DNA from: Parelaphostrongylus tenuis
Taxonomy: Eukaryota > Nematoda > Chromadorea > Rhabditida > Metastrongylidae
Direction: 5' to 3'
Assembly: GCA_019055375.1 (NCBI GenBank)
Contig: JAHQIW010007035.1
Coordinates: 104,537-168,536 of the forward strand
Length of the DNA: 64,000 bases
Shown here: positions 1 to 64,000 of the stretch, piece after piece
Position numbering within the stretch: position 1 is the stretch's first letter
Layout of the letters: each line of letters starts with the position of its first letter
Translations under genes and position numbers: made by a program
The notes under the pieces: generated by a model
Told to the model about the DNA's origin: nothing
The model's database searches: none
What the model saw: only the letters and a program-made list of their open reading frames with translations

Positions 1-229
1 GATATGAGGTTTTTATCGCTGTTAGACAAATCATTCTAATGATTCACCAAAATAGAAATGAAGGATTAAGCAGTCGTAAGTACCAAAATCATACGAATCG
101 AACCTTATTTCGTTACGCTGAGTGGAAGTTCGAAATTTAATAACAGTCTAGAATGTCGGTAATGGGATAACCAGTTTCTTGCTCTGTTTTTCCATGTATA
201 AAACGACTCGAGGCTCAAAGCAAAAGATT

Positions 230-650
230 TGGGTCACTCATTTTATTGCGCATTTTACGATATGGGAATGCAACTGAAGAGCGACTGGTATGGACTTTCC
301 CATTATTAACTGAATATCATGATGGGGTGTGGTGATAGTTCCGTATTCATCATCGAGGAAGATAATGAAAACATAGCAGTCGCACTGATAACGACGAAAC
401 TTGCTCAAAGTAGATTTCTTCTGAGGTACATCCATCAACTTACATTTTACTCATGTAAACCCTGCAAAAATCTTCAGTAGCTGTATTCATGTCCTACAGG
501 TGCATTCATTGTCAGCCATATCACTTGCACTACTGCTAGATCAAATTCCTAGTCTTTTCCTTAGTGGCAATGAAGATGTTGTCCGTACTTTTTGTTTGAC
601 AAACTGAGTATGATTTGACACCACTATCACGCCCTTCGACAAAAACGCAC
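230..650 (-). other. conserved unidentified coding-like block, copy 1
   Basis: A 66-codon open stretch at 238-438 resembles translations at about 25780-26010 (-) and 40997-41242 (+). Shared features are a start near M-x-D-V-x-Q-K and a later G-T-I-T-x-x-x-H-x-I-Q-L motif. Being recognisable in three diverged places argues for a once-coding sequence rather than chance. I do not recognise the family. There is no intact gene here. The rest of 1-900 shows nothing else I can support. Confidence 0.35.
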
Positions 651-912
651 TGTATATGTGCTTAGACAGAGCTCATTATGGACTCAAATCGCCTTGTCAG
701 TTTATATTGTTCTTAAGCGAGTTCTCAGAATAGTCGCTTGTAAGAAGTGGTTACATATGCCCACATAGTAACCATACGCCACGAAATCGACAATCAATCA
801 TCCTGAAAGAGCGCCACAACGATCATTTCACCGCAAGTTGGTGTTAGCAGTTCGCTGTCAATTCCTCCATATAGAGGTAGATCCCCAAGAACTAGCTGAA
901 CGAAAAGGCACC

Positions 913-956
913 GTGCAATTGACGAGGCTGTAAGCCCAAAACGCGTGCCTTGCAAT
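913..956 (+). ncRNA. degenerate hammerhead-like motif
   Basis: Helix I GTGCAA (913-918) faces TGCAA-type sequence at 951-956. The core is TTGACGA (consensus CTGACGA), helix II is GGC-TGTAA-GCC, and CAAA replaces GAAA at 937-940. Two core positions are changed, so cleavage activity is unlikely. It belongs to the same sequence group as 11384-11426, 11517-11559 and 62394-62437. Confidence 0.55.
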
Positions 957-959
957 GTA

Positions 960-1690
960 TAAGTTCCCATAACAGACCTTGAGAACGGCTTAAAATACAT
1001 TGCCAAATTAACCCCTAAGGGGCGACGTGTACCAGCCGAGGTACGCGATTGTTTAAAGGCTTTTCTCGCTGGATCAAATTTTTTCCTAGGCATTCAGCAA
1101 TTGTTCAAAAAAACTAAATCTTTCAGATTTTACCAGTCTGCTCAGTTTTGGAAAGGGACTTTTTACTACGTTGTTGGAACGAAAATAAAGTTATGTTTCG
1201 CACTCAATTTTATTCACTTGCCCGTCTGGGCTTCGATATGGCTTTTTACTAAAGATTTGATAGTCATTAGATAGCTCAAACCTCGAGAATTTTGGTGGCT
1301 TGGCTGGTTTCTTGAAAAGTTATCAAATAACGCTGTAAGAGCGAAAAAAAGATTACGTCTCACGCCTGACATGTCACCCCTCCGCTTGGACATCATAGGT
1401 GGTTTATCGGTGATTTTAGGTAAAGTCTAAGAGGTATCTTATCGATACATAAAGGTTGTAGTATTACGAATGAACCTTCTACGGTTTTTAATACAAAGCG
1501 TGCATACTTCTCTAGAAGTTGTTCATTTTTCAACAGTAATGCCACGTCCTTGTGAATGTATTAACAAACTTCCAAGCCCTATTGTGCATTTCTCTTGCCT
1601 GTGATGCTAGAACGTGGGTTGAAAGCACTTCTTTTGCAACTAAACCTCGGTTAGCTCAAGGAGGTCTCCTACCAATACTGTACATTTGAT
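960..1690. other. no recognisable feature
   Basis: AT-rich sequence with only short chance frames. I see no coding, RNA or repeat signature beyond the flank of the hammerhead-like element ending near 1000. Confidence 0.4.
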
Positions 1691-4600
1691 GAACCACATC
1701 ACCACTACTGCAATACCCGCTCCTGATTAACTACTTAAGCTATTTTCACGGAAATGTGATTGAAGCTTTGAAATGTTTTAATATAAAGTTTTGATAAACA
1801 AATAAGAGATTGCAAATGTTTAAATACAAAGAGACGGGATTCAATTTAGTGGTTAAGGGTGGACAGAAGGTCCCACTGCTCTGCTTGTCAGATTTTAGTT
1901 GTGATTCCTCATTTTCGCAAGAATTTTATCCGTAATCTGCTACAAATTTTTTTTCGCAGCAGTGTTTATGATGTTATAACAACACAGTTCAGAAATTTTG
2001 AATGAGATTTAGAGTTTTGAACTTCTAGACTAAAGATGAAGTCGCAATTGATTCTTTCCAAGAAAGCGTGCTAAGTCGTGACTTCATGGAGTTGGACTCG
2101 AATAATTTCTGAATTTTAACCTATTGCAACTCAACCCACTGCTGATGGCTTTAAAAAGGCGAGTCTGGACGTACAATTTGCTGGAAACGCTGGTTCATCA
2201 TAACTGATGCTTACAGGCTGCAAGCAAGTAATGATATGCTTGAAATAACCACTCACTGGATGATTCTATATCTTGCACCTGAACTGTAACGTTCAAGCCA
2301 CGGGCAGCAATGTACATATTTTTTGAAATCTGGGCAGTTGATATAAGAAAAGTCGTGATCATGTTTACTATCTGTACTCCAGTATACTATGTCTTCTATG
2401 ACTTGAACGACGTGAAGTGTGCTTCATTCGCATCTGAGATCCAGCAGAGTTACGAGTAGACGATACGCCTCTATACAGTCCCTAAGGATTCGTCTTATCT
2501 ATTAGTTTTGGCGATAAAATTGCAATGAGAAGCTTGGCGCACTCCGCTGTTTGTATAGCTTTATGAGACTCCACAATATGTGTCTGGACTGAAATGCCAA
2601 ACACGTTGTAACACTAAGAGCACCTGCTCATGGAATAGAACTATGAAGGAATATTGTTTCGATGACACACACAACAGCAACCTTCAGACATTTGTGCAGT
2701 TTCAAAATGAATGCAACAAAAAAAGCTGTGCAGATAAGAAAACAGAAAAAGAATGAAAGTTCATTATAAGGCGCATAAGTCAAAGTAGGCTCATATTGCT
2801 GCAATGACGATAATGTGCTTAGAATTTTGATAAGAAGAACAGTCAGTCCTCCCTTAGTGGCCTTCTTACTCAAGTCACTCGCAGAAATTATAAGTAATTA
2901 CAGTAAATTCATTGATTACCACTTCCGTTTCCCTCTGAAGTTCTATTGAATATTGGACCCATATCCTCATCTTTCACCACGTTTCGTTCATGTCGACGGA
3001 CTAGAGGGTGCTCATCATGTGGATATCTGGGATAATGGCAATCAAATTTCCAGTCACATAGTTTGTCACATGTGTCGTCACAACAGTAAGGCTCTTTTCC
3101 GTTATTTTCCTCCACAAGCCTAGAGCATAGCCATTGGTAGAGGATTGCTCACCATAACCTACTGAAAACGCTTACTAACCATTGCAATACTAACAGCAGC
3201 CATCAAAATAAGAAGATGCTTCATGTTTCTCCAATAAGACAACGCAACTGCAAAGATGAAGGTTCACTTGAGTTACATGATTGTTCTTAATGGAATAAGG
3301 AAATAAAAATAGTCAAAGACAGTGTCAGAGGCAAAGTGAGTTGTGTGAAGACCAGTGGTGCTGCTTATAGTTGTTCTGGAGTGGATGGACTTACAAATTA
3401 GATTCAGAGTTTTCCAGTTGATAAAACCTGATAGAGCTGTTCATGGAAAGTGCGTTAAACAATGACACAAAAGTTACTGCAAAAGAGCTAATTGAATATA
3501 ACTATGATGGATGTGACAAAGTGCATCAGATAGGAAAGAAAGCTTGTTACCAGAAGGGATCTTCGAGAAACTTTCGTTAAGTGCAATCGGAGTTTAAATG
3601 AGTGCGCAGAACATCCACATATCTGTGAAGATATTCACCATGACAATTACATAACTGTAATGTAGGAATTGAGAGTAGTATTGATTGTTGATTCCTCTCT
3701 CCGACACTCAACAAAGAGAAAATTTTATGCAAAATTTCTCGTCATGTACAAATTGCCATATCATTTCAGTGAGCTTCGTTTTTGATTATAAACTCCTCGT
3801 TACGGATTTTTTTTTTCGAAATGGTTGTAAAACGCATCCAGATCACTGTGGTCTATCTGCACAAAGAAGAATAATAGTTCGTAAATGACATTTGCTATCC
3901 CTGTCTTCCTTTTCGTCATGAAAGAAGAATGGCGCACGGAGTTGATAAACTGTCGTATAGGGTGAGCCGATAGGAAACTAGTGGGTGTACAACAGTGACA
4001 GCAACTACAAAATTTTGTAGCGAAATTTAACCCTCAATGATGTTCAAGAACGACGTCATTTAATTGATATATGCGGCAATTTTTTTTTTGTCATCGTTGG
4101 GTGATACAGTTTAATGCTTTCACCTACTCTAGTGAAGCATCAAGATTGGTTTTCTGAAGACACTACTGTTAGACCACTGTTGGAAAGGTGAAAACAGACT
4201 TGATAGCGAGTTGTTCAAATGTAATTTAGGTCGGATGCCCGTCTTTTCGGACTATAGCGGTAATTGTCTCTTGGCAGCTAATTCAACACCGGGACAACGG
4301 TGATTTCTAGTATGGCATATTGTTTGCTTGCTGGTCTTCCAACAGAAAATATTGAGCGTCTCAGCTTCAGAGGTATGTTAGAGCAACAGCGCCTTTTCTG
4401 CGCATCGGATTTAGACATCTTTAATGGCCGTCAGCCAGCATGAAAGCATAAATGGTCGGTCTCAATGTGGTGATTGAAATTTTATGTACTGGGTCGTGCG
4501 AGACGATCTTTCATTTGTGTTCAAAGTGTGCCTGTGGTTATGAGATATAGTCAGCTAAGCGTGTCAGTTCTGGTCAGTTCATAAGAAAGGGAAACATTTG

Positions 4601-5340
4601 CTATAGAACATGCCGAGAGTGGCTGCCGAATACTTTAGAATCGTGCTATGGAATTGTCTTCGTTAGATCACTGCTTGTCAGCATTTTCAAATCTCCATGG
4701 TGTGTTGCGGAAGTATTCACCTTATCTGCTTTCAATGGCACCCTGTGCAACGCAAAATTTTATTGCATTTCATATATTATATGGCAGACTGATGCTATTG
4801 AGAACCCAATGTGCAGAGTATTCAGACTGACTCATCTTCACACACAAGAGATAATGTGAGAGCAGGTCGAATTAAATTGCTAACCTTAACATTCCGATGA
4901 TTCATATGGCTCTAATACAAATCCAATGTCGTTTTTGCAGAGACGCTTATTGAATAAAACAACCTTGATAGGATAAACACATAACAGGCTGGTGAGTGCT
5001 AGTGTGTTTTCAAATGCCCAAACGAGTTCGAGCCGATGGCACGCTCCTGATATACGAATGACTTCTTTTTTGAAACACCTTTCTTTTCAAATTTATTTGA
5101 AATTCAATTTCATGAAAAGTCAAAAATTAATAGCTTCGACATTTTTGACACAAGATTGGCTTTCTTAGCCTGGTTAACTCATTCGGCTTAGCAGTCTACT
5201 TCTTTTAGAAATTCGTGACTGTGCGGCCGCTTCGCATTCTGAAATGGCGAGCGTAGACGGGTAAGCAAAAAACGTCCCCGTGCGCTTCTTTCTTCTTCAG
5301 GGCACCAATTCCAGACAGAGTCAGACTAACCAATCAACGA
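1690..5340 (-). repeat. segmental duplication block B1 (with P1)
   Basis: The block aligns by eye in the same orientation with 41990-45340 along its length. Shared landmarks are the GCTCCTGATTAACTAC sequence (about 1716 and 42040), the peptide gene, the 3' AT-rich flank, and a segment around 4250-5340. That last segment contains a conserved reading L-L-A-G-L-P-T-E-N and also appears inverted at 20100-20900. It is inverted relative to block B2 (5790-7510). Divergence is substantial, with many indels, so the duplication is old. Confidence 0.7.
2909..3224 (-). CDS. secreted Cys-rich peptide P1 (divergent copy)
   Basis: Two exons on the minus strand. Exon 1 (3180-3224) encodes a 15-residue hydrophobic signal peptide beginning MKHLLILM and ends at a GTTAGT donor. 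Exon 2 ends in TGA at 2909. The acceptor used by the sister copies (TAG before 3119) would put a stop in frame after five codons. A cryptic AG before 3109 restores the frame and gives 67 codons. The mature part keeps C-C-x3-C-x3-C, a further Cys, an L-V-R-R processing-like site and an N-R-T glycosylation site. It lacks the first Cys and one Cys of the CCC triplet found in P5. Either it is functional through the shifted acceptor or it is an early pseudogene. Function unknown. Confidence 0.55.
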
Positions 5341-5789
5341 AGATGTTATGGAGCAACGCACGTGGCCTTCTAGAAAATAAATTCCCTAGCGCGCTCTTTC
5401 GCATTCTTAGAAGCACAGAAGCAGGAATGCTCCTTATGCCGAGAAGAACAGACGACCGATGGACGAGAAGAAGTGTAGAGTAGATTCCACGACAATGTAC
5501 GCATCCTCGAGGGCGGCCATCTACACGTTGAGCCGAGATGTTCGTCAGAAGAATAAAGGAGTTGTGCTTCCAGCTGTTGATATTTCTCAGATCACGGTAT
5601 GACACTCGCAGCAGCCGCTATGCTCATTAGACCATCGTCATAGGCGACTGTCGCGCAGCAAAGGTATGAATGGAATATGTGCTGGCATCCGCACAACCAG
5701 TGGAGGCGGAGCGCCCAAGTATCCAAGTAGTTGGGTATATGACGAGAGTAATTAGAATAAAAGTCTTTTCTTGTATAGCTGCCAGGTAA

Positions 5790-7510
5790 GTCAAACAATG
5801 GTCCATACTATTCTTAATTTCCTCATAAACTGAATAATTGGCATGTGGATTACCTTCGCAGAGATGTGATTTCTACGCCCTCACTTGAACTTGGATTGCA
5901 CTTACAAAAATTTTTCCGACAATCCTTTTGTGTAAGCTTTATGTCACTATCTGATGCACTTTGTCACATTTATTATGGCCATTATATCTAACTTCAACAA
6001 GCTCTTTTGTAGAAACTTTCGTGTCTTTGTCTACGCATTTTTCCACATAAACAGCTCTATCAGATTGTGTTAACTAGAAAACTCTGAAACTATATCGTAA
6101 GTCCATCTACTCCAAGACAAATATAAGCAGCACCATTGGTCATCGCTCCATGCTCTTTGGCTCTGCAACTGTCTTTACCTATTTCTTGCTTCCTTATTTG
6201 ATTGGGAGCAACCATGTAGCTTAGGTCAGCCTACATCATTTGCAGCTGTATAGTCTTCTGGGAAGAACATGAGGCATATTCTCATTTTGATGGCTGTTGT
6301 TAGCATTGCACTGGTAAGTGAGCATTTTCAACAAGTAAAAGGTGATCACTTCCCCAACTGATGGGCGAACGCTTTGGGCTTGTGGCCATAATGGAAGGAA
6401 TGCTGTCGCAAGGATTCTTGTGATGATCCATGTGACAAACATCTATGCGAAAATCCCAGATATATTCAGCCCCGTCTATTTCGTCGAGATGAAAGATACG
6501 TGGTGAAGGACAAAGATCTGAGTCCAAAATCCAACAGGACGACAGAGGGAAGCGAAATTGATATAAAAAAAACTTACTTTGATTACTGATAACATCTGCG
6601 AGTGTTTTGAATAAGAGGGAATTAGTGACGAGGATTGGCTGTTTTTAATACCAACATGTCAAGTGCATCAACAACACTACAGGAAAATAAGTCTTATTTG
6701 ATTTATGCGTTGGTGAACTTTCCATCTTTCTTTTCTCTGTTTTGTCGACGAAGCAGCGTCTTTGTCGCACACACACACTGTGTAACCACCCGCAAGTTAA
6801 GCACTTACTGTTCTTTGCGGCATCGAAATGCAATGCGCTTTGGAAGATCAAACCCTTAGCAGAAGCTCCAAGCTTTGTAGCGTGCTCGGCATTCTAATCC
6901 TAAAATTTAATGTAGAGTCTCATCAAGGTATGAAACGGCAGAGAGCGTCAAGCTTCTCATTGTATCTTTTAGCTGAAGCACAAATAAATAAAATCCCAGA
7001 AAAATGTGGAGGGACGCATCGTCCAGTCTAAACTCCGCTGCGCGTCAGGTGTAAATAAAGAACACTTCTTCTGACTCCAGTCACTCGGAGGCATACTAGA
7101 ATGCAAAGTAGTTACGTTTATGACTTTACTCTTATCACCTTCCAAGATTTCAAAAACTGTGTGTGGCGCTGCATGTGGTTCGAAGGCTAGGTTTATACGA
7201 AAGATTGAAATCATTCAGTTTATGGTTGTTTCTAGAATGTTAGAACTTGTTTGGAGTCTGCAAGCATGGTCATGACGAAAACACGTCCGGTAAGCTCCAC
7301 AGAAGCTAACTCGCCTCTTAAGAGACGTCAGGTTTGGATTGAGTTGCAGTGTAGAGGCAATTTTGAGACTTTTCAAGCCCAGCTCTTTCATGGTTATAAA
7401 TTAGCACGCTCCCTCGGTATGGACGAAATGCGGCTTCAACTATCAGTTAAGTCAGAGCTCTGAATAACATCCAGCATTCTTGGAATATATAGTTATAACG
7501 TCTGACACTG
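5790..7510 (+). repeat. segmental duplication block B2 (with P2)
   Basis: The block matches 15800-17100, 22990-24720, 36180-37560 and the reverse complements of blocks B1, B5, B7 and B8. It runs from the promoter-side flank of the peptide gene through its 3' flank and a 24060-24720-like tail. It stops at about 7510, where RTE LINE sequence begins. The 5340-5790 gap holds only chance frames. Confidence 0.65.
6269..6560 (+). pseudogene. secreted Cys-rich peptide P2, broken
   Basis: Exon 1 (6269-6313) is a clean signal-peptide exon starting MRHILILM with a GTAAGT donor. The acceptor before the second exon reads TTGGG where the sister copies have CTAGG, so AG is lost. A one-base deletion in the CCC-coding region shifts the frame, and the 3' end is replaced by A-rich sequence. 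The Cys codons and an F-R-R site remain recognisable in the ancestral frame. I call it a pseudogene of the P5 family. Confidence 0.7.
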
Positions 7511-7539
7511 CTATAGAAGGAGCAAAATAAATGAAAACA

Positions 7540-8340
7540 TGCAGATCACAGATAAGACTGCTAAGGAAATAAGAAGTAACATAATGAACGACCTAGCTCC
7601 AGAGATGAGCAGAAAGGAAGAAGCGGCTTAGGGAACGTTTAAGAACATGAGGATGTAGTGAAGAGGACAAAGAGCATCCGACTGCGAGCCCACCTTTTCG
7701 ACTCGAGGATTATTTCTGCCCTAACGTATGCAGCAAAACCCTGGTCGCTACATAAGCAGGATGAGAGATCACTTGTCGTTATTGAATGCGCAATGGAAAC
7801 TGCGGTGCTACGAGTATACCGTATCTCGCAATAAGAAAAAGGTAGAGTATGCCGGACACGTAATGCGCTTCAACGACAACCGTAGGTGAGAGCTGTTACC
7901 AGCTGGATTCCTAGGGAATAGTCCGGTTTCTTCACAAAGCTTAGAAGAAAGATATGATGTTCGGCGAATCCTTGGAGCCATAAGTAATCACTGGACTACT
8001 AATGCACGCGATGAGGAAAAATGAAAGTGTAGCTGATGCGCGTTCGAGTCACTCGACGATAAATGGAATGACAAACATACAGGTGAAATATCAGAAAAGC
8101 TTGAACATTTCATTTATTTTCGAAGCGGCTTTTTTATTCTGCTGTAGCAGTAAAAATGAAATTGTGATTCTGTTTCAAGTATTTCTCGCTGTACGAGGCT
8201 TTTGTTTAGTGCTTGGTAATCATTCGATAGCTGAGTCTTGGGATTACAACAATGTGTCTAACTTTTGTAATGATTTTTTGCTGCGTTTTATCAATCAAAA
8301 GAAGATTGGTTTTTGCAAATTAAGATCATCTCCGTAGTTC
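7540..8340 (+). mobile_element. RTE-type LINE 3' end, decayed
   Basis: Conceptual translation with frameshifts gives the C-terminal region typical of nematode RTE endonuclease/reverse transcriptase proteins: M-N-D-L-A-P-E-M-S-R-K, then a W-S-L-x-K segment, then R-W-x-R-A-V-x-x-W-I. Stops and indels make it non-coding today. The 3' untranslated part (about 8086-8340) is shared with the downstream flanks of the RTE copies at 34710-35790 (-) and 49600-50760 (+). Confidence 0.75.
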
Positions 8341-8831
8341 GCACATATTTTCGATCCCTTGCGAAAAACGCGCCATTTTTTTTTCTTGAATCTTAGCAAT
8401 TATCTAGTAGCTCAGATCTCGGAGATTTCGATGACATTTATGTTTTCAAGATGGCTCTTTTACTGTACTGTAACACCAAGATTGAGGTAATGTTTCCCAC
8501 ATTTTTCGCCGAATAAAAAGTTTTTAGACATTTAGTGACCACTCGATAATTTGAGTCTTGCCGAATCCAATGATGTGGATAGAGATTTCGCAACAAGGCC
8601 GCTATGCTACAGCGTCTTCCTTGTGTAAAATTTGCGAAACTCAATCTTGATAATGGTTACATGGCAACATCAACTTCCTTTCAAAACCAAACACATCATT
8701 GGAACCCACTAGATAGAAGCTATCGAATGACTAAAAAAGGCTAAACTAGAACTTTCCTTAGCAAAAAAATGTTTCAACGGGGAACAATTATCTGAACCAG
8801 CTTGTCTTGTGGTCTGTTAAATGGGCTCTTG

Positions 8832-8882
8832 TACAGCCTAGCACACGTGTTTCGACGTTGACTAGTCTCGTCAGTCTGCCAA
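8832..8882 (-). ncRNA. hammerhead ribozyme motif
   Basis: On the minus strand the core CTGACGA (8868-8874) is followed by a helix II GAC/GTC and then GAAA (8850-8853). A CACGTG helix III segment and T-G follow at the expected cleavage position. The core is intact, but helix I pairs poorly and G occupies the cleavage position, so activity is doubtful. It is paired with the plus-strand motif at 9336-9385 across the composite. Confidence 0.6.
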
Positions 8883-8957
8883 AACCCGTCGTCTTTTGGC
8901 TCAGATAACAGTAAAAAGATATACCCAATAAGTGTAGAGTGGTGTGCAGAAACACTC

Positions 8958-9030
8958 GCGTCGGCCGAGATTTCGAACCCAGATCTCACTCTTTACGGGA
9001 GCGTGTGCTGAACCGTCGCACCACCGACGC
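8958..9030 (-). other. tRNA-like sequence (SINE head or tRNA relic)
   Basis: The minus strand folds as a cloverleaf by eye. It has a 7-bp acceptor GCGTCGG/CCGACGC, D arm GTGC/GCAC, anticodon stem CGCTC/GAGTG with loop CCGTAAA, and a T arm with GGTTCGAAA. The A- and B-box positions are kept. Loop position 33 is C instead of T and the T loop has an extra base, so I do not call a functional tRNA. A 72-nt relative lies at 33798-33869. Confidence 0.6.
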
Positions 9031-9210
9031 TCGTTTTGCACAGCACTCTTTTTTACTCTACAACGCGTTATCTGTCATCAGTCAACCGTCGTTGGTCTGG
9101 CGTAGCAACCGCTATCGGCATTAAACCCACTTATGTTGACAGATATTGTGTTTCAATAATCAATCGAAATTCATTTATTTGACCGCCTTTTGCGGTGTAT
9201 GATGCTATAT

Positions 9211-9262
9211 GGTGCACGCGCTCCGGGAAAGAAGGAGATCTGGGTTCGAATCTCGGCCGGCG
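9211..9262 (+). other. 3' half of a tRNA-like sequence
   Basis: It retains the anticodon-arm region, a perfect GGTTCGAATCT B box and the 3' acceptor CCGGCGC, but the 5' half is replaced by unrelated sequence. It is inverted relative to 8958-9030 and corresponds to the half copy near 33575-33620. Confidence 0.5.
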
Positions 9263-9335
9263 CGAGTGTTTTGCGCACCACTCTACATCATTTGGTATAT
9301 CTCTTGATTGTTATCTGAGCCAAAAGACGACGGGT

Positions 9336-9385
9336 TCTGGCAGAGTGATAAGACTGTCAAGGTCGAAACACGTGTGCCAGGCTAT
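9336..9385 (+). ncRNA. degenerate hammerhead-like motif
   Basis: The core is mutated to GTGATAA. Helix II GAC-TGTCAAG-GTC and GAAA (9365-9368) are intact, and CACGTG and CTGGC/GCCAG pairing remain. It is the partner of the minus-strand motif at 8832-8882. Confidence 0.5.
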
Positions 9386-9682
9386 ACAAGAGCCCATTTA
9401 ACAGATCACAAGACAAGTTGGTTCAGAAATTTTCCCCGTTGAAACATTTTTTGCTGAGGAAAGTTTTATTTTAGCCTTTATTAGTCATTCAATAGCTTAA
9501 ATCTAGTGGGTTCCTAAAATGTGTTTGGTTTTGAAAAGGACCTGATTTTTCGCTGTATTCATTAACAGAAGACTGAGTTTCGTTTCGAGTGTTTTCTAAA
9601 AACCACAGCTCAAAATTCAATATGACTGGTAAACATTTTTGAGCCCCGCATGTCAGTGGTCTGTCAAAGAAGGCTAAATTAT

Positions 9683-9730
9683 AGAGCCCGTTACACGTGT
9701 TTCGATCTTGCGATCTCGTCAGTCTGGCAG
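9683..9730 (-). ncRNA. hammerhead ribozyme motif, left arm of FB1
   Basis: Minus strand: CTGACGA (9716-9722), helix II GATC-GCAA-GATC (a 4-bp stem with a GNRA-type loop), GAAA (9700-9703), CACGTG, then T-A at the cleavage position. Core and helix II are perfect, but helix I pairs only partly. Confidence 0.65.
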
Positions 9731-9836
9731 TTACCCTTTCTCGTCCTTTGCTAATCTCTGTAGGTGCTCCAGTCCCCGCATTAAGAGTTAGCAACAACGA
9801 ACGTTTTACACTCTATGTCGACGAGAAAGGGTAACT

Positions 9837-9879
9837 GACCGACTGACGAGATCGCAAGATTGAAACGCGTGTATCGGAC
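9837..9879 (+). ncRNA. hammerhead ribozyme motif, right arm of FB1
   Basis: CTGACGA at 9843-9849, helix II GATC-GCAA-GATT, GAAA at 9862-9865, helix III CGCGTG, then T9872 and A9873 at the expected cleavage point. Helix I CCGA (9839-9842) pairs exactly with TCGG (9874-9877). All core bases of the known hammerhead consensus are present. Confidence 0.75.
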
Positions 9880-10399
9880 TCTATAAGTCAGCCTCTTTGA
9901 CAGACCACTCACATGCGTGGCTAAAAAATGTTCACCAGGCATATAGAAGATTAGAGTTTCTCAAATTCAACACCGGAAGAACGCTGTAGCTCAGCGGCCA
10001 TGTTGCGAAATCCCTATCCACATCATTGAAATTGGGCATGATTCAAACTATCGAATGGTCACTAAATGTCTAAAAAATTTTTTGCTCGGTGAAAAATGTT
10101 TGAAGTTCGATGATTGCTTTTTTCCACGACTTTCGATGAGGCTGGTGCATAAGAATTTGCCATTTATGCAAATTTGAAATCCGTGTCCTTTACGCAATTT
10201 TTTGAACCACTATTGCACTAGTACATTCGCTAAAATCCCGTACCATGCACTGCTGATGTTGGGAATTGTCGCTGTGGTCTCTACGACATATTTTCAACTC
10301 ACGATTAACAACAACAAATACTCTGTCACCAGTTGACATCCTTTCCATAGTCTAGAGTAAAATTAAAACAGTTAGTGCTGTAGAGTGATGTGTAAAACT

Positions 10400-11160
10400 A
10401 TTTGAGTTAATGGGGACTCGAGCCCCTACTTAAACTATACCGTCTTTCTACGCTATAACGCATATATCTCTCAGCAACTAACCGTGAACAGTTTGGCCCA
10501 GTCAGCAGATATCGACATTAATTCGAGTCACGCTGACACATATTGAGTTATGGATGACCAATTAGAATCTTTTTGTTGAGGGTCGTTTGCTGAAAGTTTG
10601 ATGCGTTGTAGCGTAGAAAGAGTGGTGGAAAACAAACATTATGGTGCAACGGGTTAGAGCACACGCTCCGGGATAGAATGTGATGTGAAACTGAGCCCCG
10701 CTCGAGGCCAAGAGATTTTGCATATCCTACAACATTATATCACCGCCGAAAGCAGCCAAATGAAAAGAATTCCAGTTGATATATAGCAAGTGCCCAATAA
10801 TGCCAAGTGGTACGCAAAGCTTGGACGTCGGACGGGGAATCAAACCCGCACTTCATCCTTTACAGCTGTGCGTGCTAATCATTGTACCACCGACTGTTAT
10901 GTTTTTTCCATCACTCTGCGACACAACGCATCGATCTGTCATCATAACCAGTCGTCAACGGTTGAATACAAGTAAGATCAACTTTGAATATTTTATTTGA
11001 AAGCTTTGGCGGTTTTATGATGTTATAAAAGCATATCCAATAATGTTGAGTGATGTGCAAATTCAAGTGATGGCACAACAGTAGCGCCAATAGTGCAGTG
11101 GTACCACGCGCCTAAAAGAAGGTGGATTGTGGGCTCGCTTCCCGTTTGACGTTGAGACTT
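10400..11160. repeat. cluster of tRNA-like relics
   Basis: Besides the clearer copy at 10827-10894 there are three weaker ones. The (-) copy near 10406-10450 keeps a GGCTCGAGTCC B box. The (+) copy at about 10647-10715 keeps an A box (TGGTGCAACGG). The (+) copy at about 11086-11155 keeps an A box (TAGTGCAGTGG) and a weak B box. They alternate in orientation and are separated by AT-rich sequence with shared motifs, so they look like decayed copies of one repeat family. Confidence 0.45.
10827..10894 (-). other. tRNA-like sequence
   Basis: The minus strand has GTCGG/CCGAC acceptor pairing, a D arm GTAC...GCAC with an A box (TGGTACAATGA), and a T arm GGGTTTGATTCCC. The anticodon arm is irregular. 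It is probably the head of a tRNA-derived repeat rather than a gene. Confidence 0.5.
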
Positions 11161-11383
11161 TTGTATATTACCCAACATTATTAAATATATATCTGTGACA
11201 TCATACCACCGCTAGAGCGATTGAAGAATTTCTTCAACTATACAACACGTGATACGTCATTCGCAACAAAAAGTAAAGCGAGAAAGGCACGTGTAAATAC
11301 ATATGATAAGTGAACAATATTGTTGAAAATAATTTATAGTTATTATTGAGCCATGCATGTGGTCTGTTATGGGCACTTATACA

Positions 11384-11426
11384 ATGCGATACACGTGTTT
11401 CACCATTGCAGCCTTAACAGTTGCAC
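11384..11426 (-). ncRNA. hammerhead-like motif, left arm of FB2
   Basis: Minus strand: GTGCAA (helix I), core CTGTTAA (mutated from CTGATGA), GGC-TGCAAT-region helix II, GAAA (11398-11401), CACGTG, then T-A and TCGCAT. The core mutations make it degenerate. Confidence 0.5.
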
Positions 11427-11516
11427 GGTGCCTTTTTGTCCAGCCGATTCCTCGAAGAATACATAGGGAAATTTTAAAGGCAGATCCCCGAGGAACTGAC
11501 TGAACCAAAAGGTTCC

Positions 11517-11559
11517 GTGCAACTGATAAAGCTGCAATGCCGAAACACGTGTACTGCAC
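11517..11559 (+). ncRNA. hammerhead-like motif, right arm of FB2
   Basis: GTGCAA (11517-11522) pairs, except for the last base, with CTGCAC (11554-11559). The core CTGATAA has one change from CTGATGA. Helix II is AGC-TGCAAT-GCC, then GAAA (11542-11545), CACGTG, and T-A at the cleavage position. Confidence 0.6.
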
Positions 11560-11818
11560 TTCATAAATGCAGACAACAGATCACATGCACGGCTCAAAAA
11601 ATAACTATTAGTCACATTGAAGTGCAGGCCTAATCTCAAGAAACATTGAAAACAAAACAATGATATTTTGAAAATATAGCTCAATAATAAACGCTGCATC
11701 TCAACCTGCACAGGCCTCAAATACTCTTCCACCAAGCTAATATATTTGTATACATTGCTTGACTTGTAACAAAGAATAATCTGTTAAGGATATTACTTGT
11801 TTTGAGCCAATAGGTCTA

Positions 11819-11866
11819 GTGCTATATAGGCGCCTATTTCGTCCTATTGGGACTCATCAGTAGCAC
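11819..11866 (-). ncRNA. hammerhead ribozyme, type I, left arm of FB3
   Basis: Read on the minus strand the fold is complete. Helix I GTGCTA pairs with TAGCAC (6 bp) and the core is CTGATGA (11854-11860). Helix II is GTCC-CAATA-GGAC and GAA-A follows at 11837-11840. Helix III is TAGG-CG-CCTA with a 2-nt loop, followed by U and A17 at the cleavage site directly before helix I. All consensus core nucleotides are present. Very short helix III is the known style of Penelope-associated and retrozyme hammerheads. Confidence 0.88.
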
Positions 11867-12089
11867 CCTCCCTCGGTTCCGTCGATCCGTTGAGGTGAAA
11901 TAATCCTCTAAAAGAATCGGCGCCGAGTAAAAACTAAGCACCCCAAAGTAGGATGATGGTATTACCTGACTTTGTGGTGATCGGCAGTCGAGATTGCGGC
12001 TTTTAGAATGAAGAATGCCTAGTTTTTACTCGGCGCCGATTCCTTTAGAGGATTATTTCACCTCAAGGGATCGACGGAACCGAGGGAGG

Positions 12090-12137
12090 GTGCTACTGAT
12101 GAGTCCCAATAGGACGAAATAGGCGCTTATATAGCAC
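12090..12137 (+). ncRNA. hammerhead ribozyme, type I, right arm of FB3
   Basis: GTGCTA (12090-12095), CTGATGA (12096-12102), GTCC-CAATA-GGAC, GAAA (12116-12119), TAGG-CG-CTTA with one G-U pair, T130, A131, then TAGCAC (12132-12137) closing helix I. The predicted cut is between 12131 and 12132. The only difference from the left arm is a C-to-T that turns a G-C pair into a G-U pair, so the fold is kept. Confidence 0.88.
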
Positions 12138-12325
12138 TAGACCTATGGCTCAAAGTATGTCATATCCTTATCAGATTAAATCATTTTGAGCGGGTCTGTA
12201 AAAGAGCGGTCGATAACAAAGAATATTGTTGAATAGAGCGCATCAGAGCTAATAATCTCACTTTACATAAGGGAACAATGTCAAACCGATGCAGCCCTAA
12301 CATATTGATGAACGTAAAAACACAT

Positions 12326-12357
12326 ATCTATATATATATTATATTATATATTATCAT
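12326..12357. repeat. TA-rich microsatellite
   Basis: Short run of ATAT/TATTATAT repeats between FB3 and the kinase gene. The rest of 12170-12800 shows no gene signature. Confidence 0.6.
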
Positions 12358-12809
12358 GAATTGAAGTGGTAATCATTAAAGTCCTATGACACACGGCCGC
12401 CACCTTCTAAAGAGATGTATAGTCAGCTAGAGCATTTGTCTCTACTGTTTCATCTAATGTAGTAGTTAGATTGTGAGAGTATTCTCAACCTCCTACAAAA
12501 CTTTTTCAGTTGGGACGTGAACTATCGCTTCCGCCAAGGACATCCTCCCTAGCAGTGAAGCAAGTCACCAATAATCAGGTTACACAATACGTCGGTTTAA
12601 CCAAAAAATGGGAAACAATCTTGTGGAATCAGGTTTGCTCTCGTTTTCTCAGCATTTTGACACAGTTCCAACCTCTGTGATATGTTTGACCACCTTAAAC
12701 GAGATTGAACGAAAAATGTCATGAGAGAAACGATTTTGAACAATGATAAAAGATAAGTATTGAAATCAATGTCATATCATCAACATCAACTTGTTATGTC
12801 TAACTCCAC

Positions 12810-12816
12810 TATAAAA
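12810..12816 (+). promoter_or_regulatory. TATA-like box of the kinase gene
   Basis: TATAAAA lies 44 bases before the kinase ATG at 12860. The position suits a core promoter, but the short distance leaves little 5' UTR. Confidence 0.4.
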
Positions 12817-12859
12817 GCATTAACAAAGTGTGATAGAGCATTATTAGCTGAATCACAAC

Positions 12860-13191
12860 ATGAGCGAGGAGGAGGAAGACGATCTTGGAATCAAACCGGT
12901 CGGTTTTCTTACCATTAAAACCTATTGAAAACGTTACATAATCCTCACTGGTCAAATCCGTTTAGGGGACAGTAATCGAGTCCAGCAAAGCTAAGCATGT
13001 CGTCGTCATTCTAACCGGTGAAGGAGGATTCGGCACGGTGTACAAGTAATTGGTAGATAATGTGAAATTTCAGTACAATGATTTAGTTCAATTTTTTCAG
13101 AGTTCATGATCAGAAAGATACGAGAAAAGAATACGTAATAAAAGTCGAAAAGAAAATCGAACAACGCCGACATTCCAAATTGAAGATGGAA
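12860..13191 (+). CDS. CK1/tau-tubulin-kinase-like protein kinase, 5' fragment
   Basis: Three short exons encode the start of a CK1-group kinase. Exon 1 (12860-12902) begins M-S-E-E-E-E-D-D. Exon 2 (12966-13045) contains the glycine-rich ATP loop GEGGFGTVYK. Exon 3 (13101-13191) contains V-H-D-Q-K and the ATP-anchoring lysine in YVIKVEKK, then ends at a GTATGT donor. The exon 2/3 junction (AA|A) and the TTTTTTCAG acceptor are in phase. The exon 1/2 junction is off by one base with the donor at 12903, so either GTCGGT at 12899 is used or there is an indel. No later catalytic exons (HRD, DFG) are visible downstream, where mariner and RTE debris follows. It is a truncated gene, or one with its remainder displaced. 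Family assignment is from motif recognition only. Confidence 0.7.
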
Positions 13192-13199
13192 GTATGTCC

Positions 13200-13760
13200 T
13201 TTTATCATATAACAGTTTTTTTCGACTACCGAAGTTTTCTCGCTACTTGTTCTTGGAAGAAAACATAAATGGTTGAAAAGTCATCCAAATAGCCTGAAAA
13301 ACTAGCGAGTAGAATTTTCTAACATATACTAAAATAGGAATATATAGGGAAAATTGGCATAACCAATGTGTCAAGATCTTTAACACTCCCGCGACGACAC
13401 CTAATACCGAAGTTGTTCCTTACTGGATGACGTCTGATTTTACGTTCCGGTGCTTTGAAGCTTCTCAAAGCGTGGCCAAGCCTGCTGCCTTCACTAATCT
13501 GCTGATTTGTTTAAGGGAGTTGAGTGGTGAGCAGGAATTCGACCTCAGACGGGATCGATACATGCGTTTCACCAATTCCGGCGGAAAGTGTTACCACCAC
13601 ACCACTGAGTCTATCGCTTACGTGCAACTCATTCTTCAGTATCTCTCTATCATAGCTATCACTATCAACCTTTAAGATGTCTGATCGAGTAAGGATCGTC
13701 ATTATATAAATTAAGCCGATAGTTACTGTTCTTATTTGCATCCAAAAATTTTCGTGTTTT
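13200..13760. other. no recognisable feature
   Basis: Overlapping open frames on both strands (13427-13675 and 13511-13741) have no family signature or conserved partner in the window. I treat them as chance. Confidence 0.4.
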
Positions 13761-13769
13761 TACTGTTTT

Positions 13770-14310
13770 TTGGCACTGTTATTGTCCATGAAGACGTTCA
13801 AAATCGTCGGCCAACACCCCCGTAATCAGTGTCGGATCCTCTTCAATAGATTCGATGACGGCCTTTCGATCAACTTCGCGTCAACATCTGGAACGCAGCT
13901 GCTCCTCCAGGTGAATGTTCTCAGCACGAAACTCAGCAAAGAACTGAAACACTGTTCGCCTGGACACAAATCCTTGAGCCTTTGCACGGTAGATGTTCTC
14001 AACAAGGGTCTGTGCATTGCGTCCCATTTCCTACTCGTAACGCTGAAAATTTCGACAACAGCTTTGTTGAGCAGCCATGATGCGGTAAGTAGAGAGAAAT
14101 TCGGTACCAAAAAAGCCTTGCCAAATGCTGCACAAAGCGACTTGATTTGTTGCCTGAGAAATGCAAGAAGTATGTACAGGCTGATGGCTCATAGCTTACA
14201 TAGTGTGATTAAGCGATTTCGTTACTTCTGGACAAAAAATTTGGTGCTTATTGCTCTGATGCCGAAACTTTTGAGAAGACCTGGTAACGAAGTCGATTAT
14301 TTGAACTAGG
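13770..14310. mobile_element. mariner-derived element, rearranged (copy 1)
   Basis: The minus strand of 13770-14030 reads as a mariner transposase N-terminal HTH region: V-S-R-R-T-V-F-Q-F-F-A-E-F-R-A-E-N, then R-K-A-V-I-E-S-I-E-E-D-P. Immediately right of 14060 the plus strand reads the transposase C-terminus in a shifted frame. The two halves therefore face away from each other. The same junction recurs at 33060-33440, 53340-53910 and 62510-62890, so this is one rearranged, non-autonomous family. There is no intact catalytic domain. Confidence 0.65.
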
Positions 14311-14349
14311 AAAATACAAAGTCTAATTTCTAGTTTCGATATACTCTCA

Positions 14350-15490
14350 TTCTAAATGGCCTGTATCACCTGTCGTCCCGCTGATCGTCGACAGACTTGA
14401 GCGGCCACCAATAATACTTCCATTTCTTCCTATTGCGTGTAAGAATAGCTCAGTGGGTCCCCCTTGCTCTAGGGATTCGTCGAGCATCATATCTTTCGTC
14501 TAATCTTTTTATGAAGAAATCGGGACCGCCGAGTCGATGGCCTTCCTGTGGAGCGTTTGTTGTCCCGATTAATCCAGTCGGTAACGGCTCTCGTCCATCG
14601 GTTATCGTTCAAGCGCATCACTTGTCCGGCACACCTTATTTTCGATATATTGGCGTTTAGAATGGCGCCTTTGATTTTTGATCGTTGACGCAGGTCGGAA
14701 TTTCGGATCCTTTCTCTTATTTGCGAGATACGGGATACTCCTAGCATCAACGTTTCGACTGCGCGTTCAATAACGCCTAGTGATCTTTTACCCGGCTTAC
14801 GTAGCGACCAAGTTTCTGCTGCATACGTTATGGCAGGGATAATTGCCCAGTCAAAAGGAAGGGCACAGAATGGGATGCTCTTTGTCCTCTTCACTACATC
14901 CTCAATGTTTTTAAACGTTCCCGAAGCCGCTCCTTCCTTCCTGCTCAACTCTGGAGCAAGGTCGTTCATCATGATGACTTCACAACCTAGATAGACGTAA
15001 CTGGAGCTTTCAGAGGTTCTGGTTTCGTTGAACGTGAATGAGGCATTCAAAAACCAGTCCGTTATGAACATCCTTTTTGTGAGATCTAGGCGAAGACCAA
15101 TCTTCTCACAGGCGTTGTCGGAATCGGTAAGCATTCGTTCCGCCTGGCTGATGTTTGTAAGACGATATCATCAGCGAAGCGAGGATGGATTAATTGCAGA
15201 CATCGATTTTCACTCCCACATCGTCCCATTCCAATGTTCCCATCACGTTTTGCAAGGTGGCAGTGAGTAATATTGGGGAAAATGTATCGCCTTGTCAAAC
15301 CCTTCTTCTTACGTCGATGGTAATATTGCTATAGATTGGCGATATTTTCGTTGCGACAACGTTATGCAACTTAGGCAGGATCATTATGTACCGAGTAGAG
15401 ACGCCCTGAGCATGCGGACCTCTATGACCGCTTCCGTTCCCACTGAATCAAAGACTTTCTTCAAATCAAAGGTAAAATAACGGCATACAC
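14350..15490 (-). mobile_element. RTE-type LINE reverse transcriptase, decayed
   Basis: Minus-strand frames carry an F-D-S-V-G-T-E-A palm segment near 15440 and the polymerase box R-F-A-D-D-I-V-L near 15170. A 215-codon open frame (14487-15134) then covers the thumb/C-terminal region with W-S-L-R-K-P, S-D-L-R-Q-R-S-K-I and D-N-R-W-T-R-A-V-T-D-W-I. Frameshifts separate these parts and the N-terminal endonuclease is missing. It lies at the outer end of the large inverted repeat, opposite 49600-50760. Confidence 0.85.
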
Positions 15491-16305
15491 TAATCAAATG
15501 ATGTCCCTCTTGTCAATCATATAGGGTTACCTCTGCTACAAAATTTCACAGCTGCTGTCATTGCTGTATGTCCAATAGTTTCCTATCGGTTATCTCATAC
15601 GATAATATCATCACCTCAGTAGGTCGTTCTTCGTTCCCATCCTAAAAGAAATGCAGGGATCAGCAGCTGCCATTTACATACTTGCGCAGATGACGAAAGT
15701 AATTTAAAGGCGTTTTGCAAGCAGTTCAAGATAATAATCCACTACGAAGAGTTTGCAAATAAAAAAAGCCCTTCGAAAGAAATATGACAAGCCCTACATG
15801 ATGTGAATATTCAAAATAAAATTCTCTTCTTGCATGATTACCAAAGAAAGGAAGCAATAATGTCAATTTTCTCATAAATTATATCAAATAATTATCATGA
15901 AGAATATGTTCACAAAGATGTGGTTTTTAGGCACTCACTCAAACTAAGATTGCACTTACAAAATTTTCCCCACAATCCTTTTTGGTGTAAGTGTTCTCTC
16001 CCTATCAGATGCACTTTGCCGCATCCATCATGGCCACCTTTAACTGGCTCTTTTGTAAAAACTTGCGTGGCTTTGAGTAAACTTTTCCGTTGTAAACAGC
16101 TCTATCAGATTTTCTGGGAAACTCTGTATCTATCGTAAGTCCATCTACTCCAGGGCAAATATAAGCTTCGCCAATGGTCATCACACAACTCACATTGGTT
16201 TTGCTACTGTCCCTACCCAGTTTTTACTTCCCTACTTATTTAGAACAACCCACGTAGCTTAAGTGAGCCTACGTCTTTGCAGCTGTATCGTCTTCTTCAA
16301 AGAGC

Positions 16306-16616
16306 ATGAAAGGATCTTCTCATTTGATGGCTACTGTTAGTATTGCATTGGTAAGTGAGCATTTTTAAGAGGTAATGATGACCACTTCTCTAAGCGATGA
16401 CCAATGCTCTAGGCTTGTAATCAGAATGGAAAAAGGGATTGCTGTTGCCTTGAGCCTTGTGAAAATCCATGTGGCAGCGATAGATGTCATCATCGCAAAA
16501 TCCGTATGCGAAACACCCTCGAGTCCGTCGAGATGAAGGAAACGTGGGTGAAGGATGGATATATGAGTCCAAAATTGAACAGGACGACAGAGGGAAACGA
16601 AATTGGTAATCAATAA
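16306..16616 (+). CDS. secreted Cys-rich peptide P3
   Basis: Exon 1 (16306-16350) is still 15 codons, but compensating indels changed the start to MKGSSHLM, weakening the signal peptide. Exon 2 (16413-16616) is open to TAA. It keeps the Cys pattern C-x7-CCC-x3-C-x3-C-x4-C, then a stretch read in a shifted frame between two compensating indels, then the family ending N-R-T-T-E-G-N-E-I-G-N-Q. The shifted stretch replaces the usual R-V-R-R processing site. It could be a live variant or a pseudogene that happens to stay open. Confidence 0.6.
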
Positions 16617-17119
16617 GTTTATTGTGATTATTTATTATCTGTGCGAATGATCTGAGTAAGGAGGAACCAGTGAGGGAGAGCTGGCTGTTTTTATTATCAA
16701 ACGTTGTTGGGCACATCATCTTCATTGCAACATTATGAGCCTTCTTTGACTTATGCACCGTATAGTGAACTACCATTCTTCTTCTGTTTTTTTGACTGTG
16801 CAGCTTTTCCGTTGCAGTCATTTTGTAAGTGCACAAATGTCTGACGGTTGTTGTTGCGTGCGGCATCAGAAAAATGTTCTTTGATGCTTAGCAGATGCGC
16901 TTAATTTTGCAACGTATTTGATATTTTAATCCCGAAACCTATTGTTGAGTTTCATAAAACTACTCAATAACAGAATATGCCGAGCTTCTCATTGGCAACT
17001 TTTTGTCAAAACCACAAGTTATGAAGAATCCTTAGAGACTGAGTAGAGTCATATCGTCTGACTGTAGTAGCTGCTGCGTGCAAGGTGCAGATAAAGTATG
17101 CTCTTCCTTGTTTATTATT

Positions 17120-17410
17120 GATATTATTGAAATTTGAGCGTGGTCTTAATAAAGCATTCGAAGGAAAGGTATAATATGATAAAAATACCAGCCAGCTAGC
17201 ATCGAGTGCGAAAACACTCCGTGTTAGGTGAATGTTTCACTGACATAGAGTGTAAAGCGTACGTCGTCGATAACTATATATAAGGAATGTAAATCTCCCG
17301 AGAGAACTGACTATGAAAACATAGACAGACGACGGGTTCTGCCCGGCTAATGAGTCTGTAAGGACGAACACGTGTCTCGGGCTGTGCAAGAGCCCTTACC
17401 AGACCACATG
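17120..17410 (+). mobile_element. retrozyme-like repeat unit with hammerhead
   Basis: The unit starts with GAAATTTGAGCGTGGTCT, continues for about 200 bases, and ends with a hammerhead motif followed by CAAGAGCCC...CCACATGACA. Related units occur around 32105-32400 and 32410-32590, and start sequences recur at 51440 and 62200. Its size and content resemble the small hammerhead-carrying retroelements called retrozymes or PLE terminal repeats. The relationship is inferred. Confidence 0.55.
17341..17382 (+). ncRNA. hammerhead ribozyme motif
   Basis: Helix I GCCCGG (17341-17346) pairs with TCGGGC (17377-17382). The core reads CTAATGA (one change), helix II is GTC-TGTAAG-GAC, GAAC has one A fewer than the consensus GAAA, then CACGTG, T75 and C76 directly before helix I. 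It preserves the canonical U-C cleavage step that several other copies have lost. Confidence 0.65.
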
Positions 17411-18099
17411 ACATGTTGACTCAAATAATAATGAAAGGATTTAGTGAAGGGTTATTTCTATGGTACGTGGCCGCCTCGGGATAACTGAAGCTCCTAATTC
17501 TCTGCGGTCGGGAATTGTTGATAATGTTGTCTGGTAACAGATCACTCCCTGCAATCTAGAAGGGAACTATATAGCGCGGCTACTTCAGAAGTCTAGAAAG
17601 AACAAGCTTGAAAACCATTTAAACGCATTTAAAAAAATTCAGTCCTTAAAAAAAGCTACATTTACAAACTTTGAAGACCCAGATGGATGATGGATGCGAG
17701 AAAGTGAACCGATGGCATGAAGTATTGCTGGAGCATGGTAGATGTGAAGGCGAAACGTGTTCTAATACGAATTTATCTTTTTCTTTTCAAAAATTGAACA
17801 GCTTTGTAGTTTTGCCTATTTAGGTGATCTAGTCCACGGTGGAAACAGTTGAAAATTATTCGAGTGCTACTGCGTTCCGTAATGCAGAACCTGCTGCTAC
17901 TGTCGCGTACTTGAGACATTTTTGTTGAGTGAATAGTGCAACGGAAGGAACTCTTTTTTTTGATAAAACTCCCTTCCTATTCCAAGTGGTCGTTCTTCGT
18001 GAGAAAATGTATTTGTAATACCAAAGGTCAGTGATAAAAGATAGAACCGTAGGAAAATTTTGTAATCCGGCTAAATAGAATTTTTTGAATAACTCATCT

Positions 18100-20050
18100 G
18101 AACGATAATAAAAGACCGGATAAATTCAAAATCCCTCTCAAACTTCACTTTATGGCTGTATTTATTTCGTTTGAAATGAAGCGTTGGATAAACGGGATAT
18201 TATTGTCATTGCCTTTCTCGTTGGAGCTAATCCTATTCTAATAAGCCAAACTTTCGTAGTCATTGAAGATGGCTATTTTGCGTGGCGAGTTCAATGATTC
18301 TTCTTTCCAATCTTTTCCCGGAAACACACAGGCGACCGTGCAAAACAAATTTTTTATAAGATATCGTTTTGTGTGGGAAGGCTGAGAGGAGAGGTCATGG
18401 GCCATGACAGTTTCATTAGTTAGCCTTCGATACCTTTTGTGGTGCAGCCATTTTTGGGAAAGGACGTTAACGCGTTGACAACGACGTTGAAATTCTGCGC
18501 GGCACGCAGCGACTGCAATGATGTTGTGGTAGTTTTCTAATGAAATATAGATTTCCATCGACACAAAAGTGACATCGGTGAAGCTAGATGTTGCAGAAAC
18601 AATGTCAATGGGTAGCTACTTTCTACAGCGAACTGTGCTTGCAAAACGATAGCTTTTTTCGCTAGAAGAATGTAAAGAAATAGTCATTTGACAACGCATG
18701 ATCAGTGGGAGAATCAGCATTTCTGAAGCTAGGGAATGACCACTAAAATATCTATGAAAGAAAAAGAAACGAAATTATATAACACCTGGAGATATGTTCC
18801 GTTTTACAAGGTGCCTTTCCCGTTGAAACCTACATGATTTTTCGATACATAGGCATTCTCACAACTATAAAATTCTTTCCAGAAGCCTCTTCTGCCATAT
18901 TCCATCGTTTAATCACGATATCTCAGTACCTTAGGTAACCAAACATATTCCCATATTTCCATTGCAAGGCGGATAATGAAGACTTTCGCCGCTCCACGAA
19001 GCCGCACATGTGGCGTGCGGTCTGAGTTGAAAACAACTCAGATCGTTCTTAACGTAATGGAAGCCAATCTTTTTGGAGTTTTTTCTGGATGACCCTTATG
19101 TACTGTGATTGTACGTATAGTAATTCAAAGCATTTTTCCATGTCCTCTTGTGTTGGGCAAACGACAAAGCAGTCGTCAATATATCTGCAATAGAGTAGTA
19201 GTCCAATGATGAGTATGGGGGCTTCAAATTTAGACATAAACGCAATGGCAAGTGTCGGTGCCAGTCCATGTACTATGGTCAGTCCTTCAAATTGTGCCTG
19301 ATATGTTTCGGACCGTCTCAAGACTGAGCAGCTTAGCCACCTTTTCAAGAAGCTCATAAGCTGCTGAATCGTGAAGTCATGCATATTTTTAGCTCTTTCA
19401 TGTTGCCTAAAGAAATCCTAAGTGACCACTAGTGCAGAATCATGCGAAACGTTTGTGTAAAGTCAAGGTACGTCGAAGGATTGCATAACACGTTTTACGT
19501 ATTACATAGACGATCCAGAAACATTTCGGTGTTGGCAATGTGGGAGGGGATGTGTCTTAAGAACTGAACGATTATTAGGTTTATAAACCAAGCCAATTTG
19601 TCCGTTAGCCCGTCACTCAACTAATGATGGTCTTGTCTTGAAAGTTGTGGGATCGGTAGACACCAAATCATCAGTGGGAATGAGCTTGTGAGTCCTCAAT
19701 AAGTAGGCTTAGGAAGGGACATGATGGTTGGTCAAGTTTAAGCTGCGTAATAATGGATGATTTTAAACCTGTTGTTTTAGCCACTACTTGTGCGCTAGAG
19801 CTAAAACGTGGTGTGTAATGTAGACTACAGGCTATAGACAACCGGAACACACTCCGGTGTTTCCTCGTTCGACCTGGTGAGCATTCTTTTCATAAAATAC
19901 ATGAAAATTTTCGTGCATAAACATTTCTCATCGGAATCTTCTCCATACTCCTTGCTTTGCTTATCACATCGTCGTTAATTAGTCAGTCTGAATCTATCTG
20001 CAGTCCTTGCCCTTGATATTTAAAGAGTAACACAAGAAACGTTTTTTTTC
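18100..20050 (-). mobile_element. Penelope-like element, RT fragments (PLE-a)
   Basis: The minus strand encodes pieces of a PLE reverse transcriptase: L-Y-T-N-V-S near 19450, H-G-L-A-P-T-L-A-I-A-F-M-S-K near 19230, the catalytic box Y-C-R-Y-I-D-D-C in the 111-codon frame 19049-19384, and the thumb segment (S-H-T-K-R-Y-L-I-K-N-L-F) at 18238-18564. Internal stops and frameshifts are present and no GIY-YIG domain is attached. It mirrors PLE-g. Confidence 0.8.
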
Positions 20051-20099
20051 TTACCCGTCTATACTAGCTGTCTCAAAATGCGAAGAAGCTGCACTGTTA

Positions 20100-21230
20100 C
20101 GAGTTCGTAAAAAAATTTATACGACTAACTCGAAACAGGTCTTTGAGTCTGTGACTGTCAATGTTGTGTCAGCAGTTCCCAATCTCTGGATGTTTCAAAA
20201 AAAAATGTCATTCATGTATTAAAAGTATGCCATCGTCTCAAACTTGTTGGACGCTTTAGATGATCTTGAAGCTCTTGATAATGTGTTTATCATGTTGTAG
20301 TTGTTTATCCGATAAGCATCTTTTCAAGAGCTGCATTGGATTAGGATCCGAAGCACATGATGTTTTAGGATGGACTAAACAGCGTATGAAAGGCCTCCAA
20401 CTTTTGTTTTCCACAGCATATCATCGAAAGCGCATGAGTGAATACGCCCACAACACACATGGAGATTGGAAAATTTTGTCAACCAGTGATCTCAATTTGA
20501 GGACAATTGCACAATAGCGATGGTAGCTTATTTGGAACCCCCGTCCCCAGCATGTTCTGTGGTAGTTTGTTTTCTCTTCTTATAAAATCACTACAACTGA
20601 AACGCTAAGCTGACTCTATCTCACAACCACCGAAAACGATATGCACAGAAGTGGGAAGACTGTCTTGCACGAGTCAGTACACAAAAATGTTGATCACGAG
20701 ATTAAGACCGACCATTCAACCCATTTTCACGAAATATAACAAATCTTCTAGGTGTCCATCTGCGACGTCCAGAAAAGGCACTTTCGCTCTAACATGGCAT
20801 CTAAAGTGAGCTGTTCATCATTTTCAGTCGGAAGGCCAGCGAATAATAATCCATACTAGAAATCATCTTTGTTGTGATGTTAAGTTACTTGCAAGGCGAC
20901 AATTACCGTTAAAATATCAATAGATTGGCTAGACTTGAATAACACGTTCACAAGTAACCATCAAGACTATTTCTACATTCCAGCCGTGGTGTTACGGCAG
21001 TCCCTACACACGGTAATCTTGATGCTTTACTTGAGCCGCTAATCGCATCAACCTCTATCACCCAACAAGTACGAAGGAAAAATAGCGGCATACATCAATT
21101 ATATGACGTCACTCTTGTCATTCATAGAGAGCTTCTTTTGGTACAACATTCCCAGTTCAATTCCCAAGACCGATCATATGTTAACCTCGACATAGTTTGA
21201 ATATGTGAGTATTTTCTTCTGTTTAGCCGT
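20100..21230 (-). repeat. inverted copy of the 4250-5340 / 44250-45340 segment
   Basis: The reverse complement contains a reading L-F-A-G-L-P-T-E-N-D-E-Q-L that matches translations at about 4320 and 44360, plus the flanking sequence. I do not recognise the protein. No frame is open across the segment. The 85-codon frame at 20260-20517 has no partner in the other copies and is probably chance. Confidence 0.45.
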
Positions 21231-21239
21231 TCCGAGTTG

Positions 21240-22690
21240 GTATTGATATTATTTATTGAACACAAGCAAGGCATACAACAATACAGTTAGTAATTCAGCT
21301 TGAATATACAATATTCGAGGTGGCTAACCTTTCGGCGGGTCGCCTCCTTCAGAGCCTGGAAAGATCATATTGATCCACATTCCACTGTGCCAAAACCTCC
21401 ATGACCCTAGCAGAAAACGTTAAAAACGAAGTTTGGATTGCACAGTAGAAGCTTCATTTTAGAACACTCACCGTTTTGTTGTTTGTGGGTCTATCAATTA
21501 TCCACTGAAGAACAGCCGCTTAGGGTCAGTGCATCAGTGGGCCATGCCTAACTCAGGCAGGAAAGATCAGTTTGAGGTATGATTCGAGGTCATGCGTAAT
21601 TGCGAGGGCACTCCTCTTTTCGGTTCATTTTTGGGCCTTTGCTATGTATCCAAAAGGCTTTTAAGCTTTTACGCGCAGATGCTTTTGATTCCTGTGCGAG
21701 GATCGTGGATTTGACGCCGAACATTACTACTAAATGTTTTTGGTTCTTATACGAGCCTAGTCGGGTTTTTGAATCAGCGTTGCGTAGCCCGAATAGGCGT
21801 TCTTTTACGAGGAGGAACAGTGATCCACCAGTTTCGACAATGTACTCATCGCCGCATGCCTCGCAAAAGATTAGGTAAATTATACCCAATCTCATACAGT
21901 CGCCGTCTCTGCCGTTTGGGCAGACTTTGCAATCATTGGTTTCGCAGAGGCGTTCATACAGTCGGTTGCGGACTAATTGGCGTTTTACTGTGTTTGGTGG
22001 TATTTCAGCTATTGCTACAGAATTATTCAAACCTGCTCTTCTCAGGCAACGTTTAATAGCTGTGCCTACTTGATAGAGATAAAAGGCAAGAGAAAAGGAA
22101 CCTTATTTTGGTCAGGCTTCTCGTTTGAGAGCACAGAATTTCCTCTAAATCCAACCGAGAAGCTCCTACCGTATCGTAGCCATCTCAGATGACTATTTTT
22201 CGCGCCAAGCTTGAAGATTCCACCTTGTGTTCTTTTCCTGTGCACACATTTGTCGCTGTGCGAAACATGTTCGTCAGAAGCGCGGGTTCTATGTGTGGAT
22301 GAGCTGATAGGTAATGAACCAAGATGCTTTTGTTGCTTTGTTTTCGGTACCATTTTGCATTGTAGTAGCTTTTGGACAGTTTGACCTGAACGTTTAAAAA
22401 TAAGCGCCAATTTGCTTTCGATTTCTCACGGGTAAACTTTATGACTCTGACTGACTGTTCAGCAACTCAAAACATTTGCCCATCTCCTCTTGGGTTGAGC
22501 AGACGACAAAACAGTCATCTGTAAACCTACAGAAGAGTAACGGCCGAAGATCGATTATTGGGTTCTCCATTTTAGACATAAAGGCTATAGCAAGGGTTGA
22601 TGCTAGTCGTTGTCCCCATTGTCAGCACTCTGATTTGGGCAAAATAAAACTCGGACCATTTGAAATTTGAATAGTTTAGGCACTCTTTTC
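21240..22690 (-). mobile_element. Penelope-like element with GIY-YIG nuclease (PLE-b)
   Basis: The minus-strand frame 21590-22030 (146 codons) starts I-P-P-N-T-V-K-R-Q-L-V-R-N-R-L-Y. It then shows a zinc-like C-x2-C-P-N-G-R-D-G-D-C and the GIY-YIG nuclease core (G-I-I-Y-L-I ... E-Y-I-V-E-T-G ... V-K-E-R-L). The second G of YIG is V, so the nuclease is probably dead. Upstream frames (22066-22680) hold the thumb and a F-T-D-D-C-F remnant of the catalytic box. The downstream end (21300-21370) carries the TTCGGCGGGTCGCCTCCTTC sequence typical of PLE termini. Confidence 0.85.
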
Positions 22691-25670
22691 GGAGAGCCAT
22701 AACAATTTCAGTTTATGCAGTGTTGTACACTCATCAGTTTTCTATCCGCTCACCTCATAAGATACAATATCACTTCACTAGTCCATTATTCTTTTCAATC
22801 CTAAAAGAAAAGCAAGAATATCAGCTGCCATTCACATACCTCTTTAGATGAGGAGAGTAATTTGGACACGTTTTACAATCACCTGAATGTAATAATCTAC
22901 TACGGACAACTTATAAATAAGAAAAATCGTAAAAAAATATGGCAATCCGTAAATGACGAGAATATTTCAAATAAAACACTCTCTCGTGAATGATTTTTCA
23001 GAAAAAGAAAGCAACATTCAATATTATACTCAGTTTTATCATGAAAGTTAAATGATTGTCATGGAGAACATCTCCACAGAGATGTGAATGCTTTTATGCT
23101 TTCATCTGGACTTGGATTGCACTTACAGCAAAATTTTCCGAAAATCCTTATAGTTTGTGTTCTGTCCCTATTTGATGCACTATTTCACATCCATCATGGC
23201 TATTTCAATTAGCTCTGTAATAGAAACTTTCGTGTCTTTGTGTAACGCTCGTTTTCCACGTAAACAGCCTTTTCACGTTTTCTGAAAAACTTTGTACTTA
23301 CCCTAACTCCATCTAGTCCAGGACAGATATAAGCAACACCACTGGTCATCACAACACTCACATCGGTTTTGCAGGTGTCTTCGGATATATTTTTACTTGA
23401 TATTGATTGAGATCAACCATATACCTTAACATAACCTACATCTTTGCAGCTGTATTGCCTTCTCAAAAGAACATGAAGCATCTTTCTCATTTTGATGGTA
23501 GTTGTTAGTATTGCTCTGGTAAGTGGGCATTTTCAATAGGTAAAGGTGACCTTTCCACTTACTGATGGCTGATGCTCTAGCTTGCCTCCTAAAGAGAGGA
23601 TCTAATGCCTCGAACCTTGTGATAATCCATGTGACAAAGATATATGTCATCATTCCAAAGGACCATATGATGGGCACCCTCGAGTGCGCCGAGGTGAAGG
23701 AAGCGTGGTAAAGATGGACATGTGGGTCCACAATTCAACAGGTCGACAGTGAGGAACGAAATTGGTAATCAATGAATTCATTGTGATTGCTTAAAACTCT
23801 GCGAGTAATTTGAGAAAGGAGGAACCATGTGATGAAGAGCTGACTGTTTTAATCACCGTAATGTTAAGCACATTATCATCATTCTACTGATATGAGCCTT
23901 GTTCACTTATGCGCGTTATAGTGAACTGTCCACTCTTCTTTTATCTTCTGAACTGCGCGGCTTTTTCGTGTGCAGATTTTGTAAGTAAACAAATGTCTGA
24001 CGGTGGTCGTTGTGTGTGGCACCGAAAGAATGCTCCTTGATTGCTCATTCGCATGGCAGATGCTTCTAAATTTTACAACGTGCTTGGCATTTCAATTCCA
24101 ATACTTCATAGTGGAGTCCCTATAAAGCTATGCAACAACAGAGTGCGCCGAGCTTCTCATCTCAACTTTTTCGTCAAGACCACAAGATATGAAGAGTCCT
24201 TAGGAACTGAATAGAGTTACATTGTCTAGTCGTAGCTCTGCTATGGGTCAGGTGCCGATGGAGTATACTCTTTCTTGTAGAAGTCACAGGCGGCATGCTA
24301 AAGCACAGAAAATAAATTTGATCATGACTTTGCCTTTATCATCTGTCCAGCTAAGAAGCATGTACAGCGCTACATGTGGTTTAAGAGTTTCCTTTTACGT
24401 CAAAGGTCGAAAAACATTGGGTGAATGGTTATTTCTAGCATAACAATACTTGCTTGCAGTTTGTAAGCAACAGTTATGAAGAAACAACGCCCAAGCAGTT
24501 TGTACGTCTTCATGCTCCTTTTGAAAGTTCAACAACGGGTTGAACTGCAAAAAGTTGAAAGTTGAAGAAATTACATGATCAATTCCTCGAGGTCGCGATT
24601 TAGCACGCTTCGTTGGGAAGAATCATTTGCGACTTTATCTATCATCTGAGGCTAAGAACTCTGGATCTCATTCATCATTTCTGTGCTATACAGTCATCAC
24701 ACGATGATATTAAGGAAGAGGCAAAGAAATGACTTCTTGCAGATTATGGATAAAATTTTTGAGAAATGAGGAATCAAAACTAAAATTTAAGCAGCAGAAC
24801 AGTGGGACTTTTTGTCCACTCATAACCACCGTAGTGAATCCTGTCTCTATGTATTTTGAAACGCCAATCTTCCATTTTCTTATTTCAAGTTTTATAGAAC
24901 ACTTCGTAGCTTTAATCACATTTTCGTGACATTTTACTTTAGCAGCTAATCAAGAGTGATTAAAGTAGTAGTGGTGATGTCGTTCATCACATGTACGCTA
25001 ATGGTACGACACCGCCTTGGGCCCACCGACGTTTTATTTGTTCGAAGTCAAAATTGTTGATAGACTTGTCTCGGTAGCAGATCACTCAATGCAATTCGAA
25101 GGAGAACAATGTAGCGCGGCTACTTTAGAAGTCCAGAGAATGCAGACTTGACCAGCTTTCAAGAGCATTCATAAAAAGGCAATTCTCAAGCAGAGCTAAA
25201 TATACAAACTTCGAAAACCTAGGTGAATGATGGATGCGAGAAAGTGAAATGATGGCATAGAGTGTTGCTGTCGATATAGTAGATATGAAGACGAGACGTG
25301 TATAATGTGAATTTATATTTTTTCTCTCAAACATCGAACAAGTTTGTAGTTTTCCTATTTAGGTGGTTGAGTCCACGGTGGAAACAGATAAGAATTGTTC
25401 AAGTACTAGCATGTTCAATAACGTCGCACCTGCGGTCTCGTCTCGTATTTGAGGCATTTCCTGTTATTTCAATGGTATGGAGGAGTAAAATTTTATTTGA
25501 ACCTCTCTTTTATGTGTTTGTTCTCTGTTAATAACACTCATTGTAATACGACAGCACAGTGATTGAGTATGACACGGTAAAGAGACTTTGTAATGCGGTT
25601 AAGCAGAATCTTCCCAATAATTCGTCTGAGCGATAATGAAATATTGAAATCACACGCATCCAGCCTTAGC
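22690..25670 (+). repeat. segmental duplication block B4 (with P4)
   Basis: Same module order as B2 and B6: promoter flank, peptide gene, 3' flank, a 24480-24960 tail, then the 25010-25560 segment. It is the mirror partner of block B7. Only chance frames outside P4. Confidence 0.6.
23473..23775 (+). pseudogene. secreted Cys-rich peptide P4, broken
   Basis: Exon 1 starts ATGAAGCATCTT but a one-base insertion shifts the signal peptide into a stop after 11 codons. The start of exon 2 is scrambled around 23581-23620. The later part keeps C-D-N-P-C-D-K-D-I-C, the R-V-R-R-like site and the C-terminal N-E-I-G-N-Q. It is a clear pseudogene of the P5 family. Confidence 0.75.
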
Positions 25671-25679
25671 AGGTTACCG

Positions 25680-26770
25680 CTAAATAGGAGTTCGAACTCA
25701 CCTACAATCTAGAATGTCGATAGTGGTATGAACAGTTACTTGTTTGCTTTTATCATTCTCTGCGTCACAACTCGAGGCTCAAAGCATATTTTTAAGTGAT
25801 TCTTTTCATTATGCATTTAGGGATACGAAATGCGACTGAAAAACGACTGGTATAGTTATTATGTTATCAATTGAATAATACGATAAGGTATGGTGATGGT
25901 ACCGAATTTGGTTAATCGAGGCGAATACTGAAAGCATAGTCGTCATGTTGATAACGACGACAATTCCTCAGACTACATTGCCTTTAAGCTACAACGTTCA
26001 ACTTTCATGTATTGATTTGAATCCTGCAAAGACCTTCAGTAGCCATATTCACGTTCTACGGCAGCATAGGTTATCATGCACGCTAACTGCACTACTGATA
26101 GATTGAACTCTTGGTCTTTTCCTTGGTGGTAAAAGAGATGGGGCCCAATTTCTTATTTGAGAAACTGATTATATTGGCATCAATTTCATGCCTTTCATCA
26201 AAGATTTTATAGTTTTTGTTCATCTTTTCCCCAATCATGTAGTCGTGCTTGAATAAAAATGCGTTTGAAATGACTTCTTCTTGAGCAATTTCTTTTTTTT
26301 ATCTATAACAAAGTTCTTCTACGGATTACAAAAAGATCAAATCTTTGCGAATATGGTGACGAACGAGCCTACAACAGAATTACGAGAGAGTACCGATTAG
26401 ACAAGCAGTCATCATAACTTTTTATGAGGAAATGGTCGGATTCCGCTTGCATTATACTGTTGGGTGAAATCCATGTCAATCAGCCCACATTTTTGTTCTG
26501 AATCAATGAATTTTCGTAAAAGAATCGTCCGGTGGAGGAGAATTACAAAAGACGGTTTTTCATTCACATTTTCTTTTTCCAAATAAATTTTTATTTGTAA
26601 TCACTTTTGTTGATCTCGCCTGTTTTGGCACCATAATATCCCACAACATATCCGAAACACGATTTATCACTGCGGAAATGGATACATAAACGACGAAGTC
26701 CACTTTAACGACATTTCGTGGACAGCACTTTTCCTGTGCAATTGACAAAGCTCCTATTGCCTAATTGATA
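25680..26770 (-). pseudogene. conserved unidentified coding-like block, copy 2
   Basis: Minus-strand readings include a 62-codon frame (26560-26748), a segment H-D-Y-M-I-G-E-K-M-N-K-N-Y-K-I-F-D-E-R near 26200, and the G-T-I-T motif segment near 25900. The same order is found on the plus strand at 40200-41300 and partly at 230-650. It looks like a decayed multi-exon gene or an unfamiliar element ORF. Function not recognised. Confidence 0.4.
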
Positions 26771-26779
26771 TCCAATATA

Positions 26780-27760
26780 ATAAAGAAATCACTCCAAATG
26801 CTTACCTATCACATGAGACTCAGTACCTAACTACAAACACGTGAAAGATCGTTAATATATTGCGACAGACTATGTATACTGTAGAGTATTCAAAATAAAG
26901 TGATTCCACAAAATCATAAGCGATCGTTTTGTGAGGGAAGGTTGAACGAGAAGTTCGGAACCAATATGTTTTTATTGCTTCGCTTACGATACCATTTAGT
27001 GGTGTGGTCATTTTTGCAAAGATTAACTTGGACATTGAAAAATGAAAGTCAATCTTCTTTGGGTCTTTCTCGAGTGAGCTTTACGCACTGTGATTGCATG
27101 TTGAGTAATTCAAAGCATTTGTCCATCTCCTCTTAAGCTAATTTTAGTCATAAATGCAATGGCAAAGGTAGGGGTTAGTTGTTGTCCCATGGCCAATCGT
27201 TTAAGTTGCGTGTAATATTTCCCAGACCATCTGAAGACAGAGCAGTTTAGACACCTCTTCAAGAGGGTTATAAGCTGCTGAACTGAGAACTACACAGATT
27301 TATTGTTCTTTCATGCTGCGTAAGAAACTCGTGGGTGGCTTGTGGTGCAGAATCATTTGAAACGCTTGTGTAAAGCGAAGTCACGTCGACGGATTCCGTA
27401 ACGAGTACTACGCTGTTGGGGTGCGTATTACATAGACGATCGAGAAACATTTGGGTGTTGGCAAGGTCTTAAGAGCGAAGGATGTGTCTTAATAACTGGA
27501 CGACTATTAGGCTTACAAACCAAGCTATTTGTTCCGTTGGCCCGTCACGCAAATAAAGATGGCTCTTACCTTGAGCGTTGAAGAATTGGTAGATACGAAA
27601 CCATTAGTGGAAACCAGCTTATGTGTCCCTATGAGTAGGTATAGGTGAGAACATGGTGATTGGCCAACTTTAAGCTGTGTAATAATGGAGGGCTTAAACC
27701 TGCTGTTCCTCCCACTTGAGCCCATTCTGTGTTTACTCTTCGGTATTCACTTCGAAATTC
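26780..27760 (-). mobile_element. Penelope-like element, RT fragments (PLE-c)
   Basis: The minus strand keeps the thumb segment near 26820-27035 (N-x-x-I-V-S-E-A-I-K-T-Y-W), a RT piece around 27270-27450 (S-V-D-V-T-S-L-Y-T-S-V-S) and an upstream region at 27525-27725. Many stops. It lies head-to-head with PLE-d and mirrors PLE-f. Confidence 0.75.
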
Positions 27761-28257
27761 CTTAACAGACGATGGACAGTACAGGGAACGGTCTTGCAGA
27801 TGTTTTTCCTTTATACTGACATCCAGCTGGCGAAAGAATACAACAAAATCTCGTGTACCTACTCATAAAGGCTTATAAGGTGGTCTCCACTGATGATGTG
27901 GTGTTCACCAATCCTTCAACGTTCAAGATAGGACCCATAATTAGCTGCCTTCACGTGCCAAAGGAAAGATTAGCTCGGTTTATAAACTTAGTTGTCGTCC
28001 AGTTATTAAGACACATCACCGGCTCACTTTACCAACACCCAAATATTTTTGGATCTTCTACGTACTACGCGCCCTAACAACGAGCATGTTATGCAATAAT
28101 TCGATGTAGCTTCGCCCTAAACAAACGTTTCGAATGAATCTGCACTACAAGCCACCTATGAGCTTCTTAACATAAAAGGGCTAAAATTATGTATGGCTTC
28201 TCAATTCAACAGCTTATGAGACTCTTGAAGAAGCGACGAAACTGCTCAGTCTTCAAA

Positions 28258-28270
28258 TGATCCGGAAAAT
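28258..28270. repeat. target-site duplication, left copy
   Basis: TGATCCGGAAAAT, identical to 28714-28726. Together they bracket the insertion in PLE-d, and removing the insertion rejoins the PLE sequence. Confidence 0.8.
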
Positions 28271-28713
28271 TGATCCATTAAATCGACTGTTTCTAAAACC
28301 TCGTAATAAACATTCAAAATAATTCCAAAAAAAAAGAATGTTTTTAACCTAAACGAGGTTGGTACGCCAGGGCCATACACCGGTGTTTCGGAGGTTTCGG
28401 CCTAATCGTCAGTGACCCCCGCCCCACATTAAGCCATGCATTGTAGCAAGGAGGGAGGCGTATGTGGTATGTGTTGATGGCATAGTACACAATGACACTG
28501 ATCCATCATCATCAGTCGAGGGTTTCGGCTGGTAGAAATGGATTAGTTTTGGTCTACCAGCCGAAACAATAGACTGATGGTGATGGACCAGTGTCATTGT
28601 ACACTATGCCATCACCACACACCACATACGCCTCCCTCCTTGCTACAATGCAGGGCTTAATGTGGGGCGGGAGTCACTGACGAGGCGATCGAAACCTCCG
28701 AAACACCGGTGTA
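28271..28713. mobile_element. foldback insertion FB4 with paired hammerhead motifs
   Basis: A 443-base insertion in PLE-d between 13-base direct repeats. Positions 28374-28715 form an almost continuous palindrome centred near 28545. The first 103 bases are a separate A-rich hairpin (CCTCGT...ACGAGG). The palindrome arms each carry a hammerhead-like core. The right border coincides with the predicted hammerhead cut. Confidence 0.75.
28370..28418 (-). ncRNA. hammerhead-like motif, left arm of FB4
   Basis: Minus strand: GGGTCA pairs with TGGCCC (6 bp, one G-U), core CTGACGA (28406-28412), GAAA (28386-28389), helix III CAC-CG-GTG, then U and A at the cleavage point. Helix II between core halves is long and poorly paired, so activity is uncertain. 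Confidence 0.55.
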
Positions 28714-28719
28714 TGATCC
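28671..28719 (+). ncRNA. hammerhead-like motif, right arm of FB4
   Basis: GAGTCA, CTGACGA (28677-28683), a weak helix II, GAAA (28700-28703), CAC-CG-GTG (28704-28711), T712, A713. The 3' helix I strand (28714-28719) is target DNA, so only partial pairing is left. Confidence 0.55.
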
Positions 28720-28726
28720 GGAAAAT
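28714..28726. repeat. target-site duplication, right copy
   Basis: TGATCCGGAAAAT, identical to 28258-28270. One more base (A) before each copy also matches, so the exact border is ambiguous by one base. Confidence 0.8.
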
Positions 28727-30656
28727 ATTACAAACGACTTAGATTGTTGGCCACGGGACAACGACTGGCACCAACTCTTGCCATAGCGTTTATGTCTAAA
28801 ATTGAAGCACCCGTACTCAATCTTGGACCACCACTCTATTGTAGATACATTGGCGACTGCTTTGTCATTTGTTCAACACAAGAGGACATGGACAAATGCT
28901 TTGAATTACTTTATATACTATCGCAGTTTATAAGCTTCACCCTAGAAAAACCCCAAAAAGATTGGCTTTCATTTCTTACCGTGCAAGCTATCCTTTTCAA
29001 AAATGGCTACATCATAAAATGGTATTGAAAGCAAAGTAATTGAAACATTCTGGCCCATGGCCTCCTCTCTCATACCTGCCACACAAAGCGATCGCTTATA
29101 AGATATTTGTTTTACGCGACATCCGGTATGTGTACGGGCAAAGAGCAAAGAGAAGAATTATTGAACTTGTTAGGCGAAATAGCCATTTCAACTGGGTACG
29201 AAAATGTAGCTTATCAGAATAGGTTCAGAAGAAATGTTAAACGCTCGAACGGCAGAGGCAATGATAGTATGGTCCCGTTCATCCTTCCCTTTATTTCAAG
29301 CGGAAAAATTCAGTCGTGAAGTGAAGATTGAGAGGAACTTTGATATTTGTTCGGCCTCTCATTACCGTTCAGACGAATTATTCAAAAGATTATGTTTAAC
29401 CGCATTACAATATCTCCCTACCGTTTTATGTTCTATCACTGACCCTTCGTATAACAATGACATTTTCTCACGATGAGCGACCACATGTGAAAGGAAAGAA
29501 GTTTTTAAAAAAGATTTTATTCCGTTACACTATTCACATAACAAGTATTTGTCTCAAATATGCCACGGTAGCAGCAGGTGCTACATTACTGAATATGCTT
29601 GCACTTGAATAATTCTCAGCTGTTTCCATTATGAACACGATCACCTAAATAGACAAAACTACAAAGGTGCTCAATGTTTAGGAAGAAAAGTTAAATTCAT
29701 ATTACATACGCTTCGCCTTCACATCTACTTCACAACAATACCTTATGCCATCGATTAGCATTTTCGCATCCATTATCCACCTAGGTCTCCCAAGTTTCCA
29801 CATTTAGCTCTACTTGATTATTGGTTTTTTATGACTGCGTTTGAATGCTGATCAAGTCTGTTTTCTCTAGACTTCGGAAGTAGCCACACTACATTGTTAC
29901 CCTTCAAAATGCAGTGAGTGATCTGTCACCAGACAAGTCCATGAACAGTTTCCGACTCCCGAGTAATTAAGGCCTCAGTGATCCCGAGGCGGTCCCGCAC
30001 CATAGACATAGCCTTTCACTAAATGTTTTTCGACCTTCGACGTAACTTGTAATTCTTGAGCCACATGAAGCGCTGTACATATTTTGTGAAATTTGAGCAG
30101 GTGATGAAAACAAAGTCATGATCATATCACTTTCTGTGCTTTAGCATGTCGTCGGCGACTTAAACAAGAAGGAGTGTACTCTATCTGCACCTGATAAGCA
30201 GCAGGGTTACGGTCAGACGATGTGACTATATTCAGTTTCTAAGGATTTTTCATATCTTGGGTTTTGACAAAAAGGTTGCAACGAGAAGCTCCGCATATTC
30301 TGTTATTCAGTACTTGTAAAACTCCACCATAGGTTTCGGGATTAAAATGCCAAATACGTTGCAAAAATAAGCGCATGTGTTAACAATCAGTGAACATTTT
30401 CCCGATGCCGCACGCAACAACAACCGTCAGACATTTGTGCCGTTACCAAATGAGTGCAACGGAAAGGCTGCACAGTTAAGAAAACAGAAAAATAGTGGTA
30501 AATTCACTATACGGCGCATAAGTCAAAGAAGGCTCATATTGTTGCAATGAAGATGATGTGCCCAACAACATTTTGGTAATATAAAGAGCCAGCTCTCCCT
30601 CACTGGTTCCTCTTTACTCAGATCACTTGCAGAGATTATAAATATTTACAATAAAT

Positions 30657-30967
30657 TCACTGATTACCAATTTCGTTTCCCTCTGACGTTCTGTTGAATT
30701 CTGGAGTCACTTGTCCATCCTTCACCACGTTTCCTTCATCTCGACGGACTCGATGGTGCCCAGCATACGGACTTTTGCGATGGTGACATATATCTTCGCC
30801 ACATGGATTTTCACAAGGCTCGTGGCAACAGCAAATATTTTTTCCATTTTGATTACAAGCCTAGAGCATTAGCCATTGCTTAGAGAAGTGATCATCTTTA
30901 CCTCTCAAAAATGCTCACTAACCAATGCAATACTAACAACAGCCATCAAAATGAGAAGATGCTTCAT
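30657..30967 (-). CDS. secreted Cys-rich peptide P5 (intact)
   Basis: The only fully intact copy. Exon 1 (30923-30967) encodes MKHLLILMAVVSIAL, a short signal peptide, and ends at GTTAGT. A 62-base intron ends in CTCTAG. Exon 2 (30657-30860, phase 0) encodes 67 residues and TGA. The mature part has the pattern C-x7-CCC-x3-C-x3-C-x4-C, seven Cys, so an unpaired Cys could make a dimer. An R-V-R-R furin-type site lies about 40 residues in, and the acidic tail has an N-R-T glycosylation site and ends N-E-I-G-N-Q. It reads as a secreted disulfide-rich propeptide. I do not recognise the family, and the role is unknown. A TATA-like box and a TTTGCAG acceptor-like site precede it. Confidence 0.78.
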
Positions 30968-30990
30968 GTTCTTTAAAGAAGGCGATGCAG

Positions 30991-30997
30991 CTGCAAA
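30991..30997 (-). promoter_or_regulatory. putative trans-splice acceptor of P5
   Basis: TTTGCAG on the minus strand, 23 bases before the ATG, conserved in most copies of the family. Nematode genes often receive a spliced leader at such a site. That use here is inferred. Confidence 0.4.
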
Positions 30998-31107
30998 GAC
31001 GTCGGTTCACTTAAGCTACGTGGTTGTTCTAAATGAAGTAGGGAAGTAAAAACTAGATAGGGACAGTAGCAAAACCAAAGTGAGTGGTGTGATGACCATT
31101 GGCGGTG

Positions 31108-31114
31108 CTTATAT
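31108..31114 (-). promoter_or_regulatory. TATA-like box of P5
   Basis: ATATAAG on the minus strand, about 140 bases upstream of the ATG, within a conserved GGGCAAATATAAGC context also present at 36451-36464 for P6. Confidence 0.4.
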
Positions 31115-31714
31115 TTGCCCTGGAGTAGATGGACCTACGATAGATACAGAGTTTTCCAGAAAACCTGATAGAGGTGTTTACGGTGGGAAAGTTTACACAA
31201 AGCCACGAAAGTCTCTACAAAAGAGCTAGTTAAAGATAGCCATGATGGATGTGACAAAGTGCATCAGATAGGGAAAGAACACTTTGGCCAAAAAGGATTG
31301 TCGGGGAAATTTTGTAAGTGCAACTTAAGTTTAAGTGAGTGCGTAGAAACCACATCTTTGTGAACATATTCTTCATGATAATTATTTGATATAATTTATG
31401 AGAAAATTGACATTCTTGCTTCCTTTCTTTGGTAAATATCCAAAAAGAGAATTTTATTTGGAATATTAACATCATGTACGGCTTGTCATATTTTTTTCGA
31501 TGGGCTTTTTTTTAATTAGAAACTCTTCGTAGTGAATTCCTGCCTTTCTTTCAGCATGGGAACGAAGAATAGTCCACTGAAGTGATAATATTATCGTATG
31601 AGGTGAGCCGAAAGGAAATTTTTGGTCGTACAGCAATGAGAGCACCTGTGAATTTCTTTAGCAAAAGTAACCCTACATGATTGATCGGACAGACGTCATT
31701 TGATCAATATATGC

Positions 31715-31905
31715 CGTTATTTTTCCTTTGATTTGACGAAGGTCTTTGATTCGGTGGGAACGGAGCGGTCATTGAGGTCCGCATACTCAGGGCGTCTTTA
31801 CTCGGTCCATAAAGATCCTTCTTAATTTATATAACGATGTCACAGCGATGTTCTACAGCAATATTACCATCGACGTAGGAGGAGGGTTTGACAAGGCGAT
31901 AAAAT
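31715..31905 (+). mobile_element. RTE-type LINE fragment (palm start)
   Basis: The plus strand reads F-D-L-T-K-V-F-D-S-V-G-T-E and then a frameshifted palm segment, ending at GGAGGGTTTGACAAGGCG. It corresponds to the opposite end of the minus-strand RTE at 34710-35790, so it is the truncated mirror copy. A short GAGGGACATGATTTTATTTT inverted sequence follows at 31905-31960. Confidence 0.65.
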
Positions 31906-32029
31906 AAAGATTATCTTGAAAATAAAATCATGTTCCGAGGGACATGATTTTATTTTTCAATATATCTCGTAATTGTTAATTGTTATTTGAGCCAACTTGT
32001 GACGTGGTCTGTTAAATGGGCTCTTTTAC

Positions 32030-32076
32030 AGCCTGACACACGTGTTTCGACCTTGACAGTCTCGTCAGTCTGCCAG
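32030..32076 (-). ncRNA. hammerhead ribozyme motif
   Basis: Minus strand: CTGACGA (32062-32068), helix II GAC-TGTCAAG-GTC, GAAA (32045-32048), helix III CAC-GT-GTG, then U and C at the cleavage position. The core is complete but helix I pairing is poor. Confidence 0.65.
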
Positions 32077-32322
32077 AACCCGTCGTTTTTTGGCTCAGAT
32101 AGCAATAATGAGACATATTGAAATCTGAGCGTGGTCTTAGGCAAACACTTATAAGGAATGGTATAGTATTTTCAAAATACCAGCTATGAGCAATCGAGTG
32201 CACAAAACTGCTGTTCTAGTGATTTTCACTTGCCAGCAGTATAGTGTAAATCGTTGCTCGTCGCCTACTCTTAGTGTGTGAATTTTAGCACCCACAAAGG
32301 ATTGGCTAAAAGACGAAGGATT

Positions 32323-32370
32323 CTGCCTGATTGGCGAGACTGTCAAGGCCGCAGCACGTGTACCGGGATG
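32323..32370 (+). ncRNA. degenerate hammerhead-like motif
   Basis: TTGGCGA replaces CTGACGA and GCAG replaces GAAA. GAC-TGTCAAG-GCC, CACGTG and T-A remain. Recognisable only through its flanks. Confidence 0.45.
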
Positions 32371-33059
32371 TACAAGAGCCCATTTAAGAGACCACATGAC
32401 CAGTTGGCTCAGATAGCATTATGAGATATACTAAAATTTGAGCGCGGTCTCCAAAACACTCGAAAAAACGGTATAAATTTATTTCTGCTGTAACAGCGCT
32501 ATAGAAAGGCCGTTTAGAAATTGAAATGCATTTTCAAATTTTTTGAATTTGTGCTATCGAATGACTACCTGGGCTTCATAAGTCACCGAAAAATGACATT
32601 CCCACGAGTGGTCGATCAGTGATCGGATAAGGGAATAGTACCAAGAAAACTTTACTAAAAGTCGTAAATGAATCTGATTGAGACTAATCACAGATTTTGT
32701 GTTTTTTCACACTCTTGTCTCTTACTCAAGGGTTCAATAAAGATGGCTTGATATTGGAATATCGAGACTAACACTATCTTTTATCTTATCGATGATTCTT
32801 GTGAAAACGCTAGCGTTGATAAACGCTTTAAATAAGAGAACTGAGTGTGGGTAGACACAAAGTAATGGAACGCTTTCATTCTACCTTATTAATTATTTTT
32901 CGTTAATTTCTTCCTTTTTCGCACTCTTGGAATACAGAGGTTACCTCTGCTTTACTTCGATGATTTTGTGGACGACTAGCGCTTGTTTACGCTTCAAGAA
33001 GATACGTGTGGAAAGGCACAAAACTAAAACGGTTGCATTCTGATTTGTTTGTAATTTCC

Positions 33060-33440
33060 CATGAAATCCTATACCACATCTTTTGATAAGTTTTGGCACC
33101 AGAGCAGTAGAAACCAAATTTATTAGCCAAAATTAAATATACAACTTATATAAAATAACACGACTAAGGTATGCGTCATCAACGTGAACAAATTTCTGCC
33201 ATCTCTCAAGCAACAATTCAACACCGCTTTCTGCAGAATTTTGTGTTCTTTCTCTTTGGTGCCAAATTTGTCCGTACTTGCCGCATCATGGCCACTTAAA
33301 GAATCCTTTATCGCAGTTTGTGCTTCTTGAGTACAAATTGGGATGCGATGCACGGACTGCTTTCAAGAACATCAACCGTGCAAAGGCTAAAGGATTTGTG
33401 GCTAGGTGAACAGCGTTTCGGTTCTATGGTGAGTTCGTGC
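33060..33440 (-). mobile_element. mariner-derived element, rearranged (copy 2)
   Basis: The minus strand reads the transposase C-terminus (S-G-V-E-L-L-L-E-R-W-Q-K-F-V-H-V-D-D-A-Y in shifted frames). The neighbouring 33330-33440 holds the N-terminal A-K-A-K-G-F-V-A-R sequence on the opposite strand. Same junction as 13770-14310. Confidence 0.6.
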
Positions 33441-33797
33441 AGGCAGCACTAACCCGAAGTATCATTATGTCTAATAATAAACCAGGCTTCATTTTGTTTG
33501 ACTGCGTATTGCGGGTAGTGTGATGTTGCAGCAAACCCAATAATATAGAGTGTTGGGCAAAAACATTTACGTCAGTCGGAATTCGAAAACAGATCTCACT
33601 CTTTTTGGAGCGCGTGCATCATATGATATCATACCACAGCAAGACGCGGTCAAATGAATGAATTTCGACTGATTATTGATATCCAATATCTGTCAACATA
33701 AGTGGGATGAAAGCCGATAGCGGCTGCCACGCCAGAACGGCGACGGTTGGGTGACAGATAACGCGTTGTAGCGTAAAAAGAGTGCTATGCAAAACGA

Positions 33798-33869
33798 GCG
33801 TCGGTTATGCAACGGTTCAGCACAAGCTCGCGTAAGGAGTGAGATCCGGGTTCGAATCTCGGTTAACGC
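33798..33869 (+). other. tRNA-like sequence
   Basis: Exactly 72 bases with acceptor GCGTCGG/TTAACGC (partly mismatched), D arm TGC...GCA with GGTTCAGCAC, an anticodon-like GTA, and a perfect GGTTCGAATCT B box. Relative of 8958-9030. A repeat component, not a convincing gene. Confidence 0.55.
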
Positions 33870-33936
33870 GAGTGGCCATTCTACATTATTAGGTACATCT
33901 CATGTCTGTTTTCTGAGCCAAAAAACGACGGGATCT

Positions 33937-33980
33937 GCCCGACTGACGAGACTGTCAAGGTCGAAACACGGGTGTCGGGC
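33937..33980 (+). ncRNA. hammerhead ribozyme motif
   Basis: Helix I GCCCGA (33937-33942) is fully complementary to TCGGGC (33975-33980). CTGACGA (33943-33949), helix II GAC-TGTCAAG-GTC and GAAA (33963-33966) are intact, and CAC-GG-GTG forms helix III. The U-H cleavage dinucleotide overlaps helix I, which looks like a 2-base deletion relative to 17341-17382. Confidence 0.68.
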
Positions 33981-34709
33981 TGTACAAGAGCCCATTTAAC
34001 AGACCACGTGACAAGTTGGTTCAGATAATCTTTCTCCGTTGGAACATTTTCCGCTGAGGAAAGTTTTCCTTTAGCCTTTACTAGCCATTCTATAGCTTAA
34101 ATCTAGTGGATTCCAAAAATGTGTTTGGTTTTGGAAGCGACTTGATGCTGCGTTGTATCCATTAACAGAAGATTGAGTTTCGCAAACATAACACCGGAAA
34201 GACGCTGTAGCCTAGCGATCATGTTGCGAAATCCCTATCCACATCATTATTATTGACATGATTCATACTATCGAATGGTCACTAAATGTCTAAAAAAATT
34301 TTTTGTTCGGTGAAAAATGTTTGGATGAGAAATATTGTTTTAGATTTTGGTGCTACAGTACAGTAAAAGAGCCATTTTGAAACTATGAAACGCCTTCGAA
34401 ATCTCTGAGATGTGAGCCAAGACTCCAGAAAAAATCAAAGGGTGTGTTTTTATCGAAGGGTCCAAAAAAGGTGCGAACTACCGAGATAATCTAAATTTGC
34501 AAACCTCAATCTTCTTTTGATATTTACAACGCAACAAAAAGTCTTTTACAAAAATTAAACACATTGTTGTAATCCCAAGACTTAAGCTACCGATGATTAC
34601 CGAACACTAAACAAAAGCTTCGTACAACGAGAAATACTTGAATGACAATCACAATTTTATTTCTACTGCTACAACAAAATAAAAAGCCGCTTCGAAGATA
34701 AATCACCTT

Positions 34710-35790
34710 TTCTTAAGTTTTTCTGAGATTTCATCTGTATAATCTGTCTCGCCATTTATCGTCGAGTTACTCGGACGCGCACCAGCTACACTTTCATCTT
34801 TGCTCATCGCCTGCAACAGTAGTCCAGTTGTTCCTTATCGCTTTAAAGATTCGCTGAACATCTATCTTTCTCCTAAGCTTCTCGGAGAAAATCGGACTAG
34901 GGGGTCCGTGGTCCTCTTTTGGAAGGCATGACTCCGCGAGGGAATCCAGCAGGTAACACCTCTCGTCCATTGGTTGCCGTTGAAGCGCACTACGTGTCCG
35001 GCTTACTGTACCTCTCTTGTTTGCGAGATATGGAATACCCCTAGCATCGAAGTTTCGATTGCGCGTTTAATAACGCCAAGTGATTTCTCATCTTGCTTAC
35101 GTAGCGACCAGGTTTCTGCTGCATACATTAGGGCAGGCATAATCGTCGAGTCGAAAAGGTGGGCGCGGAGTCGGATGCTCTTTGTCTCTTCACTAAGACC
35201 TCAATCTTCTTAAGCGTTTCCTAAGCCGCTCGTTCCTTCCTGCTCAACTCTGAAACTAGGTCGTTCATCATAAAAACCTCACGACCTACATGGACGTAAC
35301 TGAAGCATTCGTAGATGCTCGCTTCGTTAAACGTTAATGGGGCATTCAAAACCAATCCGTTAATAAACATCCTTTTCGTGAAATCTAGGCGAAGGCCAAT
35401 CTTCCCACAAACGTTAACGGAATCGGTAAGCATCCGCTCCGCCCGGCTGATGCCTGGTGTTATTAAGACGATATCATCAGTTAAGCGAAGATGGATTAAT
35501 TGTCGACCGTTGATCTTCACTCCCACATCGTCCCAGACCAATATTCGCATGACGTTTTGAAAGGTGGTAGTGAGTAATCATGGCAAAAATGTAACGCCTT
35601 GTCAAACCCCTCCTCCTTCGTCGATGGTAATATTGCTGTAGAACATCGCTGTGACATCGTTATACGACTTAGGACGGATCGATATGCACCGAGTAAAGAC
35701 GCCCTGAGTATGCGGACCTCGATGACCGCTTCGTTCCCACTGAATCAAAGACTTTCGTCAAATCAAAGGAAAAATAACGGCATATATTGA
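34710..35790 (-). mobile_element. RTE-type LINE reverse transcriptase, decayed
   Basis: The minus-strand frame 35221-35550 contains L-R-L-T-D-D-I-V-L (polymerase box, A changed to T), then K-I-G-L-R-L-D-F-T-K and V-H-V-G-R-E-V-F-M-M-N-D-L. The thumb region continues in other frames to about 34900. An F-D-S-V-G-T-type palm start lies near 35745. Several frameshifts, no endonuclease domain. Confidence 0.82.
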
Positions 35791-38040
35791 TCAAATGACG
35801 TCTCTCCTATCAATCATATAGGGTTACTTTTGCTATAGAATTTCACAGGTGCTGTGATTGCTGTACGACCAAAGGTTTCCTATCGGCTCACCTCATGCGA
35901 TAATATTATCACCTCAGTGGGCTATTCTTCGTTCCCATGCTGAAAGAAAGGCAGAGATAGCAGCTGCCATTTACATAATTGCGCAAATGACGAAAGTAAT
36001 TCAAAGGAGTTTTGCAAGCAGTTCGAGAAATAATCCACTACGAAGAGTTTCTAATTGGAATAAAAGCCCATCGAAAAATATATGACAAGCCGTACATGAT
36101 GTTAATATTCCGAATAAAATTATCTTCTTGGATATTTACCGAAGAGAGGAAGCAATAATGTCAATTGTCTCATGAATTATATCAAATAATTATCATCAAG
36201 AATATGTTCACAAAGATGTTGTTTCTACGCACTCATTTAAACTTAGGTTGCACTTACAAAATTTCCCCGACAATCCTTTTTGGCCAAAGTGTTCTTTCCC
36301 TATCTGATGCACTTTGTCACATCCATTATGGCTATCTTTAACTAGCTCTTTTGTAGAAACTTTCGTGGCTTTGTGTAAACTTTCCCACCGTAAACAGCTC
36401 TATCAGGTTTTCTGGAAAACTCTGTATCTATCGTAAGTCAATCTACTCCAGGGCAAATATAAGCACCGCCAATGGTCATCTCACCACTTACATTGGTTTT
36501 GCTACTGTCTTTACTTAGTTTTGACTTCCCTACTTCATTTAGAACAGCTACGTAGTTTAAGTGAACCTACATCTTTGTAGCTGTCTCGTCTTCTTCAAAG
36601 AACATGAAGCATCTTCTCATTTTGATGGCTGTTGTTAGTATTGCATTGGTAAGTGAGCATTTTTGAAAGGTAATGATGACCACTTCTTTAAGCAATGGCT
36701 AATGCTGTAGGCTTGCAACCAAAATGGAAAAAATAATTGCTGTTGCCACGACCCTTGTGAAAATCCATGTGGCGAAGATATATGTCACCACCGCAAAAGT
36801 CCGTATGCTGGCAGCCTCGAGTCCGTCGAGATGAAGGAAACGTGGTGAACGATGGACAAGTGACTCCAAAATTGAACAGGACGACAGATGGTAACGAAAT
36901 TGGCAATCAATGAATTTATTGTAAGTATTTATAATCTCTGCAAGTGATCTGAGTAAAGAGGAACCAGTGAGGGAGAGCTGGCTGTTTATATTACCAAAAT
37001 GTAGTTGGGCACATCATCTTCATTGCAACAATATGAGCCTTCTTCGACTTATGCGCCGTTTAATGAATTTACCATTCTTCTTCTGTTTTCTTAACTGTGC
37101 AGCTTTTCCGTTGCACTCATTTTGTAAAGGCACAAATGTCTGACGGTTGCTGATGCGTGCGGCATCGGAAAAATGTTCACTGATTGTTAACACATGCGCT
37201 TAATCTTGCAACGTATTTGGCATTTTAATCCCGAAACCTATTGTGGTGTTTCACAAAGCTACTCAATAACGTTGATATGCGGAGCTTCTCATTGCAACCT
37301 TTTTGTCAAAACCACAAGATATGGAGAATCCTTAGAAGCTGAATATAGTCACATCGTCTGATCGTAACCCTGCTGCTTATCAGGGGAAGATAGAGTACAC
37401 TCTTTCTTGTGTAAGTCACCGACGCCATGCTAAAGCACAAAAAGTAATATGATCATGACTTTGTTTTCATCGCCTGTTCAAATATCACAAAATATGTACA
37501 GCGCTCCATGTGGCTCAAGAATTACAATCTACGTCGAAGGTCGAAAAACATTCAGTGATAGGTTATGTCTATGGTGCGGGACCGCCTCGGGATCACTGAG
37601 GCCTTAATGTCCCGGGAGTCGGAACTGTTCATAGACTTGTCTGGTAACAGATCACTCACTGCATTTTGAAGGGTAACAATGTAGTGTGGCTACTTCAGAA
37701 GCCTAGAGAAAACAAACTTGATCAGCATTCAAACGCAGTCATAAAAAAGCCAATAATCAAGTAGAGCTAAATGTGCAAACTTCGGAGACCTAGGTGGATA
37801 ATGGATGCGAATAAGCTAATCGATGTCATAAGGCATTGTTGTGGACATAGTAGATGTGAAGGCGAAGCGTATGTAATATGAACTTATCTTTTTTCTTCCT
37901 AAACATTAAGCAGCTTTGTAAGTTTGTCTATTTAGGTGATCGTGTTCATAGTGGAAACAGCTGAGAATTATTCAATTGCTACCATGTTCAGTAATGTAGC
38001 ACCTGCTGCTATCGTGGCATATTTGAGACAAATACTTGTT
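35790..38040 (+). repeat. segmental duplication block B6 (with P6)
   Basis: Mirror partner of B5. It contains the promoter flank with GGGCAAATATAAGC, gene P6, the 3' flank and the 37570-38030 segment, and ends against PLE-e. Confidence 0.65.
36604..36848 (+). CDS. secreted Cys-rich peptide P6, truncated after the Cys domain
   Basis: Exon 1 (36604-36648) is identical in sense to P5 (MKHLLILMAVVSIAL, GTAAGT donor). Exon 2 starts at 36711 after TAG, in phase, and encodes all seven Cys with the P5 spacing. A one-base deletion near 36810 then shifts the frame and ends the protein at TGA 36846-36848, 60 residues in all. The R-V-R-R site and acidic tail are lost, so the product would be signal peptide plus naked Cys domain. 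Could be functional or an early pseudogene. Confidence 0.65.
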
Positions 38041-39330
38041 ATGTGAATAGTGTAACGGAATAAACTCTTTTTTTGAATACTTCTTTCCTCTCACATGTGG
38101 TCGCTCTTCGTGAGGAAATGTCAATGTAATACGAAGGGCTAGTGATAGAACATATAACGATAGGGAGATTTTGTAATGCGGTTAAACAGAATTTTTTGAA
38201 TAATTCATCTGAACGGTAATGAGAGACAGAACAAATATCAAAATCCCTGTCAATCTTCACTTCATGGCTGCATTTATTTCGTTTGAAATGAAGGGGAGGA
38301 TGAACGGGATCTTACTGTCATTGCCTCTGTCGTTTGAGCGTTTAACATTTCTTCTGAACCTATTCTGATAAGCTACATTTTCGTACCCGTTTGAGATGGC
38401 TATTTCGCGTGACAAGTTCAATGATTCTTCTCTTTGCTCTTTGCCCGTATACATACCGGAGGTCGCGTAAAACAATATCTTATAAGCTATCGCTTTGTGT
38501 GGCAGAGGTGAGAGAGGAGACCATGGGCCAGGATGTTTCAATTATTTTGCTTTCAATACCATTTTATGATGTAGCCATTTTTGGAAAGGTTAGCTTGCAC
38601 GTTAAGAAATGAAAGCCAATCCTTTTGGGGTTTTTCTCGGGTGAAGCTTGTGTACTGGGATAGTGTATAAAGTAATTCAAAGCATTTGTCCATGTCCTCT
38701 TGTGTTGAACAAATGACAAAGCAGTCGCCAATATATCTACAATAGAGTGGTGTCCGAGATTGAGTACGGGTGCTTCAATTTTAGACATAAACGCAATGGC
38801 AAGAGTTGGTGCCAGCTCGTTGTCCCGTGGCCGACAATCTAAGTCGTTTGTAATATTTTCCAGATCATTTGAAGACTGAGCAGTTTCGTCGCTTCTTCAA
38901 GAGTCTCATAAGCTGTTGAATTGAGAAGCCATACATAATTTCAGCTCTTTTATGTTGCGTAAGAAGCTCATAGGTGGCTTGTAGTGCAGAATCATTCGAA
39001 ACGTTTGTATACAGCGAAGCTACGTCGAATTATTGCATAACATACTCGTTGTTAAGGCGCGTAGTACATAGAAGATCCAGAAATATTTGGGTGTTGGTAA
39101 GGTGAGCCGGTGATGTGTCTTAATAACTGGACGACTACTAGGTTTATAAACCGAGCTAATCTTTCCTTTGGCACGTGCAGGAAGCTAATGATGGGTCTTA
39201 TCTTGAACGTTTAAGGATCGGTAAACACCATTTCGTCAGTGGAGACCAACTTATAAGTCTTTATGAGTAGGTACACGAGATTTGTTGTATTATTTTCGTC
39301 AGTTGGATGTCAGTATAACGGAAAAACATC
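38040..39330 (-). mobile_element. Penelope-like element, RT fragments (PLE-e)
   Basis: Minus-strand frames: catalytic-region remnant at 38564-38788 (M-S-K-I-E-A-P-V-L), thumb at 38257-38541 (A-T-S-G-M-Y-T-G-K-E-Q-R) and a terminal frame at 38039-38260. Upstream RT pieces continue to 39300. Mirror of PLE-d, without the FB4 insertion, which dates FB4 after the inverted duplication. Confidence 0.78.
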
Positions 39331-40170
39331 TGCAAGACCGTTCCCTGTACTGTCCATCGTCTGTTAAAAATTTCGAAGTGAATACCGAAGACTAAACACA
39401 GAATGGCTCAAGTGGCAGGAACAGCAGATTTCAATCCTCCATTATTACACAGCTTAAAATTGGCCAACGACCATGTCCCTGTCCTATACCTACTCATAGT
39501 GACTCATAAACTGGTTTCCACTAATGGTTTCGTGTCTACCGATTCTTTAACGCTCAAGGCAAGAGCCATCTTTATTTGCGTGACGGGCCAACGGACAGAA
39601 TAGCTTGGTTTGTGAGCCTATAGTCGTCCAGTTACTAAGACGCATCCCTCGCTCTTAAAACCTTGCCAGCACCCAGATATTTCTGGATCGTCCTTGTAAT
39701 ACGCACCTCAACAACGTAGCACGTTATGGAATCGTTCGACGTGACTTCGCTTATTGGTCTAGCTTACCAATTCAGCAGCTTATAAGCCTCTTGAGGAGGT
39801 GTCTAAACTGCTCTGTCTTCAGATGGTCTGAATAATAATACACGCAGCTTAAACGATTGGCCATGGGACAACGATTAACACCTACCATTGCCATTGCATT
39901 TATGACTAAAATCAGCATAAGAGGAGATGGACTAATGCTTTGAATTACTCAACATATAATCACAGTGCATGAAGCTCACTCGAGAAAGACCCTAAAAAGA
40001 TTGACTTTCATTCTCTCAATGTCCAAGTTAATCTTTGCAAAAATGGGCCAACCACAATATGGTATCGTAAGCGATGCAATAAAAACATATTGGTTCAAAA
40101 CCTCTCCCTCACTCTTCCCTCACAGAACGATCGCTTATGATTTTGTTGGAATCATTTTAGTTTGAATACT
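39330..40170 (+). mobile_element. Penelope-like element, RT fragments (PLE-f)
   Basis: The plus strand reads an N-terminal RT piece at 39403-39603 (L-Y-L-L-I-V-T-H-K-L-V-S-T-N), then broken RT to 39950, then the thumb start in frame 39965-40165. Mirror of PLE-c, head-to-head with PLE-e. Confidence 0.75.
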
Positions 40171-40199
40171 CTTTAGTATACATAGTCTGTCAGAACACA

Positions 40200-41300
40200 T
40201 CAATGATCCTTCACGTGTTTGTACTTGGGTACTGATTCTCACGTGATAGGTACACATTTGAAGTGATTTCTGCATTAAATTGGACACCAATTAGGCAATA
40301 AACTTCGTCGTTCATGCATCCATTTCCGCAGTGATAAATCGTCTTTCGGACATTGTTGGATATTGTGCCAAAATAGGCAAGACCAACAAAGGTGACTGCA
40401 AATGAAAAAATTTATTCAGAAGAAAAAATGTGAACGAAAAGCTGTCTTCTGTAATTCTCCTCCACCAAACGCTTCTTTTACGAATTATTGATTAGAGGAA
40501 AAAAAGTGGGTGATGGACATAGAATTCACCCAACAGCATAATGCAAGCGGAATTCGACCACTTCCTCATAAAAAGTTGTGATGACTACTTGACTCATCGG
40601 TAGTCTCGTAATTCTGTTTTGGGTTCGTTCGTCACCATATTCGCAAAGATTTGATCTTTTTGTAATCCGTAGAAGAGCCTTGTTATAGATAAAAAAAATG
40701 AAGTTGCTCAAGAAGAAGTCATTTCAAACGGATTTCTATTCAAGCATGACCACATGATTGGAGAAAAGCTGACTAAAAACTATAAAATCTTTCGTCGAAG
40801 GGCATGAAAGTGGTGCCGATATGAGCAGTTCTTTAAACAGGAAGTTTGGACCGCATCTTCATTACCACCAAGGAAAACATCACGAGCTTAATCTATCAGT
40901 AGTGTAGTTAGCATGACTGATAATGAATGCAGCCATAGAATGTGGATATAGCTACTGAGCGATTGCTCTTCTGCAGTTCAAATAAATACATGTAAGTTGA
41001 TGGATGTGGCTCAAAAGCAGTTAAATCTGGGAACTGTCGTCGTTAACAGAGTGACTGTTGTGTTTTCATTATCCGCCTCGATGAACGAAAACGGAACTAT
41101 CACCATATGTCGTCATAATATTCAGCTGTCAATGAAAAGTCTATACCAGTCATTCTTTAGTCGCATCACGTATCCTAAATGCATAATGAGAAGAATCACC
41201 CAAAATTTTGCTTTAAGTCTCGAGTTGCAACTCAGAACATGATAAAACCGAACATTGAAGTGGTCACATCATTACCGATATTTTAAATCTTTTGTGACCC
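40200..41300 (+). pseudogene. conserved unidentified coding-like block, copy 3
   Basis: Mirror of 25680-26770. The best open part is 40997-41242 (81 codons) with N-G-T-I-T-x-x-R-H-N-I-Q-L. Other parts are broken by stops. Not recognised. Confidence 0.4.
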
Positions 41301-41339
41301 TGAAATTTTGACTTAGCGGTAACCGGATTAAGGTTGGAC

Positions 41340-44300
41340 ACGTGTCACTTTGATATGTCATTATCGTTAAGGCGAATTATTGGAAAGATTCTTTCTGACC
41401 GCATTACAAAACCTCCTTACCCTTTCATGTTCTATCACATAGCTGTCGTATTACAATGATTTTTCCTCACAGAGAACATGTAAATAAGCTTTGAAAGAAA
41501 GGTTTATTCCGTTACACTATTCACATAACAGAAAGTGTCCCAAGTACGCGAAGGTAGCAGCATGTGCCACATTACTGAACGTGCTGGCACTCAAATGATT
41601 CTTAACTGCTATCACATGAACTCGATCACCTAAATAGGCAGAGGTATCAGGCTAGTTGATATTTAACAAGAAAAAGAAAAATGATATTACGAGCTTCGCC
41701 TTCACTTTCGCCATGACGACAGCAATACTTTATGCCATCGATTCGCTTTCTCGCATCCACATCCACCTATGTTATTGATATTTGTATATTTAGCACTGCA
41801 TGAGAATTGCCTCTTTTATGGATGCCCTTGAATGCTTTTTCAAAAATATTCTCTCTAAGCTTCTTAAGTAGCCGCGCTACATTGTTCCGCTTTGAATTGC
41901 ACTGAGTGTTCTGTTACAATACAAGTCTATCTACAATCTCCGACTCCGAAGAAAGAGAGCCTTGGTGGGCCCGAGGCGTTGCCGTACCATTACCGTATTT
42001 GTGATGAACAACCTCACTACTACTACGCCACCGGCTCCTGATTAACTACTGAAGTAAAATATCATAAAAGCGTGATTTAAGCTATGTGTTCTTAAGAATG
42101 TAGAGTAAGCAAATGGAAGATTGGCAAGGTTTTAAAATATGAATAGGCGGTATTCAATTTAGTGGCTGAGGGCGCACAGAAAGTCACACTATTCTGCTTC
42201 TTACATTTTAGTTTTGATTCCTCATTTTCTCAAAAATTTTATTCGTACTCTGCAAGAAATCATCTACTTTGCTCCTTCCATAGCAGTGTCATGACGTTAT
42301 AACAATATAACTCAGAAATGCTGAATGAGATTCAGAGTTCTGGACCGCAGATGAAATCAAGCCGCAATTGACTCTCTCCAAGAAGACGCACGGAATCGTG
42401 ATCTTAAGGAGTTGGACTTGAAAGTTCTTTGAGTTTCACCTTATTGCAACTCAACCCACTGTGCATGGCTTTAGAAAGGTGAGTCAGGACGTACAGCTTG
42501 CTCGAGCACTATTTTGTCATAATCGATGCCTGCAAACTTCAAGCAAGCAAGCATTGATATGCTAAAAATAACCATTTACTGAATGATTTCAAATCTTTCA
42601 CGTAAGCTGTAGCTTCTAAGCCACATGCAACGATGTAGAATTTTTTTGGAAATATGAACAGTTCGTATTACCAAAGTCATGATCATGATTAGTTTCCGTG
42701 CTTCAGCATATTGTCGGTGACTTCAACAAGATTTTACTATATCCGCACCTGTCAAGCAGAAGAGCTACGATTAGACGGCGCTCGACGAGAAGAGTATCTG
42801 CTATGGGAATGAACAATTAAGCAACATTTTTTGATGCCACACAAATCAAAACCGTCAGACATTTGTGCAATTACAGATTGACTGCAACGATAAAGCTGCT
42901 TAGTTAAAAAGAGAGAAGAAGAATTAAAAGTGCACTATAAGGCGCATAATCCAAATAAGGCTCATATTAGTGCAATGACGATAATGTGCTTAACATTATG
43001 GTAATGAAAACAGTCAGCTCTCCTTCACTGCTTTCTCCTTACTCAAATCACTTGCAGAGATTATAAGTAATCGCAGTAAATTCACTGATTACCTGTTTCG
43101 TTTCCCTTTGTGGTCGTTTTGAATAGTGGACCCATATCTCCATCATTCACCACGTTTCCTTCTTCTCAACAGACTCGAGTGTGCCCATTATGTGGATAAT
43201 GGGGATGCTGGCAATGATTTGGGTCAATGGGTTGTCACAAGGTTCGTGGAAACAACAGTTCTCTTTCCAATGCTTTTGCAAGCCTAGAGCATTTAGTATG
43301 ATTTAGGAAAGTGGCCACCTTTCCATTAAAAATGCTCACTTACCAGTGTATACTAACAACAGCCATCAAATAGTGAAGGTGCTTCATGTTCTTCCAAGAA
43401 GATAATACAGCTGCAAAGATGTAGGTTCACTTAAGCTACATGGTTGTTCTAAATCAAATGAGGAAGCAAGACATAAGCAGAGACCGTAGCAAAATCAAAA
43501 TGAGTGGTGTGATGATCAGTGGTGCTGCTTATATTTGTCTTGCAATAGGTGGACTCGCGATATAGATTCAGACTTAACCAGTTAATAGAACCTGATGGAG
43601 CTGTTTATGGTGGCAAAGTGCGTTACACAAATACACGAAATTTCCTACAGAAGAGCTAGTCAAAGACAGCCTTGATGGATGTGACATAAAGCATCAGATA
43701 GGGAATGAAAGCTTACGCCAGAAAGGATTGTCGGGGAAAAATTTTTGTAAGTGCGATCCAAGTTCAACTGAATGCGTAGAAACATCCACATCCCTGCGAG
43801 CAAATTTTTTCATGACAATTATTTGATATATTTTATGAGGAAACTAATGATAGTATCGATTGTTGCCTCCTTTCCAAGCATATAAAAAGAGAATTTTATT
43901 TGAAATGTCCCCGATATGTACAGCTTGGCACATTTTTTTCGACGGGCTTTTCGATATTTGTGAACTCTTCGTAGCAGATAATTTTCTCGAACTGGTTGCA
44001 AAACTCCTTCAGATCACTTTCGTCATCTACACAAGTTTGTAAATGACAACTGCCAATTGGGATGAGAAAGAAGAATGGCCCACTGAGTGATAATGTGTTA
44101 TATGGGTGAGCCGATAGGAAGCTGGTGGGCGCACAACTATGACAGCATCTGCGGTATTTTGTAGCAAAATTAACCGTCTATGAATGACAAGAGGGACTCT
44201 AGTTAATTACGCATGCGATTATTTCTTCCTTTCTGTCGTTGTTCGGGTGTAATAAGTTGACGCGACTACCGGCTCAAGTAAGGGCATCAGGGTTGGCGTC

Positions 44301-45350
44301 TGTTGAGCACGGCTGGAATTTGGAAACAATCCTGGTGGCCAATTGTGGGCGTGTTATTTAGGTCATTATTAGCTGGCCTTCCGACTGAAAATGTTGAGCA
44401 GCTCAGCTTTAAAAGCCAAGATAGAGCGAGAGCGCCTTTTCTGGACGTCGCAGCAGAGCACCTAAAAGCACTGCCATCTTCCTTGGAAGGATAAATAGTC
44501 GGCCTTGGTCTGGCGAACCAAAGTTTGATGTACTGATTTGTGCAAGGCTACCTTTCCACTTCTGTTCATATCCTATCGGTGGTTGTGAGATAGAGTTAGC
44601 TAAGGGTGTCAGTTGCAGTCACCTTGCAAGAGACTAAATCAAACTGCCACAGAACATGTTAAGATCAGGTGCCGAATAATTTGCAATCGCTAGTGCGAAG
44701 TTGTCTTTCTAAGATCACTTCTTTCAAAACTTTCGATCTCCTTAGTGTGCTGTGGACTGATTCACTTCTCCGCTTTCGATGACACCCTGTGCAATACGAA
44801 AGTTGATTGTCTTTCATACGTTGTTCAACCGACCAATGCCACTGAGAATTCCTGATGCATTGTAATAGGTTGATTCACCTCCACATGCATGAGAAAATCT
44901 GCAGCAAATCAAAATTTATTGCTAATCTTAACATCCTCAAGATTCGTATAGTTCGGATCCCAATACAAAGTCTTTTCGCAATGATACTCATTGGATGAAC
45001 AACTACGGTAGCATAAACACATAGCGGCGGTGCTAATATTTTCAAAATTTCCAACGAGTTTGAGCCATTGCATTCTCCAAATAAATGAATGCCTTTTTTT
45101 TTAAATATTCAGAGCTCGAAATTGTTGACACGAAATTGGCAGGCACAGACTCAAAGACTCATTCGGTTCAGTTGTTTGAATTTTTTTTAAGTTTTCGTGA
45201 CTGCTCAGCCTCCTTACATTTCAAGATAGCGAGCATAGACGGGCAAGAAAAAAGCATTCCTTGTATTGCTTTTTATTTATCGAAGGCAGCGATTCTGGAT
45301 AGAGTCAGACTGACCAAGCAACGACGCTGTGATGGAGCAAGGCACTGAGT
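41340..45350 (-). repeat. segmental duplication block B7 (with P7)
   Basis: Mirror of B4 and direct-orientation relative of B1. It includes the 41500-41990 segment, the P7 flanks and the 44250-45340 segment, whose 44303-44494 frame reads L-L-A-G-L-P-T-E-N-V-E-Q-L. That reading is conserved in three copies but unidentified. Confidence 0.65.
43082..43387 (-). pseudogene. secreted Cys-rich peptide P7, broken
   Basis: Exon 1 keeps ATG but reads MKHLHYLM and loses bases before the donor. Exon 2 has a one-base deletion before the CCC region, giving a stop after 14 codons, and several Cys codons are substituted. The R-x-R-R region is mutated. Clear pseudogene. Confidence 0.75.
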
Positions 45351-45359
45351 ATAGGGAAG

Positions 45360-47110
45360 GTACGGTGAGGAAAAGTTTATGCACGAAAATTTCTAAGCAT
45401 TTCATGAGAAAGATGCTGATCAGGCCGAATGTGAAAACACCGGAGAGTGTTCCTGTGGTCCATAGCTTCTAGTCTACATTATACACTAAGGTTTAACTTT
45501 AGCGCACAAGTAGTGGCAAGAGCAGCAGGTTTAGAACCATCCATTATTACACAGCTCGGATTTGGCGAACCATCATGTTTCTTTCTGTACCTACTCATGA
45601 GGGCTCATGAGTTGGTTACCGCTGATGATTTTTGTCTACCGATCATTCAGCGTTCAAAATAAGACCCATTATTAGTGGCGTGAACGGCCCAACGGACAGC
45701 ATAGTTTGGTTTCTAATCCTAATACTCGCCCACTTCTTAGGACCCATCTCCAGAGCGCTTTATCAACACGCGAATGCTTGTGATTCATTTAAGTAGTGCG
45801 CTTCCAACACCGCATATGTTGTGAAATTCTTCGACGCATCTTCACCTCACACAGACGTCTCGAATGATTCTGCACTACAAGTCACCAATGGGCTCCTTGC
45901 TAAACATGAAAGAGCAAATTATGTGTGGCTTCTCAATTCAACGGCTTATGAGCCTCTTGGAAGTGTCTAAAACTGCTCAGTCTTCCTTCAAGTGTCCGGA
46001 AAATTACACGCACAACTCGAAGAACTGACTATGGGACAACGATTGGCACCAACACTTTCTATTTTGTTTATGTCTGAAAATGAAGCCCCGTACACATTTT
46101 GGACTACTACTCTACTGCAGATATATTGACGACTGCCTTGTCATTTGTTTAACACAAGAGGACATAGACGAATGCTTTGGAATACTTAACAAGGATCTTC
46201 CTGGAAAAATCGCACTCAGACCGCACGCCGCATGTGCGGCGTCGCGGCGCGGCGGGAGTCTTCATTACCACGCACTGCAGTGGAAATATGGGAATATGTT
46301 TGGCATCCTGAGGACTGAAGGGATTTTACCGTGATTAAATGATGAAATGTAGCAAAAGAGACTTCTGTAAAAAGGTTAATAGTTCAAAGAATGCCCTTGT
46401 ATCGAAAAATCATCTACGTTTCAATGGTAAAGGCAGATTATCAAAGGGAACACATCTCTATCTGTTATATGATTTCGTTTCTTTTTTTTCATCCATGTTT
46501 TCGTAATCATTCAGCAGTTTGTAAAATATCCATTCTCATTCTGAGTTTGCTTTGCAAGATGCCTTATGTTTCACGTTCTTTTAACAAAAAAGCTAACGTT
46601 TTTGTGGCAGAGTTCGTTTTAGTAAGAAGCTGCCTTTTGCGTCGAGATTCGAGATTTTAGGAGAAAGCATCGTCATTGTTTCTGCAACAAATAGCTTTAC
46701 CAATATCCCTTCTGCTCTATTTTATTATCAATTGGCGACAAACTTGCCTTTAGTGACGTTAGAAGTTCACATTTCATTGGAAAACTACCGCAACGTCATT
46801 GCAGTCACCGCGTGCCTCGCAGGATTTCAACGTCGTTTCAACATGTTAACGTTCATGTTAATCTTTCTAAAAATGGCTGCACCACAAAATGGCATGGAAG
46901 CCAAGTAAGAGAAACATCTTGATCCCTGACCTCTCCTCTCACCCTTCCCATACAAAGCGATCGCTTATAAGAAATTTGTTTTGCGCGGCCGCTTTTGTGT
47001 ACGGAAAAGAGCAGGACGAAGAATCATTGAACTCGCCACGCGAAATGGCCTCTCCAATGGTTACGAAAGTGTACTTTATCAGATAGACTCGGAAAGAATA
47101 AACGCTCAAA
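45360..47110 (+). mobile_element. Penelope-like element, RT fragments (PLE-g)
   Basis: Plus-strand pieces: N-terminal RT at 45447-45662, catalytic box Y-C-R-Y-I-D-D-C in frame 46080-46334, thumb (S-H-T-K-R-S-L-I-R-N-L-F) in frame 46889-47086. A GC-rich unrelated stretch with a GCCGCATGTGCGGC palindrome (46220-46245) interrupts it. It mirrors PLE-a, which has the same GC-rich insertion near 18990-19020. Confidence 0.8.
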
Positions 47111-47249
47111 TGTGAAAGACAATGACATTGAGATCCAATTCATCTCACCCTCCATCTCAATGATGTAATGATTTTGATTTTTTATTATCGTTCAGATGAA
47201 TTATTGGAAAGCTTCTGTACAACCGCATCACAAATCTCCCACCGTTTTA

Positions 47250-49600
47250 TGTTAAATCACCGAGCTTTCGTATCACAATGATTTCTTCACACGGAGAACA
47301 ATAGCATGTAAAAGCAAAAGAGTAATCAAAAAAGAGTTTGTTCCGCCACACCACTCATATAACAAAAAATGTCTCAAGTACGCAATGGTAGCAGCAGGTG
47401 CTACATCACTGAACATGGTAGAGTTGAAAAAATCAGCTGTTTCAACCATGAACTCGATCACCTTTTGGGCAAAACTACAAAGCTGTTTACTTTTTAGTAG
47501 GGATAAATAACTAAATTCATATTACACATGCTTCGCCTTCTTATTTACCATGTCCACAACAATGCTTATGCAATCGATTCGCTTGCTCGCATCCATTATC
47601 CACCTATGTCTTCGAAGTTTGTGTATTTAGCTCTATTGAGAGTTGACTTTTTTTTATGAATGCGTTTGAATGCTGGTTGAGTCTGTTCTTTCTAGACTTC
47701 TAAAGTAGCCTCGATATTGTTCCTCCTTTGAACTGCAGGGATCGATCTGTTATCCAGACAAGCCTAACAACAACTTCCGACCCCGTGAAATGAGAGTTTC
47801 AGTGGCTCAAGGCGGTCCCCGTACCACAGAAATAACCTTTTGCGGAATGCTTTTTGATGTTTGACGTGAAATGTTAATCTTGAACCTCATTAAATGCTGT
47901 GCATAGTTTGTGAAATTTGAACAGGTGATAAAAACAAAGTCATAATCATACTACTTTCTGTGCTTTAGCATGTCGTCGGTGACTTGAACAAGAAAGAGTG
48001 TACTCCTTCTGCACGTGAACGCAGCAGGGTTGCGGTTAGACGATGTGACTCTATTCAGTTTCTAAGTATTCTTTATATCTTATGAATTCGACAAGAACGT
48101 TGCATTGAGAAGCTCGGCGCACTGTGCTGTTGCGTAGCTTTATGAGACTCCAAATAAGTTTTGGGATTGAAAGCCGAACAATTTGCAAAATTAGGTGCAT
48201 CTGTCATGGAATTGAGCTATCAAAGAACATTTCCCCGATGTCGCGCGCAACAAGAACCGTCAAACATTTGTGTAGTTACGAAATGAGCGCAACGAAAAAG
48301 CTGCACAGTTAAGAAAACAGAAAAAGAATGGTAAATTCACTATACGGCGCATAAGTCAAAGAAGGCTAATTTTGTTGCAATGAATACGATGTGCCCAACA
48401 ACATTTTGGTAATATAAACGGCCAGCTCTCCCTCATTGGTTCCTCTTTACTCAGATCACTTGCAGAGATCATATATATTTGCAATAAATTCATTGATTAC
48501 CACTTTAGTTTCCTCCTGTCGACCTGCTGAATTCTGGACCCGATGTCGAAACTTCACCACCTCTCCTTCATCACGGCGGATTCGAGGGCGCTCTTCATGT
48601 GAATTTCTGGGATGAGAGCACTCATGTTTGTCACATGGATAATCACATCCGTCGTAGCAACAGCAATTCTCTCCTTTATTGCCACAAGCCTAGAGCATTT
48701 GTCATCAGTTAGAGAAGTGATCACCTTTATTCATTGAAAATGCTCACTTACCAGTGCAATACTTACAACAGCCATGTGAATGAAAAAATCCCTAACTTTC
48801 TTTAGAGGCGAAACAGCTGCAAAGACCTAGGTTCACCTAAGCTACATGGTTGTTTTGAATCAAATAAGGAAGTAAGAAATAGGTAGAGACAGTAGCAAAG
48901 CCAAAGTGAATGGTGTGATGACCAGTGGCGCTGCTTATATTTGCCTTGAAATAGATGGACTTACGATAGATACAGAGTTTTCCAGAAAACCTGATAGAGC
49001 TGTTTACGGTGGAAAAGTTTACACAAAGACACGAAGTTTCTACAAGAGAGCTACTCAAAGATAGCCATGATGGGTGTGACAAGGTTCCTCACATAGGGGC
49101 AGAACACTTCCACCAAAAAGGATTATCTGGAAAATTTTTGTAAGTGTAATCTATGTTTAAGTGACTGCGTAGGAGCCACATCTTCGTGAACATATTCTTT
49201 ATGACAATCATCTTATATAATTTATGAGAACTTGACATTATTGCTCCCTTTCGCTGGCTATCATACAACAAGAGAAATGTATCTGGAATTTTCCCATCAT
49301 ATACAGCTTGACTTATTTTTTCGATGGGCTTTTTTAATTACTCTTTTTTACAGATTATTTTCTCAAACTGGTTGTAAAGAGTCTGCAGACTATTTTCGTC
49401 ATCTGCACAGATTCGTGAATAGCAGTTGTTATTCCTGCCTTTTTTCTGGGATTGTAAAGAAGAATAACCCGCTTAGGTGATAATATATCGTGAAAGGTAA
49501 GCCGATAACATTCTGAAGGGTGTGCAACAATGACAACATCTATGAATTTTTAGTGAAATTATTCCTACGTGATTGACGAAAGCAACGCCAATCAATTGAT
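47250..49600 (-). repeat. segmental duplication block B8 (with P8)
   Basis: Mirror of B3. The segment at 47350-47840, P8 and the promoter flank are present in reverse order. There is no counterpart of the 17120-17410 hammerhead unit, so that unit was inserted in B3 later or lost here. Confidence 0.62.
48456..48775 (-). pseudogene. secreted Cys-rich peptide P8, start codon lost
   Basis: The family ATG is mutated and only an internal M-A-V-V-S-I-A-L remains (48752-48775), so secretion is doubtful. Exon 2 (48456-48689) is open for 77 codons with a seven-Cys pattern (C-x6-CCC-x3-C-x3-C-x4-C) and an R-I-R-R site. A frameshift near 48560 then replaces the acidic tail with unrelated residues. Its Cys domain differs most from P5 in the loops (Y-D-G-C-D-Y-P-C-D-K-H-E-C). 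Confidence 0.6.
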
Positions 49601-50760
49601 GTATGCCGTTGTTTTTTCTTTGATGTGAAGAAAGCCTTCGATTCAGTGGAAACGGAAGCGATCATAGAGGCTCTGGATACCCAGGGCGTCGTAACTTAAT
49701 ACATAGCGATCCTTCTTAGGTTATGAACACAGCCAAAAAATCGCCATTCTATAATGATGCTAATATCGACGCAAGAAGAGTATTTCGAAAAGGCGATACA
49801 ACATTGTCAAAATCATTCAGTGCAGCATTCCAAAACGTCATGCGAACATCAGAATGGGACAATGTGGGAGTTGAAATCAACGTCCGACAATTAACCATCT
49901 TCAATTCGCTGGTGATACCGCCCTAATAAAACCAAGAATTAGCCAAGCGGAACAAATGTTGACCGATTTTGATAACGGCCGTAGGGTAATCGCTCTTCGG
50001 CTAAACCTAACGAAAACAATCTTTACGAGAAACGGATGTTTTGAACGATACGAACATCTTAGTACTTCGGTTACGTCTAACATCAGACTTCGTCCCCATC
50101 TTTTCGAATCGACGGCTATCCCTGCCCTAATGTATCCAGGAGAAACCTGGTCGCTACGTAAGAAGGATGAAATCACTTGGCGTTATTGTACACGCAGTCG
50201 AAAGGTCGATGCTAGGAGTATCCCGTATCTCGCAAATGAGAGAAAGGTTCCGAAGTTCCGACCTACTTCAACGATCGAAAATCAGAGACGCCGTTCTACA
50301 CGCCATGATATCGAAAATAAAGTGGGCCGGACACGTGATGCGCTTCAACGACAACCGATGGACGAGAGTTGCCGACTGGATTTCTGAGGATGTCTTGCGC
50401 TCTGCAAGAATACCACCGATCCAATAGTCCGATTTCTTCACGAAAAAACCTAGAAAAAGAAATGATACTCAGCGATTCCCTAGAGAGAGGAGAACCCACT
50501 GGTCTACTGTTGCACTCAATATGGAAAAATGAAAGTGTTGCTGATGCCCGCTCGAGTCATTCAACGATCAGATGGACAGCAAATAAGACAGGTGAAAGCT
50601 CAGAAGAACTAGAAAATTGACTTATTTTTGAAACAGCTTTTATATTTTGCTGAAACGGTGGAAATGATAATGTGTTTGTCGTTCAAGCATTTCTCTCTGT
50701 ACGAAGCTTTTGTTTAGTATATTAGTTAACCATTCGATAACTGAAATCTTGGGATTACAA
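49600..50760 (+). mobile_element. RTE-type LINE, decayed
   Basis: The palm start near 49615 reads F-D-V-K-K-A-F-D-S-V-E-T-E in the ancestral frame. Frames 49956-50387 and 50167-50427 then hold the thumb: S-L-G-V-I-V-H-A-V-E-R-S-M-L-G-V-S-R and K-W-A-G-H-V-M-R-F-N-D-N-R-W-T-R. The 3' untranslated end (50620-50760) matches 8086-8340 and stops at GGGATTACAAC. Confidence 0.85.
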
Positions 50761-51340
50761 CCTGTCACCTGCATCACCTGCCGTCCCGTTGATCGTCGAG
50801 TGGCTTGAGCGGGTACCACACTTCTATTATTACCTATCGCTTGCAAGAGTGTCCCGAAGCGTCCTCCTTGCTCTAAGGATTCGCTGAGCATCATATCTTT
50901 CTTCTATGCTTTTGGTGAAGAAATCGGACCATCGGGTCGGTGGTCTTCCTGTGGAGCGCTTGATGTCCCGAGGAATCCAGATGCTAACGGTTCTCGTCCA
51001 TCGGTTGCTGTTCAACCTCATCACGTGTCCGGCCCACCTTATTTTCGATATCCTAATATGTAGAACGATGTCTTTGATCTTTGATCTATGACAAAGGTCG
51101 GAACTCCGGTCCTTTTCTCATTTGCGAGATACGGGATACTCTTAGCGACGATCTTTCGACTGCACGTTCAATAACGCCAAGTGATCTTTTACCCTGCTTA
51201 CGTAGCGACCAGGTTTCTGCTGCATATATTAGGGCACGGATAACCGTCGAGTCAAAAGGGTGGGCATAAAGTCACATGTTCAATGTCCTCCTCACTACAT
51301 CTTCAATGGTCTTAAGCGTTCCTCAAGCCATTCGATTGCT
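50761..51340 (-). mobile_element. RTE-type LINE 3' fragment, inverted
   Basis: The minus-strand frame 50830-51024 reads M-M-R-L-N-S-N-R-W-T-R and S-T-G-R-P-P-T-R-W-S-D-F-F-T-K, the usual RTE C-terminus. Upstream sequence continues to about 51340. It abuts the 3' end of the plus-strand copy tail to tail. Confidence 0.8.
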
Positions 51341-51665
51341 CTTTTTCGCCTCATTTTTTTTCGCCTCACTCGCCTCACTTTCGATTGCTCTTTTCTGGTA
51401 ATTGTGAATCATCATGCCTTTCGTTTCAAGTGTTGTTTTTTGAGACCACGCTCAAATTTCATTATGTCTGTCATTACTCATTATTCATTATGTCATTATT
51501 TGGATGACTTGCCGCGCTTTTTTTGCTCATGCATTGCTCTTCAGAAACCTTTCCAAAGACCACACCAGAGCGTAGGTGCAGATTTGTGCTATCGAATGAC
51601 TACTATTTGTTCAGCGAAAAGCTATCTACAGTTCACAGCTAAGCACACAAAGCAAGCCTAATTTA
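51340..51665 (+). repeat. dispersed repeat, copy 1
   Basis: Matches the reverse complement of 61985-62290 closely. Shared parts are the GAGACCACGCTCAAATTTCA start, an ATTATTCATTATGTCATTATT micro-repeat and the GTGCTATCGAATGACTAC end. It lies beside RTE sequence and contains the same start as the hammerhead unit at 17120. Confidence 0.65.
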
Positions 51666-53330
51666 GTTTTTTTAACATAGCGAGACAGACTTAACAGAAA
51701 TTATTTTTTTCGGCTACGGTACAATAGGAACTGCTTGTGGAAACTGGGATTAATATTAGAAATGCCGAGGTCTAATCTCTGAGGTAATAACTAAAATGTG
51801 GTGAAAAACGTCTGTGCAGCGAGAATGGCCTTCATACATTTGGAGATCAGCATAGGTACAAGCAGTCCGGAACGAGTTTATAAAAGCAGAAAACTTCAAC
51901 AATAAGATTATACGGAAAAATAAAGGCATCGAAGGCGACAGCAGTCGGTTCCTTTGGAGGAGCTGCCAACCAAGAGTTGAAGTAAGATCTCTTCGTTCAT
52001 CTCTCAAATCAACGCTACTCCAGTGTTTTTCAGGGAGGTATACCGATGCCTACACCACGTTAGAAATCCTGCTCGCTACTTAGAGAGGTATGAAAGATGT
52101 CTCTTGGAATCCACCCGTACACGCAGCAACTGGTCAGGCTTCTTATTCCACACCTTCCATATCCACATTATTCTCGAGATTTCAAAAAAGCGTACACATT
52201 CTAGACGAAACAAATGGGCCCTTCATACAATTAGAAGAGCAGGTATTACGAAGAAATACTTGGGGAAATAGCTGCTTAAAATGAGGAAATGCGATGAATA
52301 TCATCTTTTAGTTCTATTTGAGAAGAATTTCACATTGTGATATTTGAGTCCAACTGCAACCTATTTTTCCAGTGTTCGTATGAAAAGGTGGCGATTACGA
52401 CTGTGGCGTTTTTCTTCGAAGCAACAACAAAACGAATCATCAATCTTAGTCATTACACCAATGTATTGTTAAAAGTTAGAATCAGTCTATATTCGTTGTT
52501 TATGACATATCAATGCGATCATTTACAAATTACTAGTAATAATAAGATAAGGAATGATCGGAATCAGCACATGGCAGTTAGTAAATTCAATGGCACTGCA
52601 TTCAGATTCTTTGCAAAAGTACTATATTTTATTGTCGTCTAGACATTCATTACGTTAATATGAAGAGAGTACAATCATTGATGCTCACAGTGATAAAAAA
52701 TACTAGCTATTTCAAAAACTATGCAAAACTAGGTAATGCTGGAAAGAATTTGACCAGATGCCTGTACTTCGGTTTATGGCTCAGTAGTGCCATTACAATG
52801 GCAAAGGGGTCGCAATGGATTGTCGACCAAGCAGTCTCCCTGTCTTCCATACCGATTTAGACGATTAAAACCGGAGCTCAGCACTAACCCGGCAGAATTT
52901 GAGCGAATGTGAGCCTAGAAAATCACAAAGTGTATCTTTAATTATTGATTTGATCTTCGTAGAGATAAACAACAGCCACTTTTGTAGAAGTCCACATATG
53001 TCTTTAAATTTTCTAAGCATGAGAACACAAGAAAGAATGAGGCGTTTCGGAGCACATACTACTGAACCCGCATTAATTGATTTCTGACAAAGTCTTGATC
53101 ATTCGTCTTCAAAGTGAAGGTGCTTTTGAAATAGAGCAGATAAATAATTTCAAAAAGACCGCTTAAGGACAATATTGTAGACCAACTTTTTTTGAACCCG
53201 GCATGAGTAACCAATCAAATTATCTTTGTTATTTAAGCTAATAGCATGGGATTATTAATATTGTTCTGATCGGCTAACAATCGAAGCGTTTCGTCTCCTT
53301 CAGAGCCAGTGATATATTAAGTCTTCCCAT
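51665..53330 (+). other. unclassified stretch with several open frames
   Basis: Open plus-strand frames at 52023-52271, 52090-52284, 52337-52642 (101 codons), 52660-52860 and 52899-53087, and one on the minus strand at 51756-52007. None shows a motif I recognise. The density of open frames is higher than in neighbouring repeats, so one or more real exons are possible. A PLE-terminus-like TTTCGTCTCCTTCAGAGCC occurs at about 53290. Confidence 0.25.
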
Positions 53331-53339
53331 ATATTTTGA

Positions 53340-53910
53340 CATTGGAGCAAGAAATACCAAATCTACTAACCATAAGTAATTAAATTTGCTTAAAAACACT
53401 ATTTGAAGTGTGCGCCATCAGCCTTAACGCTTTTTTGTCATCTTTCAGACAACTAATGAATATCATGCGACATACAGCCTTGCGTTGTAATGAAGCAGGA
53501 TGAGATTGCGGCGACATCGGCGTGACAGCGCCGGCGCAAGACTCAGCGAAGAAGCGAAGCACTGTCCGCCTAGGCACAAATCTTTGAGCCTTTGTACGGT
53601 TAATGTTCTCGAATGCGGCCTGTGCATCTAGGCTTAATTCGTGCCGTAAAGCAAAAAATTACCATAAAGGCTTTGTTGAGCGACCATTGCGGCAAGTACG
53701 TACAAATCTCGTATCGAAAGAAAGCTCAGAAATTTTGCCCAAAGCGGTATTGAGTCGTGGCAAAGATGGCAGAAATGTATTCAAAACGATTGTGCATTCT
53801 TTGAATTGTGTTGTTAAGCAAGTTGATTCCTTTTGATAGATATACTTGATGTTTAATGCTCTAAGACCTAAACTTATGAGAAGACCTAATAAACCGATTG
53901 TCCATTGTTG
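53340..53910. mobile_element. mariner-derived element, rearranged (copy 3)
   Basis: The centre holds the minus-strand HTH region (R-R-T-V-L-R-F-F-A-E). The left part reads a minus-strand L-L-H-Y-N-A-R-L-Y-V-A, recalling the mariner H-D-N-A-R-P-H motif with D changed. Both outer ends carry C-terminal-like sequence pointing outwards. No open transposase. Confidence 0.6.
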
Positions 53911-54797
53911 TTCTCGTTATATTTTCGACTTCGTTCCGTTCGAATCCAATTTTTTTTTTTGGAAGAGCACCGCTCAAATGAAAGACAAAGCCGCAAACTC
54001 CTAATACACATAGTGAAGCGTACGCTGATGCTTTGATCATTCGGTAGTAGTGATTTGTTAAGCTTATTAGATCAATACCAAGTTCTTCAACGCAGGTTGC
54101 CCGAAGATCACAAGTCACTATCCACAGATATTTCACTAATTACCGTAACAAATCATTATCAGCGAGTGGCTAATTAGCTTGCGCTTCTTTTTGTACAAAA
54201 GAAGTTTGTCGAGTGAGGTTTCACATTCGAGCGGTCTCCATCGGAGAAGATTCACCCGAACAAAAAGACCGCGATGATCCACAGCGAGGATGAGCGACAG
54301 TGGACGATTATTCGGAATGATCGACTTTAAATAAGATGAAACGTGTCAAAATCTTAGGCCATCAAAACCTTCTATCAATAACTTCGTTTAGAAATTGAAT
54401 CTCCAGTATTACTTAGTCGGTGATGCTTTTGGAATCAAAATTTTAGCGCCTCTCAACGATCTACTGAGACGGCGTCATAATGTCTTCATTGACTTCTGAC
54501 GATGCTACCGTTTGTTTCGAAGCAAAGATTTTCAGGATAAAAAACTTTTATGCTCTAAGGATCGATAGTGAGAGATAATAGAAGTCTCTTCCTAAAATGC
54601 ATCTAAGTTATCGTGTCCTCTCTTCACCAGTGATTTTCAAGTCGTCAACCGAATTGCGTCCTACGGGTTTCTGTTACTAGGTTATCTTTGGCACAACGCC
54701 ATTTGTGCTTAGCAAATTCTAACAGTCTGTAACGAAGTGTGATTATAAGGAAGATCCTCAAGGAATGATAGACGCTAGAAGCTTCATTTTGAATTCT
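53910..54797. other. no recognisable feature
   Basis: A 91-codon minus-strand frame (53861-54136) has one hydrophobic stretch but no conserved partner. Sequence around 54230-54360 reads weakly like decayed transposase. I cannot support a gene. Confidence 0.3.
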
Positions 54798-54810
54798 ATG
54801 AAGTTCCATG

Positions 54811-55114
54811 GGAGCTCATGTGGCGCATTGGTTAGAGTGCTCTGCGTCATACACGAGGTCAATGGTTCGATCTCGCACTTACGGCTCACCAAGCCATCCA
54901 TCCCTCCGGAGTCGGTAAATAGGTACTAGAATGGTCTCAGTCTTGTTTGGGAGGATAAGCAGCACTGACTCGGTTCAACGGGAGGCCACTGTGAGTCATT
55001 GTAAAGGCCGGATATGTATTCTATCACTTCGAACGAAGTTAAAGACCAAAGACGATTGCATGGCGCTCCCTTAGGGATTGATCAATGCCGTGAGCATTAT
55101 CTTTTTTATTCTTT
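54811..55114 (+). mobile_element. tRNA-derived SINE with target-site duplication
   Basis: The head is tRNA-like. The A box TGGCGCATTGG (54821-54831) and B box GGTTCGATCTC (54864-54874) are correctly spaced for RNA polymerase III. A body of about 220 bases and a T-rich tail follow. The element is flanked by ATGAAGTTCCATG (54798-54810) and ATGAAGTTTCATG (55115-55127), a 13-base duplication with one mismatch. It is unrelated to the tRNA-like repeats at 9-11 kb. Confidence 0.75.
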
Positions 55115-55129
55115 ATGAAGTTTCATGCT

Positions 55130-56090
55130 TACTGTGAATAAACCCTCTGAGGGTTTTAAATAGACAGCCATATCATAAATCGCAGCGTCGCCGTCTTCGA
55201 TTCGCATGATGGTCGACGTCTAAAAAGAAGCCGGTCACATCAAGAAATTGTTAGAGTGTCAAACACTTATACAGTTGTAATTTAGCTTTCTTGAGCGGAT
55301 TTCTAATTTCACTACATTTCATTTCATAGGCCAGATATATATTCAATAACCTTGCAGTTGCCTAATCAAGTCTAAGAATTAGCACAATACTAGAAAAATT
55401 TATCGTTCTGAGTGCTATATCCTTTTACCTTGCCCTATGACGTTCTCATACGAAGAGGCTAATGCGAGATCAGTTTAAAGAGAGTCCAATGTCTAATGAT
55501 TTCCGAGGATGGATGAGAGTATTTTTATAGGGTAATTGTTATTGTAGCCTTTCGACAGCGGAGGCAGAGGGAACACCTTATAAATTCACCTGGGTCTTAG
55601 GTCGTGTACAAGTTTTACCTTATAGCACTACGAAACGTGAAAAAGCTTAGGACGAAACGACGTGGTCAGCAGAGATTTGTTTTCAATGACAAAAATCTGT
55701 AGAATACTGAAGCCATGAGGATGTAATTGGAAATTTAATGAGGCAACATTCTCGAGACTTTGGCATCAATGACATATGTTTACGAGCTTTTAATAAAGCA
55801 TGCACAAGACAAAATAGTGGAAATGTTTCTACTTCGCCTTTCTTCAAGCCTAGCCGACGTATTGTACTATACCATATCCAATTATTCGGTTGATTTTACT
55901 ATATTCAGAAAATAACCATTGCACTTTTCTTCACGACTGTTTTTCAGACGTCTTTTTTTTTCTGAGAAACAGTTGGAAAGAAAAGTACGACAACGTACCT
56001 TTTACCAGCCACAAACATTCGACTGTTAAAACACTGAGCGTCGGGTGATCTTATGACCTAGCGCATGCAGTGTAATATGTTCGCCGTCGA
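55130..56090. other. no recognisable feature
   Basis: AT-rich, no long frames, no repeats matching the rest of the window. Confidence 0.4.
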
Positions 56091-56151
56091 TTCCTTTATA
56101 TACTACGGATTACACTCACTACAAGAGTTCGGCTGGAACGAAAAAAAAACA

Positions 56152-56194
56152 GTGTTTCTGATGAGACCTGAGGACCGAAACACTTGTCTAGCGC
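56152..56194 (+). ncRNA. hammerhead ribozyme motif, isolated
   Basis: CTGATGA (56158-56164), GAAA (56177-56180), helix III CA-CT-TG, then U187 and C188 at the cleavage position. Helix I GTGTTT faces TAGCGC with five of six pairs (two G-U). Helix II GACC...GACC pairs only at its ends. The core is complete. No partner motif is seen nearby on the other strand. Confidence 0.6.
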
Positions 56195-56763
56195 TACGTA
56201 GTCCATAACGCACCTCATGGATGGTCTAATATCTGCTATCAGATTACATATTGTAAAAATCATTTTAAATGTCTGCCTATCATATTGGAATCCACTGCTC
56301 AACTACCCAGAGAGGAGGTACTATTTGTCACACACTATAAAAAATAAGCCTTACTCATACTAAGAAGATACTGCGAGATAAGGCTTCACATGATTTCTCA
56401 TGTTCAGCCATTCTCTCGTTTCTGTTCATTCCTGTATTTTTAAAATTTATTGAAAAGACGCCAATGATTTCAAGAGTATAACTGCTAGCCAAAAACCGTT
56501 ACCTCTAAGTCCTTTCTGTGGCAATGTGCACCTGAGGAAACTTTTAGACGACGTTTCGATTTTCCATTCAGGTGTCTTTTGAGCGGACACGAGTGGTGTG
56601 ATTGCTTTCACATCATATGTTCGCCCCACATGTTTTGAAGAAAAGCTATATTTAACTGAACTCCACAGTGCTGTCTGTACCACTGGGACCTGACATGCGG
56701 TGTCTTGTTTGACACAGACAATTGTGAAGGCGGTTCAAGCCCATTGACGACGTCATGTGCTAA

Positions 56764-58560
56764 TTAAGATTTCTTAAATCCTGTAGACTTTTCCAGATCA
56801 CTAAAATCAAAATATTTACAATTGCAGTTCGCAGCATTTGCTAAAAAGCGTTGTTTCAGTAATATCCTTCCATTCGAGTTCCGTGAATCATTTTCCTTGT
56901 TGTATGACATATTTCTTCTAGACCTGGCGCTAGTGGCTGCTCTTTCATAGCCGCTTGAGATGGCCATTTGTCCGTCAAATACTGTGCCCTTTTTCTCCTC
57001 TCTCCTCCCGTCCAAACATTTGTAGCTGTTTAGTGTAGGTTTCGGTCATATCCTTTTTTGTATGCGAGCAGTGAGAGAAAGGTTAGTGTACTAGTAGACA
57101 TTGCTTGGTTTTTGATATCATTTTGCAATGTACCCACTTCCGAAAAGGTATGTCTTATTGCTTAAGAATGGACACCACTAATCCATAGGTTTTTGTCGTG
57201 TGAACTCAATGTATTTCAAGTAGTTCCTTTGTAAGCCAAACACGAGATTTTTAGAGTACGATAAATTTAAATCAAACGTTTCGATGGTCTCGCCTTCTTC
57301 AGAACTGAAACGGTCGGATCGTCCACAACCCAATTAGCCAAACACCACCATTACTTCTACAGAAAAAAATCACAGACCTGCATTTCATTTGCATCAGGTT
57401 CTGAACAATTTTTTAACGTACTTGCTGCTTTCTATGGGTTTTATGCGAAGTCATCCAAGTGGAGATCAACCGTGCAAAGATCATTTAGACCGCTGATGAA
57501 CTTTCCTTATTGAAGTCTTGTGTACTGTGTCATACTACGTACGATAACAAGGCATTCTTCCCTATAGTTCATTTTAAGGTTGCTGCATTCTATTCAAAAT
57601 ACTTCCAAAATCTTACACGCCGAGGTTTTGTTTACTCTGCGCAGGTAGTTACTTCTACTTTAAAATGTTCCCCATTATATTTGCTCGACCTACGCGACCT
57701 TGATAGGGTATTCAGTTTAATTAGAGATCACCGACCAGGTGTTCTTTCACAAGGGAATACAGTGGCCCACCAGCTTCGCCGAAGTACTTGTCGTCACACG
57801 CTTTCGTCGTTACTAATTCCTCTGAACCCGCCCTTTTCAAACGGAGTTTTATGCTAAATTTGTTTTTTTCGAGAACAAAAAAAAACGGCAGAATAAATGA
57901 CATCGTTCTCGCAGTGAGCACAGTTTTGATGCGTGGTGTTACCTCACCAGCACAAGTGGTTATTTGCTTAGTCAGTTTTAGTCATTATACTTTGACCTGC
58001 TTCCTGTAGATACACTGGTTGCTCTTTGGATCATAAGTTTTTTAAGCACTCTTTTCATATGCAAAAAGTGATGAGCGAAATAAGACCTAGTACATTCTTG
58101 CTATTTTGCCCTGTACTGCTTGGTACTGGAGCCGTTTTGAACAGATTGATTTTCACCTTCAGCAATTCCAGTTCTTTTCTTCCTGCATCTCTTATCTTTG
58201 TGTACTCTGAGAGTTCATTTGAGAATCGAAACACACTACACCTCGTCTAACATAAATCAGGTCACCAAACAATCACTTATATATCTACACAGGGGTAATA
58301 ACCGGAGACCATTTATTGGGGAAAGCCCTTTGCACTTCGAGGCATTACAAAGTCTAGTGCCGTTATTGTCTCATTGGCAGCCTCGTGCGAAATCATTGGA
58401 CCACCTAATGACTGACCACTTCAAACACTCATTTGAAAGAGCTGAGAGCTATACGTAGAAGAGCTATACATGTTTATTGCTACATAGCGCTTTATAAGAA
58501 GCTGGTGAATGGCTTGCAATGCGTGGTCATTCGAAACGTCAGTGTCAAGAACAGTAACAT
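56764..58560 (-). mobile_element. Penelope-like element with GIY-YIG remnant (PLE-h)
   Basis: The minus strand reads a thumb piece (56764-57015: S-G-Y-E-R-A-A-T-S-A-R-S-R-R-N) and a GIY-YIG-region piece (57721-57921: D-D-K-Y-F-G-E-A-G-G-P-L-Y-S-L-V-K-E-H-L). A PLE-terminus-like CAAACGTTTCGATGGTCTCG occurs at 57277. Order and frames are scrambled, so two overlapping remnants may be present. The outer boundary at 58560 is uncertain. Confidence 0.6.
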
Positions 58561-58699
58561 AGAAAAACACCAATACGTACGGCCATGTGCCCTAACGGCA
58601 AATACGTTGATTTTAAACATTGATTTATATATTGTATACATTAAAGTCATTCGTTACTACCATGTTTTCACACTATCGTTCCAAATGGCATCGCAGTAC

Positions 58700-59830
58700 A
58701 CGCCATTCAGGAACTGCTAATAGAAAATAAAGACGAAATAAACAGCACGGCTTGACTAAACAGCTCATGATTCTCTTGAGAGGGGGTCTGAGCCGTTCAA
58801 ATTTCTTAAGGGTGTTAAGAAGATATTTTGCTCTGATCAGTGGGTTGGCAACAGGGCAACGATTTAGCACCAAGCCATGCCAATGCCTTCATATCTAAGG
58901 TGTAAGCCCATGTTCTCAGTCTGAACCTATTACACTACTGTTGATACGATGACTGATTTACCATTTGTTACACAGGAAAAGATGGACCAAATTCACAGGC
59001 GTAAAGTATGAGGAAAAGTGGATTCCATTTTTGAGCGATCGAATCCATTTTTTGAAAGTAGCTGTACCATGAAACGATATCGAAACCAAGCAAAAACTAC
59101 GTACAAGTGCACTAACTCTCTTCCCATCCACTGCACTTATCGAAACACACCTAACAAACGGCTACAAGTGCTTACACGGAAAAAGAGGAGCGAAAGGATC
59201 CACTACACTTGGCGCATTAATGGCAATCTCAAATGGATACTTCGTATATCCACTGACGTCAGGCAACGAATAGTATCAGGCCCCAATAAAAGGTAATAGC
59301 CTATTAAACACTGATTGAAGATTTCTTCAAAACTGCTCCTCATAACAAACGAAATGCCGCGATTGGAAGGTGCCAGAAAACAATGGTCTAGAAAACTCAG
59401 TAAAAATTGTGGAAATACCACTCAACACATCTCTCCTCAATTGCTTCGGAATCGCCTACTCAGCCTTCTGTGTCAGACAAGGAAGCGCGCGATGTGTTTC
59501 AATGGTAGAGATGGAGATTGCAGAAGTTTGTACAACAACCCAATCTTTTTTGAAACACGTGGTGGCGAATACATATGTGAAACGATCAGACCACTCTGTG
59601 ATCGTATAGAACAGCACCTAGATGGAACAGCGAAACGCCGTGGAAGAGTTTCCTTCAGTACCTATAGGACAGAAAGATGCAACAGTAACGATTTTGAGGT
59701 GGTAATATTGACCTTTTGGCACAAGTCAAGAACGTCGTCGCATAAAACCCTTGACGCTTTTTGAATAGATTTTGAAGGCGCAGGAGAGAACAGAAAGGGA
59801 TTGTGTCTGGATATAAGGAAAGATATAACA
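58700..59830 (+). mobile_element. Penelope-like element with GIY-YIG remnant (PLE-i)
   Basis: Plus strand: a decayed YxDD region near 58940, thumb (59018-59296), then frame 59315-59764 with L-R-N-R-L, F-N-G-R-D-G-D-C, G-E-Y-I-C-E-T-I-R-P-L and S-S-H-K-T-L-D-A-F, the layout of the PLE linker and GIY-YIG nuclease. The YIG glycine is C. Non-functional. Confidence 0.75.
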
Positions 59831-60155
59831 CTTTAATTCAGACTGGCTTCCTAGTTTGAGTAAGGTTTACTTTTTTCAGTATATGACAATTCACCGTTGA
59901 CCTCTCCTATATAGGTAGTTAGGCGGTGGATTTCATGTCAGGGATAGACATTTAAATTGATTTTTGCAATGAATCTCCACTAAATGTAGGAAATAGTAAC
60001 CGAATAATTAGACACGATTTGATGTGGTACGTTGTTTAGCCTTCGAGGAACATGAAGCCACTGAGACATTGGCTTTCGGTCTAAACGGAGAATCGATATC
60101 CTCATGCAAGTTCTATATAAAGAAAAGATCAGTTCTTGAGTAATTGAAGCTGATA

Positions 60156-61450
60156 TTACGGTATTATTTTTTCCATGCCAAAAGAGAGATGATTAAGACG
60201 TCTGACCGATTTATAATACTGCGTTTGGCACTTGTCCTTCAATCCGTTAACGCGCAAGAGCTCGTTCAACTGTTCGGCGAAGAAGTTGCCCAGTTTTGTC
60301 GTTAACGCCTTATCACTAAACATTTTTGAGGTCGTGTATCGCACATTGACTCATTATTAAAGTCCTGAGAGGTGAAGATCAATTTTCTTACAAAGGAGTG
60401 TAGTTTACCCCAATTACAACTGAGAAGCGCATTGTTGATATCATGATAAGTAACGACCAACTACTCTTTTAGAAAAACTATAGGATTTGTATTGTTTTTA
60501 AATCACTTTCTATAGGCTTTTTTTTCCAGCAAAATACTATATTTTTTTTTACTTTTGAGCGGTGTTATAGGAGGTTTTCCACGCTCTGAGGAAGGAAATG
60601 CTCCGAACGCACGCAAATTTTGTTCAGACTTACGTCACAGCGGTTTTGTTGTATTGACATATACAATATGCGGATGGAATTGGCAGTGTACGGCAGTTTC
60701 TCGCTCCTCGCCATTCTCTCAAACAGCGACGATCCTTTGCTTAATGGTGTGAGCTCTCTGTAGGAGGTGTCCGAAAACCCAGCTTCTGGCTGTAGCTAAA
60801 TAATTTGTCTGAGATACTTTTGTGACATTTTCAAAGGTTCAGGCCCTTATGCATTGCTAAGCAGACATGACACTATGGCAAAAAAATATTAGAAAATTAC
60901 AATTTTAAAGGAATTCATCCTAAAAGTTTTATTGAATTTGTTTGAAGCGAGATTTACTGACATTACCGTTACTCAACGCTACAAAATTCCTTATCGTTGG
61001 CGTTTGTAATAGCAAGAATGAGGAAATTTAAAACTCATTTTTCTGACCTTTAAAATGTCCATAAGCGTCGCATGGATATCGAAATGAGTCACCAATTCGT
61101 TAGCTTTCTGGTACACCTGGTGATGTATCGGTGTATTACGGTACTTAGATGGAATTAACACTACGAGGAATGGATTTAGATTCTCGTTACTGACCCAAGC
61201 GTGTCTCCCCAATCTAAAGATAGTAATTAGATTTTATAAATAGGTGAGTACATATATTACTTCCTACAATAGCATTCACTCACACCCTCTCGTCGTGGTC
61301 CGTGGTCGCCCATCAAAATAAAGAACGACTGATCTATAAGCTCTCGATTCTTTTTGAAGAACGTTAGAAATTGCTCATCGGCGTGATACAGATCCCTTGT
61401 ACTCTCATGTGCCAAAGTGGTTGGCCACACTTGTGCTACTTTTGGAGTTC
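60156..61450 (-). CDS. DUF229 (sulfatase-like) protein, C-terminal exons
   Basis: Four minus-strand exons join in phase. Exon a (61261-61450) holds P-K-V-A-Q-V-W-P-T-T-L-A-H-E-S and the metal-site-like F-I-L-M-G-D-H-G-P-R. Exon b (61048-61213) holds N-P-F-L-V-V-L-I-P-S-K-Y-R and L-V-T-H-F-D-I-H-A-T-L-M-D-I-L-K. Exon c (60634-60795) starts L-Q-P-E-A-G-F-S-D-T-S-Y-R and ends at GTAAGT. Exon d (60156-60315) holds K-L-G-N-F-F-A-E-Q-L-N-E-L-L and ends F-G-M-E-K-I-I-P-stop. Exon c contains one extra T (in AAA 60721-60723) that shifts the frame; without it the reading continues L-L-R-E-W and rejoins exon d. These are the conserved C-terminal features of nematode DUF229 proteins, whose function is unknown. 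The upstream exons are not found before the repeats at 61985. Confidence 0.8.
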
Positions 61451-61459
61451 CTCAACTTC

Positions 61460-61985
61460 ACAATTTGATTTATAATTGATCATTCAAAGCAAACAAATGG
61501 ACTATACATCTCAATTTTGGATGTGTCATCTAAAGCCCTCTAATTTCATTTTAACCTATACCCTTGTCCTTGAAAACGTTCATTATTTTTTCAAAAGATT
61601 GTATATTATGTATTTGTTTGATTCTGATAGTCACATAACATGCTTTCAGCCTTTTACGAAGTCTGGTTTGGCACTTTTAGAATACTAGACAGGCACCTAC
61701 TTCGCCTTTGCATGCTCCTCAGTAGTACGACGCCCTTCGCTTCAGCCGATCCTTTGAGGATACATCCCTATTTATAAAGGAACCGACGCCTTAATAGTAA
61801 ATCACCGTAAGTCAGGTGATAAAATATCCCGACAAGGGCTGCAGTGAAGTGACCGTGGAGTAAGTGAGACGCGGTAAGGAGTCGACTGCAACAACGAAAA
61901 CTCTCCCCTACTAATAGAAAGATATCACGCTACCCCTAAGTAGGTTCCACCTTCATGTTCATAGTTTGGCAAACTATCCGTCACT
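61460..61985. other. no recognisable feature
   Basis: The expected upstream DUF229 exons are not visible here. The 70-codon plus-strand frame at 61476-61688 lacks a partner or motif. Confidence 0.35.
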
Positions 61986-62290
61986 ATCAAAAACTCGACA
62001 ATAAAATAGAATGCTTAGCTGTGAACTGTAGATAGCTTTTCGCTGAACAATTAGTAGTCATTCGATAGCACAAATTTGCACCTAAGCTCTGTTGTGGTCT
62101 TTGGAAAGGTTTTTGAAGAGCAATGCATGAGCGAAAAAAGCGCGGCAGGTCATCCAAATAATGACATAATGAATAATGAATAATGACAGACATAATGAAA
62201 TTTGAGCGTGGTCTCAAAAAAAAAACACTTGAAACGAAAGGCATGATAATTCACAATTACCGGAAAAGAGCACAAGTGTAAAACGCTGCC
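61985..62290 (-). repeat. dispersed repeat, copy 2
   Basis: Reverse-complement match of 51340-51665, very similar over its full length, which makes it one of the youngest repeat pairs in the window. Confidence 0.65.
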
Positions 62291-62339
62291 ATTTCGGTGG
62301 TTTTGTCACTCAAACGGCTCGTGTAAGAGTTCATCACCA

Positions 62340-62480
62340 GTCACTCTATGAAAGAAATAGATCCCCGAAGAACTGCCTACACGGTGACACAGCGTGCAGC
62401 TGACGAGACTGTAATGCCGGAAACGCGTGTATTGCACTGTATAAATGTCCATAAAAGGCCACATACATGGCTCAAAAATA
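62340..62480 (+). mobile_element. half foldback element with hammerhead
   Basis: Sequence from GATCCCCGAAGAACTG to CCACATACATGGCTCAAAAA matches the right arm of FB2 (11480-11600) and the copy at 870-1000. No inverted partner arm is present. Confidence 0.55.
62394..62437 (+). ncRNA. hammerhead ribozyme motif
   Basis: Helix I GTGCAG (62394-62399) pairs with TTGCAC (62432-62437, one G-U). CTGACGA (62400-62406), GAAA (62420-62423), CGCGTG, then U430 and A431 at the cleavage site. Helix II has an extra G and is imperfect. The core is complete. Confidence 0.68.
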
Positions 62481-62509
62481 ATTTATCAGGAATACTGAAG
62501 CTTCAGGCA

Positions 62510-62890
62510 AGTGCTGCCGGCGCGCAACTCAGCAAGGAACGGGAACGATATTCGCTGTGACCACAAATTTTTGAACCTATGTACGGTTGATGTTCTCAAA
62601 GGTGGTCTGTGCATCGCGTCTCAATTCGTACTCGTGAAGCAACAATTGAGATAAAGGCTTCGTTGAGTGGTCGTGATGCAGCAAGAACGGGCAAATTTGG
62701 TACCAAAAGAGAAAGAAAATTCTGCACAAAGCGGTGTTGATTTGTTGCCTGAGAGGTGGCAGAGATCTTGTCATGATGATGGTGCACTACTTCAGTAGTG
62801 TTGTTATAGTTGTGCTATATATCTACATTTGTGTTAATAATTTGGTGGCTAATGCTCTATTGCCAAGACTTATCAGAAGATCTGCTTGAA
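62510..62890. mobile_element. mariner-derived element, rearranged (copy 4)
   Basis: Same junction as copies 1-3: minus-strand HTH-side sequence on the left, plus-strand C-terminal sequence (H-K-A-V-L-I-C-C-L-R-G-G-R-D-L in one frame) on the right, ending near CTTATCAGAAGATC. Confidence 0.6.
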
Positions 62891-63540
62891 AGAATTCAAG
62901 AACAATCACAAGCACATCAGAATGCTACCGTTTTATTTTTTTGTGGCTTCTCACACTAATCTTCTTGAAGCGTTTACGAACGCTAGTCTACAAAATCATC
63001 GAAGTTCTACGAAGCAAAGTCAATCTCTGGAACGTCAGAAAGTGCGAATAAGGAAAAAAAGAAATGAGAGTGCGATACACGGAAACGTTTTAATGAAGAA
63101 TAGATTGAAGTCCTTCTTTTGACCGCTTTTTTATAGATCTAACACATACAATAGTAATCTGATAAATATGTAACATGTTCTTGAGTCGTGCCCCGTTAGG
63201 AACCAGACAGCTGCCAGTATAGCACCTAGAGATGGCTCAAAACATGTTTATATCGTTAATAGACCACGGTATCAAATTTCAGTATTTAAACCTGCCAAGT
63301 TGTAGAACTATAAGATTGATATGTTGATTTAAGTGCAGCACGAACGGTAGTATAATAGCAAACTGATCACGCGAGGGTAAGACGATGAAAAGGGATGACC
63401 CGGCAAAAAAGAGAGCAGTTCTGTTACAATTTCGTGGCATGGCATGGTGTGGGGATGTGACATAGAAAAATTGTGGTTCAAAGATAGACGTACTTATGGA
63501 CACGTTTCAAATTATATTGGTTGAAAAAAAAGTTCCTTAA
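62890..63540. other. no recognisable feature
   Basis: A 78-codon frame (62886-63122) is Lys/Arg/Ser-rich without a motif. Nothing else supportable. Confidence 0.3.
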
Positions 63541-63609
63541 CATTCGCTGAAAATTTGAAGTTTTATACATAAATTCAGTCAAAAACAAAGATAATTAATC
63601 TTCAAAAAT

Positions 63610-64000
63610 AAAGACCATCATTATCCACGATCTTTCGCCGACAATCTGTAAGCTTACCGGATTGTTCAAAATCCATTCCTCGGGCTTTGAATCACAAAAC
63701 TCCTGACATGTCTCTTCAGTTTGATCAAATGTCTCGAATTACCCTCCACGCAATGGACGTTTCATTGAGCGGAACTAAATAATAATCAAACGACGCAACA
63801 TTTGGAATGGTAGGCTGGGTGCGGCAATTTTCAACTTCCTCGAATTCATCAAACTTTCCCTAAGCTCACTTGCGGTGTAGGGTCTTGTTAAAACAGTGCC
63901 TGCTTCGACGAATGTCCGCATACTTTCCCTTAACGGATTGTAGACTCCGTCCAAGCTGCTCGTAGTATGAGTCCGCCATTGATGCTACAAGGATTTCTTT
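63610..64000 (-). mobile_element. mariner transposase C-terminal part, decayed
   Basis: The minus strand starts beyond the window and reads M-A-D-S-Y-Y-E-Q-L-G, K-Y-A-D-I-R-R-S, then P-N-V-A-S-F-D-Y-Y-L (the P-D-x-A-P-S-D-Y-H-x-F position of mariners, with the catalytic D retained before Y-Y). It ends D-N-D-G-L-Y-F-stop at about 63614. Internal stops and a deletion after H-R-K make it a pseudogene. It is a different subfamily from the rearranged mariner copies. Confidence 0.7.

Follow-up and report, generated by a model that had tools for sequence, protein, structure and literature searches.

The 64,000 nucleotides of Parelaphostrongylus tenuis DNA analysed here (the window) contain, at 11777-12178, a long inverted repeat, each arm of which holds a complete type I hammerhead ribozyme (HHR) that points outward, the left one on the minus strand and the right one on the plus strand, as a preliminary description had reported. 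The inner arms (11810-11940 and 12016-12146) are 131 nt each, 97% complementary and separated by a gap of 75 nt, and an outer block (11777-11809 and 12146-12178) is 85% complementary. The inverted repeat is real; the extent first given for it, 11785..12170, is too small, and the element runs from 11779 to 12213 with a target-site duplication on either side (Table 1). This duplication is an exact repeat of 12 bp, where random pairs of the same size from the window (n=283) reached a maximum of 11. On the right side only, 35 extra nucleotides lie between the palindrome and the duplication. Copies elsewhere in the genome align over arm and spacer as a single unit (query 1-244), so the spacer at 11941-12015 belongs to the fuller arm. 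The foldback is a single copy of an insertion that recurs in the genome; it consists of two separately truncated copies of a ~283-nt unit placed head to head. No stop-to-stop frame of 90 aa or more was found within 11779-12213. The purpose-built palindromic element that the preliminary description implied is not supported, the arms being separately truncated copies of unequal length with unlike outer ends.

Table 1. Features of the foldback and of other HHR-family elements in the window.
Feature	Position	Strand	Remarks
Left target-site duplication TAACAAAGAATA	11767..11778		12/12 exact direct repeat with 12214-12225
Fuller unit copy, 237 nt	11779..12015	-	outward to the left; tail-less short 3' end; includes the 75-nt "spacer" 11941-12015
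Hammerhead, minus strand	11819..11866	-	predicted cut 11825/11824; Hammerhead_1 29.5 bits, below gathering threshold of 34
5'-truncated unit copy	12016..12178	+	starts at unit position 76; outward to the right
Hammerhead, plus strand	12090..12137	+	predicted cut 12131/12132
One-sided 3' tail, 35 nt	12179..12213	+	long 3' end; matches tail at one end of other loci
Right target-site duplication TAACAAAGAATA	12214..12225		exact direct repeat with 11767-11778
E1, old head-to-head HHR-family pair	8787..9425		longer right arm interrupted by E2
E2, second head-to-head HHR element	9582..9944		cores 9700-9722 (-) and 9843-9865 (+); tail on left end
Degenerate head-to-head HHR-family pair	11340..11629		possible 9-bp duplication TTGAAAATA at 11323-11331/11668-11676
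F2, single HHR-family copy	17260..17439	+	
E4, third head-to-head HHR element	28271..28712		cores 28386-28412 (-) and 28677-28703 (+)
HHR-family arms	31976..34029	-, +, +	31976-32086 (-), 32311-32415 (+), 33925-34029 (+); near centre of 6-kb inverted duplication

Read from the sequence, the minus-strand hammerhead is made up of helix I (GTGCTA/TAGCAC), CTGATGA, GTCC/GGAC, GAA, ATAG-GCGC-CTAT and A17. Re-reading placed the predicted plus-strand cut at the same position as before, with its mirror on the minus strand. Helix III had been described as four base pairs with a CG loop. The short helix is present; a CG loop of two nucleotides is sterically unlikely, and the helix is better read as an A-U pair plus three base pairs closed by the palindromic tetraloop GCGC. 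In the axolotl, hammerheads whose weak helix III has a palindromic tetraloop reportedly require dimers (PMC7229834). The C-to-T difference between the arms does leave, as had been noted, a G-U pair, which closes helix III in the plus-strand hammerhead; this position is C in 47 of 48 arms. Helix I has 6 bp without an internal loop, which is the minimal form, lacking the canonical loop 1-loop 2 contacts.

The core CTGATGAGTCCCAATAGGACGAAA is present at two places in the window, 11837-11860 (-) and 12096-12119 (+), and 100 shuffles produced no occurrence. A descriptor in the order helix I, CTGANGA, helix II, GAAN, helix III, UH, helix I matches three sites in the window, and 40 first-order Markov simulations gave no match; many older HHR copies in the window are degenerate, and only these three sites pass it. 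The Rfam covariance models are less favourable. Scores below threshold in both arms had been named in the preliminary description as evidence against a hammerhead, and both arms do score below the gathering level, the minus strand with Hammerhead_1 (Table 1) and the plus strand with HH9 as its top clan match (23.5 versus 52); at the gathering threshold nothing is found within the 64-kb window. Since that level gave nothing there, the assignment to the hammerhead family is based on permissive Rfam scores, the descriptor and comparison between copies. A sister copy in the same genome (F2 in L007) passes Rfam with 34.9 against 34, the sole match at gathering level in the seven loci scanned.

In 48 arms from 20 loci, variant cells make up 20 of 2396 among the HHR nucleotides and 85 of 2710 in the flanks (cells that are not independent), and the HHR core is nearly invariant. 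Other HHR families of the genome have the same core with different helices, for example GCCCGG/TCGGGC and GGGGTCA/TGACCCT. Across six copies helix I pairs at 5.8 of 6 positions with its own partner and at 3.9 of 6 with swapped partners. Five of the six were chosen by the descriptor, which itself demands pairing, and helix II is partly exchangeable between families; the weight of the test therefore rests on the differing helices and on the absence of such matches in simulations. At the level of sequence, then, the core is nearly invariant and the helices are kept despite their differing sequences between families; activity of the hammerheads as ribozymes is putative. For the bare 48-nt motif the hammerhead fold (-10.1 kcal/mol) and the best computed fold (-10.2) are equal, and for pieces of 55-58 nt the best computed fold is not the hammerhead.

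Other HHR families in the window form head-to-head pairs as well (Table 1). E2 is flanked by imperfect duplications (15/16 bp, with one substitution and one 1-nt gap) at 9567-9581 and 9945-9960, and is absent from two paralogous stretches, 34167-34181 and 8636-8648. E4 sits inside a PLE-like (Penelope-like element) reverse transcriptase copy, has a 14/14 exact duplication, ATGATCCGGAAAAT, at 28257-28270 and 28713-28726, and has a paralogue without the insert at 38855-38868. At a third element (locus L003) the joined flanks match four paralogous copies across the junction with 71-77% identity (five rows, two of them one place). E2, E4 and L003 are insertions, their sites being intact where the insert is missing. 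The 9-bp duplication of the degenerate pair is weak, as 7 of 283 random pairs reach 9. No flanking duplication was detected for E1 or for the HHR-family arms at 31976..34029, which lie near the centre of an inverted duplication (30760-36811) with arms 92-94% identical. A tRNA-Tyr is predicted at 8957-9030, at the arm-spacer border of E1. Among neighbours within 300 bp in the window, five are divergent, two convergent and none same-strand; the convergent ones (9425/9583 and 11629/11779) are members of adjoining elements. Elsewhere in the window, 51386-51645 and 62012-62272 form a 261-bp inverted repeat with 95% identity.

The preliminary description had proposed a search for other copies of the arms, and this revealed a repeated insertion with many copies in the same genome. 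When the 481.5 Mb of this genome (5105 contigs) were searched with the whole foldback, 2199 first-look candidates emerged; 40 of these were scored, and the best 20 loci were fetched. The copy number is rough: besides the first-look candidates, there are three unit-like arms in a 200-kb sample. All 20 loci contain a head-to-head pair, a count that is biased because the query was the whole pair and the best 20 of 40 were taken; among the lower-ranked scored places at least two (C4695 and C4845) are listed with one arm only. Of the 20 loci, 18 lie between exact duplications of 9-15 bp (4 in 1000 random pairs reach 9), and none was found at L012 and L020. In this set the duplications are 76% AT and the flanks 60%. 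Arms differ by 2.0% within a locus and by 3.7% between loci, a difference as low in none of 2000 label shuffles. Only 10 of the 48 arms have their nearest neighbour in their own locus, which counts against the explanation preferred below. Viral contigs of IMG/VR, scanned with two core strings, gave no match to either.

The unit has a period of ~283 bp, and 8 of the 20 loci have an additional direct copy, with two direct copies each. Two kinds of 3' end are found. Short ends are scattered over roughly unit positions 229-241 (the furthest form being ...CTTATCAGATTAAATC), and long ends lie ~35-50 nt beyond them (for example ...GCAGAAGTA). By reading the ends, 19 of the 20 loci have one short and one long, tailed end, the exception being L011, which has no long end; an automatic count gave 18 because it missed the tail of L012. 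Because each kind of end is spread over ~10-15 nt, the start sites do not correspond to single points. In 16 loci the fuller arm begins at unit position 1-7, and in the others at 14-28; its partner is truncated at unit position 45-122 in all 20. In 10 of the 20 loci the fuller arm extends 11-37 nt into the end of a preceding monomer, as tandem copies show, and in L011 and L015 other filler lies beyond its start. The arms are joined by abutment, by an overlap of up to 7 nt or by filler. Some short stretches shared between tails were noticed by eye, ATTTTGAG in the foldback family and E2 and CAGTCGAT in the foldback family and E4, and such sharing across HHR families suggests a common cis-acting signal. 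In the region 28703-28726 the right arm of E4 stops within 1 nt of the predicted cut site of its hammerhead, as if it had been copied from RNA already cut there; other copies of the E4 family (L041 and L019) continue past the predicted site.

The 200-kb sample (20 stretches of 10 kb at fixed spacing on two contigs) contains 25 HHR-family arms. Divergent pairs account for 14 of them, and of the 11 others three lie near the end of a stretch; lone arms include those at L026, L038 and L043. Neighbours within 300 bp are divergent in seven cases (one of them a tiny overlapping palindrome), convergent in none and same-strand in three. Given the 11 unpaired arms and the single arms at C4695 and C4845, head-to-head pairing is common but not universal. 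Two of six sample pairs have a duplication above chance; so few are expected of older copies, which is not proof.

Remains of PLEs occur in the window, as tblastn matches to PLE proteins, and at three places only in the 200-kb sample. Among 13 distinct frames of the window the sole Pfam match above cut-off is an RVT_1 fragment at 19049-19417 (3.4e-7), which is taken as PLE-like on account of its 84% likeness to 28763-28973, where adjoining stretches match PLE proteins. A GIY-YIG region at 21590-22102 has its best match in Parelaphostrongylus tenuis (72% identity), with others including Necator and Angiostrongylus. A relative found with one of these two (P0025) carries RVT_1, GIY-YIG and PF26215 together, and relatives from Haemonchus and Nippostrongylus carry two of the three. 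These matches make a metastrongyloid nematode the likely host. RTE-like LINE remains were also recognised by eye, with a sub-threshold RVT_1 match at 35221-35577. Much of the window (14360-51330) is a mosaic of several diverged copies of one long PLE-like and RTE-like composite in both orientations, an example being 28713-31538 against 38868-36032 (92%). In a PLE copy at locus L022 a hammerhead-like remnant, CTATGACGAAGGC...GCCGAAAC, was noticed by eye on the minus strand below 8411, within a few hundred nucleotides after the endonuclease region. A frame in L007 that looked PLE-like by eye had no significant match to 62 proteins (best E 1.1), and by eye the ORF list of L043 contains no PLE ORF joined to the unit.

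We consider it probable, at roughly 0.7, that the foldback is an HHR element of non-autonomous, retrozyme-like character, which PLE enzymes have inserted through two-ended target-primed reverse transcription. Seen directly were both arms and the truncation of one of them, the duplications around the pair, the tail on one side, the short and long 3' ends, the tandems and the three insert-free sites; the steps leading to them can be proposed as follows. Multimeric transcripts from tandem copies would be cut by their hammerheads into ~283-nt monomers, and the RNA would reach the enzyme as a circle or an uncut multimer, since the copied DNA reads through the cut site and, in half of the loci, enters the preceding monomer, which suggests a template circular or uncut at that site. 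The endonuclease would make a staggered cut of ~9-15 bp in AT-rich DNA, on both strands, and each 3' end would prime copying in one of two start regions that lie inside the unit, 35-50 nt or so from each other, giving a short or a long end. The two cDNAs would then be joined in the middle of the element, either end against end, with a short overlap of at most 7 nt or through filler, so that each new insertion would be a hairpin, and transcripts of either strand are predicted to hold the ribozyme in an antisense duplex.

The inserting enzyme is probably of the PLE type. In purified form, the PLE protein of Anolis cuts both strands of the DNA and extends them, begins reverse transcription at internal sites by which the tail is defined and prefers AT-rich DNA, and the hammerhead of the anole PLE is dispensable for insertion in vitro (PMC11167929). 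Penelope insertions of A. vaga have inverted pseudo-LTRs in a mostly head-to-head arrangement; one of the copies bears a tail, and the duplications are 8-10 bp in the cases quoted (PMC3846280), against 9-15 bp here. The authors of that study explain the inverted arrangement as the outcome of self-priming on an antisense template (PMC3846280). By analogy, self-priming may create head-to-head pairs here as well, as two-ended priming does, but we judge two-ended priming the better fit for the unlike ends and the junctions.

A rather improbable alternative is that the pairs are solo inverted pseudo-LTRs of one or more autonomous PLEs, that is, internally deleted copies and not an independent non-autonomous family. 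The anatomy matches the inverted and solo pseudo-LTRs described for A. vaga Penelope (PMC3846280), the minimal type I form fits PLE hammerheads as characterised in PMC7229834 and PMC7761336, and PLE remains are present in the window. At L021 a GIY-YIG fragment is preceded, 182 nt upstream, by a head-to-head pair; ~270 nt beyond the fragment there is an arm belonging to a related family, in the opposite orientation. This pair, which is also locus L013, has a 10-bp duplication of its own, however, and for this reason looks like an insertion. None of the 20 elements contains a match to 16 PLE proteins, the tandem copies consist of bare monomers, and at L022 the 1 kb that follows the endonuclease region of the PLE copy matches none of five family sequences. 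An autonomous PLE with the ~283-bp unit as its pseudo-LTR was not found in the 20 loci, the 200-kb sample or the window.

LINE-type twin priming, or the later rearrangement of single insertions into inverted duplications, is an unlikely source of the pairs. The RTE-like remains in the window and the existence of lone arms would be compatible with it. Twin priming, however, inverts different parts of one RNA, whereas both arms here contain the same 3' region; later rearrangement would not set one duplication around the pair, as is found in 18 of 20, and the three insert-free sites are intact. Still less likely is a cut-and-paste foldback DNA transposon with terminal inverted repeats that has captured a hammerhead. 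Miniature inverted-repeat and foldback DNA transposons do have inverted arms and duplications, and the long inverted repeats and target duplications seen here recall them. A foldback DNA transposon is defined by matching termini and a fixed duplication length; the HHR element has unlike ends (short versus tailed), duplications ranging from 9 to 15 bp, a truncation point that varies in one of its arms and, at some loci, tandem direct copies. The idea that the double-hammerhead palindrome is itself selected, for example as a source of double-stranded RNA or a two-strand ribozyme switch, is the least credible: both window hammerheads are intact and HHR nucleotides are conserved across arms, but selection on source units explains this conservation equally, truncation points and junctions differ among copies, and folding predicts both ribozymes to be occluded. 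Unlike ends, variable duplications and variable junctions together led us to set aside the DNA-transposon, twin-priming and purpose-built-palindrome readings.

The HHR element resembles several known systems in part. HHRs occur in PLE pseudo-LTRs, as three studies state (PMC11167929, PMC7229834, PMC7761336). With PLEs of the Penelope/Poseidon type the element shares head-to-head inverted terminal copies, internal start sites, target duplications and AT-rich targets, as far as these are described for A. vaga Penelope (PMC3846280) and Anolis PAc (PMC11167929), and with PLEs in general it shares a minimal type I HHR. An optional tail of 30-40 bp on one inverted copy is a PLE feature, compared with ~35-50 nt in 19 of the 20 loci here. 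Inverted terminal copies in PLEs and HHRs in their pseudo-LTRs account for the palindrome. Unlike autonomous PLEs, the HHR element has neither reverse transcriptase nor endonuclease, and its unit is only ~283 bp. In PMC7229834 animal retrozymes are characterised as short, non-coding units that carry a type I hammerhead, lie in tandem and have duplications above 4 bp. The HHR element resembles these metazoan non-LTR retrozymes in its non-coding unit within the range of 150-450 bp, its type I HHR, its direct tandems, its duplications above 4 bp, its GC content (45% for the foldback element, below 50% there) and the presence of PLEs in the same genome (PMC7229834). Unlike them it has a minimal HHR without a helix I loop, only short tandems were seen, and it is inserted head to head, where the word 'inverted' is absent from the main text of PMC7229834. 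The hammerhead repeats of newt and axolotl and those of schistosomes likewise carry a type I HHR, and their repeated units are a few hundred base pairs long. In schistosomes these are known as tandem repeats or satellites, not as head-to-head insertions. The axolotl repeats share the weak helix III with palindromic tetraloop and are described as tandem or satellite, not as head-to-head insertions (PMC7229834). A retrozyme-like, non-autonomous element with PLE-type head-to-head insertion and a minimal PLE-type hammerhead is the most likely description. A literature search found no description of head-to-head inserted hammerhead units, its scope being such that the 2014 paper on PLE hammerheads and the 2017 paper on dimers lay outside it.

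As the preliminary description had pointed out, a transcript of either strand contains an antisense copy as well as a sense ribozyme; we add that the antisense copy comes first. The computed folding energy is -312 kcal/mol for the whole element on the plus strand and -298 on the minus strand. When the growing plus transcript is folded, the emerging ribozyme pairs with the antisense arm, and in-cis cleavage from the foldback locus is therefore predicted to be suppressed. Each head-to-head insertion would thus give double-stranded, ribozyme-silenced transcripts, and two-copy insertion would explain the frequent divergent hammerhead pairs in this genome. Which enzyme spreads the hammerhead retrozymes of animals is a standing question, on which the HHR element bears. 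Two papers from 2020 name PLEs as strong or likely candidate carriers, on grounds that include shared HHRs, tandem copies and co-occurrence (PMC7229834, PMC7761336). Since the HHR element combines a short hammerhead unit with insertions of PLE-style anatomy, and does so in many copies within one genome, the question of the carrier becomes testable. It may be that PLE-type machinery uses circular hammerhead RNA as a template and copies it onto the two ends of a staggered break; the retrozymes of this lineage would then typically be born as mirror-image pairs with one end tailed and one tail-less, the hairpin of each insertion would silence its own ribozyme, and this anatomy may reveal the enzyme of metazoan retrozymes. 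If this is true, the anatomy of the insertion would be the signature of its carrier and would answer which enzyme moves metazoan retrozymes.
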